Assembly: GCA_029939995.1 (NCBI GenBank)
Contig: JAOZRW010000003.1
Location: 1-50,662, forward strand
Length of the DNA stretch: 50,662 bases
Origin: Acidimicrobiia bacterium
Lineage (GTDB): Bacteria > Actinomycetota > Acidimicrobiia > Spongiisociales > UBA5794
Reading direction: 5' to 3'
Part shown: positions 1-50,662 of the stretch, one piece after another
Numbering within the stretch: position 1 is the first letter of the stretch
Layout of the letters: each line of letters begins with the position of its first letter
Notes under the pieces: model-generated
What the model saw: the letters and a program-made list of their open reading frames with translations, nothing else
What the model was told of the DNA's origin: nothing
The model's database searches: none
Program-made: the position numbers and the translations under genes

Positions 1-528
1 AAGCGACCCGAGACCGACGGCTACGCCGCGATCCAGATCGCATACAAAGAGATGAACACGAACCGGTCGAATCGCGCACAGGTCGGGCACTTCGCCAAGG
101 CCGGTGTTGCGCCGCATCGCCACCTCGTCGAGCTCCGCGTCGACGATCCCGACCAGTACGAACTGGGACAGGAGATCACGATCGCCGACGTCCTCGAAGT
201 CGGGCAGCGTGCAGACGCGACCGGCATCTCGAAGGGCAAGGGGTTCGCCGGCGTGATGAAGCGTCACGGCATGAAGGGCCAGGGCGCCAGTCACGGTGTC
301 CACAAGGTCCACAGGGCCCCGGGCGCCATCGGCGCATGTGCGACGCCGGCCCGCGTGTTCAAAGGCAAGAGGATGCCGGGACGCATGGGTGGTGACCAGA
401 CGACCGTGCTGAACCTCGACGTCGTCCAGATCGATGCCGAACGCAACGTGCTGCTCCTCAAAGGCGCCGTCCCCGGTGCCAAAGGCTCCGTTGTCGTCGT
501 GCGAGAGGCGGTGAAGAGTCGTGGCTGA
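1..528 (+). CDS. rplC: 50S ribosomal protein L3 (5' truncated by window start)
   Basis: Open frame continues from base 1; [29 protein letters not shown] and [17 protein letters not shown] are L3 signatures; start of the S10 operon order. Confidence 0.97.
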
Positions 529-1249
529 TCAACCGACTGCAGAGCTCTACACGGCGGACGGTGTGCGCACCGGCGACGTCGACCTCAATCCCGACATCTT
601 CGGGATCGAACCGAACGTGGCCGTGATGCATCAGGTCGTCACCGCGCAACTCGCCGCGGCACGAGCCGGAACGCATTCGACGAAGACCAGGGCGGAAGTC
701 AGCGGCGGCGGCAAGAAGCCGTGGCGGCAGAAGGGCCTCGGCCGTGCCCGACACGGATCGATCCGTTCACCCCAATGGATCGGCGGCGGCGTCGCCCACG
801 GACCCAAGCCCCGCGACTACTCGCAGCGGACGCCCAAGAAGATGAAGCGCCTCGCACTGCGAAGCGCTCTCTCCGTACGGGCGGCAGAGGCTCAGATCAA
901 GGTCGTCGAAGACTTCGGCGCCTGGGACGAGCCGAAGACGAAGAAGGCCACGGCGTTGCTCGCCGCGATGGGAGTCACCGGCAAGGTGCTCCTCCTCGCC
1001 GAGGACCACGAGACCGTCGCCATCAAGTCGTTCCGCAACATCGACGGCGTCATCGCCTCGAACCTGGGACAGGCCAACACCTACGACGTGCTCTGGGCCG
1101 AGACGGTCATCATGTCGAAGGGAACCCTGGACCTGGGCCAGAGCGTGCCGCGCGGCACCGAAGAGCATGCGGAACAGGCCGCAGGTCGCAAGCTGCAAGC
1201 TGCAAGCTCCGAGCCCGAATCCGACAGCTCCGAGGAGGTGGGCTCGTGA
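521..1249 (+). CDS. rplD: 50S ribosomal protein L4
   Basis: [35 protein letters not shown] motif; GTG start overlapping rplC. Confidence 0.96.
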
Positions 1250-1533
1250 AGAACCCTCGAGACATCATCTTCGAACCGATCGTGTCTGAGAAGTCGTACG
1301 ACCTGATCGAGGATGAGAACACGTACACGTTCGTCGTCGACTGGCGTGCGAACAAGACCGAGATCAAACAGGCCGTCTCGTCGATCTTCGACGTGAAGGT
1401 CGTCTCCGTGAACACGATGAACCGTAAGGGCAAGGTCAAGCGCACCGGCTACACGCTGGGGAAGCGCAAGAACACGAAACGTGCCCTCGTCAAGCTCGCC
1501 GACGGCGACAAGATCGACATCTTCGAGGTATAG
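1246..1533 (+). CDS. rplW: 50S ribosomal protein L23
   Basis: GTG start overlapping the rplD stop; [31 protein letters not shown]. Confidence 0.95.
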
Positions 1534-1537
1534 CGAC

Positions 1538-2371
1538 ATGGGTGTAAAGAAACTCAAGCCAACCTCGCCGGGCCGCCGGTTCCAAACCGTCTCCGACTTC
1601 GAGACCATTACGAAGTCGAAGCCGGAGAAGAGCCTCCTGGCGAAAAAGAAACGATCCTCGGGTCGCAACTCATACGGCCGGATCACGTCGCGTCACCGCG
1701 GCGGAGGCCACAAGCAACGGTACCGGGTCATCGACTTCCGGCGCACGAAGGACGGGATCCCCGCCAAAGTCGCCGCGATCGAATACGACCCCAACCGGAA
1801 CGCGCGCATCGCGCTCCTGCACTACGTCGACGGCGAGAAGCGATACATCCTCGCCCCCCTCAAGATCGAGGTCGGCGACATGTTGGAGTCGGGTTCCAAG
1901 GCCGACATCCGGCCCGGGAACGCCATGCCGTTGCGGAACATCCCGACCGGCTCGGTCGTGCACGCCGTCGAACTCCGCCCCGGTGGTGGAGCGAAGATGG
2001 GCCGATCCGCCGGTGCAGCGATCCAGCTCATGTCGAAGGAGGGCAAGTACGCACTCGTGCGTCTGCCGTCCGGAGAGATGCGCCAGGTCCTGCTCGACTG
2101 TCGGGCGACGATCGGCCAGGTGGGCAACACCGACGCCGATCTCGTCAAGATCGGCAAGGCGGGCCGGAGCCGCTGGAAGGGCAAGCGCCCTCAGTCCCGC
2201 GGCGTCGTCATGAACCCGGTCGACCACCCCCTCGGCGGTGGCGAAGGCCGGAGTTCCGGTGGACGCCACCCGGTGAGCCCGTGGGGCAAGCCCGAGGGGC
2301 GCACCCGCAAGAAGAACAAGGCCAGCGACAAGTACATCGTTCGCCGCCGAAGCAAGAAGGGTCGGAGGTAG
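1538..2371 (+). CDS. rplB: 50S ribosomal protein L2
   Basis: [54 protein letters not shown]. Confidence 0.97.
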
Positions 2372-2374
2372 ATC

Positions 2375-2656
2375 ATGGCGAGGAGCCTGAAGAAGGGGCC
2401 GTTCGTCGACGAACACCTCCTCCGCAAAGTCGAAGCGGCCAACGACCGCGGAGACAAGCGAGTAATCAAGACATGGAGCCGGCGGTCGACCGTCATCCCG
2501 GAGATGGTGAGCCTCACCATCGCCGTGCACGACGGCCGGAAGCACGTCCCGGTGTACATCAGCGAATCGATGGTCGGGCACAAGCTCGGCGAGTTCGCAC
2601 CGACCCGGACGTTCCGGGGGCACCAGGCGAGCGAGAAAGCAGCGAGGAAGCGATGA
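2375..2656 (+). CDS. rpsS: 30S ribosomal protein S19
   Basis: [35 protein letters not shown]. Confidence 0.97.
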
Positions 2657-2997
2657 AGGCCCACGCGAAAGCCAGACACGTCCGGCAGTCGCCCTACAAG
2701 GTGCGACGGGTGCTGGACCTCGTGCGGGGTCTCCCGGTCGATGAGGCACGCGTCATCCTGACGCACACGCCGCGTCGGGCGGCGGATCCCATCCTGAAAT
2801 GCCTCGACTCGGCCGTCGCCAATGCCGAGCACAATCTCGCCGTCGATTCCGAAGAACTCGTCGTCGCTGAAGCGTTCGCCGATGAGGGCCCGACCCTCAA
2901 GCGCTGGCGTCCGCGAGCACGGGGTCGTGCAACGAGAATTCGCAAACGTACGAGCCACATCACAATCGTTGTCGCAGACACGGAGGAGGACGCCTAA
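2653..2997 (+). CDS. rplV: 50S ribosomal protein L22
   Basis: ATG overlaps the rpsS stop; [44 protein letters not shown]. Confidence 0.95.
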
Positions 2998-4394
2998 TGG
3001 GCCAGAAGATCCATCCCTACGGCCTGCGACTCGGCATCGTCACCGACTGGAAGTCCCGCTGGTACAGCGAGAAGGACTACGCCAAGCAGGTCCTCGAAGA
3101 CCAGAAGATCCGGAAGTACCTGCGCGACGAACTGACGCGCGGCGCCGTCTCGAGGATCGACATCGAGCGGATCGGTGACAAGAAGGTTCAGATCGACATT
3201 CACACCGGACGCCCCGGCGTGGTCATCGGTCGAGGTGGCTCGGAGGCCGAACGGCTCCGGAGCGGTCTCGAGGACCTGACGGGTCGCAACGTCAAATTCA
3301 ATGTCATCGAGGTCTCGAACCCCGAGCTCGATGCCACGCTGCTCGCACGCAGCGTCGCCGACCAGCTCGAGGGACGCGTCGCGTTCCGACGGGCGATGAA
3401 ACGCACCGTCCAGACCGCGATGAAAGCGGGAGCCGAAGGCGTCCGCGTCCAGGCGCAAGGTCGCCTCGGCGGAGCCGACATGGGGCGCCGCGAGTGGTAC
3501 CTCGAAGGTCGCGTTCCGCTGCACACGCTGCGCGCCGACATCGACTTCGGTCGGGCAACGGCCCGTACGACGGTCGGTGCCATCGGCATCAAAGTGTGGG
3601 TGTACCGCGGAGACCTGCTCACCAGTGCAACGGCTCGCAACGAGAAGATCGCTGCGGAAGCCCGACTCGCTGCAGGCGGACCGTCGAAGCGCCGGCGGCG
3701 CTCGGCACGGTCCCGTGCAGAGGCGGCCGCAGGCGACACCGGCGGCAAGCGCCTCATCGAAGCCGGTGGCGGCAAGCGCGTCGTCGAAGCCGGCGGAGGG
3801 AAGAAGGGCGGCAAGCGTCTGATCGAAGCCGGTGGTGGAAGAAGGAAGCCCACGACGAGCGACGCGGCTGCCGAATTCGCCGAGGCCCGCGCGGCCACAG
3901 AAGAGGTCGCTGAAGAAGCGGTCGTCGCCGCAGACGCCGCGGCAGCGGAAGCGGTCGAAGAAGCGGTCGTCGCCGACGTCGTCGCCGCCGAAGCAGCGGT
4001 CGAAGCGGTCGACGCCGAGATCATCGCCGAGGTCGCGGTCGAAGAAGCGATCGTGGCGGAAGCCGTCGCTGAAGAGACCGGCGCCGAAGACGACATCGTC
4101 GAAGCCGTGGTCGCGGAAGAGGCGGCCGAAGAGGCCGTGACCGAAGCGGTCGTGGCGGAAGCCGTCGCCGAGGTGGCCGAAGAAGTCGCCGACGCTGCGG
4201 ACGAAGCCGCCGTCGAGGCCGTCGTCGAAGCCGCCGAAACGGAGGCCGTTGCCGAAGCGGTCACTGAGACGCTCGACGAGATAGCCGAAGTGGAGGAGAC
4301 CCCCACGGTCGAAACCACTGAGGTCGTAGAGACTCAGAAGGTCGACGAAGAGGACGGCACCAGCGATGCCTCCGATCAGGAAGAGGAGGCGTAA
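2997..4394 (+). CDS. rpsC: 30S ribosomal protein S3 with long acidic C-terminal extension
   Basis: [15 protein letters not shown]-terminus and KH domain (GRPGVVIGRGGSEAERLR); 465 aa, about twice a normal S3, with a Glu/Ala/Val-rich tail. Confidence 0.95.
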   Translation: MGQKIHPYGLRLGIVTDWKSRWYSEKDYAKQVLEDQKIRKYLRDELTRGAVSRIDIERIGDKKVQIDIHTGRPGVVIGRGGSEAERLRSGLEDLTGRNVKFNVIEVSNPELDATLLARSVADQLEGRVAFRRAMKRTVQTAMKAGAEGVRVQAQGRLGGADMGRREWYLEGRVPLHTLRADIDFGRATARTTVGAIGIKVWVYRGDLLTSATARNEKIAAEARLAAGGPSKRRRRSARSRAEAAAGDTGGKRLIEAGGGKRVVEAGGGKKGGKRLIEAGGGRRKPTTSDAAAEFAEARAATEEVAEEAVVAADAAAAEAVEEAVVADVVAAEAAVEAVDAEIIAEVAVEEAIVAEAVAEETGAEDDIVEAVVAEEAAEEAVTEAVVAEAVAEVAEEVADAADEAAVEAVVEAAETEAVAEAVTETLDEIAEVEETPTVETTEVVETQKVDEEDGTSDASDQEEEA

Positions 4395-4397
4395 CGC

Positions 4398-4811
4398 ATG
4401 TTGATGCCGAAACGCACGAAGTACCGGAAGGTCCAGAAGGGCCGCATGACCGGAAAAGCGAAGGCCGGGGCGAAAGTCACGTTCGGCGAGTACGGCCTCC
4501 AGGCTCAGGAGCCCGGTTGGATCACGGCTCGCCAGATCGAGGCCGCTCGTATCGCCATGACGAGGAAGATCAAGCGAGGCGGGAAGGTCTGGATCACGAT
4601 CTTCCCGGACAAGCCGATCACGGAGAAACCGGCGGAGACCCGCATGGGCTCGGGGAAGGGCAACCCTGAGTACTGGGTCGCCGTTGTGAAGCCGGGCAGG
4701 GTCATGTTCGAGATGGCCGGCGTCGACGAGGAGCTCGCGCGTGAAGCCATGCGCCTCGCCGCGCACAAGCTGCCGATCAGAACCAAATTCGTGGGGCGGG
4801 AGGACGTATGA
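4398..4811 (+). CDS. rplP: 50S ribosomal protein L16
   Basis: [42 protein letters not shown]. Confidence 0.96.
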
Positions 4812-5026
4812 AGACCGCCGACTTGCAGAGTCTGACGTACACCGAGCTGCAGGAGCAGCTCGACGCCGGGAAAGAGGAGCTCTTCAACCTCCGGTTCCAG
4901 GTCGTCACGAATCAGCTCGACAACACAGCACGGATCAAGCAGGTGCGGCATCAGATCGCTCGCATCAAGACGGCGATGCGCCAGCAGGAGATCGCCGCAT
5001 GGGAATCACAGCAGGAGGAGGCGTAG
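4808..5026 (+). CDS. rpmC: 50S ribosomal protein L29
   Basis: L..LR.Q....QL.N..RI..VR..IARIKT pattern and operon position. Confidence 0.93.
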
Positions 5027-5281
5027 ATGGAACGGGGACGCCGCAAGACACGCGTCGGGGTCGTCGTTTCGGACGCCAGGGACAAGACGGTCACCGTCGA
5101 GGTCCGGGACTCAAAACGTCACCCCAAGTATGGAAAGACCGTGCCGGTGAGGAATCGATTCCACGCCCACGATGAGACGAACGACGCCCACGTCGGAGAC
5201 ACCGTGCGGATCGTAGAGACCCGCCCGCTGTCGAAGTCGAAGCACTGGCGCGTCGACGAGATCGTGGAGCGTGCCAGATGA
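5027..5281 (+). CDS. rpsQ: 30S ribosomal protein S17
   Basis: [33 protein letters not shown]. Confidence 0.95.
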
Positions 5282-5646
5282 TCCAGCAGGAATCCAGGCT
5301 CAAGGTCGCCGACAACACCGGCGCCAAAGAGGTTCTGGTCATCCGCGTTCTCGGTGGATCCGGGAGGCGGTACGGGAGCCTCGGCGATACCGTCGTGGCA
5401 ACGGTGAAGGACGCCACACCCGGCGGAACCGTCAAGAAGGGTGAGGTCGTCAAAGCCGTGGTCGTGCGGACCAAGAAGGAGAACCGTCGATCCGACGGGA
5501 CCTACATCCGCTTCGATGACAACGCCTGCGTGATCATCAACGACCAGCAGCAGCCCCGCGGAACCCGGATCTTCGGACCCGTCGGACGCGAGTTGCGCGA
5601 CAAGAAGTTCATGCGGATCGTTTCGCTGGCACCGGAGGTGCTGTGA
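5278..5646 (+). CDS. rplN: 50S ribosomal protein L14
   Basis: [28 protein letters not shown]. Confidence 0.97.
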
Positions 5647-5951
5647 TGAAACTGAAGAAGGGTGACACCGTGATGGTCATCACCGGCAAGGATGCCGGCA
5701 CCGAGAGCAAGATCGCCAAGGTCTTCCCCTCGCGTAACAGGATCATCGTCGAAGGCGTCGCCACAGCGAAACGCTCTCAGCGAGCGACCGGCCAGACCAT
5801 GCAGGGCGGCATCATCGACAAGGACATGCCTATCGATGCATCCAATGTCATGATCGTCTGCACCGACTGCGGGCCGACTCGCATCGGCGCGAAGTTCGAC
5901 GACGAAGGCCGCAAGTACCGCGCCTGCCGGAAGTGTGGAGGTGAGCTCTGA
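5643..5951 (+). CDS. rplX: 50S ribosomal protein L24, with four-Cys C-terminal ribbon
   Basis: [18 protein letters not shown] motif; C-terminal CTDC..CRKC. Confidence 0.95.
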
Positions 5952-6508
5952 TGGCTCCCCGACTCAAAGAGAAGTACGACGACGAGATCGCATCGCAGCT
6001 CAAAGAAGACCTCGGTCTCGAGAACGCGATGCAGGTCCCACGTCTGCTGAAGATCGTGGTGAACATGGGCGTCGGCGACGCCGCCCAGGACGCGAAGCTC
6101 ATGGACGCTGCAGTCGAGGACCTACGGGTCATCACCGGGCAGCAGCCCAAGGTGATGCTGGCACGCAAGTCGATCTCGAACTTCAAGCTCCGTGAAGGCG
6201 TTCCGGTTGGAGCGTCGGTGACGCTGCGCGGTGCCCGGATGTGGGAGTTCCTCGACCGCCTCATCGCCACAGCGATTCCGCGCATCAGGGACTTCCGTGG
6301 CCTGAATCCGAACGGTTTCGACGGTCGCGGCAACTACAACTTCGGCGTGACGGAGCAGCTGATCTTCCCCGAGATCGACTACGACAAGGTTTCAACGGTT
6401 CGTGGCATGGACATCGCGTTCGTGACCACGGCCGCAAACGACGAGCAAGGCAGGGCGTTACTCGATGCATTCGGGTTCCCGTTCCGCCGTCAACAGGCAG
6501 GTGTGTGA
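5951..6508 (+). CDS. rplE: 50S ribosomal protein L5
   Basis: [41 protein letters not shown]. Confidence 0.97.
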
Positions 6509-6813
6509 TGGCGAAAACATCGAAAGTCGTCAAGAACAACAAACGGAGGGTGATCGTCGATCGGTACGCCGAGCGTCGGGCCGAGTTGGTCAAAGTGATC
6601 AAAGACCCGGAAGCCTCCTACGAAGACAAACGTGAGGCGTATCAGAAGATCGCGAAGATGCCGCGCGACGCCAGCGCGACCCGCTACCGCAACCGGTGCG
6701 GCGTCACCGGTCGCCCGCGCGGCTACTTCCGGAAGTTCGGCATGTCGCGGTCGTCGTTGCGGGAACTCGCCCATGAGGGTGAGCTCCCCGGTGTGAGAAA
6801 GGCTTCGTGGTAA
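6508..6813 (+). CDS. rpsN: 30S ribosomal protein S14 (long form lacking a zinc motif)
   Basis: [41 protein letters not shown]. Confidence 0.95.
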
Positions 6814-6815
6814 CC

Positions 6816-7211
6816 ATGCAGTCTGATCCAATCGCCGACATGCTCACCCGGATCCGCAACGCCAACACGGCGCTGCATCCGGAGACGACGATGCCGTCGT
6901 CGAAGCTGAAAGAAGAGATCGCCCGCATCCTCTCGGAAGAGGGGTTCATCGACGGGTACAAGGTCGACGACGCTCGCGTCGGGAAGGAACTCACCGTTCG
7001 GCTCCGCTACGGGAACGACCGCCAGCCGATCCTCGGCGGGCTCGTGCGAATCTCGAAGCCCGGTCGTCGCGTCTACAAGGGTGCATCCGACGTGCCCCGT
7101 GTTCGCGGTGGCATCGGCGTTGCGATCGTCTCGACGTCCGACGGTGTGATGACCGACCGCGAGGCCAGGCGCCGCAAGGTCGGTGGCGAAGTTCTCTGCG
7201 AGGTGTGGTGA
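6816..7211 (+). CDS. rpsH: 30S ribosomal protein S8
   Basis: DPIADMLTRIRNAN; GIGVAIVSTSDGVMTDREARRRKVGGEVLCEVW. Confidence 0.96.
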   Translation: MQSDPIADMLTRIRNANTALHPETTMPSSKLKEEIARILSEEGFIDGYKVDDARVGKELTVRLRYGNDRQPILGGLVRISKPGRRVYKGASDVPRVRGGIGVAIVSTSDGVMTDREARRRKVGGEVLCEVW

Positions 7212-7212
7212 C

Positions 7213-7752
7213 ATGAGTCGCATCGGAAACGCGCCGATCGAGATGCCGTCCGGCGTCGAGGCGTCGATCGACGGGGACACCGTCACGGTGAAGGGCCCGA
7301 AAGGGACCCTGACCCAGGTGATCGACCCGCGGATCGGTATCTCGATCGAAGACGGCGTCATCACCGTCGCACGAGACAACGACGAGCGAGAGGCCCGTGC
7401 GCTGCACGGCCTGACCAGGGCGCTGCTCGCCAACATGGTCGTCGGCGTCTCCGCCGGCTACACGAAGGAGCTGCAGGCCGTCGGCGTCGGCTACCGCGCC
7501 GCGCTGAAGGGCAGCACGCTCGAACTGCAGGTCGGGTTCTCGCACCCGGTGTCGATCGAGGCGCCGGAGGGGATCACGTTCGAAGTTCCCGAGCAGACGA
7601 AGATCATCGTCAGCGGGATCGACAAGCAACTCGTCGGCCAGGTCGCGGCGAACATCCGCCGCGTCCGCCCGCCCGAGCCGTACAAGGGCAAGGGCATCCG
7701 CTACGTCGATGAGCACGTACGCCGCAAGGCCGGGAAGGCAGGGGTGGCCTGA
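7213..7752 (+). CDS. rplF: 50S ribosomal protein L6
   Basis: [16 protein letters not shown]..; [28 protein letters not shown]. Confidence 0.96.
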
Positions 7753-8105
7753 TGAGAGGCTCACGCACAGACGCTCGGCGACATCGCCACTTCCGGGTTC
7801 GCAAGAAGGTGCACGGCACCGCCACTCGACCCCGGCTCGCGGTGTTCCGCAGCAACCGATACATCTACGCACAGATCATCGACGACGACAAGGGTGTCAC
7901 GGTGGCTTCGGCCTCGTCCCGCGAGGCAGGACTCGCCGGCAAGACGCTCACCGTCGAGACCGCGACCGAGGTCGGGAAGCTCATCGGCGCCCGTGCCAAG
8001 GATGCAGGAATCGACGAGGTCGTCTTCGACCGGGGTGGGTTCGCCTACCACGGGCGCGTCAAGGCGCTGGCCGACGGAGCCCGCACCGCCGGGCTGGAGT
8101 TCTAG
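7752..8105 (+). CDS. rplR: 50S ribosomal protein L18
   Basis: [39 protein letters not shown]. Confidence 0.96.
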
Positions 8106-8112
8106 GAGCGCT

Positions 8113-8715
8113 ATGACGAACCGAGACAACAGCAATCGCAGAGACCGCAGGGATCGCCGGGACCGCCGGGAACGCCGCGAGCCGGAGTTCGACGAGCGCG
8201 TCATCGCGATCAACCGCGTCGCCAAGGTCGTCAAGGGTGGACGCCGGTTCTCCTTCACCGCCCTCGTCACCGTCGGGAACGGCAAGGGCAAGGTCGGCAT
8301 CGGATACGGCAAGGCCAAGGAAGTCCCCATGGCCATCCAGAAGGGCATGGAGATCGCACGGAAGAACATGTTCGACGTGCCGATGGCCGGTCAGACGATC
8401 ATCCACAAGGTGATCGGCGTGCAGAGCGCCTCACGCGTCCTGCTGAAGCCGGCCGCACCCGGTACCGGGGTCATCGCCGGCGGCGCCGTCCGTCAGATCC
8501 TCGAAGCCGCAGGCATCAAGGACGTCCTCGCGAAGTCGCTCGGGTCACCGACCCACGTGAACGTGGCGAAGGCGACCGTGAACGCGCTCCAGTCCCAATC
8601 GCGGCCCGACGAGGTGGCGAAGGCACGGGGCAAGAAGGCGGAGGAACTGTTCCCGCCGGCGCTGCTCGCCGCCTACCGGTCGGCCGAACTGATGAAGACC
8701 CAGGCAGGTTCGTGA
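8113..8715 (+). CDS. rpsE: 30S ribosomal protein S5 (N-terminal RRDRRDRR low-complexity lead)
   Basis: [37 protein letters not shown]. Confidence 0.96.
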
Positions 8716-8900
8716 TGGCCGAGACGTTGAAGATCACACTGGTGCGTAGCACGATCGGCGAGAAGCCGAAGGTGCGCGCGACCGTTGAGAGCCTCGGGCT
8801 TCGCAAGATCAATCACTCGGTCGAGCGGCCCGATACGCCGGATGTGCGTGGCATGGTGTTCCGTGCGAAGCATCTCCTCGAAGTGGAGGAAATCGGATGA
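8712..8900 (+). CDS. rpmD: 50S ribosomal protein L30
   Basis: [38 protein letters not shown]. Confidence 0.94.
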
Positions 8901-9337
8901 AACTCCATCATCTCCGACCCGCAGAGGGGTCGAAGAAGCGCAAGATCCGCGTCGGACGCGGTGAGGGCGGTCGACGTGGGAAGACCGCCGGACGCGGCAC
9001 GAAGGGTCTGAAGGCCCGGAGCAAGGTGCGTCGCGGTTTCGAGGGCGGTCAGATGCCGCTGCAGCGGCGGATGCCGAAGCTGCGCGGATTCCGCAACCCG
9101 AACCGTGTCGAGTACACGGTCGTGAACGTCGAGCGTCTCAACGACTTCGACGCGGGGAGCACGATCACCGTCGAGGACCTGCGGAACCGGGGTCTCGTGA
9201 AGCATCGCGGCAAGATCAAGGTTCTCGGCGAGGGCGACCTCGATCGGGCGCTGACGGTCAAGGCCCACGCTTTCAGCCTCGGAGCCGTCGAGAAGATCAA
9301 GGCCGCGGGAGGCACCGTGGAGGTCGTCGAGGACTAG
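8897..9337 (+). CDS. rplO: 50S ribosomal protein L15
   Basis: HHLRPAEGSKKRKIRVGRGEGGRRGKTAGRGTKG. Confidence 0.96.
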   Translation: MKLHHLRPAEGSKKRKIRVGRGEGGRRGKTAGRGTKGLKARSKVRRGFEGGQMPLQRRMPKLRGFRNPNRVEYTVVNVERLNDFDAGSTITVEDLRNRGLVKHRGKIKVLGEGDLDRALTVKAHAFSLGAVEKIKAAGGTVEVVED

Positions 9338-9392
9338 TCGTCTCGACCACTACTACCGTGCCAATCACCGGCAAGAGGAGCATTCGAACCAC

Positions 9393-10700
9393 ATGCTGAC
9401 CGCCTTCAGGAACGCGTTCCGGATCCACGATCTGAGGAACAAGATCCTCTTCACGCTGTTCATCTTCGTTCTCTACCGGCTCGGGACGACCGTCCCGGTG
9501 CCCGGAGTGGACCTGGGTGCGATCAAGGAGTTCACCGACCGATCCGTCGACTCGGGGTTCGTCGGTCTGTTGAACCTGTTCTCCGGCGGCGCGTTGACGC
9601 GCCTGTCGGTGTTCGCTCTGGGGATCATGCCGTACATCACGGCGTCGATCATCCTTCAGCTTCTCGCCGTCGTGATCCCGAAACTGCAGGCGCTGCAGGA
9701 GGAGGGGGAGACGGGGCAGAAGGTCATCACCCAGTGGACACGGTACCTGACCGTTATCCTGGCGCTCCTCCAGTCGACCGGTTTCTCGTTCCTCTTCCAC
9801 TCCGGACAGCTGACCGGCGGCATCGACCTGATCCCGGACTACACGCCCCGCAACGTCATCATCATCGTGGTGACGATGACGGCCGGCACGGCGCTGCTCA
9901 TGTGGTTCGGCGAGCTGATCACCCAGCGAGGCGTCGGCAACGGCATGTCGCTGCTGATCTTCGTGTCGATCATCTCGCAGATCCCGTCCCAGCTGGTGAT
10001 CCTCAACGCCAACTCGCAGACGTACCAGTTCATCGTCATCGTCGCCGTGATGATCGCGTTGACGGTCGGGATCATCTTCATCGAGCAGGGACAGCGGCGG
10101 ATCCCCGTCCAGTTCTCCAAACGCGTCCGCGGCCGCAAGGTCATGGGCGGCCAGTCCACCTACATCCCGCTGAAGGTCAACATGGCCGGTGTGATCCCCG
10201 TCATCTTCGCGACGTCGATCATGTACTTCCCGGCGCTGATCGCATCGATCCTGCCGCCGACCGGTTGGGGTGCCACCGTGCGGAACTGGATCGACAACAA
10301 CCTGCTGTCGTCCAGCGGCGGCGGGTTCTCCCCGAGCCTCTGGTACATCTTCGTGCTTGCGCTGCTCGTGGTGTTCTTCACCTACTTCTACACGGCGATC
10401 CAGTTCGACCCGGAACGTCAGGCGGACATGATCCAGCGCCAGGGCGGGTTCATCCCCGGGATCCGTCCCGGACGGGCGACGGTGAACTACCTGCAGCACG
10501 TGCTGAGTCGGATCACGCTTCCGGGTGCCATGTACCTGGCCGTCGTGACGGTCCTGCCGTCCATCCTCGGGTGGGTCTGGGGCGTTCCGGTCGGCTTGTC
10601 CGGCGTGTCGATCATCATCGTGGCCGGTGTGGCGCTCGAGACGATGAAGCAAGTCGAATCGCAGTTGATGATGCGGAACTACGAAGGATTCCTCTCCTGA
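9393..10700 (+). CDS. secY: Preprotein translocase subunit SecY
   Basis: Multi-pass protein; ALGIMPYITASIILQL; GGQSTYIPLKVNMAGVIPVIFA. Confidence 0.96.
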   Translation: MLTAFRNAFRIHDLRNKILFTLFIFVLYRLGTTVPVPGVDLGAIKEFTDRSVDSGFVGLLNLFSGGALTRLSVFALGIMPYITASIILQLLAVVIPKLQALQEEGETGQKVITQWTRYLTVILALLQSTGFSFLFHSGQLTGGIDLIPDYTPRNVIIIVVTMTAGTALLMWFGELITQRGVGNGMSLLIFVSIISQIPSQLVILNANSQTYQFIVIVAVMIALTVGIIFIEQGQRRIPVQFSKRVRGRKVMGGQSTYIPLKVNMAGVIPVIFATSIMYFPALIASILPPTGWGATVRNWIDNNLLSSSGGGFSPSLWYIFVLALLVVFFTYFYTAIQFDPERQADMIQRQGGFIPGIRPGRATVNYLQHVLSRITLPGAMYLAVVTVLPSILGWVWGVPVGLSGVSIIIVAGVALETMKQVESQLMMRNYEGFLS

Positions 10701-10822
10701 TAGGGGGATCCTGTGCGACGTTGCGGGGACGAAACACCGGGCCGCGGGCATGATTCGCCGTTTCGGCTGAGGGCCAACCTGCAACCGGTAACCTGGTCGG
10801 CACACGCACTCAGGAGCGACTG

Positions 10823-11380
10823 ATGGGAAGACGGATCCTGTTCATCGGGCCCCCCGGGGTCGGGAAGGGCACTCAGGCGAAGCGACTGGTCGACGCGCTC
10901 GGCATCCCTCACGTCGCGAGCGGCGACATGCTGCGGGAAGCCGTGGCGAACGACACGGAACTCGGGAGAGAGGCCCGTCGGTACATGGAAGCGGGCGAAC
11001 TCGTTCCGGACAAGCTCGTGATCTCGATGATCGAGTCGCGACTCCGGGAACAGGACGCTTACTGCGGCTACGTCCTCGACGGTTTCCCGCGCAACGTCCG
11101 CCAGGCCGAAGCGCTCACCAAGACGCTCGGCGACGAGGCGATCGAAGTCGTCCTCGTGCTGGATGTTGACGAAGAGGAGATCGTCGAACGCCTTCTGAAA
11201 CGCGCTGCGATCGAGGGCCGGTCCGACGACGACGAACCCACGATCCGCCACCGGCTCGAGGTCTTCCGCACGGAGACCGAGCCCCTGATCGGCTACTACG
11301 CCGACAGGGTCCAGCGAGTCGACGGCGTCGGCACGATCGACCAGGTGTTCTGCCGCGTCGTCAGCGGGATGATCTGCTGA
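10823..11380 (+). CDS. adk: Adenylate kinase (short-LID form)
   Basis: FIGPPGVGKGTQAKRL; DGFPRNVRQAEAL. Confidence 0.95.
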   Translation: MGRRILFIGPPGVGKGTQAKRLVDALGIPHVASGDMLREAVANDTELGREARRYMEAGELVPDKLVISMIESRLREQDAYCGYVLDGFPRNVRQAEALTKTLGDEAIEVVLVLDVDEEEIVERLLKRAAIEGRSDDDEPTIRHRLEVFRTETEPLIGYYADRVQRVDGVGTIDQVFCRVVSGMIC

Positions 11381-12156
11381 TGGCCGGAGCAGGCGTCATC
11401 ACCAGGAAGAAGCCGGAAGACTTCGAGAAGATGGTGATCGCCGGACAGTGCGTCGCCGCCATGCATCAAGCGGTCCGGGACGCGGCTGCTCCGGGTGTCA
11501 CCACGCTCGAACTCGACGCGGTCGCGGCCGAGGTGGTTCGTGAGCGAGGGTGCAGGCCGTCGTTCCTCGGCTACCACGGGTTCCCCGGCACGATCTGCGC
11601 CTCACCCAACTCGGCGATCGTGCACGGCATCCCGGGCGGCTACACGCTCCGCAACGGCGACATCATCTCGATCGACGCCGGAGCGATCTACGAAGGATGG
11701 CACGGGGACGCGGCGTTCACCATGGCGATCGGAGACATCCCCGACGACGTGCAGCGATTGCTCGACGTCACCGAAGAAGCGTTGTGGAACGGCTTGCGCC
11801 AGGCGCGGCACGGGAATCGACTGGGAGACATCGGGCACGCCATCGAAGCGACGGCCGAGCCCGACGGGTTCGGTGTCGTGCGCGAGTACATCGGGCACGG
11901 GATCGGGCGACAGATGCACGAAGCGCCGAACGTCCCGAACTACGGGACGCCGGGGAAGGGGCTCAAGCTCAAGACCGGTATGGCGATCGCGATCGAACCG
12001 ATGTTCAACATGGGAACGGCCGAGACGGTGGCCCTCGAAGACGGATGGACGGTCGTCACCGCAGACGGCTCTCTCTCCGCTCACTTCGAGCACACGGTGC
12101 TGCTGACCGAGGAAGGGCCGCTCGTATCGACGCTCCCGGAGCCGCTTCTGCTCTGA
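11380..12156 (+). CDS. map: Methionine aminopeptidase type I
   Basis: GYHGFPGTICASPNSAIVHGIPG; GHGIGRQMHEAPNVPNYG; MAIAIEPMF. Confidence 0.95.
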   Translation: MAGAGVITRKKPEDFEKMVIAGQCVAAMHQAVRDAAAPGVTTLELDAVAAEVVRERGCRPSFLGYHGFPGTICASPNSAIVHGIPGGYTLRNGDIISIDAGAIYEGWHGDAAFTMAIGDIPDDVQRLLDVTEEALWNGLRQARHGNRLGDIGHAIEATAEPDGFGVVREYIGHGIGRQMHEAPNVPNYGTPGKGLKLKTGMAIAIEPMFNMGTAETVALEDGWTVVTADGSLSAHFEHTVLLTEEGPLVSTLPEPLLL

Positions 12157-12282
12157 GCCCCACACCGGAGCGTTCTTCCCTTGTCGCGTCCCCATGTTCG
12201 GCGTATGTTCGCGAAGAAGCGATAAGGATCCGGCCGATCAGGCCGATAGAGAGATACGGTTGCGAACCGTTGACAAGGAGCG

Positions 12283-12852
12283 ATGATGAAGTTGAAGACA
12301 CTGGTGATGCTCTTCGCCGTGCTCGCTTTGATGGCTTCCGCGTGCGGCGCGGCGGCGGACAAGATCTCTGAGAAGGCCGTCGAGAGCGCGGCCGAGAAAG
12401 CCATCGAGGAAGCATCCGGAGGCCAGGCCAACGTCGATATCTCCGGATCGGAGGACGCTCCGACCATCAAGGTCGAAACGGAAGAGGGGTCTGTGGCGTT
12501 CGGGGCCGGTGTCGACATGCCGGAGGAGATCACGATCCCGGTGCCCGACGGAGGGACCGTCCAGTCGGCGATGAGCTTCGACGACGGGTCGGCGCAAGCA
12601 TCCGTCGCATACGACCGGGATCGCTACGACGAACTGGTCTCGTTCTACGAGGACTGGGTGGCCGGCAACGGCGGCGATTCTTGGCAGAAGCAGACGCAAT
12701 CGATGGAGACCGGCGACGACACGATCCGGCAGACCTACTGGTTCGACGACGAGTCCGGCGCCGCGATCGGTGTGATGGACTGCGCCGCGTTCGGATCGGC
12801 CGGCGATGGTCTCGATGCCGCCTGTGTGTCGATCAGCCAGGGTGGTGCGTGA
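12283..12852 (+). CDS. Putative lipoprotein of unknown function (tandem paralogue 1)
   Basis: Signal peptide and lipobox LMASAC; similar to the following ORF. Confidence 0.8.
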   Translation: MMKLKTLVMLFAVLALMASACGAAADKISEKAVESAAEKAIEEASGGQANVDISGSEDAPTIKVETEEGSVAFGAGVDMPEEITIPVPDGGTVQSAMSFDDGSAQASVAYDRDRYDELVSFYEDWVAGNGGDSWQKQTQSMETGDDTIRQTYWFDDESGAAIGVMDCAAFGSAGDGLDAACVSISQGGA

Positions 12853-12904
12853 GCCGGGAAGGGTAATCTGGCCGTTCGTGGAGTCCTCAACATGGAGTGT
12901 GACG

Positions 12905-13465
12905 ATGAGTAGAACAATGAAGACGATGGTGGCTTTGCTCGCGGTACTCGCCCTCGTGGCGTCCGCGTGCGGTGCGGCGGCCGACAAGATCTCGGAAGAG
13001 GCCGCTCAGAAGGCCGCCGAGAAGCTGATCGAAGCGAGCTCGGATGGTGACGTCAGCGTCGATATCTCCGGTGATGGAGACGACGCGACGGTGAAGGTGG
13101 AAACCGAGGACGGGTCGATGTCATTCGGGGCCGGATCGGAGATGCCGGAGGGTCTCGAGATTCCCGTGCCGGACGGCGGGGTCGTGCAGACTTCGTTCTC
13201 GGGTAGCGACGGCATCATGGTGTCGATCGTCTACGACGGGGATCGCTACGAGGAGATCGTCGCTTTCTACGATGACTGGACGGCAGGCTCCGGCGACGAC
13301 TGGCAGAAACAGACGCTGGACATGAGCAGCGACGGGGAGACGTACCGCAACACGGTGTGGGTGGTCGACGGCAGCGACGACGTCATCAACGTCGGGGACT
13401 GCACTGCCGTGGGCTCGGATGACATGGAGCCGAACTCCGTCTGCCTGACCGTGGGCCAGGGCTGA
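12905..13465 (+). CDS. Putative lipoprotein of unknown function (tandem paralogue 2)
   Basis: Lipobox LVASAC; shares ACGAAADKISE, VDISG, VKVETE.GS..FGAG, IPVPDGG and DDWQKQT blocks with the preceding ORF. Confidence 0.8.
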   Translation: MSRTMKTMVALLAVLALVASACGAAADKISEEAAQKAAEKLIEASSDGDVSVDISGDGDDATVKVETEDGSMSFGAGSEMPEGLEIPVPDGGVVQTSFSGSDGIMVSIVYDGDRYEEIVAFYDDWTAGSGDDWQKQTLDMSSDGETYRNTVWVVDGSDDVINVGDCTAVGSDDMEPNSVCLTVGQG

Positions 13466-13510
13466 CCCCGAGTTCTCCGACGCCCGGCGAACCACGGGCG
13501 GCAAGACCCT

Positions 13511-13547
13511 ATACGCACCTGCGAGCCCAGGGCTCGCAGGTGCGTAT
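13511..13547. terminator. Perfect 18-bp inverted repeat, probable bidirectional terminator between convergent genes
   Basis: atacgcacctgcgagccc-a-gggctcgcaggtgcgtat; lies between the lipoprotein (+) and pucR-like (-) 3' ends. Confidence 0.75.
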
Positions 13548-15109
13548 CACGTGGGGGCGTGCATCTCGCCGATGAGGAGGGCGACCTGGAGTTCGAGGCG
13601 GCGTGTGGCGTCGGTTGAGAACGGGCCGACCAGGCGCTCGAGCTGGGTCGCACGATTGCGGATGGTGTTGTAGTGGTAGTGCTGGATCCGGGCGGTTTCG
13701 GCCACGTTCAGGTTGGTCTCGAGGAGAACCTCGAGCGTCCGGCGCAGCTCCGCCCGGTCTCCCGACGGTTCGTACAGCTCTCCGAGTGCCTCGCGAGCGA
13801 ACGTCTGGAGGACACCGGCGTCGACTTCGGAGAGCAGCCGGAAGACGCCGAGATCCGTGAACCGCGTGACTCCTCCCGGTCCCCTCACGACGTTCGCGAC
13901 CCTGGTCGCCGTACGGGCCTGCTCCCACCCCTTCCAGAGGCCCGACGAGTCGTCGACCTCTGCCGAGATCCCCACGGACCAGGTTCGCCGCACGAGGCGG
14001 GCCATCGCCTCATCGGCGGCCTCGACCGCGGTCGTCTCCGGGTCGCCGGCGGCGGAGCCGCCGCTGCCGACGATCGCCACGACCTCGCCGTTGACGATCG
14101 CATGCGGGGCGTGCAGCCCCCTGGCCTTCAGCGACCATCCGAGTGCATCTCTCGCTCGCTCGAGGTAGGGGGTGGCGTCGAGCGTGACGGGTTTCAGGTT
14201 CACCACGACGGACGGATACGAGATGTTCCAATCGAGCGCCTGGCAGCGTCGCCTCACGTCCCGGTCGTCGAGCCGGCTCTCGAGGAGTTGCTCGAGGAAC
14301 TCGGCTCGAAACTGTCGATCCACCGACGCGACGGCGATCTCGCGAGACGCGGCGAGCGCCATGATCTGTGCGCTCGTCGGGACGAGACCGGGGAAGAAGC
14401 TCGCGATCGGTCCCTGCTTCGGGAACACGTAGAGATGGCCGACGTAGGTTGATCCGAAGACGATCGGCGCCGCAGCCGCTCCTTCGAAACGGCGCCCGGC
14501 GGGTGGATTCCCGATCTCGTCGAGGACGCCGTCGTTGCTCGCGTGGTGGGCCAGTACGTCGTTGCCCGGTCCCAGAACCACCACCTCGCACCCCGTGAGA
14601 TCGGCGAGCCGCGCCGCGACCTCGACCGGTCCGCCGCCCGCCAGCGCAACTCTCATGAGCTCCTGCTCTCGGTCGCTCTTTCGGTGAAGGCCGCCGAGCA
14701 GCAACGAGCCTCTGGCCCGGTACACGTCTGCGATGAGGTCGTCGAACGAGACGGCGGCGGGAAGCGACAGGATGGGGAGCCCCCGGCGGCGGGCAGCGTC
14801 CAAGGCGTCGGCGCCTATCTCGTTGATGTAGGGGCCGAGCTTGACCCCGAAGCCCGCGAGGTCGAGATCGGCCAACTCCTCGATGAGCGCGGCCAGGTCG
14901 CGATTCCCGGCGGCGAGCGAGTAGCCCACGGTGATCAGCAGCTCGCGGCTCTTGACCCACGGTGTGATGCTCGGATTCTCCATGATGTTGACCGACGAGA
15001 CGATGCCGTCGAGACCGGATGCGCCGGCCAGGACCTCCGTTCCCTGGAAGCCGGGGGTCGCCAACACGTCCCGGAGGGTGAGCTGCTCGCCGCGGTAGGA
15101 ACTTGCCAT
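13547..15109 (-). CDS. PucR-family transcriptional regulator
   Basis: N-terminal [55 protein letters not shown]-terminal helix-turn-helix [36 protein letters not shown]. Confidence 0.88.
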
Positions 15110-15173
15110 TGAATCACCGATCGTCATGGCAACTGATGCTAGTGCTATCGGGGTGCGGTTCCCGTACTCTGAT

Positions 15174-15186
15174 ACCGAAGTTCGGT
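15174..15186. promoter_or_regulatory. Candidate operator palindrome in the divergent pucR-like / amidohydrolase intergenic region
   Basis: accgaa-g-ttcggt, perfect 6-bp arms, upstream of the aggagg RBS. Confidence 0.35.
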
Positions 15187-15209
15187 CTGTCGCTACAGGA
15201 GGCGAATTC

Positions 15210-16307
15210 ATGCCTGTTGAGGTACGCAAGGTTGTGCTCGAGAGCGTCAGTGACGCATCCGGATTGGCCGCACTGATCGACGAAGGGGCGTTCGAGGCCG
15301 ACGGCGTTGTCGCCGTCGTCGGCAAGACCGAGGGAAACGGCGGGGTCAACGACTTCACCAGGATCCTCGCCGACCAGGCGTTCCGGAAGGTGCTCATGGA
15401 GAAGGGCACCCGGCCCCAGGACGAGGTCGATGCCATCCCCATGGTGTGGTCCGGCGGAACGGACGGCATCCTCTGTCCGCACGCCACCATCTTCGCCAAC
15501 GTCGAGGGTGACGGTGAGGCATCCGACGAGCCCCGTCTCGCCGTCGGGTACGCGATGAGCGACGTCATCCTCCCCGAGGACATCGGCCGTCCCGCCATGG
15601 TCGCCAAGGTCGCCGAAGGTGTTCACCGCGCGATGCGCGCCGCAGGCATCGAAGACCCCGCGGACGTTCACTACGTTCAGACGAAGACGCCGCTGCTCGT
15701 CATGGACACCATCAACGACGCGAAGTCCCGGGGGCACACCGTGTACACCGAGGATCCGCTCGAGTCGATGAACGTGTCGAACGGGACGTCGGGTCTCGGC
15801 ATCGCCGTCGCCCTCGGTGAGATCGAGATGCCGACCGCCGAGCAGATCGGACACGATCTCAGCCTCTACTCGTCCGTCGCCTCCTGCTCGTCCGGTGTCG
15901 AACTGGACCGGGCACAGACGGTCGTCGTCGGAAACGTTCGCGGAGCCGGCGGCCGCTACCGGATCGGACACGACGTGATGAACGACGCTCTCGACGTCGA
16001 AGGCGTGTACCGGGCGATCCGCTCGGCCGGTCTCGACCTGCCCGAGTGCGCCCGCGCCGACGATCTCAACGGCAAGCTCGTCAACGTCTTCGTCAAGTGC
16101 GAAGCGGATCCGACGTCGCGCCTGCGCGGTCGGAGGCAGGTGGCGTTGGACGACTCCGACGTCCACCACCATCGTCACATCAAAGCCGCCGTCGGCGGCG
16201 TCGTGGCCTGCGCCATCAACGATCCCGCAGCGTTCGTCTCCGTCGCTGCGATCCATCAGGGCCCGTCCGGTGGCGGTCCCGTCGCCGCGATCGTGGATCT
16301 CGGCTGA
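15210..16307 (+). CDS. Ring-opening amidohydrolase (barbiturase / cyanuric acid hydrolase family)
   Basis: 365 aa; three-repeat family motifs [75 protein letters not shown] aggagg. Confidence 0.9.
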
Positions 16308-16312
16308 GAGGC

Positions 16313-17188
16313 ATGACCGCACGAGCGGTTGCAACTCGTCCCGCGCCGGCACCCGTCCGGGTGCCGGCGGTGGCGAGTACCGCCATCGAGGACATTCTGA
16401 GAGGGACACCTCTCCCGGCGACCGTGCTGGGAACATCCAGTCACGCCGCCTGGCTCCTCGCCGGTGATCGCGTCGTCGTCGTCACGACGCGTGACGCAAC
16501 CCGCCTCCCGAACGGCGTCGAGATCGCCGAAGCGGGAGGATCCCGTCCGTTCGACCCGATCCGGCACGGCTCGCATGCGGTCATCGGAAGCGATCGAATC
16601 CGGATCGGAGACCTCGAGATCGACGTCGCCCGATGGTGGGATCCCCGACCGGTCCTCGCCCCGGTGGCGCGCGAAGTTGCGCGTGCCGCACTCCGGGGGC
16701 TGCCGTCGACGGTGAACGGGGTCGATCACTGCGTGATCGGGCACGCACTGGCGACCCGATCGCCGATCGGACTCATCGAAGCCGTCGGGCGACTCCTCGG
16801 CAGAGGACCGGGGCTGACGCCCGAGGCCGACGACTACGTCGCAGGAGCGCTCGCAGCGACACGCATCGTCGGAGAGGCGATGGATCGTCGCGAATCGATC
16901 GAGATGCTCGACGCGGCCGCTCCCACCATCCGCAGCGTCGCCGACGATCGGACCACGACGTTCTCCGCCGCTCTCGTCGGCCATGCCGTACGCGGACAGG
17001 TCGCCGCGCCCGCCTCCGCACTGCTCCGGGCCATCGCCGGCCGGGGGGACGTCGCGACCGCTCACCGCAAGGTGCTGGAGATCGGCCACACCTCCGGGCC
17101 CGCACTCGCCGCCGGGATGGTGCTCGGCACCCGTTCACTCATCGAGGAAGTCGTTTCAACGGAGGTACTACATGATCTCGCGAGTTGA
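16313..17188 (+). CDS. DUF2877 protein (YlbF/AllH-like)
   Basis: GRGPGLTPEADDYVAGALAAT and GHTSGPALAAGMVLG motifs; precedes FdrA. Confidence 0.8.
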   Translation: MTARAVATRPAPAPVRVPAVASTAIEDILRGTPLPATVLGTSSHAAWLLAGDRVVVVTTRDATRLPNGVEIAEAGGSRPFDPIRHGSHAVIGSDRIRIGDLEIDVARWWDPRPVLAPVAREVARAALRGLPSTVNGVDHCVIGHALATRSPIGLIEAVGRLLGRGPGLTPEADDYVAGALAATRIVGEAMDRRESIEMLDAAAPTIRSVADDRTTTFSAALVGHAVRGQVAAPASALLRAIAGRGDVATAHRKVLEIGHTSGPALAAGMVLGTRSLIEEVVSTEVLHDLAS

Positions 17189-18602
17189 GGTCCATCGAGG
17201 CCGCTACCACGATTCGGTCCGGTTGATGCAGGCGAGCAAGGCGCTCCAGGAGGTGCCGGGAGTCACCGACGCGCTCGTCGCGATGGCAACCGAACTGAAC
17301 CTGAGCCTCCTCGCCGACATGGAATTCGACATGGATGAGGTCGCCGGCATCGGCCCCAACGATCTCCTCCTCGCCATCCGGGCAGAGACGGAAGAGGCCA
17401 TCGAGGCGGCTCACCGGGCGCTCGACGAGGCGCTCACTCCGAAGGTCGTGCCCAGCGGCGGCCTCGACGGTCCCGACCCGAAGACGATCGGAACCGCGGC
17501 CCGGCTCAACGGAGCCAACGTAGCGCTGCTGTCGGTCCCCGGCGAGCATGCGTTCGTCGAGGCGATGGAGGCGCTCCAGGACGGCCTCCACGTCATGATC
17601 TTCAGCGACAACGTCCCGATCGAACAGGAGATCACCCTCAAGGAGTACGGCGTGTCGCGCGACCTGCTCGTCATGGGGCCCGACTGCGGAACGACGATCG
17701 TCAACGGCCTCGGCCTCGGATTCGCCAACGCCGTGCAACCGGGACCGGTGAGCATGGTCGGTGCATCCGGGACGGGGATCCAGGAGATGTGCGCCCTCCT
17801 CGACGACGCCGGCGTCGGCGTGAAGCACGCCCTCGGAACCGGGAGCCACGACCTGTCGGAGGACGTCGGCGCCTCCTCGACGTTGCAGGCGCTCGAAGCC
17901 CTCGACGCCGACCCCGAAACCGAACTGATCGTCGTCATCTCGAAGCCGCCGGCGGCGGCGGTCGCAGACAAGGTCCGGCGCGTCGCCTCAGAATGCGCCA
18001 CCCCGGTCGTGATCACCTTCATGGGGGAGACCACGCTCGAAGAGGGCGCCGGTGAGGTGCTCGACGCGCTCGGCAAGCCGCGACCCGACTACGGGTCCTG
18101 GGAAGCGCCGGAGCGAGAGCACCGGCCCGGATCGGTGCGCGGGCTCTTCTCGGGCGGGACGCTCCGCTCGGAGGCGCGGCACGTAGCCATGCCCTACCTC
18201 GGCCCCATCGGAACCAGGGAAGAGGACGAGGGGCACACCTTCATCGACTACGGCGACGACGAGTACACGCAGGGCCGGGCCCACCCGATGATCGACCAGA
18301 CGGTGCGGGTCGAGCGGCTGGCCGCGACCGCCCACGATGAGACCGTGGGCGTGGTGCTGATGGACGTCGTCCTCGGATACGGATCCAACGCGAACCCGGC
18401 GGCGGAACTCGCCCCGATCGTGCGCAGGGTCGTCGACTCCGGCGTGGCCGTCGTCGTGTCGCTGTGCGGCACCAGGGGCGATCCTCAGGGACGCGACGCG
18501 CAGGCGACGGCGCTCAACGAAGCGGGAGCGTCGGTGTACCTGTCCAACGCTGCGGCGGCACGCGAAGCGGTGCGTCTGGCGACCACAAGGAGCTCATCAT
18601 GA
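17172..18602 (+). CDS. FdrA family protein (AllF-like, acyl-CoA synthetase fold)
   Basis: YHDSVRLMQASKALQEVPGVTDALVAMATELN; GPDCGTTIVNGLGLGFAN; GTGSHDLSEDVG. Confidence 0.88.
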   Translation: MISRVEVHRGRYHDSVRLMQASKALQEVPGVTDALVAMATELNLSLLADMEFDMDEVAGIGPNDLLLAIRAETEEAIEAAHRALDEALTPKVVPSGGLDGPDPKTIGTAARLNGANVALLSVPGEHAFVEAMEALQDGLHVMIFSDNVPIEQEITLKEYGVSRDLLVMGPDCGTTIVNGLGLGFANAVQPGPVSMVGASGTGIQEMCALLDDAGVGVKHALGTGSHDLSEDVGASSTLQALEALDADPETELIVVISKPPAAAVADKVRRVASECATPVVITFMGETTLEEGAGEVLDALGKPRPDYGSWEAPEREHRPGSVRGLFSGGTLRSEARHVAMPYLGPIGTREEDEGHTFIDYGDDEYTQGRAHPMIDQTVRVERLAATAHDETVGVVLMDVVLGYGSNANPAAELAPIVRRVVDSGVAVVVSLCGTRGDPQGRDAQATALNEAGASVYLSNAAAAREAVRLATTRSSS

Positions 18603-20005
18603 GTGATCTCAGCCAATTCCTCGACAACGAGCCCGTCGTCGCGACGGCGGGGACCGACATGCTGGCCGTCTCCATCGAACAGCAGGGCTCGACCGTGTCG
18701 CGAGCCGACTGGCGCCCGCCTGCCGCCGGGACGGAGGACGCCCTCAACGTTCTCTTCTCCGATGACCGGATGCGGGACGCGAACGAGGTCGCCGTCGGCC
18801 GCATGCTCGCCGTGCGCCCGCACCTGGCGGACGTCAAGGTCGCCCGCGACGTGATCACGGGCATGACGGACCGCACCTTCCTCCACGCCGGACCGCCGCT
18901 CGAATGGGACCGGGCCAGCGGGCCGATGAAGGGAGCGATCATCGGGGCCATGCTCTACGAGGGCCTCGCCGACGATCCCGACGACGCGGCCGCCCGGGCC
19001 GCCCGGGGGGAGATCGAACTCTCACCGTGCCACCATCACGACGCCGTCGGCCCGATGGCCGGTGTGACGTCTCCGTCGATGCCCGTGGCCGTCGTCGAAG
19101 ACGCCGCCGGGGACGGCGTGTCGTACTCGACCCTCAACGAGGGCCTCGGAAAGGTCCTCCGGTACGGCGCATTCGCCCCCGAGGTGATCGACCGCCTCCG
19201 ATGGATGGACGCCGTTCTCGGGCCCGTGCTCAAGGCCGTGCTCGCGAGCACGGGACCGATCGACCTTCAGTCGCTCATCGCCCAGGCCCTGCAGATGGGC
19301 GACGACGGCCACAACCGGAACCGTGCCGTGACGTCGCTGTTCCTCCGCGAGATCGCGGGGGCGCTCATCGACGGAGCCGACGCATCGGTCGAGAACCGCC
19401 GGGCCGTGTTCGACTTCATCAACGGCAACGACCACTTCATGCTCAACCTGGTCATGGCCGCAGGCAAGCTCGGATCGATGGCGGCCTCGGGCGTTCCGTC
19501 CTCGAGCCTGGTCACCGTGATGGCCCGGAACGGCACCGACTTCGGGGTCCGGCTGTCGGGGACCGGAGACCGCTGGTTCATCGCACCGGCCCCACCCGTC
19601 GACGGCCTCTACCTCGGTTCGTTCACCGAAGAGGACGCCAGCCCGGACATCGGCGACTCGACGATCACCGAGACCGTCGGGCTCGGCGGATTCGCCATGG
19701 GGGCCGCCCCCGCCATCGTCGGATTCGTGGGAGGCACCGCAGCCGGCGCCGTGCGCCGCACCCTGGCGATGTACGAGATCACGATGACCGAGCACCCGAT
19801 GTACCAGGTGCCGATGCTCGAGTTCCGCGGCACACCGGTCGGGATCGACGCAAGCCGCATCGTGAGAACCGGCGTGCTGCCGCAGATCAACACCGGGGTT
19901 GCGGGCAAAGTCCCGGGCACCGGCATGGTCGGTGCGGGACTCGTCGAAGCCCCGATGGAGTGCTTCACCCAGGGGATCACGGCGCTTGCGGAGGTGTCGC
20001 GATGA
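18599..20005 (+). CDS. DUF1116 protein (YlbE/AllG-like)
   Basis: Overlaps fdrA by ATGA; MKGAIIGAMLYEGLA, CHHHDAVGPMAGVTSPSMPV, NGNDHFMLNLVMAAGK, VMARNGTDFGVRLSG. Confidence 0.85.
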   Translation: MSDLSQFLDNEPVVATAGTDMLAVSIEQQGSTVSRADWRPPAAGTEDALNVLFSDDRMRDANEVAVGRMLAVRPHLADVKVARDVITGMTDRTFLHAGPPLEWDRASGPMKGAIIGAMLYEGLADDPDDAAARAARGEIELSPCHHHDAVGPMAGVTSPSMPVAVVEDAAGDGVSYSTLNEGLGKVLRYGAFAPEVIDRLRWMDAVLGPVLKAVLASTGPIDLQSLIAQALQMGDDGHNRNRAVTSLFLREIAGALIDGADASVENRRAVFDFINGNDHFMLNLVMAAGKLGSMAASGVPSSSLVTVMARNGTDFGVRLSGTGDRWFIAPAPPVDGLYLGSFTEEDASPDIGDSTITETVGLGGFAMGAAPAIVGFVGGTAAGAVRRTLAMYEITMTEHPMYQVPMLEFRGTPVGIDASRIVRTGVLPQINTGVAGKVPGTGMVGAGLVEAPMECFTQGITALAEVSR

Positions 20006-20092
20006 TCGGTCGAACCGACATCGGGCGCACCGCCGGGGGGCCTTCCAGAGTTTGTAGGATGCACGGTCCGGGGGCGACGATGGAGGGTGATC

Positions 20093-20977
20093 ATGGTCAT
20101 CGCTAACGAGTTCGACTACCGACGTCCGGACACCCTGGGGGAGGCCATCCAGATCCTCTCCGAGGCGTCCGGTTCGGTCCGGATCCTGGCAGGCGGCACC
20201 GACGTCGTCGCGTGGCTCCGCGACGACGTGATCGCTCCCGATCTGGTCGTCGACATCAAGGACGTTCCCGGTCTCCACGATCTCACGTTCGAGGACGGGA
20301 CCCTCCACATCGGATCCCTCGTCACGTTCACGGAACTGATCGAGTCGGACGTGATCGCGGAACACGCCCCGCTTCTCGCCGAGATGGCGGGGACGGTCGC
20401 GTCCCCCGGGATCCGCAACCGGGCGACGATGGTCGGCAACATCTGCTCGGCCGTCCCGTCGTGCGACGCCGGACCGGTGCTCCTGGCGTACAACGCCACC
20501 GTGCACCTCGCCGGGCCGTCCGGTGAACGCACCGTCGAGATGAGCGACTGGTTCACCGGGCTGCGTCGGACCGCACGCACCGACGACGAGGTCGTCACCC
20601 ACCTGACGATCGACCCGGGCCGCCACGGCGGCGTCTACGTGAAGCTGATGCGGTACGCCGGCGAGGACCTCGCCCAGGCGTCCGTCGGCATCGTCGTCTC
20701 CGCAGACCACGACTACCGGATCGCGTTCGGTGCGGTCGCTCCGACGCCGATCCGGTCGAGCCGGATCGAGGAATTACTTCGCGGCAAGACGCTCGACGAA
20801 GCGCTGATCGGCGAAGCGGTCGCCATGGTGAGCGGAGAGATCAGCCCGATCACCGACATCCGGGCTTCAGCGGAGTATCGAACCCACATGACCGAGGTCA
20901 TGTTGAAACGGGGACTCGTGGCGGCGACGGAGCGACTCGAAGGAACCGGGCCGGCCTACGGCACCCGGCTTGTGTGA
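20093..20977 (+). CDS. FAD-binding subunit of a molybdopterin dehydrogenase (xanthine dehydrogenase family)
   Basis: FDYRRPDTLGEAIQIL, ILAGGTDVVAWLR, ASPGIRNRATMVGNICSAVPSCD. Confidence 0.9.
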   Translation: MVIANEFDYRRPDTLGEAIQILSEASGSVRILAGGTDVVAWLRDDVIAPDLVVDIKDVPGLHDLTFEDGTLHIGSLVTFTELIESDVIAEHAPLLAEMAGTVASPGIRNRATMVGNICSAVPSCDAGPVLLAYNATVHLAGPSGERTVEMSDWFTGLRRTARTDDEVVTHLTIDPGRHGGVYVKLMRYAGEDLAQASVGIVVSADHDYRIAFGAVAPTPIRSSRIEELLRGKTLDEALIGEAVAMVSGEISPITDIRASAEYRTHMTEVMLKRGLVAATERLEGTGPAYGTRLV

Positions 20978-20987
20978 GGGGACGGCA

Positions 20988-21449
20988 ATGGATTTGAAGA
21001 TCAAGATCAACGGCGAGGACTGGACGCTCGACGTCGCACCCGCCGACACGCTGCTCGACGTACTCAGGGAGCGCGTCGGCACCAAGAGCCCCAAGATCGG
21101 ATGCGAGCGGGGCGACTGCGGTTCGTGCACCGTCCTGATCGACGGCCGATCCGTCAGAAGCTGCCTCGTGCTCGCCGTCGAAGCCGACGGCCATGAGATC
21201 ACCACCGTCGAGGGGATCAGCTACGACGGGCTGAGCGCGCTCCAGACGCTCTTCCTCGAGAACAACTCGTTCCAGTGCGGATTCTGCACACCAGGGATCG
21301 TCCTATCCGCCACCGAGCTCCTCGAACAGAACCCGAACCCGACCCGACACGACGTTCAGGAAGCGCTCGCCGGCAACCTCTGCCGGTGCACGGGATACGA
21401 GCCGATCATCGATGCGGTTCTTGCCGCAGGAGACGGGGGATCCGAATGA
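20988..21449 (+). CDS. [2Fe-2S] subunit of a molybdopterin dehydrogenase (xanthine dehydrogenase family)
   Basis: GCERGDCGSCTVLIDGRSVRSCL and QCGFCTPGIVLSA..NLCRCTGYEPI cluster motifs. Confidence 0.95.
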   Translation: MDLKIKINGEDWTLDVAPADTLLDVLRERVGTKSPKIGCERGDCGSCTVLIDGRSVRSCLVLAVEADGHEITTVEGISYDGLSALQTLFLENNSFQCGFCTPGIVLSATELLEQNPNPTRHDVQEALAGNLCRCTGYEPIIDAVLAAGDGGSE

Positions 21450-23833
21450 CGCCGACGGACACGTTCCTCTTCGAAGCCGAATCCGGGAACAAGGATCTCG
21501 AGAGCGTCGGAACGCCGGCGGTCCGGATCGACGGACGGGACAAGATCAGCGGCGCCGCGCAGTTCGTCGACGACATCGACTTCGGCCCCGGTCTGCTCCA
21601 CGCCGCGGTCGTCGAGAGCCCCCACGCCTACGCCAGGATCGTCTCGATCGACACGTCGGAGGCCGAGAAGGCCGACGGCGTGGTGCGGGTCGCCACGGGC
21701 AAGGACTTCCCGTACAAGTTCGGGATGTACATGGAGGACCGATACATCTTCGCCCAGGACTACGTCCGGTTCGTCGGCGAGCAGGTCGCCGGTGTCGTCG
21801 CCCGCAGCCACCGCGAAGCGGTCCGGGCGGCCAAGCTGGTCAAGGTCGAGTACGAGGTGCTCACCCCGCTGCTCGACCCGAAGGCCGCCGTCGAAGACGG
21901 AGCCGAGCTGATCCACCCGGATCTCGACGAGTACACCCACGTCCCCTGGTTCTTCCCGAAGGCGAACACGAACATCGCCCACTGGAGGAAGATCCGCAAG
22001 GGCGACACGGAGAAGGCGTTCGCCGAAGCCGACTACGTCCTCGAGGACACCTACACCGTGCCGCGCTACGCCCACTGCGCCATCGAACCGCACGTCACCG
22101 TCAGCAAACTCGACTTCGCCGACCGCCTGACGGTCTGGACGGCGTCGCAGTCGCCGCATACGCAGCGGCACCTCTTCGCTGAGGCGCTCGCGCCGCTCGG
22201 GTTCACCCACAAGGACGTGCGCGTCATCACGCCGTACGTCGGCGGAGGGTTCGGCGGGAAGGCCGGCGTCTCCATGGAGATCATCGGTGCCGCCCTGGCG
22301 ACGCTCGTCAAGGGACGTCCGGTGAAGCTGCGATTCACCCGGGAGCAGGAGTTCTACAACACCTACCAGCGTCAGGGTGTCGTGGCCGAGCTCAAAGTCG
22401 GCGTCAAGTCCGACGGGGAGATCACCGCAGTCGAGCACAAGCTCTACTGGGACGCCGGCGCGTACGTCGAGTACGGGGCCAACGTCGTCAACGCCGCCGG
22501 CCTGTCGGCGACCGGGCCGTACCGCGTGCCCAACATCACCAACGACTCGCTGTGCATCTACACGAACCTGCCCCCGGGCGGGCCGTATCGCGGGTTCGGA
22601 TACTCCGAGTTCCACTTCGGCCTCGAGTCCCACATGGATCGCATCGCCGAAGCCATCGGCATGGATCCCGTCGAGTTCCGCCGCAAGAACGCCATCATCG
22701 AAGGCGACGAGCTGGCCTACGGCGCAGCGATGAACCCCTCCGGCATGCTCGAGGCGATCGACCGCACCGCCGCGGCCATCGACTGGGGTGTCGAAGAGGA
22801 GTCCGACAACCCCAACACCGTCATCGGTAAGGGCATCTCGCTGTTCTGGAAAGCGCCGGCGATGCCACCCAACTCGTCTTCCGCCTCGTTCCTGAAGTTC
22901 AACGAGGACGGCAGCATCAACATCACCGTGTCGGGGATGGAACTCGGGCAGGGCTACCTGACCGTCATGGCCCAGATCGCCGGTGAGGTCCTCTCGGTGC
23001 CCGTCGACAAGATCAGGGTCGAGACACCCGACACGGACCGCAACCCGTACGAGTGGCAGACGGTGGCGTCACACGTGACGTGGAGCTCCGGCCTCGCGGT
23101 GGAGAAGGCGGCGATCGAAGCGAGAGCCAAGATCTTCGACGTCATCCACCAGGTCTACGGCTACGAGGACGACTCGCTCTACCTCGAAGACGAGAAGGTG
23201 AAGTGCAAGACCGACCCGTCGTTCGCGAAGTCGCTCAGCGAGTTCGTCATCGACGGCATCCAGACCGAGGACGGCACGTGGCGCGGCGGACCGATCGTCG
23301 CGAGCGGGAAGTTCATGCCGGAGTTCACCAACGCCAACAGTGACCCGGAGACGGGACAGGGCGGACATCCGAACGTCCACTACACCGTGGGCGCAACGGG
23401 CGTGATCCTCGAGATCGACAAGGAGACCGGACGGATCTGGGTACGCAAGGCCGCGCTCGCCGTCGACGCCGGTCGAGCCATCAACCCCGACCTCGTGAAG
23501 GGGCAGATCACGGGAGGCCTGGTGCAGGGCCTCGCCACCGTGTTGTACGAAGACATGCGCTTCGACGACGACGGCAAGCTGCTGAACCCGAACTTCACCG
23601 ACTACAAGATCCCGACGGCGTTCGACATCCCCGACGAGATCATCCCGATCATCGTCGAGGTTCCCCAACCCGACGGCCCGTTCGGCGCCCGCGGCGTCGG
23701 GGAGCACACCATGATCGGCGCCGCACCGGTGATCGCCAACGCCGTCTACAACGCACTCGGGGTCCGCATCAAGTCGATGCCGATCACCCAGGAGAAGGTG
23801 GCGATGGCCATCCTCGAACAGTCCGGAAACTGA
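21446..23833 (+). CDS. Molybdopterin-binding large subunit of a xanthine dehydrogenase family hydroxylase
   Basis: GGGFGGK, PYRGFGYSE, GARGVGEHTM (putative catalytic Glu), DAGRAINPDLVKGQITGG. Confidence 0.93.
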   Translation: MTPTDTFLFEAESGNKDLESVGTPAVRIDGRDKISGAAQFVDDIDFGPGLLHAAVVESPHAYARIVSIDTSEAEKADGVVRVATGKDFPYKFGMYMEDRYIFAQDYVRFVGEQVAGVVARSHREAVRAAKLVKVEYEVLTPLLDPKAAVEDGAELIHPDLDEYTHVPWFFPKANTNIAHWRKIRKGDTEKAFAEADYVLEDTYTVPRYAHCAIEPHVTVSKLDFADRLTVWTASQSPHTQRHLFAEALAPLGFTHKDVRVITPYVGGGFGGKAGVSMEIIGAALATLVKGRPVKLRFTREQEFYNTYQRQGVVAELKVGVKSDGEITAVEHKLYWDAGAYVEYGANVVNAAGLSATGPYRVPNITNDSLCIYTNLPPGGPYRGFGYSEFHFGLESHMDRIAEAIGMDPVEFRRKNAIIEGDELAYGAAMNPSGMLEAIDRTAAAIDWGVEEESDNPNTVIGKGISLFWKAPAMPPNSSSASFLKFNEDGSINITVSGMELGQGYLTVMAQIAGEVLSVPVDKIRVETPDTDRNPYEWQTVASHVTWSSGLAVEKAAIEARAKIFDVIHQVYGYEDDSLYLEDEKVKCKTDPSFAKSLSEFVIDGIQTEDGTWRGGPIVASGKFMPEFTNANSDPETGQGGHPNVHYTVGATGVILEIDKETGRIWVRKAALAVDAGRAINPDLVKGQITGGLVQGLATVLYEDMRFDDDGKLLNPNFTDYKIPTAFDIPDEIIPIIVEVPQPDGPFGARGVGEHTMIGAAPVIANAVYNALGVRIKSMPITQEKVAMAILEQSGN

Positions 23834-23859
23834 AGCAACCCAGGAGGAGAGAAAAGCGA

Positions 23860-24627
23860 ATGTCCGTCGACCTAGAGAAAATCCTCAGGCCCGTCGATTC
23901 AGACATGGCGCCGTACGAGCCGAAGTACATGCTGCTCGCCAGCGGTGAGACGGCCGTCGTGCGTCCGGTGGATCGTGACGAGATCCCCGATCTCTTGAAG
24001 CACGTCGAACCGCTGATTCACGTCGAGCGCGACTTCTACGACGTCGTCGCCTCGCGTGTGTACGCAGAGCTGTTGTCCTATGCGAAGTACCGGTTCCAGG
24101 ACCAGTACGTCCTCGCGGTTCAGATCGACGGTGAGCTCGCAGCCATCGTCAACGGACGGCAGGTCAACCCGAAGCTCGGGCTGTCGTTGCACACCCTGGC
24201 GTTGCGCAGAGGCCTCCGTGTGGGAGCCCACGCTTTCGCTGCCAAGATGGAGTACCACTTCGACGCCCTCGGTCACGACGAGGTGCTCATCGTCGCCGAG
24301 TCGCCGATCGGGTTCCGTCGCTGGATGATCGAGTACAAGCTCGAGAAACGCTTCGACATCCCGCATGAGCTCGGTGGTGTCCCCTCGTGGGCCCTCACCC
24401 GCGAACTGTTCGACGCCGCTCGCTCGAGCCTCGTCGTCGGCCGTCGCCCCGTCCCGCCGGAGCTGCTCGACAAGGCCATGGAGAAGATCCTCCCGCCGTC
24501 GGATCCGCCGACGCCGGCTCTCGATCCGCTCTCGGCCACCCGTTCGAAGTACGATCCGACCGCAACGGCGCTCATGGTCGAACGGTGGGCGATGGAGCGG
24601 GCGGAGGAGGCGTCGAAGGATGCGTGA
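23860..24627 (+). CDS. Conserved hypothetical protein, possible GNAT-like fold
   Basis: Strong RBS (aggagga); LRRGLRVGAHAFAAKMEYHFDALGHDEVLIVAESPIGFRRW resembles a GNAT core; in the same gene string. Confidence 0.5.
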   Translation: MSVDLEKILRPVDSDMAPYEPKYMLLASGETAVVRPVDRDEIPDLLKHVEPLIHVERDFYDVVASRVYAELLSYAKYRFQDQYVLAVQIDGELAAIVNGRQVNPKLGLSLHTLALRRGLRVGAHAFAAKMEYHFDALGHDEVLIVAESPIGFRRWMIEYKLEKRFDIPHELGGVPSWALTRELFDAARSSLVVGRRPVPPELLDKAMEKILPPSDPPTPALDPLSATRSKYDPTATALMVERWAMERAEEASKDA

Positions 24628-25795
24628 CGTATACGTAGCCGGTATCGGCATCACGACGTTCACCCGTCTGGAGTTCGCCCTGTCCGAGATAGCGTCGTAC
24701 GCGTCCATGATGGCGCTCAAGGACGCCGGCGTCAGCGAAGTGGACGATGTCTACGTCGCGAACATGGGAGCCCCGAGGGTCAACCACCAGACGGCGCTCG
24801 CCAGCGCGGTCGTCGACAGTCTGAGCCTCACTCCCGCCGGCGCTGCGGCCATCGAGAACGGTCCGGCTTCCGGGGGATCCGCGATCAAAGCGGGATTCCA
24901 GGCGGTCGCGTCCGGCATGTCCGACGTGGTGCTGGTCGCCGGTGTCGAACGGATGCGCGAGGTCAACAACCTCGAAGCCACCGATTTCGTCGCGACGCTG
25001 ACGCATCCGATCGCCGAGTACATCTACGGTGTGACCCTCCCCGCCCACGCGGCGATGTTCACCCGTCTGTACATGGAGAAGTACGGCGTCACCGAACGCC
25101 ATCTCGCGATGGTCGGTGTCAAGAACCAGAACGCGGCCCTCAACAACGAGTGGGCGCACCTCCAGCAGGAGATCACGCTCGAAGGCATCCTGGATTCGCC
25201 GGAAGCGATGACGAACAACCCGTACGTCGCGGAACCGCTTCGGTTCTTCGACGCCTGCCCCGTCTCCGACGGCGGCGCGGCCGTCATCCTGGTATCCAAG
25301 GAGAAGGCGCTGGAGCTCGGAAGGCCGCTGATCCGGCTCTCGGGCATCGGCCAGGCCACGGACACGCACGCCGTACACGAGCGTGTGGAACCGACCGATC
25401 TGCTCGCCGTCCGTAAGGCGGCCGCCGATGCGTTCGAGATGGCGGGTCTGACGCCGGAAGACGTCGACGTCGCCGAACTCCACGACGCGTTCACGATCCT
25501 CGAGATCGCGGAGAGCGAAGAGGTCGGCTTCTTCCCCAAGGGGGAAGGGCATCTCGCCCTGGAGCGAGGCGAAACGGCGCTCGGTGGGAAGATCCCCATC
25601 AACGTCGGCGGCGGCCTGAAGGGTCGCGGCCATCCGGTCGGAGCGACCGGTGTCGCTCAGGCATGGGAGATCGTCACGCAACTGCGTGGAGACGGCGGCG
25701 CGCGACAGGTCGAAGACGCGAAGGTAGGATTCACCTGCAACTTCGGCGGCTTCGGCAACAACGTCGTGTGCCTCACGTTCGTGAGGGAGGGCTGA
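24620..25795 (+). CDS. Thiolase-like protein (SCP2-thiolase type) lacking the nucleophilic Cys
   Basis: MRDVYVAGIGITTF..; IENGPASGGSAI where thiolases have ..ACASGG..; HDAFTILEI, GGGLKGRGHPVGATG. Confidence 0.82.
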   Translation: MRDVYVAGIGITTFTRLEFALSEIASYASMMALKDAGVSEVDDVYVANMGAPRVNHQTALASAVVDSLSLTPAGAAAIENGPASGGSAIKAGFQAVASGMSDVVLVAGVERMREVNNLEATDFVATLTHPIAEYIYGVTLPAHAAMFTRLYMEKYGVTERHLAMVGVKNQNAALNNEWAHLQQEITLEGILDSPEAMTNNPYVAEPLRFFDACPVSDGGAAVILVSKEKALELGRPLIRLSGIGQATDTHAVHERVEPTDLLAVRKAAADAFEMAGLTPEDVDVAELHDAFTILEIAESEEVGFFPKGEGHLALERGETALGGKIPINVGGGLKGRGHPVGATGVAQAWEIVTQLRGDGGARQVEDAKVGFTCNFGGFGNNVVCLTFVREG

Positions 25796-26142
25796 TGAAT
25801 CGGGAGATCTACGCGTACAAGTGCAAGCGGTGTGGAACGATGCACTATCCGTTCCGCATGGTCTGCAAGGAGTGCAAGCAGAACGATTTCTTCGAATTCG
25901 ACACGGTGCCGCTCCCCAAGAACGGGAAGCTGTTGACCTACACCAAGGTCTACAACCTGCCGGCGCAGTACGAAGTCGCGACACTCGGACTCGGGATCGT
26001 CGAGTTGGAGAACGGGATGCGGATGCTGGGCCAGATCGAGATCGACAACCCCAAGATGGGCATGCCCGTCAAAGGCAACGTCGAGGTCGTTCGCCAGGAG
26101 GACTACGACGACTTCTACGGGATGGTGTTCAGAGACGCATGA
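25795..26142 (+). CDS. DUF35 / Zn-ribbon plus OB-fold protein, thiolase partner
   Basis: YKCKRCGTMHYPFRMVCKECKQ zinc ribbon followed by a short OB-like domain; ATG overlaps the thiolase stop. Confidence 0.82.
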   Translation: MNREIYAYKCKRCGTMHYPFRMVCKECKQNDFFEFDTVPLPKNGKLLTYTKVYNLPAQYEVATLGLGIVELENGMRMLGQIEIDNPKMGMPVKGNVEVVRQEDYDDFYGMVFRDA

Positions 26143-26305
26143 CGCGACAACGCCGTGCCGGAAGGCACCCAGCGACGGCTGAGCGGGGGAAGATGGCGAT
26201 GAGCCGCCTGTTCGCTCGGTCGTTGCCGGACGGCGATTGCACGAGTGTCCTGGCCGGGGAGCGGGCCCCCGGACGGACCTGGTCGACGAGCCCGATCGGA
26301 ATCAG

Positions 26306-26335
26306 AGAGAGCCACCCCGGAGCGGGTGGCTCTCT
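26306..26335 (+). terminator. 12-bp hairpin in the permease leader; terminator or attenuator candidate
   Basis: agagagccaccc-cggagc-gggtggctctct, 24 nt upstream of the permease ATG. Confidence 0.55.
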
Positions 26336-26359
26336 TCGTCTATGGGAGAGGGAACACGC

Positions 26360-27607
26360 ATGGAATTGAGCATGCAGAAAAAGACGGTGCTGGGATTGCA
26401 GCACGTCGTGGCGATGTTCGGGGCAACGGTCCTCGTTCCGCTGCTGACGGGGCTCGATCCGTCGGTGGCGTTGCTCGCGGCCGGTATCGGGACGTTGAGC
26501 TTCCACCTGATCACGAAACGGATGGTCCCGGTCTTCCTGGGGTCTTCGTTCGCGTTCATACCGGCGATCATCCTTGCCACCGAACGGGGCTACTCGTGGG
26601 CGGCGATCGGGTTCGGGATCATCATGGCCGGTGTGCTCTACGTGCTCATGGGCGGTCTGGTGGCGCTGATCGGCCACGAGAGGGTCACGAGGATCTTCCC
26701 GCCGATCGTGACCGGCCCGGTGATCATCGTGATCGGCATGACCCTTGCTCCCGTCGCTCTCAGCATGGCCGAGGGCGCCTGGTGGCTGGCCATCCTGACC
26801 CTGGCAACGGCCGTCGTGGCTGCGGTGTTCTTCAAGGGCTTGTTCAAGATGCTCCCGATCCTGACCGGGGCGATCGTCGGCTACATCTTCGGGGCGATCT
26901 TCTTCCCGGAATTCTCGTTCCAGCCGGTGCTCGACGCCGCGTGGATCGGCCTTCCCGACTTCACGTGGGGATGGCAGGACCCGAACTGGTCGGCCGTCTG
27001 GCTGATCGCTCCGATCGCGTTCGTCACGATGATCGAGCACGTCGGTGACATCGTCGCCAACGGCGGCGTCGTCGGGAAGAACTTCCTCGACGAGCCGGGC
27101 CTCAACCGGACGCTCATGGGTGACGGTATCGCGACGGCGATCGCCGGCCTCATCGGCGGTCCGCCGAACACGACGTACTCGGAGAACACCGGTGTGCTCG
27201 CGGTCACGAAGGTCTACGACCCGATGATCCTTCGCATCGGCGCCGGGTTCGCGATCTTCCTCGCCCTGATCCCGAAGTTGGCTGCGATCCTGCGCACCGT
27301 TCCGGTCCCCGTTCTCGGTGGGCTGTCGACGGTCCTGTTCGGCATGATCGCCGCCGTCGGCCTGCGGACACTCGTGACCGCTCAGGTCGACTTCAAGAAG
27401 AGCCGGAACATGATCGTGGTCGGCATGATCCTCGTATTCGGCCTCGGTGTCAGCGGACTCTCGAGTGCCCTGTCGATCGGCGACGTCGAGATCTCGGGCC
27501 TCGCGCTCGCGGCCGTCGTCGGTGTGGTTCTCAACCTGGTCCTCCCGGAGAAGGACGAGGACGACGAGGTCGCACTGCCGGCGAAGATCATCGCCGGAGG
27601 AGAGTGA
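26360..27607 (+). CDS. Uracil/xanthine permease (nucleobase:cation symporter-2 family)
   Basis: GLQHVVAMFGATVLVPLLTGLDPSVALLAAGIGTL; GDGIATAIAGLIGGPPNTTYSENTGVLAVTKVYD (UraA-type). Confidence 0.93.
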   Translation: MELSMQKKTVLGLQHVVAMFGATVLVPLLTGLDPSVALLAAGIGTLSFHLITKRMVPVFLGSSFAFIPAIILATERGYSWAAIGFGIIMAGVLYVLMGGLVALIGHERVTRIFPPIVTGPVIIVIGMTLAPVALSMAEGAWWLAILTLATAVVAAVFFKGLFKMLPILTGAIVGYIFGAIFFPEFSFQPVLDAAWIGLPDFTWGWQDPNWSAVWLIAPIAFVTMIEHVGDIVANGGVVGKNFLDEPGLNRTLMGDGIATAIAGLIGGPPNTTYSENTGVLAVTKVYDPMILRIGAGFAIFLALIPKLAAILRTVPVPVLGGLSTVLFGMIAAVGLRTLVTAQVDFKKSRNMIVVGMILVFGLGVSGLSSALSIGDVEISGLALAAVVGVVLNLVLPEKDEDDEVALPAKIIAGGE

Positions 27608-27636
27608 CGGTTCTCGACGGAATCGAATAGGAGATC

Positions 27637-27662
27637 GGGGGAGCCGGGTCGCCGGCTCCCCC
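27637..27662 (+). terminator. GC-rich hairpin after the permease
   Basis: gggggagccgg-gtcg-ccggctccccc; no strong U tract. Confidence 0.5.
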
Positions 27663-27882
27663 AACGCCTGTGTAGGACGGTGCGCCGGTGACAACTCCGG
27701 GGATCGACGTGGTGCGGGGCGGTACTCGGCAACGGCTCTCGAGCGGGTGATCGTTCGGTCTCGATCTCGGCGGCATCCGGGCGAGAATCGTCGCGGCCCT
27801 TCGCGGCGACCACCGCTTTCACTGTCTCGGACCGGGACGTCGACTACCCGGGCACGTGTCTCAAACCTCGTGGGAGGGACTG

Positions 27883-28332
27883 ATGAACGAAGACGATGCA
27901 CGCTTCCTCGCCCTGGCCATCGAGCAAGCCAAGATCGGCCGCTCCGAAGGGGGCATCCCGATCGGCGCGGTACTCGCCTCGGAAGGCAAGGTGCTCGGCG
28001 CCGGGCGCAACCGCCGGATCCAGCTCGGCTCGCCGATCCGTCACGGCGAGACGGATGCGCTCGAGGTCGCCGGCCGGCAGTCGGCGGCCGTGTACCGCAA
28101 GTCGACGATGTACACGACGCTGTCGCCGTGCGACATGTGCACGGGAGCCATCCTGCTGTACGGCATCCCGCGGGTCGTGATCGGCGAGAACCGCACGTTC
28201 ATGGGCGGCGAGGACTATCTCCGGAGCCGCGGCGTCGAGGTGATCGTCGCCGACGATCCCGAGTGCATCGCGATGATGGAGGATTTCATCGCGGAGAGCC
28301 CGGAGATGTGGAACGAGGACATCGGGGAGTAG
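27883..28332 (+). CDS. Cytosine deaminase, yeast FCY1-type (CDA superfamily)
   Basis: HGETDAL and SPCDMCTGAI zinc motifs; YTTLSPCDMCTGAILLYGIPRVVIGEN..F.GGEDYLRSRGVEV.V.DD.EC..MM.DFI.E.P..WNEDIGE closely parallels yeast cytosine deaminase as I recall it. Confidence 0.85.
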   Translation: MNEDDARFLALAIEQAKIGRSEGGIPIGAVLASEGKVLGAGRNRRIQLGSPIRHGETDALEVAGRQSAAVYRKSTMYTTLSPCDMCTGAILLYGIPRVVIGENRTFMGGEDYLRSRGVEVIVADDPECIAMMEDFIAESPEMWNEDIGE

Positions 28333-28365
28333 CGCCCCGATCGGACCACGCGGCGGAGCGGGTTG

Positions 28366-28423
28366 CCCCCCTGCGTCGTCGCTTCGCTCCTCCGCGTCCC
28401 CCCGTCCGGCGGCCGGGGGGACA
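28366..28423 (+). repeat. Dispersed GC-rich palindromic repeat, copy A
   Basis: ccccctgcgtcgtcgcttcgctcctccgcgtccccccg...cggggggac; similar to 40466-40521 (minus) and 40836-40897. Confidence 0.65.
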
Positions 28424-28514
28424 TGGAATATGGGGTGAGTCCCCGGCTCTCTTGTCCCCCCGTCTTGCAGCTTGGGGACATGGAGTGGGGGGGGGGCGTG
28501 GTTCATGGGCCGGG

Positions 28515-29339
28515 CTACCGGCGGACGGTGTACGACCACCGGTCGACCACGTTGCCGCTGGGGTCCTGGAGGATCGCCGTGTCCCCGCCGTTCGACCAGA
28601 CGGGGAGATCCGCACACCAGAAGACGATGTCCGTCCGGTCGGTGCCGCAGCCGCTCTTGACGGTCAGGGTGCCGCCCGGCTCGACGACCGACCGGTAGCG
28701 GTAGCGATTCTGTGAGGACTCGTCGCGAAGCACCCAGTCGTGGAGATCGACCGGATCTGCCCCCTCGTTGACGATCGCGACGAACTCATCGTTGAGGCGC
28801 TCGCCGTCCGGCCCGGGCGGATCGTACGAGACATCGATGATGGCGATGTCGGTGGGTTGCGGGGGGCCGCAGGCGTCGGCCGCCCAGAGTCCGAGTTTCT
28901 CGTCCGCGGCGGCGTTGCCGATGTCGAGGTACTCGTCGGCGAGGGGATGATCGGTCTGCAGCGTGATGGCGCTGCCGGTGGCGAGCATGCGCTCGTTGAC
29001 GTCGTCACCATCGACGGTGACGTATCTCAACAGGCGTCCGTACCGGTCGGTGTCGTCCGGGCCCGGTGTGAGGATCATGTCCTTGCCTCGGGTCGCGGCG
29101 ATGAGCGCATCGCGCGACTCGGATCCGAAGCACTCGTCGCTCTCCGGAGCGTTGATCCCGATGAGACGAACCTCGCGAACGTCCCCGTCGATGAGGACGT
29201 CCATGGAGTCGCCGTCGACGGCGCGGACGAGCGACCCGATCTCGCCGCCCGGCGGCGCACTTCCGGAACGCTCGCCGGTCGGCCCGGCGCACGCCGCGGC
29301 GAGCAGGATGATCGGGAGAGCGATGGCGACGGGGCGCAT
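28515..29339 (-). CDS. Thermonuclease-like (SNase) lipoprotein with a C-terminal lamin-tail-like domain
   Basis: Lipobox LAAAC; VRAVDGDSMDVLIDG..EVRLIGINAPES, DRYGRLLRYV; C-terminal NDEFVAIVNEGADPVDLHDWVLRDE. Confidence 0.75.
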   Translation of the reverse strand: MRPVAIALPIILLAAACAGPTGERSGSAPPGGEIGSLVRAVDGDSMDVLIDGDVREVRLIGINAPESDECFGSESRDALIAATRGKDMILTPGPDDTDRYGRLLRYVTVDGDDVNERMLATGSAITLQTDHPLADEYLDIGNAAADEKLGLWAADACGPPQPTDIAIIDVSYDPPGPDGERLNDEFVAIVNEGADPVDLHDWVLRDESSQNRYRYRSVVEPGGTLTVKSGCGTDRTDIVFWCADLPVWSNGGDTAILQDPSGNVVDRWSYTVRR

Positions 29340-29464
29340 GGTGCGAACGGTACCTTCGGGGCGCCGGTTCCGTCGCTATCGTCGCACCGGACACGCGGGG
29401 AAGGACGGTGTCTGCAGCATCGGCGAACGGTGCCGACGGGAACGCCTACGGGAGGTCGGATCGA

Positions 29465-30244
29465 ATGAAGCAGTTGGGGATTCTGACGCTGGCGGTGAGC
29501 CTGGTGCTGGCGGCGTGCGGCGGGAGCGCGGATGTCGCGGACGCTGACGCCGCGACGACGACGCTGCCGACGACGACCACGACCACTACGTCGCTCGCCA
29601 CCACGACCACGACGACGGCGCCGACTACGCCCCCCGCGCCGACGACCACGACGACGGCCGCCACAACGACGACCACGATCCCCACCACCACGACGACCGC
29701 TCCGACGACGACCACGACGACCGCGAGCGCCGCCGTTCAGGTCAGCAACGTGGGAGTCCAGGCCGGGCCGGCCTGGGTCTATCTCGGGATCGGTGACGAA
29801 GACGCGATCGCGGCGTTCTCCGCAGCGCTGGGCGCTCCGACGGTGGATACCGGCTGGATCGACGCGTTCTCTTCCCCGTACGGCGTCTGCCCCGGGCCGG
29901 TCGTTCGGGGAGTGGAGTGGGGCTCGTTCGTCGCGTTGTTCACACAGGCCGAAACCGACTTCTGGACGGCGGGCGTTCCTCACTTCTTCGCCTACTACTA
30001 CACGGATGGGGACGACCCGGCCGGTATCACGACCACGGAAGGTGTCGCGATCGGGGACACGATCGCCGCGCTCGAAACGGCCTACCCGGGGGAGATCACG
30101 ATGGACGAGAGCTGGTTCGATCCCACGATCGGATTCTGGTCCTACCGGCTCGCGACGTGGACGGGCATGTGGGGCTACTCCGACGGCCTCACATCGGACG
30201 CCCCCATCACCTCGATCAACGGCGGGCAGGGCTGCGGCGAGTAG
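29465..30244 (+). CDS. Lipoprotein with Thr-rich linker, unknown function
   Basis: Lipobox LVLAAC; about 60-residue poly-Thr/Ala/Pro linker followed by a conserved-looking domain. Confidence 0.65.
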   Translation: MKQLGILTLAVSLVLAACGGSADVADADAATTTLPTTTTTTTSLATTTTTTAPTTPPAPTTTTTAATTTTTIPTTTTTAPTTTTTTASAAVQVSNVGVQAGPAWVYLGIGDEDAIAAFSAALGAPTVDTGWIDAFSSPYGVCPGPVVRGVEWGSFVALFTQAETDFWTAGVPHFFAYYYTDGDDPAGITTTEGVAIGDTIAALETAYPGEITMDESWFDPTIGFWSYRLATWTGMWGYSDGLTSDAPITSINGGQGCGE

Positions 30245-30257
30245 CCGTAAGGGCGAG

Positions 30258-30287
30258 TTGCCGTTACCCGGCGGGCGTCCCTACACT
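30258..30287 (+). promoter_or_regulatory. Candidate sigma70-type promoter for the rpmJ-rpsM-rpsK-rpsD-rpoA-rplQ operon
   Basis: ttgccg - 18 nt - tacact in the 230-nt leader upstream of rpmJ. Confidence 0.4.
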
Positions 30288-30474
30288 CCCGTCAGCGGCC
30301 CGGGAACGGGGCGCGTTTTCCCATGCAAAGACGTCGTTGATATCGACGGGTCCGGGCACCGCTCGGCCACCGTCGGTGTAGAGGTCACACTTCGCTGCGG
30401 ACACCTCCGTGCCCGCCTTGGTGACTCTCGGATGCGACGTCCGAAAGAATCGAACCGAGGCAGGATCACCACTG

Positions 30475-30588
30475 ATGAAAGTATCAGCATCCGCCAAGAA
30501 AATGTGCGATAAGTGTCGGATCATCCGACGTAAGGGTCGCGTCTGGGTGATCTGCGAGAACCCGCGACACAAGCAGCGTCAGGGGTAG
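30475..30588 (+). CDS. rpmJ: 50S ribosomal protein L36
   Basis: [37 protein letters not shown], read directly (below the ORF-track length cutoff). Confidence 0.95.
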
Positions 30589-30595
30589 CGCACAC

Positions 30596-30973
30596 ATGGC
30601 ACGAATCGCAGGAGTAGACCTCCCGAGAGACAAGCGGGTCGAAATCGGCCTGACATACATCTATGGCATCGGACGCACCGGGTCACAGCAGATCCTGAAC
30701 GCGCTCGACATCTCATACGACACCAAAGTCCGCGATCTCACCGACTCGGAAGTCGTGAAGATCCGGCAGTTCATCGACAGCAACTACATGGTCGAGGGTG
30801 ATCTTCGCCGCGAAGTCGCTCAGAACATCAAGCGCAAGATCGAGATCGGCAGCTATCAGGGCCTCCGCCATCGTCGCGGATTGCCGGTGCGCGGCCAGCG
30901 CACCCACACGAACGCCCGGACCCGCAAGGGCCGTCGCGCTCCGGTTGCCGGCAAGAAGAAGGTCGGTAAGTAA
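30596..30973 (+). CDS. rpsM: 30S ribosomal protein S13
   Basis: [50 protein letters not shown]. Confidence 0.97.
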
Positions 30974-31362
30974 TGGCGAAACAGTCACCGCGGCCACGCC
31001 GCAAAGCCCGCAGGACCATTACCCACGGTCAGGCGCACATCAGGGCGAGTTTCAACAACACGATCATCACGATCACCGACCAGAAGGGCGAGGTCGTCGG
31101 CTGGTCCTCGGGTGGTTCGGTCGGGTTCAAGGGATCCCGCAAATCGACCCCGTACGCCGCACAGGTGGCCGCCGAGCAGGCCGCTCGCAAGGTTGGCGAG
31201 ATGGGGATCCGCAAGCTGGATGTGATCGTCCGCGGATCCGGGTCCGGTCGCGAAACGGCGATCCGCACGCTTCAGAACATGGGCATCGAGGTCACCGGGA
31301 TCAAGGACGTCACGCCGGTGCCGCACAACGGATGCCGCCCCAAGAAGCGGAGGATGCGTTAA
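30973..31362 (+). CDS. rpsK: 30S ribosomal protein S11
   Basis: [44 protein letters not shown]. Confidence 0.97.
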
Positions 31363-31364
31363 CG

Positions 31365-31970
31365 ATGGCTCGATACACCGGACCGAGGACGAAGGTGAGC
31401 CGTCGGGCTCGACAGCTCCTCGATGAGAACAAGGCGAAGTACTTCGATCGGCGGCCCTATCCGCCGGGGGAGCACGGTCGGGGTCGCATCCGCGAATCCC
31501 AGTACCTGGTCCAGCTTCGCGAGAAGCAGAAGCTCCGTTTCATGTACGGCGTGCTGGAGAAGCAGTTCCGCCGCTACTACAAGGAAGCCGCCCGTCAGTC
31601 GGGGATCACCGGTACGAACCTGCTCGTGATCCTCGAGACCAGGCTCGACAACGTCGTGTACCGCTCCGGTCTCGCCAGGACGCGCCCGCAGGCCCGTCAG
31701 CTGGTGAACCACGGCCACTTCCTCGTCAACGGCAAGCGCGTCGACATCCCGTCCTACCAGGTCCGCGGCGGTGACGTCGTGACCGTCAAGGAGCGGAGTC
31801 TCGAGATCCTTCCGATCCTGCACGCCGTCGACACCGGCGACCGAACCGTTCCCGAGTGGATGGAAGTCGATACCGACGAGCGAAAGATCACCATCAAGGA
31901 TCTGCCCAGCAGAGAGCAGATCGACACCGAGATCAAAGAGCAGCTCATCGTCGAGCTGTATTCGAAGTAG
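31365..31970 (+). CDS. rpsD: 30S ribosomal protein S4
   Basis: MARYTGPRTKVSRR; LDNVVYRSGLARTRPQARQLVNHGHFLVNGKRVDIPSYQV. Confidence 0.97.
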   Translation: MARYTGPRTKVSRRARQLLDENKAKYFDRRPYPPGEHGRGRIRESQYLVQLREKQKLRFMYGVLEKQFRRYYKEAARQSGITGTNLLVILETRLDNVVYRSGLARTRPQARQLVNHGHFLVNGKRVDIPSYQVRGGDVVTVKERSLEILPILHAVDTGDRTVPEWMEVDTDERKITIKDLPSREQIDTEIKEQLIVELYSK

Positions 31971-32001
31971 TAGCCCCACGACCCGAAAGGGGAGTCTCTC
32001 C

Positions 32002-32964
32002 GTGCTGATCACGCAGCGGCCCACCATTGAAGAAGAGAGCGTCACCGAGACTCGATCGCGGTTCATCGTTGAACCACTCGAGCCGGGTTTCGGCTACACG
32101 CTCGGAAACACCATGCGGCGCACGCTGCTGTCCCGGGTCCCGGGTGCGGCGATCACGTCCGTCCGAATCGAAGGCGTACAGCACGAGTTCGCGACCATCG
32201 AGGGCGTCGTCGAAGACGTCGTCGATTTCATCCTGAACCTCAAGCAGGTCGTTCTCCGGATCGACGCCGACGAGCCCCAGAACCTCTACCTGTCCGCACG
32301 CGGCAAGGGCGAGGTGACCGCAGGTGACATCAAGACGCCGGCCGGCGTCGAGATCGTCAACTCCGATCACCACCTCGCGACGCTGTCGTCGTCGGCGAAG
32401 CTCGAAGTCGAGATGACGGCCGGTAGGGGAGTCGGATACCGCAACGCCGAGAAGAACAAGACGTCGGACGCGATCGGTGTGATGCCGATCGATTCGATCT
32501 ACTCGCCGGTGCGCAAGGTCGCATACCGGGTCGAAGCGACCCAGGTCGGGCAGATGATCGACTTCGACAAGCTCATCCTCGACATCGAGACCGACGGATC
32601 CGTCACGCCGGCCGAGGCGATCTCCTCGGCGGGCGGCACGCTCAGGAACCTGTTCGAGCTCTTCGCAGATCTCGACGACTACGACGCACTCGAACTCGAC
32701 GAGATCATCCAGCCCGAAGCAGCGGGCCAGGAGCACCTCGACCTTCCGATCGAGGCGCTCGATCTGTCGGAGCGTCCCAGGAACTGTCTCCGCAGGGCCC
32801 AGGTCCAGACGGTCGGCGAGCTCATCGAGAAATCCGAGGACGAGTTGCTGAACATCACCAACTTCGGGCAGAAGTCGCTCGAAGAGGTCGTTGCGAAGCT
32901 CGACGAACTCGGATTCTCGCTCCGGGCGATGGCCGACTCGGAATCCACAGAAAGCATTGTCTGA
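32002..32964 (+). CDS. rpoA: DNA-directed RNA polymerase subunit alpha
   Basis: [36 protein letters not shown]; alpha-CTD with [34 protein letters not shown]. Confidence 0.97.
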
Positions 32965-33314
32965 TGCCACGACCGAAGAAGGGCGCTCGCCTCGGGGGGA
33001 GTCCCAGCCACCAGCGAAAGATCCTTGCGAACCTCACCGTTCAGCTCATCGAGCATGAGCGCGTGACGACGACGCACGCCAAGGCCCGTGACCTTCGCCC
33101 GTACGCGGAGAAGATCATCACGAAGGCCCGGCGCGGAGATCTCCACGCACGGCGCCTCGTCCTCGCCAAGATCGGCGACAACGACGCTGTGACGAAGCTC
33201 TTCGACGAGGTCGGTCCCCGCTACGCCGACCGCGAGGGCGGCTACACGAGGATCATCAAGCTCGGTCAGCGTCGCGGTGACGCCTCGGAGATGGCGATCA
33301 TCGAGCTCGTCTGA
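32964..33314 (+). CDS. rplQ: 50S ribosomal protein L17
   Basis: [41 protein letters not shown]. Confidence 0.96.
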
Positions 33315-33389
33315 CGAGCGGACACAACCGATCGACGAGATGCCCCGGCACGTTCCGGGGCGTCTCTGCGTTCCGGGTACGCTCCACTC

Positions 33390-33962
33390 ATGATCCCGAC
33401 GATCCGAACCCTCCTCGAAGCGGCTTCACCCGGCTTGCCCGGCGACGTCGTCGAACGCTCGCTGGCGCTCGCCCGCGAGCCCGATCCGACCGACCGCAAC
33501 CGGTTCACCCCCGGGCACTTCACGGCATCGGGTCTCGTGGTGTCCCCGGACGGCGCATCGCTCCTCCTGATCCACCACCGGCGACTCGCCCGGTGGCTGC
33601 AACCGGGCGGTCACATCGATCCGGGAGACCCGTCACCGATCGCGGCGGCGGCCAGGGAGGTGCTCGAAGAGACGGGGATCGAGACGACGCCGATCGGGGC
33701 CGGTCTCATCGACGTCGACATCCACCACATCCCGCCCCGTGACCCGGAACCCGCCCACGAGCACTTCGACCTGCGATTCGCCTTCGCAGCGGTGACGACC
33801 GACCTGGTCGCCGACGACGAGGTGAACGACGCCGTCTGGGCTCGGTGGGAGGATCTCGGAGGATACCGGGTCGACCGGTCCGTTCTCCGGGCGGCGGACG
33901 CCGTCGTGAGGGCGTGGTCGGAACGAGCCGCCGGTAACCTGGGGCGTCCCGAGCGAAGGTAG
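33390..33962 (+). CDS. NUDIX hydrolase
   Basis: GGHIDPGDPSPIAAAAREVLEETGI Nudix box. Confidence 0.88.
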   Translation: MIPTIRTLLEAASPGLPGDVVERSLALAREPDPTDRNRFTPGHFTASGLVVSPDGASLLLIHHRRLARWLQPGGHIDPGDPSPIAAAAREVLEETGIETTPIGAGLIDVDIHHIPPRDPEPAHEHFDLRFAFAAVTTDLVADDEVNDAVWARWEDLGGYRVDRSVLRAADAVVRAWSERAAGNLGRPERR

Positions 33963-33965
33963 GCG

Positions 33966-34490
33966 ATGGGCGTCGTCCTCAACAGACTCCTCCAGGCGAT
34001 CCGGTTCGACCGGGACGCGTTCGTCTGGATGGACTTCAACGACCGGGCCACGGGGGATGCGCTCATCCTCGTGGCGGCCACCGAGGTGCTGTTCCTCTTT
34101 GCCGGCGGGACGTCGTTGTTCGGCATCGTCACCGACCTGGTCAGCGTGCTGTCGGCGCTGCTGTCGACGGTCATGTTCTGGCTCATCTACAGCGGCCTCG
34201 TGTACGCGATCGTCGTGTACCTCTTCCGGGGCGACGGCCACTACCCGATCTACCTCAGGATCGCCGGGTTCGCGTTCCCGACCTTGCTGCTCACGATCGC
34301 AACGACGCGGATCTTCGGCGGCGGCCTGATCGGAGCGCTCGTCGGGTCGCTCTGGTTCCTTCTCGTCGTCGCCTACGGAACGCACTACGTGTCGGATCTG
34401 CCGCTCGACCGGTCGATCGTCGCCGCAGTTCTCGGGTGGGCGGGGTGGATCGTCGTGTCGGCCATCCTCGGCGGCTTCAGCCTCTTCTAG
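33966..34490 (+). CDS. Integral membrane protein, possibly Yip1 family
   Basis: About 5 hydrophobic segments, starting after a short FDRDAFVWMDFNDRATGDALI N-terminus. Confidence 0.55.
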   Translation: MGVVLNRLLQAIRFDRDAFVWMDFNDRATGDALILVAATEVLFLFAGGTSLFGIVTDLVSVLSALLSTVMFWLIYSGLVYAIVVYLFRGDGHYPIYLRIAGFAFPTLLLTIATTRIFGGGLIGALVGSLWFLLVVAYGTHYVSDLPLDRSIVAAVLGWAGWIVVSAILGGFSLF

Positions 34491-34498
34491 GACCGAGC

Positions 34499-35260
34499 GT
34501 GCCGACTTACCGCATCGACCTCGCGTACGACGGAACCGGTTTCCACGGCTACGCCCGACAGGTCGGGCTGCGGACCGTTCAGGGCTCGCTCGAGACGGCG
34601 CTGTTCCACAGGACCGGTGAGGTGGACACGGTCGTCGCGGGTCGGACCGACCGGGGCGTGCACGCTGCCGGTCAGGTCGTGAGCTTCGCCGTCGATTCGC
34701 CCCTCGACACGACCCGGCTGCGACGAAGCCTCAACCGGCAGCTCGGGCCGGAGATCGCCGTGAACGACGTCCGAGAGGTCGACCCGGCCTTCAACGCCAG
34801 GTTCTCCGCCATCGGCCGTCGGTACCGGTACCGGATCCTGAACGCCCCGGTCCACGACCCGCTGCAGGCGCGTTCGGCGTGGCACGTGCCGGAGCCGCTG
34901 GACGTCGCGGCGATGGACCGCGCGATCGGTGCGCTCGTCGGCGAGCACGACTTCGCGACGTTCTGTCGGAAGGCTCCGGGTCGGACGACCGAGCGGGAAG
35001 TGCTCACCGCCCGATGGGCCCGCACCGGGGACGTGGTCGAACTGTCGATCTCGGCGAAGGCGTTCTGTCACCACATGGTGCGCTCGATCGTGGCGACGTC
35101 CGTCGAAGTCGGCCGGGGCCGCCTCCCCTCGAACGGAGTCGTCGAAGCCCTCGAGGCGAGAGATCGTTCGGCCTCGAGCGGAACGGCCCCTCCCCAAGGC
35201 CTCACCCTCATGGAAGTCACCTACCCGACACGAACCCAGGGTTCTCTGCGCCCTATATGA
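34499..35260 (+). CDS. truA: tRNA pseudouridine(38-40) synthase
   Basis: YRIDLAYDGTGFHGYARQ; VAGRTDRGVHAAGQVV; FCHHMVRSIVAT. Confidence 0.94.
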   Translation: MPTYRIDLAYDGTGFHGYARQVGLRTVQGSLETALFHRTGEVDTVVAGRTDRGVHAAGQVVSFAVDSPLDTTRLRRSLNRQLGPEIAVNDVREVDPAFNARFSAIGRRYRYRILNAPVHDPLQARSAWHVPEPLDVAAMDRAIGALVGEHDFATFCRKAPGRTTEREVLTARWARTGDVVELSISAKAFCHHMVRSIVATSVEVGRGRLPSNGVVEALEARDRSASSGTAPPQGLTLMEVTYPTRTQGSLRPI

Positions 35261-35280
35261 CGTCCTGAGCCCGCGGTTCA

Positions 35281-35305
35281 CGGGAACGTGCGGGCCGCGT
35301 TCCCG
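35281..35305 (+). terminator. Hairpin downstream of truA
   Basis: cgggaacg-tgcgggccg-cgttcccg. Confidence 0.4.
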
Positions 35306-35601
35306 CTTCGACCGTCCGGCCACCGGGATACGGCGCATCATCCCCGGAGGGTGAACTCGCCCTCCCCGGTGAGCCGGGGGAAGAATATTCGCTCGAATAG
35401 GACCTTCGTCCGTAATCATGGGGCCGAAAGGCCCTGGCGCCGACCCCGGGCCTGTGGCAGGCGAGATGGGGCGGTCGCGCCGGCGTACCCACGCGAGAGC
35501 GGGCGGTCGCGTGTTCGGCTGGTCATATAGCGAGAGAACCGGTACCATCGCGTCTCGCTCCCGGGTCACGGGGGTATCCCCGTGCCGTCTGAGGATTTCC
35601 G

Positions 35602-36066
35602 ATGAGAGCCAAGCTGCAAAAAACATTCACGCCCACACCCGCCGACATCGAGCGGACCTGGTACGTGGTCGATGCCGAGGACATACCGCTCGGCCGTCTC
35701 GCATCCGAGGTCGCTCAGATCTTGCGCGGTAAGCACAAGCCCACCTTCGCCCCGCACATGGACATGGGCGACTACGTCATCGTCGTCAACGCCGACAAAG
35801 TCGCCGTGACCGGGAACAAGGAGAGCGAGAAGGTCTACTACCGCCACTCCGGTTACCCGGGTGGGCTGCGGTCCAAGACGCTCGCCCAACTGCGCGCCGA
35901 TCACCCCGACCGGCTCGTGCAGAACGCCGTTCGGGGAATGGTTCCCAAGAACCGCCTCGGGCGACAGGTGCTCACGAAACTCAAGGTGTATGCCGGTCCG
36001 GATCATCCGCACAGCGCGCAGAAACCAGAACCACTCACGCTCACGCATGGAAAGGCTGAAGGCTGA
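35602..36066 (+). CDS. rplM: 50S ribosomal protein L13
   Basis: [54 protein letters not shown]. Confidence 0.97.
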
Positions 36067-36458
36067 TGGCCAAACCGCTCGTCCAGGCCACCGGCCGCAG
36101 GAAGACCTCGGTTGCCCGGGTACGTCTTCTCGACGGCACGGGACAGGTCACGCTCAACGGGAAGAGCCTCGATGACTACTTCCCCGAAGCGACACATCGC
36201 ACGCGCGCGATGGAGCCGCTCAAGATCACCGATCAAGAGGGGCGCTACGACATCAGCGCGACCCTCGAAGGCGGCGGCACGACCGGGCAGAGCGATGCGC
36301 TCCGTCTCGGCATCGCCCGCGCGCTCATCGAGCTCGACCCCGAGCTTCGGCCGGTGCTCAAGAAGGCCGGGTTCCTCCGCCGCGACGACCGCAAGGTCGA
36401 GCGCAAGAAGTACGGTCTTCGCAAAGCACGTCGCGCTCCGCAGTTCACCAAGCGTTGA
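36066..36458 (+). CDS. rpsI: 30S ribosomal protein S9
   Basis: [50 protein letters not shown]. Confidence 0.97.
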
Positions 36459-36503
36459 TCCGGGCACGTCGCCCTTCACGATCGACTCCCGGGGGGAGGC
36501 GCC

Positions 36504-37820
36504 ATGACGGATGAACGTCACCTGTTCGGAACCGATGGTGTCCGGGGTGTCGCGAACGAGGATCTGACGCCTGCAATGGCGTTCAATCTCGCCCGTGCCG
36601 CCGGCGAAGGCCGCGAAGGTCACGTCATCATCGGTCGCGACACCCGACGGTCGGGCGCGATGCTCGCAGCGGCGCTCATGGCCGGATTCAACTCGGTCGG
36701 TGTCGACACCATGGACATCGGGATCATCCCGGTCGGCGCCGTGTCCCGTCTCGTGCGCGACACGCGGGCGACGCTCGGCGTGATGGTGAGCGCATCCCAC
36801 AACCCCGCCGAGGACAACGGCATCAAGTTCTTCGGACCGAACGGGACCAAGCTCTCGGACGTCGACGAGCTGGCCATCGAAGCACGGTACTTCGAGGGCG
36901 ATCCGTGGATCCGCGGTGTTGGACGCAAGGTCGGCATCCAGATGGTGATGAGCGACGCCGTCGAGCGCTACGTGCACGCCATCGTCCAACCCGTCGAGTA
37001 CTCGATGAGAGGTCTCGAGTTCGCCGTCGACACGGCCAACGGCGCCGCCTTCCTCGCTGCGCCGCTGCTGTTCGAGCGGATCGGGGCAACCGTCGAGATC
37101 TTCCACGCCGATCCGGACGGCATGAACATCAACCACCGGTGCGGCGCGACCCACCCGGAACGGCTCGCACAGGAAGCCGCCGGACGTGTCGGCCTCTCGT
37201 TCGACGGTGACGCCGACCGACTCATCGCCGTGGACGAGGATGGCGTCGTCGCAGACGGCGACGTCATCATGGCGATCTTCGCTCAGTGGATGAAGGAGCG
37301 CGGCCGGCTCAAGAACAACGTCGTCGTCACGACCGTCATGTCGAACCTCGGGTTCAGGAAAGCGATGGAGCGGCTCGGAATCACCGTCATCGAGACGGCG
37401 GTCGGAGACCGGTACGTCCTCGAGGCGATGCGCACGTCGCGTGCCGTCGTCGGCGGGGAACAGTCCGGCCACGTCCTCCTGGAGGACCGGGCGACCGGGG
37501 ACGGGCTCCGGACGGCGCTGCGCCTGATGGAGGTCATGGCCTCCACCGGCAAGGAACTGCGCGAGTTGCGCACCGTGATGCAGGCGTATCCGCAGGTGCT
37601 GACCAACATCACCGTGAAGGACAAGGCGTTCGCCGAGAACGCAGCCGTCGTCGCCGCGGTGGCTGAAGGCGAGCGGGCGCTCGCAGGTCGAGGACGCGTC
37701 CTCGTACGCGCCTCCGGCACGGAGCCGCTCGTCCGGGTGATGGTCGAGGCCCCGACCGCATCCGAATCGGCTCAGGTGGCCGACGCGATCGCGAAGATCG
37801 TCAAGTCCGAACTCTCGTAG
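36504..37820 (+). CDS. glmM: Phosphoglucosamine mutase
   Basis: LFGTDGVRGVANEDLTP; GVMVSASHNPAEDNGIKFFG; GDADRLIAVDE. Confidence 0.96.
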   Translation: MTDERHLFGTDGVRGVANEDLTPAMAFNLARAAGEGREGHVIIGRDTRRSGAMLAAALMAGFNSVGVDTMDIGIIPVGAVSRLVRDTRATLGVMVSASHNPAEDNGIKFFGPNGTKLSDVDELAIEARYFEGDPWIRGVGRKVGIQMVMSDAVERYVHAIVQPVEYSMRGLEFAVDTANGAAFLAAPLLFERIGATVEIFHADPDGMNINHRCGATHPERLAQEAAGRVGLSFDGDADRLIAVDEDGVVADGDVIMAIFAQWMKERGRLKNNVVVTTVMSNLGFRKAMERLGITVIETAVGDRYVLEAMRTSRAVVGGEQSGHVLLEDRATGDGLRTALRLMEVMASTGKELRELRTVMQAYPQVLTNITVKDKAFAENAAVVAAVAEGERALAGRGRVLVRASGTEPLVRVMVEAPTASESAQVADAIAKIVKSELS

Positions 37821-37911
37821 CCGGCGGCCGGTCGGTCGAAACCCGGCGGAAATACCGGTCCCGCGGGCTACGCTCTGTGTCACAACCGAACCATCGACCG
37901 GAGACCATCCA

Positions 37912-38050
37912 AGCGCCTGCCCTCGCACGAGCGAGGTGACGAGGAAGAGGGATCATCGAACAGTCGGCGGGTGCCCTCTCGGCCGCTCACGGTCGTCACG
38001 GGGTCAGGCAAAGCCCGGAAGCGATTCCGGGGACAACCCTCCCCGAGTGA
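37912..38050 (+). ncRNA. glmS ribozyme / riboswitch (5' UTR of glmS)
   Basis: AAGCGCCTG-CCCTCGC-ACGA-GCGAGG-TGACGAGGAAGAGGGATCATCGAACAGTCGGCGGGTGCCCTCT matches the glmS ribozyme core (AGCGCCUG..GACGAGG..AUCGA..UCGGCGGGUGCC); expected cleavage 5' of G37913; 3' boundary approximate. Confidence 0.92.
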
Positions 38051-38104
38051 GGCAGAGCACGATTCTGCAGCATCCTCCGGTCCACCATCGAGGAGGTCGC
38101 GCGC

Positions 38105-39928
38105 GTGTGCGGAATCATGGGCTACGTCGGCCCGCAACAGGCTGCTCCCATCATCATCGACGGATTGAAGCGTCTCGAGTACCGGGGCTACGACTCGGCG
38201 GGGATCGCCGTCGCCAACAGCAGGATCGACGTGCGGAAGTCCGAGGGGAAGATCGTGCGGCTCGCCGCGCTCCTCGACCGGGAACCGCTCGAAGGAACGG
38301 TGGGGATCGGACACACCCGGTGGGCGACACACGGGAAACCGAGCGATCTCAACGCGCACCCGCACACCGACCCGACGGGGAGCTTCGTCGTCGTTCACAA
38401 CGGCATCATCGAGAACTTCCAGACGCTGCGCGAGGAGCTCGAGTCGGGCGGCGCGGCCCTCACGTCGGAGACCGACACCGAGATCCTCGCCCACCTCGTG
38501 GCGGAGGAGTACGACGGCGACCTGGCCGCAGCGGTGCGCCGCGCCGTCGAACGTGCCGAAGGAGCCTACGCGCTCGTCGTGATGACGATCAACGAGCCCC
38601 GTAAGATCGTCGCCGTCCGGAAGATCAGTCCGCTCATCGTCGGACTCGGTGATGGTGAGACGTTCCTCGCCTCGGACATCCCCGCCGTGCTCCACCGGAC
38701 CCGGGACTTCCTCATCGTCGAAGACGACGAGCTCGTCACGATCACGGAGGACGGCGCCGTCATCGAGACGATCGACGGTGGGGTCGTCGACCGCGACGTC
38801 ATGCACATCGATTGGGACGCCGAGCAAGCCGAGAAGGGCGGGTTCGAGCACTTCATGCTCAAAGAGATCTACGAGCAGCCCGCTGTGATCACCGAGACGC
38901 TCGGCGGTCGTCTGGGCGAGGACGGCACGACCTGGCTCGAAGACGTCGAGTTCGACGACGCCTTCGTCCGGGACCTCGAGACGGTGTGGATCACGGCATG
39001 CGGAACGGCGTATCACGCCGGGCTGGTGGGTCGCGAGATCTTCCAGCGGGTGCTGCGGCTCCCGACGATCGTGGAGTACGCCCACGAGATGCGGTACGCC
39101 GACCCGATGATCAAGCGGGGAGATCTCACGATCGCGATCTCGCAGTCGGGTGAGACGGCCGACACGCTCGCAGCGGCCCGACTTGCGGCCGAGAGAGGGT
39201 CGCGGATGCTGGCGTTGACGAACGTCGTGGCGTCGACGTTGAGCCGCTACGCGGACGACATCCTGTACACGCGGGCGGGCCCGGAGATCTCGGTCGCCTC
39301 GACCAAGGCCTATCTGGCGATGCTCATCGGCCAGTATCTCCTGGCGCTGCGCCTCGGCACGGCGCGAGGGTCGATCGATCGGGAGCGTGCCACCGAGATC
39401 GCACGCGGCCTGAACCGGCTTCCGGCCCAGGTCGAGGAGATCCTCGAACACGACCAGGCGATCGTCGACGCGGCCGGGGCCATCGTCGACGCCGACGACA
39501 TCTACTTCATCGGCCGCGGGCTCGACTACGCGGTGGCGATGGAAGGCTCCCTGAAGCTGAAGGAGATCTCGTACCTCCACAGTGAAGCGATGCCGGCGGG
39601 TGAGTTGAAGCACGGAACGCTCGCCCTCATCACCGACGACGTTCCGGTGGTCGTCGTCGTGACCCAGCGGGCGACCTACGACAAGACGATCTCGGCCGTC
39701 CAGGAAGTCAAAGCGAGGGGCGGCAAGGTCGTCGCCGTCGCCTACGACACCGACACGGAGATCGAGAAGTTCGCCGAGATCGTTCTGCGTATCCCGGAGA
39801 CCGACGATCTGCTCGCTCCGGTGAACGCCGCCGTCCCGCTCCAGCTGCTGGCCTACCACGTGGCGAAACTCCGCGGGCACGGCATCGATCAGCCGCGTAA
39901 CCTGGCCAAGTCGGTGACGGTCGAGTAG
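38105..39928 (+). CDS. glmS: Glutamine-fructose-6-phosphate aminotransferase
   Basis: CGIMGYVGPQQAAPIIIDGLKRLEYRGYDSAGIA; two SIS domains; C-terminal RNLAKSVTVE. Confidence 0.97.
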   Translation: MCGIMGYVGPQQAAPIIIDGLKRLEYRGYDSAGIAVANSRIDVRKSEGKIVRLAALLDREPLEGTVGIGHTRWATHGKPSDLNAHPHTDPTGSFVVVHNGIIENFQTLREELESGGAALTSETDTEILAHLVAEEYDGDLAAAVRRAVERAEGAYALVVMTINEPRKIVAVRKISPLIVGLGDGETFLASDIPAVLHRTRDFLIVEDDELVTITEDGAVIETIDGGVVDRDVMHIDWDAEQAEKGGFEHFMLKEIYEQPAVITETLGGRLGEDGTTWLEDVEFDDAFVRDLETVWITACGTAYHAGLVGREIFQRVLRLPTIVEYAHEMRYADPMIKRGDLTIAISQSGETADTLAAARLAAERGSRMLALTNVVASTLSRYADDILYTRAGPEISVASTKAYLAMLIGQYLLALRLGTARGSIDRERATEIARGLNRLPAQVEEILEHDQAIVDAAGAIVDADDIYFIGRGLDYAVAMEGSLKLKEISYLHSEAMPAGELKHGTLALITDDVPVVVVVTQRATYDKTISAVQEVKARGGKVVAVAYDTDTEIEKFAEIVLRIPETDDLLAPVNAAVPLQLLAYHVAKLRGHGIDQPRNLAKSVTVE

Positions 39929-39962
39929 AGCCCTCGATCGGGCCGGCGGGAGGAGCCAGCGA

Positions 39963-40343
39963 ATGGACATCATCGGTCTCGGAGTCGATCTCGTCGAAGT
40001 CGAACGCGTACGCGGGCTCGTCACGCGATACGGCGAGACGTTCCGCGAGCGTTGCTTCACCGATCACGAATGGGCGTACGCTCAGCGGTTCCGCGACCCG
40101 TCGACCCGGCTGGCGGCGCGGTTCGCCGGCAAGGAAGCCGTGATGAAGAGCCTGGGAACCGGCTGGCGACATCTGAGGTGGAAGGACATCGAGATCACCG
40201 GAGGGGGAGCGCCGACGGTCAACCTGTCGGGACGCGCCGCCGAGCGTGCGGCGATGATCGGCGTCGATGCGGTTCTCGTCACGATCACGCACACGAGAGA
40301 TCAATCGATCGTGATGGCGATCGCGACCGGCGAAGCGAACTGA
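39963..40343 (+). CDS. acpS: Holo-[acyl-carrier-protein] synthase
   Basis: IIGLGVDLVEVERV; FAGKEAVMKSLGTGWRHLRWKDIEI. Confidence 0.93.
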   Translation: MDIIGLGVDLVEVERVRGLVTRYGETFRERCFTDHEWAYAQRFRDPSTRLAARFAGKEAVMKSLGTGWRHLRWKDIEITGGGAPTVNLSGRAAERAAMIGVDAVLVTITHTRDQSIVMAIATGEAN

Positions 40344-40412
40344 TCGATCCGCCGACTCGTCATGTGGCTTCTGGCGGCGTCGAGATGGCACCGCTCCCGT
40401 TCCTACCCGTTT

Positions 40413-40436
40413 CCCCAGCGAGGTCTCAATCCACGG
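40413..40436 (-). repeat. Short flanking repeat (reverse complement of CCGYGGATTNAGANCNCGNTGGGG)
   Basis: ccccagcgaggtctcaatccacgg; compare 40748-40771 and 40908-40932. Confidence 0.5.
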
Positions 40437-40465
40437 TATGTGCGGCGGCATGGGCCTCCTTGTCC

Positions 40466-40521
40466 TGTCCCCCCGACCGCCGGGGCGGGGGGACGCGAGG
40501 AGCTTGCGACGAGCAGGGGGG
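40466..40521 (-). repeat. Dispersed GC-rich palindromic repeat, copy B (inverted)
   Basis: tgtccccccgaccgccggggcggggggacgcgaggagcttgcgacgagcagggggg; reverse complement aligns with copies A and C. Confidence 0.65.
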
Positions 40522-40747
40522 CGCCTTCGATGCAAGGGGTCCCACAGCTGAGAGCCATTCGGGGCCTCATCGACGGGTCCGAGCTTCCAGAGCCCCCACT
40601 GCCCTGCCGGGTGTCTCCCCCGCGTCCTTCGTCGCCGGGGGAGAAGGTCAAGGAGAGCCCTTGGCAACTTCATCCGGATCGTGAACAGCCCGAAACCCGG
40701 GAATCCCAGAAACCAGCTGGGAGACTCACCAATCCACTACGCACAAA

Positions 40748-40771
40748 CCGCGGATCCAGGTGAGGCTGGGG
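40748..40771 (+). repeat. Short flanking repeat
   Basis: ccgcggatccaggtgaggctgggg. Confidence 0.45.
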
Positions 40772-40835
40772 CACGCGCCCCGTTCTGCGGGTGCGCAGGG
40801 GGTTTCCATGGGGCTCGTGTCCGGTGGGTACGCCT

Positions 40836-40897
40836 CCCCCCTGCGAATTCGCTTGGCGAATTCGCGTCCCCCCGGTCCCTTGCGGTCCGGGGGGACA
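40836..40897 (+). repeat. Dispersed GC-rich palindromic repeat, copy C
   Basis: ccccctgcgaattcgcttggcgaattcgcgtccccccggtcccttgcggtccggggggac. Confidence 0.65.
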
Positions 40898-40907
40898 GGG
40901 AAGCGAG

Positions 40908-40932
40908 CCGCGGATTCAGATCACGGTTGGGG
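40908..40932 (+). repeat. Short flanking repeat
   Basis: ccgcggattcagatcacggttgggg. Confidence 0.45.
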
Positions 40933-40949
40933 TCGACGGACCTGTCCGG

Positions 40950-41558
40950 CTACTGCTCCATCGAGGGGTTCCAGACCTCCCACACCTTGCCGACCAGGTC
41001 GGGCCCGGGCTTCAACGTGAGCTCACCCGGCTGCCAACCGGCCGGGGTGGCCCGGCTGCCGCCGGATTCCCGGACGAGCTGGAACGCCTGGATCTGGCGG
41101 ATCGTCTCACTGAGTCGCCGGCCGACCGGTGGCGTCAGCACCTCCATCCCCTGGATCACTCCGTCGGGATCGATGATGAAACGGCCGCGCAGCTCGATGC
41201 CCTGGGCTTCGTCCCAGACGCCGTACGCCCGTCCGATGTTCCCCGCCTGATCCGACGCCATCGCGAACGGGATGCCGCCGTCGACCATCTTGGTGAGCTC
41301 GTGATCGTTCCACATCTTGTGGACGAAGTGGCTATCGACGCTGACGGAGATGACCTCGACGCCGAGATCCTGAAGTTCCGAATACTTGTCGGCGACCGCC
41401 GACACTTCGGTCGCTCAGACGAAGGTGAAGTCGCCGGGGTAGAAGCAGAGCAACACCCAGCTTCCGGCGTAGTCCGACAGGCTCACGGGATTGAAGCTGC
41501 CCTTGTGATAGGCAGGTGCGGTGAAGTCGGGGGCTTTCTGCCCGACGGTTGCAGTCAC
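40950..41558 (-). CDS. AhpC-type peroxiredoxin, candidate selenoprotein (in-frame TGA at 41415-41417 = residue 48)
   Basis: GTG start with GGAGG RBS: VTATVGQKAPDFTAPAYHKGSFNPVSLSDYAGSWVLLCFYPGDFTFV-[TGA]-ATEVSAVADKYSELQDLGVEVISVSVDSHFVHKMW...; TGA sits where AhpC/Prx proteins have the peroxidatic Cys (FYPxDFTFVCPTE). Confidence 0.85.
41387..41404 (-). promoter_or_regulatory. Candidate bacterial SECIS hairpin
   Basis: mRNA UGUCGGC-GGUC-GCCGACA, 7-bp stem with GGUC loop; loop starts 18 bases after the A of UGA (bases 21-24 counting U of UGA as 1). Confidence 0.65.
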
Positions 41559-41754
41559 GTGTACCTCCAGAGGTAGTTCGTCGACGATCGCGGGGGCATG
41601 TGCATCCGACGGCGCGTCGTCGCCGACGGTGCCGGTCACCCGGCCACATCCAACGGCTTCTTCGGCCATCATCGACCCTTCGCTCGGTCCTTTCATCATA
41701 TCCGGCGAGGACCACGCCGTCCAAACCCCCCGGAATCGCATCGGAAGAGAACGC

Positions 41755-41784
41755 GAAGCGGCCGCTCCGTGGAGCGGCCGCTTC
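41755..41784. terminator. Perfect 14-bp inverted repeat upstream of the peroxiredoxin gene
   Basis: gaagcggccgctcc-gt-ggagcggccgcttc followed by ttt on the + strand. Confidence 0.55.
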
Positions 41785-42133
41785 TTTGGTCGGGCCCGTC
41801 CCGGGGAGGGGTTCACTGCAGAGTGCGGAGATAGGCGACGATGTCTGCAGATCGAGACCCGGTGCCGGTGGGAAATCACCTTGCGGTGACGTGTCCACTC
41901 CCTCCGGTTGACCGGATCGCATACGGGCCGACCGGTTCTCAAATTCAACTGGCGGATAGCCGTCGAGTCTCTCCTATCTCGGATCCCATGGCCTCAGCCG
42001 GGGACCGGACTGCTTCCGACGCCGACACTACGGGTCGCGGCGGGTCCGGCGTAGGGCCGAACGGCCCGCTTCTGACGGGGTACCGACATTTCCCCGGCGC
42101 ATCGGACCGGATGGGAGTCGTTACCCTTGCACC

Positions 42134-43255
42134 ATGCGTCCTTCCTGGATCGAGGTAGACCTCGACGCGATCGAGTCGAACGTGCGGGAGATCCGCCGCG
42201 CGATCCACCCAGCCGGCGTGTGCGCGGTCGTCAAGGCCGACGGATACGGGCACGGTGACGTCCCCGTCGCCGAAGCGGCCATCGCCGGCGGAGCGAACCT
42301 CCTCGCCGTCGCCCTCGTCTCTGAAGGCATACGGTTGCGCGAAGCCGGCATCGATGCGCCGATCCTCGTGCTCTCGGAACCCCCCATCGACGAGATCGAC
42401 GCGGTCATCGAGTGGTCGCTGACGCCGATCGTCTACCGGCGGGACTTCGTCGAAGCCGTCGCGGAGCGAGCGAACCGCTCGAACAGCGTTCCCTATCCCG
42501 TTCACCTGAAGCTCGACACCGGGATGCACCGGGTCGGCGTCGCTCCCGCCGACGCGATCGACCTCGCACGACGCATCGATGCGGACGATCGGCTCGTCCT
42601 CGAAGGCATCGCGACCCATCTCTCGGTCGCGGAAGCGGATCCCGAGTTCACCGACCGGCAGGTCGGAGCCCTGCGACGATTCCGAGAGCTCCTGGCGAGC
42701 GAGGGGATCGAGGTCGACTACGTGCATGCGGCCAACACCGCCGGCGCGTTGAACCATCCGGATGCACGGTTCGACTTCGCCAGGATCGGTCTCGGCCTGT
42801 ACGGCCTGCGCCCCGCCCCCGACACCGGGCCCGACGTCGATCTGACCGCCGCGATGCGGGTCGTCTCCAGAGTGTCGTTCGTTCAGCGTCTCCCCGCCGG
42901 GGCCCGGCCGTCCTACGGCAGGGTTCGCCCGCTCGAACGCCCATCGACCGTGGCGACCGTGCCGCTCGGATACGCCGACGGCATCCCCCGCAGGCTCTCC
43001 TCGCTCGGCGGCGAGGTCCTGATCCGCGGGAGGCGATACCCGTTCGCCGGGACCGTGACGATGGACCAGGTCGTCATCGACCTCGGTGACGATCCGGTCG
43101 ACGTCGGCGACGAGGTCGTCTTCATCGGCTCCCAGGGGGCCGAAGAGATCACCGCCACCGAATGGGCGGACCTGCTGTCCACGATCAACTACGAAGTGGT
43201 TTGCCAGTTCGGGCCGAGACTGCCGCGCCGCTACGTCCGGGGGGAGAGCGCATGA
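42134..43255 (+). CDS. alr: Alanine racemase
   Basis: VCAVVKADGYGHGDVPVA; KLDTGMHRVGV; RPSYGRVRPL; GYADGIPRRLS. Confidence 0.95.
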   Translation: MRPSWIEVDLDAIESNVREIRRAIHPAGVCAVVKADGYGHGDVPVAEAAIAGGANLLAVALVSEGIRLREAGIDAPILVLSEPPIDEIDAVIEWSLTPIVYRRDFVEAVAERANRSNSVPYPVHLKLDTGMHRVGVAPADAIDLARRIDADDRLVLEGIATHLSVAEADPEFTDRQVGALRRFRELLASEGIEVDYVHAANTAGALNHPDARFDFARIGLGLYGLRPAPDTGPDVDLTAAMRVVSRVSFVQRLPAGARPSYGRVRPLERPSTVATVPLGYADGIPRRLSSLGGEVLIRGRRYPFAGTVTMDQVVIDLGDDPVDVGDEVVFIGSQGAEEITATEWADLLSTINYEVVCQFGPRLPRRYVRGESA

Positions 43256-44148
43256 GCGTGCCGACGATCACCGCCGTTCCCGGGGTCGAAGTCGGGCATC
43301 ACACCGACACCGCAGCCGCCACCGGCGTGACCGTCATCACGTTCCCCGAGCCCAATCGCGCGGTGGTCGACGTTCGAGGAGGTGCACCCGGAACCCGTGA
43401 GACGGACGTCCTGGGGGATGCGATCAAGCCCGTCACCGTGAACGCGCTCGTGTTCGCCGGAGGATCGGCGTTCGGCCTCGCCGCCGCGAACGGCGTCGTC
43501 GAGGAGATCGAGAGCGAGGGACGGGGAGCGCCGACTCCCGCCGGACCGGTTCCGATCGTCCCGGCCGCCATCGTCTTCGACCTCATGACCGGCGACGTCC
43601 GGGGACGACCGGAGGCCGAGCACGGCGCCGCCGCCTACAAGAACCGATCCGGAGCCGCCGTTGCGATGGGACGCGTCGGCGCCGGAGCGGGAACGACCGT
43701 CGGAGCCTGGAGAGGCCCGGGAGCGATCCGGTTCGCCGGGATCGGGTCGGCCGCCGTGCGAGTCGGCGAATCGACCGTGGGCGCTCTGGTCGTCCTGAAC
43801 GCAGCCGGGGACGTCTTCTCCCTCGAGGGGGAATCCCTCACCGGTGGCGAGCCGGACTCGCTCGCACCCCCGATCGGTTCGGTGCCGGGGGACAACACGA
43901 CGCTCGTGTGCGTGGCGACCGATGCGGGAATCGAAGATCGGAACGAACTGCGGCGGATCGCGATCCGCGCGCACGACGCGATCGGTGCATGCATCCGCCC
44001 CACACACACCAGGTACGACGGCGACTCCGCTTTCGTGGTCTCGTTCGGTTCGATGGATGCGAACCTCGACGCACTGCAGCAGGCGGCCTTCGTGGTGGTC
44101 GGGCGTGCGATCGAACGCGCCGTCGCCGAAGCCGGGCGTGCGTCGTGA
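43252..44148 (+). CDS. P1 family peptidase (DmpA-like, S58)
   Basis: VPGVEVGHHTD; VNALVFAGGSAFGLAAANGVVEEIE; GAGAGTTVG; VVLNAAGDV. Confidence 0.87.
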   Translation: MSVPTITAVPGVEVGHHTDTAAATGVTVITFPEPNRAVVDVRGGAPGTRETDVLGDAIKPVTVNALVFAGGSAFGLAAANGVVEEIESEGRGAPTPAGPVPIVPAAIVFDLMTGDVRGRPEAEHGAAAYKNRSGAAVAMGRVGAGAGTTVGAWRGPGAIRFAGIGSAAVRVGESTVGALVVLNAAGDVFSLEGESLTGGEPDSLAPPIGSVPGDNTTLVCVATDAGIEDRNELRRIAIRAHDAIGACIRPTHTRYDGDSAFVVSFGSMDANLDALQQAAFVVVGRAIERAVAEAGRAS

Positions 44149-44795
44149 GCGAGACCGTCGCCGAGCAACTGGGCGCTCTCAGAGCCGCGGCGCTGGCATG
44201 CACCGCATGCCGCCTGTCCGAAGGCAGGACGCACGTCGTGTTCGGAGACGGGTCGCCGGACGCCGACGTCGTCATCGTCGGGGAAGCCCCCGGACGGCGA
44301 GAGGACGAGCAGGGAGTCCCGTTCGTCGGTCCCTCCGGGAAGCTCCTCGACCGTCTCCTGGCCGAGATCGGTCTCGAGCGGGACGACGTCTACATCGCCA
44401 ACGTCGTGAAGTGCCGGCCGCCGGGCAACCGGGATCCGCGTCCGGACGAAATCGAGGCCTGCAAGGGCTACCTCCGCGAGCAGCTGCGGCTCATCGACCC
44501 GAAGGTCGTCGTCACGCTCGGGAACTTCTCCTCCAAGCTGCTGCTCAAGACCGACACGGGGATCACACGCCTGCGCGGCACGGCCTACGAGTGGTGGGGC
44601 CGGCATCTCGTTCCGACGTTCCACCCCGCGGCGGCGCTGCGGGGCTCGGCCAGGGTTCTCGAGGACATGCGGTACGACTTCAGTCTCATCCGCGACGCCA
44701 TCGACGGTAACCTTGCATCGCAAGACGATCCCGAGCCGGAGACGACACCCGCTTCGGGCCCCGACCCCGAGCAACTCGGCCTCTTCGGCCGTTGA
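44145..44795 (+). CDS. Type 4 uracil-DNA glycosylase (Fe-S)
   Basis: ACTACRLSEGRTHVVFGDG; VIVGEAPGRREDEQGVPFVGPSGKLLD; NVVKCRPPGNRDPRPDEIEACKGYL. Confidence 0.92.
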   Translation: MSETVAEQLGALRAAALACTACRLSEGRTHVVFGDGSPDADVVIVGEAPGRREDEQGVPFVGPSGKLLDRLLAEIGLERDDVYIANVVKCRPPGNRDPRPDEIEACKGYLREQLRLIDPKVVVTLGNFSSKLLLKTDTGITRLRGTAYEWWGRHLVPTFHPAAALRGSARVLEDMRYDFSLIRDAIDGNLASQDDPEPETTPASGPDPEQLGLFGR

Positions 44796-44802
44796 GACCC
44801 GC

Positions 44803-45255
44803 ATGATCACGATACGAACCCGATCACCCGAAGAGACGCTGGCTCTCGGTCGCCGTCTCGCCACCCTGCTCTCTCCAGGCGACGTCATCCTGCTCGAAGG
44901 ACGGCTGGGAACGGGCAAGACGCTCCTGACGTCCGGCATCGCCCAGGGACTCGGAATCGACGGTCCGGTCGCGAGCCCGACGTTCGTCATCGCCCGCGTC
45001 TACCGGGACGGCTTCCTCCCGCTCGTGCACGCCGACGTATACCGCCTGAGCTCGATCCTCGAGTTCGAAGACCTCGATCTGGAAGACACCGCAGCGAGCG
45101 GCGTGCTGATCATCGAATGGGGCGAAGCCATCGAGGACGCCGTATCGGCCGACCGGCTCGTCATCGAGATCGAGATGGACACCGAAACCGATCGCACCTT
45201 CCGTTTCGTCCCGCACGGATCGTGGCGCGAGCGCTCGCTCGAGGGGCTGGCGTGA
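44803..45255 (+). CDS. tsaE: tRNA t6A ATPase subunit TsaE
   Basis: LLEGRLGTGKTLLTSGIAQGLGI; SPTFVIARVY; HADVYRL. Confidence 0.93.
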   Translation: MITIRTRSPEETLALGRRLATLLSPGDVILLEGRLGTGKTLLTSGIAQGLGIDGPVASPTFVIARVYRDGFLPLVHADVYRLSSILEFEDLDLEDTAASGVLIIEWGEAIEDAVSADRLVIEIEMDTETDRTFRFVPHGSWRERSLEGLA

Positions 45256-45956
45256 AGATCCTGGCCATCGAAACGGCGACGCCCGCATCGTCCGTAGCCC
45301 TCGGCGACGGCGGAACGCTCGCGGCGATGAGCGTCCGCGTGGATCGTCGCGGTCACGTCGGCTTCCTCGTCCCCGCGATCGAGTTCTGCTTCGAACAGAC
45401 CGGATGGGATCGCCACGACGTTGAAGCGGTCGCCGTGGACGTGGGGCCCGGCCCGTTCACGGGGATCCGGGCCGGAATCGCCACCGCCCAGGCGTTCGCC
45501 GCGGGCGTCGGTGCGCCGCTGATCCCCATCTCGTCTCTGACGGTTCAGGCGCTTCGGGCCGCCACCGGGCATCGAAGGATCTGGTCGGTCGTCGACATGC
45601 GCCGCGGACAGGTCGCCGCCGCCCCGTTCCGGCCGTTGCCGGGCGGCGTTGCCCCGGACGGTACCGCCGAGGTCGTGGGCCCGGATGAGTTCCGGGCGAT
45701 GCTGGACGCAGATCAGGCGGACACGCTCGTCGTCGGCGATTGGCAAGCGTTGCCGGAGGCGATGTGGGGAGGGCTCCATCGCGTGCGGCTCGGTCGCCCC
45801 AGGTATCCGTCGGCAGACGTCATGCTCGAGATTGCAGCCATCCGTGCCGCACACGGCGACTTCACGGCCGCCGAGGACGTCCGCCCCGACTACATGCGCG
45901 AGCCCGACGTTCAGATCAACTGGAAGACGTTCCGGTCCGAGGGGGTGTGGCCGTGA
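45252..45956 (+). CDS. tsaB: tRNA t6A protein TsaB
   Basis: ILAIETATPASSVAL; VDVGPGPFTGIRAGIATAQAFA. Confidence 0.92.
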   Translation: MKILAIETATPASSVALGDGGTLAAMSVRVDRRGHVGFLVPAIEFCFEQTGWDRHDVEAVAVDVGPGPFTGIRAGIATAQAFAAGVGAPLIPISSLTVQALRAATGHRRIWSVVDMRRGQVAAAPFRPLPGGVAPDGTAEVVGPDEFRAMLDADQADTLVVGDWQALPEAMWGGLHRVRLGRPRYPSADVMLEIAAIRAAHGDFTAAEDVRPDYMREPDVQINWKTFRSEGVWP

Positions 45957-46447
45957 ACATCCGCACCATGACCAGGAGCGATGTGCCGGCGGTCGCGACC
46001 CTCGAGCGTGAGATCTACCCGGAGCCGTGGTCGGCGCGGGTGTTCTTCGACGAACTCGGCCGGGACAACCGGGTCTACGTGGTCGGCACCGACGACGGTC
46101 GGATCCTCGGATACGGCGGCGTGATGCTGATCGAAGAGGATGCGCACGTGACGACGCTCGCCGTGATCCCCGGCGTGCGGCGCCGACGATTGGGGACCAG
46201 GATCCTGCTGACGCTCGTCGAGGAGGCCGTGGACCGGGGTGCGCGTCACCTCACGCTCGAGGTGCGCGCCACGAACACGAACGCGCAGCAACTCTACGAG
46301 CGGTTCGGGTTCGCCCCGGTCGGGAAGCGCAAGGGGTACTACGACGGCGAGGACGCGATCGTCATGTGGGCGCTCGACGTCGATGCCGACGAGTACGGAA
46401 GCCGGCTCGACGCGATCCGCGCCGGGCTCGATGGGGAAAGCCCATGA
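45953..46447 (+). CDS. rimI: Ribosomal-protein-alanine N-acetyltransferase (RimI-like GNAT)
   Basis: LEREIYPEPWS; LAVIPGVRRRRLGTRILL; EVRATNTNAQQLYERFGFAPVGKRKGYY. Confidence 0.9.
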   Translation: MNIRTMTRSDVPAVATLEREIYPEPWSARVFFDELGRDNRVYVVGTDDGRILGYGGVMLIEEDAHVTTLAVIPGVRRRRLGTRILLTLVEEAVDRGARHLTLEVRATNTNAQQLYERFGFAPVGKRKGYYDGEDAIVMWALDVDADEYGSRLDAIRAGLDGESP

Positions 46448-47457
46448 CGGATCCGCTCATCCTCGGGATCGAGACGAGCTGCGACGAGACGGGCGTAGCG
46501 GTCCTCGAAGGTCTCACCGTTCGATCGTTCGTCCTCGCGTCCCAGATCGAGGAGCATGCCCGGTTCGGTGGGGTCGTCCCCGAGGTCGCCGCGAGGGCTC
46601 ACGTCGAGGCGATCCGCCCCCTCGTCCATCAGGCGGTGACCGGTGCGGGCATCCATCCGGACCAGCTCGACGCGATCGCCGTGACCCGCGGCCCGGGGCT
46701 CATCGGTGCGCTCATGGTCGGGTACGCCTTCGGGAAGGCGCTGGCGTGGACGTTGGGGAAGCCGCTCTACGGCATCGACCACATGGAGGGGCATCTCTAC
46801 GCTCCGCGGCTCGAATACGCGGCGTACGAGCCTCCGGCGATCGTGCTTCTTGCTTCCGGAGGGCACAGCGAGATCATCCACGTTCGCGCGTGGGGCGACT
46901 ACTCCACACTGGGCACGACGATCGACGACGCCGCGGGTGAGGCGTTCGACAAGCTCGCCCGGTTCATGGGCCTCGGCTACCCGGGTGGCCCGGTGATCGA
47001 CGCCGAGGCGGAGAACGGGAACCCGGATGCGGTGAGATTCCCCAGGGCGCTGAGAGATCGGCCGTTCGACTTCTCCTTCTCCGGTCTCAAGACGTCGGTC
47101 GTCACCTACCTCGAGAAGGCCAAGCGCGAGGGGACCCTGCCCTCGAGGCCCGACGTAGCGGCTTCGATCCAGGAAGCCATCGTCGACGCGCTCGTCGAGA
47201 AGACGTTCAACGCCGTGGACGAGACGGGTGTCACGGTCGTCGGCGGTGGCGGCGGCGTGCTCGCCAACCGGAGGCTCCGGGTCCGTCTCCGGGAAGAGGC
47301 CGACCGGAGGGGCATCGACCTGTTCATCCCTTCGATCCGCATGTGCACCGACAACGGAGCCATGATCGCTGCAGTCGCGATCGACCGGATGAAGAACGGC
47401 GGGGCACCCGACGGCTGGTCGTTCGACGTGGACCCGGGAATGCGGCTGGATTCGTGA
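46444..47457 (+). CDS. tsaD: tRNA t6A synthase subunit TsaD
   Basis: ILGIETSCDETGVAVL; GPGLIGALMVG; LLASGGHSEI; DDAAGEAFDKLARFMGLGYPGG. Confidence 0.95.
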   Translation: MTDPLILGIETSCDETGVAVLEGLTVRSFVLASQIEEHARFGGVVPEVAARAHVEAIRPLVHQAVTGAGIHPDQLDAIAVTRGPGLIGALMVGYAFGKALAWTLGKPLYGIDHMEGHLYAPRLEYAAYEPPAIVLLASGGHSEIIHVRAWGDYSTLGTTIDDAAGEAFDKLARFMGLGYPGGPVIDAEAENGNPDAVRFPRALRDRPFDFSFSGLKTSVVTYLEKAKREGTLPSRPDVAASIQEAIVDALVEKTFNAVDETGVTVVGGGGGVLANRRLRVRLREEADRRGIDLFIPSIRMCTDNGAMIAAVAIDRMKNGGAPDGWSFDVDPGMRLDS

Positions 47458-48545
47458 AGCGGGGAATCCACCTCGGAACGATCGGCGGGGTCGAGATCGT
47501 CGCCGACCTGTCGGTCCTCGTCATCTCCGCGCTCCTCATGTGGGTCGTGTACGTCGACATCGGCGTCACGTATCCCGACACGGATCCCGTCGTCGGGACG
47601 ATCATCGCCGTCCTCGCCGGCGTCGCGTTCACCGCGTCGGTCTTCGCACACGAAGGAAGCCATGCTGCGATGGCGATCCATCGCGGACTGGTGGTACGCA
47701 GGATCCGTCTGCTCGGCTTCGGCGGGTACACCGAGATGGAAGGCGACGCCGGACGGCCGGCAGACGAGTTCGTGATCGCCGTGGCCGGCCCGATGGTGTC
47801 CTTCGCCCTGTCCGGCCTGCTCTGGCTTCTCTCGCTCGTGACGGTCGGTATGCCCGCCGCCCGGTCGTCGATCCAGTTCCTCGCCTTCGCGAACCTGTTC
47901 ATCGGCGCGTTCAACCTGTTGCCGGGTTTCCCGCTCGACGGCGGTCGTGCGCTTCGGGCTGCGATCTGGCGGGTCACCGGAGACAAGGTCCGGGCGACCG
48001 AAGCGGTCGTGCGGGCCGGTCGGGTCATCGGATGGGCGGTCGTCGCCGTCGGGACCTTGTACGCGTTCGCGAGCTTCCAACCGGTGACGCTGCTGCTCAT
48101 CGTCCTCGGCTGGTACCTGCTTCGCAGCGCCGAGGGGGCGGGTCGCCGCGAGCGGCTCCTCGCCCGGGTCGGCGGTCTCGTTGCCGGCGACGTGATGCGC
48201 AGGACCCCGGATCCGGTTCCCGGGGACATGCTCGTCGACCGCGTGATCGAGTTGTTCCAGATCGGCGATCGGCTCCGCTCGCTCCCCGTCGAGGTCGACG
48301 GCCGGATCCGCGGCGTCCTCGGTCAGCCGGAGATCGACAGGCTCTCACCGGTGCGGCGGGTCATGAGCCATGCCTCACAAGCGATGACGCAGATCGGGCC
48401 TGGCGACGTGATCGACGTCGACACGCCTCTCGAATCGATGATGAACCGGGCGCCGGGCAAGACCGGCCGTCTCGTCGTCGTGGAGGATGGGCGGGTGGTC
48501 GGGATGATCGAAGGCGTCGATCTGGGATCCGTCGTAGCCGACTAG
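47454..48545 (+). CDS. Site-2 protease family (M50) membrane metalloprotease with C-terminal CBS-like region
   Basis: FAHEGSHAAMAIHRG (HExxH), NLLPGFPLDGGRALRA. Confidence 0.88.
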   Translation: MKRGIHLGTIGGVEIVADLSVLVISALLMWVVYVDIGVTYPDTDPVVGTIIAVLAGVAFTASVFAHEGSHAAMAIHRGLVVRRIRLLGFGGYTEMEGDAGRPADEFVIAVAGPMVSFALSGLLWLLSLVTVGMPAARSSIQFLAFANLFIGAFNLLPGFPLDGGRALRAAIWRVTGDKVRATEAVVRAGRVIGWAVVAVGTLYAFASFQPVTLLLIVLGWYLLRSAEGAGRRERLLARVGGLVAGDVMRRTPDPVPGDMLVDRVIELFQIGDRLRSLPVEVDGRIRGVLGQPEIDRLSPVRRVMSHASQAMTQIGPGDVIDVDTPLESMMNRAPGKTGRLVVVEDGRVVGMIEGVDLGSVVAD

Positions 48546-48585
48546 AGGGAGCGCCCGGGGGAGTTCGGGCCCCTCACCGAACGGC

Positions 48586-48612
48586 TTAGCACTCGTGTGA
48601 CGAGAGTGCCAG
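48586..48612 (+). promoter_or_regulatory. CIRCE operator 1 (HrcA site)
   Basis: TTAGCACTC-N9-GAGTGCCAG versus consensus TTAGCACTC-N9-GAGTGCTAA. Confidence 0.85.
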
Positions 48613-48626
48613 AGTCGTGGTATGAT
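48598..48626 (+). promoter_or_regulatory. groESL promoter
   Basis: TGACGA-N17-TATGAT, overlapped by both CIRCE copies. Confidence 0.65.
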
Positions 48627-48652
48627 TAGCACTCGGAATCATCGACTGCTAG
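48626..48652 (+). promoter_or_regulatory. CIRCE operator 2 (HrcA site)
   Basis: TTAGCACTC-N9-GACTGCTAG. Confidence 0.85.
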
Positions 48653-48671
48653 ACCAGTAAGGAGGAGTCGG

Positions 48672-48959
48672 ATGAATTTGAAGCCTCTCGGCGACCGGAT
48701 CGTCGTGAAGCCCAGGGACGAAGAGGAATCTCGCACCGCGAGCGGACTCGTGATCCCGGATACGGCGAAAGAGAAGCCGCAGCTCGGCGAAGTTCTCGCC
48801 GTCGGACCCGGGGAGTTCAGAGACGGGGAACGGGTCCCCATGGATGTCAAGGTCGGCGACGTCGTCTTCTACTCGAAGTACGGCGGCACCGAAGTCAAGG
48901 TCGAAGGTGAGGAATACCTCGTGTTGTCCTCCCGCGACGTTCTCGCCGTTCTCGCCTAG
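48672..48959 (+). CDS. groES: Co-chaperonin GroES
   Basis: [35 protein letters not shown]. Confidence 0.97.
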
Positions 48960-48972
48960 GAGGTACCACTGA

Positions 48973-50616
<1,644 letters not shown>

Positions 50617-50662
50617 AGCTACCAGCTACCAGCTGGGAGCTGTGAGTCGAAGAGCGGAGGGG

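Follow-up and report, generated by a model that had tools for sequence, protein, structure and literature searches.

A DUF2877–FdrA–DUF1116 gene trio beside a barbiturase gene as a likely ureidomalonate-phosphorolysing carbamoyltransferase

Three adjacent genes in an operon of an Acidimicrobiia bacterium, encoding AllH, AllF and AllG, are likely to specify an AllFGH-family carbamoyltransferase for the phosphorolysis of ureidomalonate (probability about 0.83). They lie in a stretch of 50,662 nucleotides (contig JAOZRW010000003.1, assembly GCA_029939995.1), the whole of which is called the window here. The assignment comes from genomic comparison, without a ureidomalonate assay. The identities of the genes, the order of the operon, the co-occurrence and co-localisation with barbiturase, and the failure to detect an oxalurate pathway or a urease are established; the activity is inferred. 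A sequence-only reading had claimed that the trio converts ureidomalonate into malonamate and carbamoyl phosphate and that an ATP equivalent is saved through carbamate kinase. The genomic evidence supports the first claim, and the presence of the kinase in the genome and its linkage elsewhere support the second.

All three open reading frames of the trio were confirmed (3/3; Table 1). They overlap head to tail, AllH with AllF by 17 bp and AllF with AllG by 4 bp. The AllH start lies 5 bp behind the barbiturase stop, and its ATG is preceded by GAGG. The earlier description of overlapping DUF2877, FdrA and DUF1116 genes directly after a ring-opening amidohydrolase thus held in coordinates, domains and overlaps. 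AllH and AllG exceed the cut-offs of their Pfam models (25 and 27 bits), AllG covering 215 of 215 model positions. AllF matches PF00549 with 107.6 bits and also the CoA_binding domain; E. coli FdrA is by far its best solved match (232 bits), succinyl-CoA synthetase alpha reaching no more than 52 bits. AllF stays below the cut-off of the NCBIfam FdrA subfamily NF004760 (404.9 versus 433 bits), which counts against our reading, as do the unlinked carbamate kinase and the unidentified malonamate amidase of this genome. No solved relative of AllH was found in the PDB. Its AlphaFold model (pLDDT 92) predicts N-terminal strands and C-terminal helices, and a structure search with this model returned no PDB match with E ≤ 0.001, so that no active site can be proposed from AllH. 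The trio stands side by side in a single operon and recurs in relatives. The identical gene order is found in related genomes, including three from other families of the order, and is therefore neither chance nor an assembly artefact.

Table 1. Genes of the barbiturase operon and the divergent regulator gene (window coordinates)
Feature	Coordinates	Strand	Basis or remark
PucR-family regulator, divergent	13547..15127	-	PF07905 100.6 bits; HTH_30
Barbiturase (ring-opening amidohydrolase)	15210..16307	+	PF09663 480 bits; frame open from 15126, likely start 15210
AllH (DUF2877)	16313..17188	+	PF11392 76.7 bits; proposed third subunit of carbamoyltransferase
AllF (FdrA), succinyl-CoA-synthetase-like subunit	17172..18602	+	PF00549 + PF02629; PDB 3DMY
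AllG (DUF1116)	18599..20005	+	PF06545 306.3 bits; PDB 3CLQ 375 bits
Mo-hydroxylase FAD subunit (candidate for uracil -> barbiturate)	20087..20977	+	PF00941, PF03450
Mo-hydroxylase 2Fe-2S subunit	20988..21449	+	XdhC/PucE-like NCBIfam matches, under cut-off
Mo-hydroxylase molybdopterin subunit	21446..23833	+	PF02738, PF20256, PF01315
255-aa protein, unknown family	23860..24627	+	kept in Acidimicrobiia cassettes, conserved in relatives
Thiolase-like protein without usual nucleophilic Cys	24620..25795	+	PF22691, PF00108
OB-fold (ChsH2_C/DUF35) partner of thiolase-like protein	25858..26142	+	PF01796 33.9 bits
NCS2 nucleobase permease, nearest uracil permease	26342..27607	+	PF00860 302.8 bits
Yeast-type cytosine deaminase	27883..28332	+	PDB scores

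The gene preceding the trio had been assigned to the barbiturase family, and this assignment held. The best solved match of its product is barbiturase 5HWE (522 bits), the best cyanuric acid hydrolase reaching 317 bits. At the position of Arg188 of the cyanuric acid hydrolases it carries Asn, as do 113 of 113 barbiturase-type copies; Arg is found in four cyanuric-acid-hydrolase-like copies. According to PMC4051656 the barbiturase subgroup has Gln at this position, yet 5HWE itself carries Asn. The product also passes the cyanuric acid hydrolase equivalog NCBIfam NF052395 (458 bits against a cut-off of 360). We reject a cyanuric acid hydrolase reading based on this match because of the best solved match and the marker residue, and we judge the model too broad.

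The rest of the operon agrees with a pyrimidine context. The permease scores 343 bits as a uracil permease versus 222 bits as a xanthine permease, both under the equivalog cut-offs, and in the PDB the deaminase matches cytosine deaminase with 160 bits, tRNA adenosine deaminase with 63 and guanine deaminase with 36. On these scores we reject a purine (guanine or xanthine) reading, for which the PucR regulator and an enzyme resembling xanthine dehydrogenase had given grounds. The molybdopterin subunit belongs to the xanthine dehydrogenase family but misses all NCBIfam equivalog cut-offs, its best PDB match being 1RM6 (346 bits). The 255-aa protein has no Pfam or NCBIfam match. The thiolase-like protein carries an NGPASG motif in 15 of 15 copies.

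We propose that an oxidative pyrimidine pathway is encoded in this one operon, with carbamate kinase elsewhere in the genome. Uptake would be followed by deamination of cytosine to uracil, which the Mo-hydroxylase, whose substrate is inferred, would convert into barbiturate. The barbiturase would then open the ring, giving ureidomalonate. The third chemical step would be catalyzed by AllFGH, which would convert ureidomalonate (H2N-CO-NH-CO-CH2-COO-) and Pi into malonamate and carbamoyl phosphate; both the reaction and its direction are inferred. Carbamate kinase would use the carbamoyl phosphate to make ATP, releasing CO2 and NH3, and an amidase may convert malonamate into malonate, a fate that is likewise inferred. 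Succinyl-CoA synthetase, to which AllF is similar, forms an acyl phosphate by phosphorolysis of a thioester; by analogy, carbamoyl would serve as the acyl group here and an amide would be displaced.

The association of the trio with barbiturase extends far beyond this genome. Among 399 Actinomycetota genomes, AllG was present in 24 of the 26 with an AtzD/barbiturase gene versus 27 of the 373 without one (Fisher p = 3e-22; 11 families). After removal of three cyanuric-acid-hydrolase-like genomes, barbiturase proper was accompanied by AllG in 23/23 genomes. In genomes chosen on barbiturase alone the figure was 29/30. All 19 of the 19 barbiturase/AllG pairs on the same contig lie within 3.3-44 kb. 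Leaving the Acidimicrobiia cassettes aside, 48 of 63 loci have carbamate kinase as the gene immediately upstream of barbiturase. Complete clusters with Mo-hydroxylase, AllGFH, carbamate kinase, permease and barbiturase were found in other families, their genes being called by a codon-usage gene caller, and clusters of other actinomycetes contain candidate malonamate amidases (CN_hydrolase, amidase, asparaginase) and a CoA-transferase. Since the trio nearly always occurs with a barbiturase gene, ureidomalonate is probably split by phosphate in these bacteria.

Alternatively, the trio might be an ordinary oxamate carbamoyltransferase acting on allantoin-derived oxalurate, its position beside barbiturase being incidental. 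In favour of this are the Pfam names of the subunits (oxamate carbamoyltransferase AllG/AllH) and the activity of the characterised E. coli homologue, whose kinetics were determined in the synthetic direction only, with oxamate and carbamoyl phosphate (oxamate KM 36.9 mM; PMC11326118), a limit that also counts against our own reading. Against it, the source genome, which is 94% complete and was examined by family searches and in stretches, contains no match for AllD and no allantoinase over the cut-off (best 278 versus 357.85). Urease was not matched there either. An allantoin/oxalurate pathway served by the trio, which would have refuted the sequence-only reading, was looked for; with none of the three found above cut-off, this condition is not fulfilled. 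The barbiturase co-occurrence and tight linkage in 11 families also speak against this alternative. AllD-linked trios do exist in Actinomycetota, and the one included in the AllG tree groups with E. coli AllG, apart from the barbiturase-linked ones, from which a 99/95 branch separates the E. coli side. We therefore regard the oxamate alternative as very unlikely. The AllG of locus L040 (genome G025), on a branch 9.8 long, was excluded from tree interpretation. In AllG 81 residues and in AllF 57 are the same throughout all contexts, E. coli included, which makes a common catalytic core probable. AllG residue 313 is Thr in barbiturase-linked, Asn or Tyr in AllD-linked and Val in cyanuric-acid-hydrolase-linked proteins.

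A second alternative is that a ureidomalonase encoded elsewhere splits ureidomalonate into urea and malonate and that the trio has a different role, FdrA being, for instance, a malonyl-CoA or malonamyl-CoA ligase. A hydrolytic ureidomalonase has been described (Soong 2001, cited in PMC4051656), so another route for ureidomalonate exists; its products are reportedly urea and malonate. AllF is CoA-ligase-like, and the thiolase-like protein and its OB partner lie downstream in the operon. However, no urease was detected in this genome, and it is absent from 12 of 13 barbiturase relatives. The carbamate kinase adjoining barbiturase would be left without a substrate from that pathway, and the E. 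coli trio is a carbamoyltransferase, not a CoA ligase. This alternative, too, is very improbable. Phosphorolysis by the trio would be completed by two further enzymes, for which the genome was searched as had been suggested. Carbamate kinase was found, unlinked to the cassette; it matches in nearly all relatives, also in those without the trio, and its presence here is therefore not discriminating. No malonamate amidase was located in the source genome.

The proposed enzyme shares with E. coli AllFGH (fdrA-ylbE-ylbF; EC 2.1.3.5) the three families, the adjacency of the genes, the universal residues and the carbamate kinase partner. It differs in context (AllD/allantoin and oxalurate there, barbiturase/pyrimidine here), in gene order (AllF-AllG-AllH versus AllH-AllF-AllG) and in an N-terminal stretch of AllG that is missing from AllD-linked AllG. 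In Rhodococcus erythropolis (barbiturase strain CCM2595 = JCM 3132; PMC3961730), an oxidative route for pyrimidines runs through uracil dehydrogenase, barbiturase and ureidomalonase. It shares with the present pathway the barbiturase, ureidomalonate as intermediate and a uracil-oxidising enzyme, the last only inferred here. The final step of that route is described as hydrolysis, whereas phosphorolysis to carbamoyl phosphate, saving one ATP equivalent, is proposed here. To our knowledge, no genes have been assigned to ureidomalonate breakdown in the literature searched. Our reading would fill this gene-less step with a specific, testable assignment for dozens of actinomycetes, of which many are in culture (Actinomadura, Geodermatophilus and Microbispora are culturable relatives), and names candidate genes for the uracil-oxidising Mo-enzyme. 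If true, it makes a nitrogen-salvage pathway energy-conserving. DUF1116 and DUF2877 proteins are called oxamate carbamoyltransferase wherever they are found, and many actinobacterial copies are probably mislabelled.

Enterobacterial and Aminobacter plasmids carry cassettes of the order cyanuric acid hydrolase - NCS2 - DUF2877 - FdrA - DUF1116 - arcC. They too combine a ring opener of the same family with the trio and carbamate kinase. Their ring opener differs in carrying the Arg that marks cyanuric acid hydrolases; it would yield carboxybiuret, which is isosteric with ureidomalonate. A third alternative keeps the phosphorolysis and changes the substrate to a near analogue, either acetylurea (decarboxylated ureidomalonate) or a thymine-derived methyl analogue. 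This is chemically plausible, and the pyrimidine context suits uracil and thymine alike. Against it, other members use, or adjoin producers of, carboxylate-bearing acylureas (oxalurate, and carboxybiuret in cyanuric acid hydrolase contexts), and we hold it to be very unlikely. A bolder reading, to which we lean only slightly, is that AllFGH is a general acylurea-phosphorolysing module whose substrates fall into three or more classes. Trios linked to AllD would act on oxalurate, those linked to barbiturase, and possibly those linked to hydantoinase A/B, on ureidomalonate, and those found with cyanuric acid hydrolase on conjugative plasmids on carboxybiuret or biuret. The upstream enzymes would each supply R-CO-NH-CO-NH2, from which the trio and carbamate kinase would gain one ATP. 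Such a module is suggested by the neighbours of AllFGH genes other than barbiturase, namely AllD, cyanuric acid hydrolase, hydantoinase A/B and a hydrolase of isochorismatase type.

We consider it likely, at a probability of about 0.83, that AllH, AllF and AllG act together on ureidomalonate, converting it with phosphate into malonamate and carbamoyl phosphate. The sequence-only reading had proposed such a carbamoyltransferase; the proposal is well supported by genomic context, and the activity is inferred without an enzyme assay. The three open, overlapping frames it had described held in a reading-frame check. A gap of 5 bp separates the stop codon of the ring-opening amidohydrolase gene from the start of AllH, and GAGG precedes that start. 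The Pfam families of AllH and AllG are named as oxamate carbamoyltransferase subunits. PDB comparison identified 3CLQ as a solved relative of AllG and E. coli FdrA (3DMY) as that of AllF, and found none for AllH, whose high-confidence predicted model (pLDDT 92) has no fold match among solved structures at E ≤ 0.001.

Coordinates of the trio and of the loci discussed
Feature	Sequence	Positions	Strand	Pfam match
AllH	window	16313-17188	+	AllH, 76.7 bits
AllF	window	17172-18602	+	Ligase_CoA, 107.6 bits
AllG	window	18599-20005	+	AllG, 306.3 bits
Operon	window	15210-28332
Stretch around the catabolic cassette	window	11380-30973
255-aa, thiolase-like and OB proteins	window	23860-26142
Lipoprotein-like tandem pair	window	12283-13465		none
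Carbamate kinase	C197, another contig of the genome	373-1302
Cyanuric acid hydrolase set	L145, Serratia KPC plasmid	8909-16550
Cyanuric acid hydrolase set	L042, Aminobacter SR38 plasmid	10445-15538
Hydantoinase set	L162	9713-18999
Isochorismatase-like set	L167, E. coli IncF plasmid	5807-11365
Isochorismatase-like set	L043, Peptoclostridium	5202-12363

The best solved relative of the amidohydrolase is barbiturase 5HWE (522 bits; best cyanuric acid hydrolase 317), and the catalytic Lys, Ser, Glu and first Arg are kept. Arg188 of the Azorhizobium cyanuric acid hydrolase is replaced in barbiturases (PMC4051656). This position is Asn in the window protein, in 5HWE and in 113 of 113 barbiturase-type copies examined, and Arg in four cyanuric-acid-hydrolase-like copies; the same paper gives Gln for the barbiturase subgroup, which is discrepant with our observation. 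By best relative and marker residue, the neighbour is a barbiturase, in line with the barbiturase-family label of the earlier reading. Its NCBIfam match, at 458 bits over a cut-off of 360, is to cyanuric acid amidohydrolase, a name rejected on the same grounds.

AllG occurs in 14 of 41 relatives and AtzD-family genes (barbiturase and cyanuric acid hydrolase) in 13, all 13 of which carry AllG. Genomes from other families of the order (G026, G038, G040) retain the arrangement barbiturase-AllH-AllF-AllG-MoFAD-MoFeS-MoL-255aa-thiolase-OB. G025 is the sole relative with AllG and no barbiturase; its AllG is divergent, and the genome carries an allantoinase at 409 bits, over cut-off, together with an AllD-like gene under cut-off. 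Among 399 evenly drawn Actinomycetota genomes, 26 contain an AtzD-family gene, 51 AllG and 24 both; AllG is thus present in 24/26 genomes with AtzD versus 27/373 without (Fisher p = 3e-22; 11 families). The test treats related genomes as independent and inflates the number of independent events, so the family count is the fairer figure. G119 and G249, which lack AllG, carry cyanuric-acid-hydrolase-like genes, as does G237, where a low-scoring AllG lies on a different contig. With these three set aside, AllG is found in 23/23 barbiturase genomes, at 3.3 to 44 kb from barbiturase in the 19 same-contig pairs. It is also present in 29 of the 30 genomes behind the best loci, picked by barbiturase alone.

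In 48 of the 63 loci that are not Acidimicrobiia cassettes, the gene immediately upstream of barbiturase, on the same strand, encodes carbamate kinase. In loci of other families (L157-L160), Mo-hydroxylase, AllG, AllF, AllH, carbamate kinase, permease and sometimes cytosine deaminase are followed by barbiturase and PucR. From gene context, this adjacency is likely best explained by carbamoyl phosphate arising from the ring-opened product. The kinase that the earlier reading had wanted sought was found in the window's genome (372 bits; confirmed by a second search). It is unlinked to the cassette, and relatives without the trio also have one, so its presence permits the pathway and does not prove it.

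An allantoin/oxalurate pathway served by the trio would have refuted the proposal, and none was found: the 94% complete genome gave no match to AllD and no allantoinase over cut-off (best 278 bits; cut-off 357.85). Alternatively, ureidomalonate could be hydrolyzed to urea. Urease had no match in this genome and is absent from 12 of 13 barbiturase relatives; after hydrolysis, nitrogen would therefore stay locked in urea unless the cell had another use for it. For the malonamate that phosphorolysis would release, the CN_hydrolase, amidase or asparaginase and the family III CoA-transferase near clusters of other actinomycetes are candidates that may lead through malonate to malonyl-CoA.

E. coli AllFGH is required for conversion of allantoin to oxamate, and its assay was run as carbamoyl phosphate plus oxamate. 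By PDB comparison, AllF is similar to the alpha subunit of succinyl-CoA synthetase, an enzyme that uses phosphate to turn a thioester into an acyl phosphate. The analogous reaction inferred for AllFGH would use phosphate to release carbamoyl phosphate from an acylurea. If the proposal is true, a known kind of enzyme gains a new substrate and a new pathway. No paper joining the trio to barbiturase was found in the literature searched; most subscription journals lie outside it, so priority is not established.

Barbiturase-free AllG sets, often accompanied by carbamate kinase, occur with AllD (G369, G373), hydantoinase A/B and Mo-hydroxylase (G102, G199, G219), an isochorismatase-like hydrolase (G108, G131, G359, plasmids L167 and L043) or cyanuric acid hydrolase (L042, L145). 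In the AllG tree, a 99/95 branch divides barbiturase-linked AllG from the eight others included; one long-branch sequence was set aside in this comparison. Across all contexts, 81 residues of AllG and 57 of AllF are identical, which fits one common chemistry. At AllG position 313, within the ARNGxxFG motif, barbiturase-linked proteins have Thr, AllD-linked ones Asn or Tyr and cyanuric-acid-hydrolase-linked ones Val; this may be a specificity position. Oxalurate, ureidomalonate and carboxybiuret have the common skeleton -OOC-X-CO-NH-CO-NH2. The gene contexts lean towards one AllFGH family with several substrates.

The conjugative plasmids L145 and L042 each carry carbamate kinase alongside cyanuric acid hydrolase, FdrA and DUF1116; Citrobacter, Klebsiella and other enterobacterial plasmids give the same two gene matches. 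The set is a mobile cassette, possibly for the phosphorolysis of carboxybiuret or biuret. In L162, L169 and L170, from genomes without barbiturase, AllG/AllF near the barbiturase-linked type adjoin Mo-hydroxylase and hydantoinase A/B, the latter possibly an ATP-dependent substitute for the ring opener. L167, L043 and L163 (an actinomycete) combine the isochorismatase-like hydrolase with FdrA, DUF1116 and carbamate kinase, and DUF2877 is annotated in the first two.

In order, the operon encodes barbiturase, AllH, AllF, AllG, three Mo-hydroxylase subunits, a 255-aa protein, the thiolase-like and OB-fold proteins and finally an NCS2 permease and a deaminase; a PucR regulator gene is divergent to it. 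Uracil permease gives 343 bits for the NCS2 permease and xanthine permease 222, and yeast cytosine deaminase gives 160 bits for the deaminase and guanine deaminase 36; on these scores the operon is oriented to pyrimidines. The NCBIfam matches of the Mo-hydroxylase are to the xanthine dehydrogenase family and stay under every equivalog cut-off, so its substrate is left open; uracil is a tentative candidate from operon context only.

The catabolic cassette lies within the ribosomal-protein superoperon, with map on one side and rpsM on the other, and its borders are the same in sister genomes (L030: adk-map-PucR-barbiturase; L031: permease, SNase, rpsM). Only Acidimicrobiia-type cassettes conserve the 255-aa protein, which has no family, the thiolase-like protein and the OB protein of ChsH2_C type. 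The thiolase-like protein lacks the nucleophilic Cys and has NGPASG in 15/15 copies; thiolase-fold aldolases with DUF35 partners exist, and the thiolase-like and OB pair recalls them. The tandem pair consists of similar small lipoprotein-like genes, and in sister genomes related copies adjoin the permease end of the cassette.
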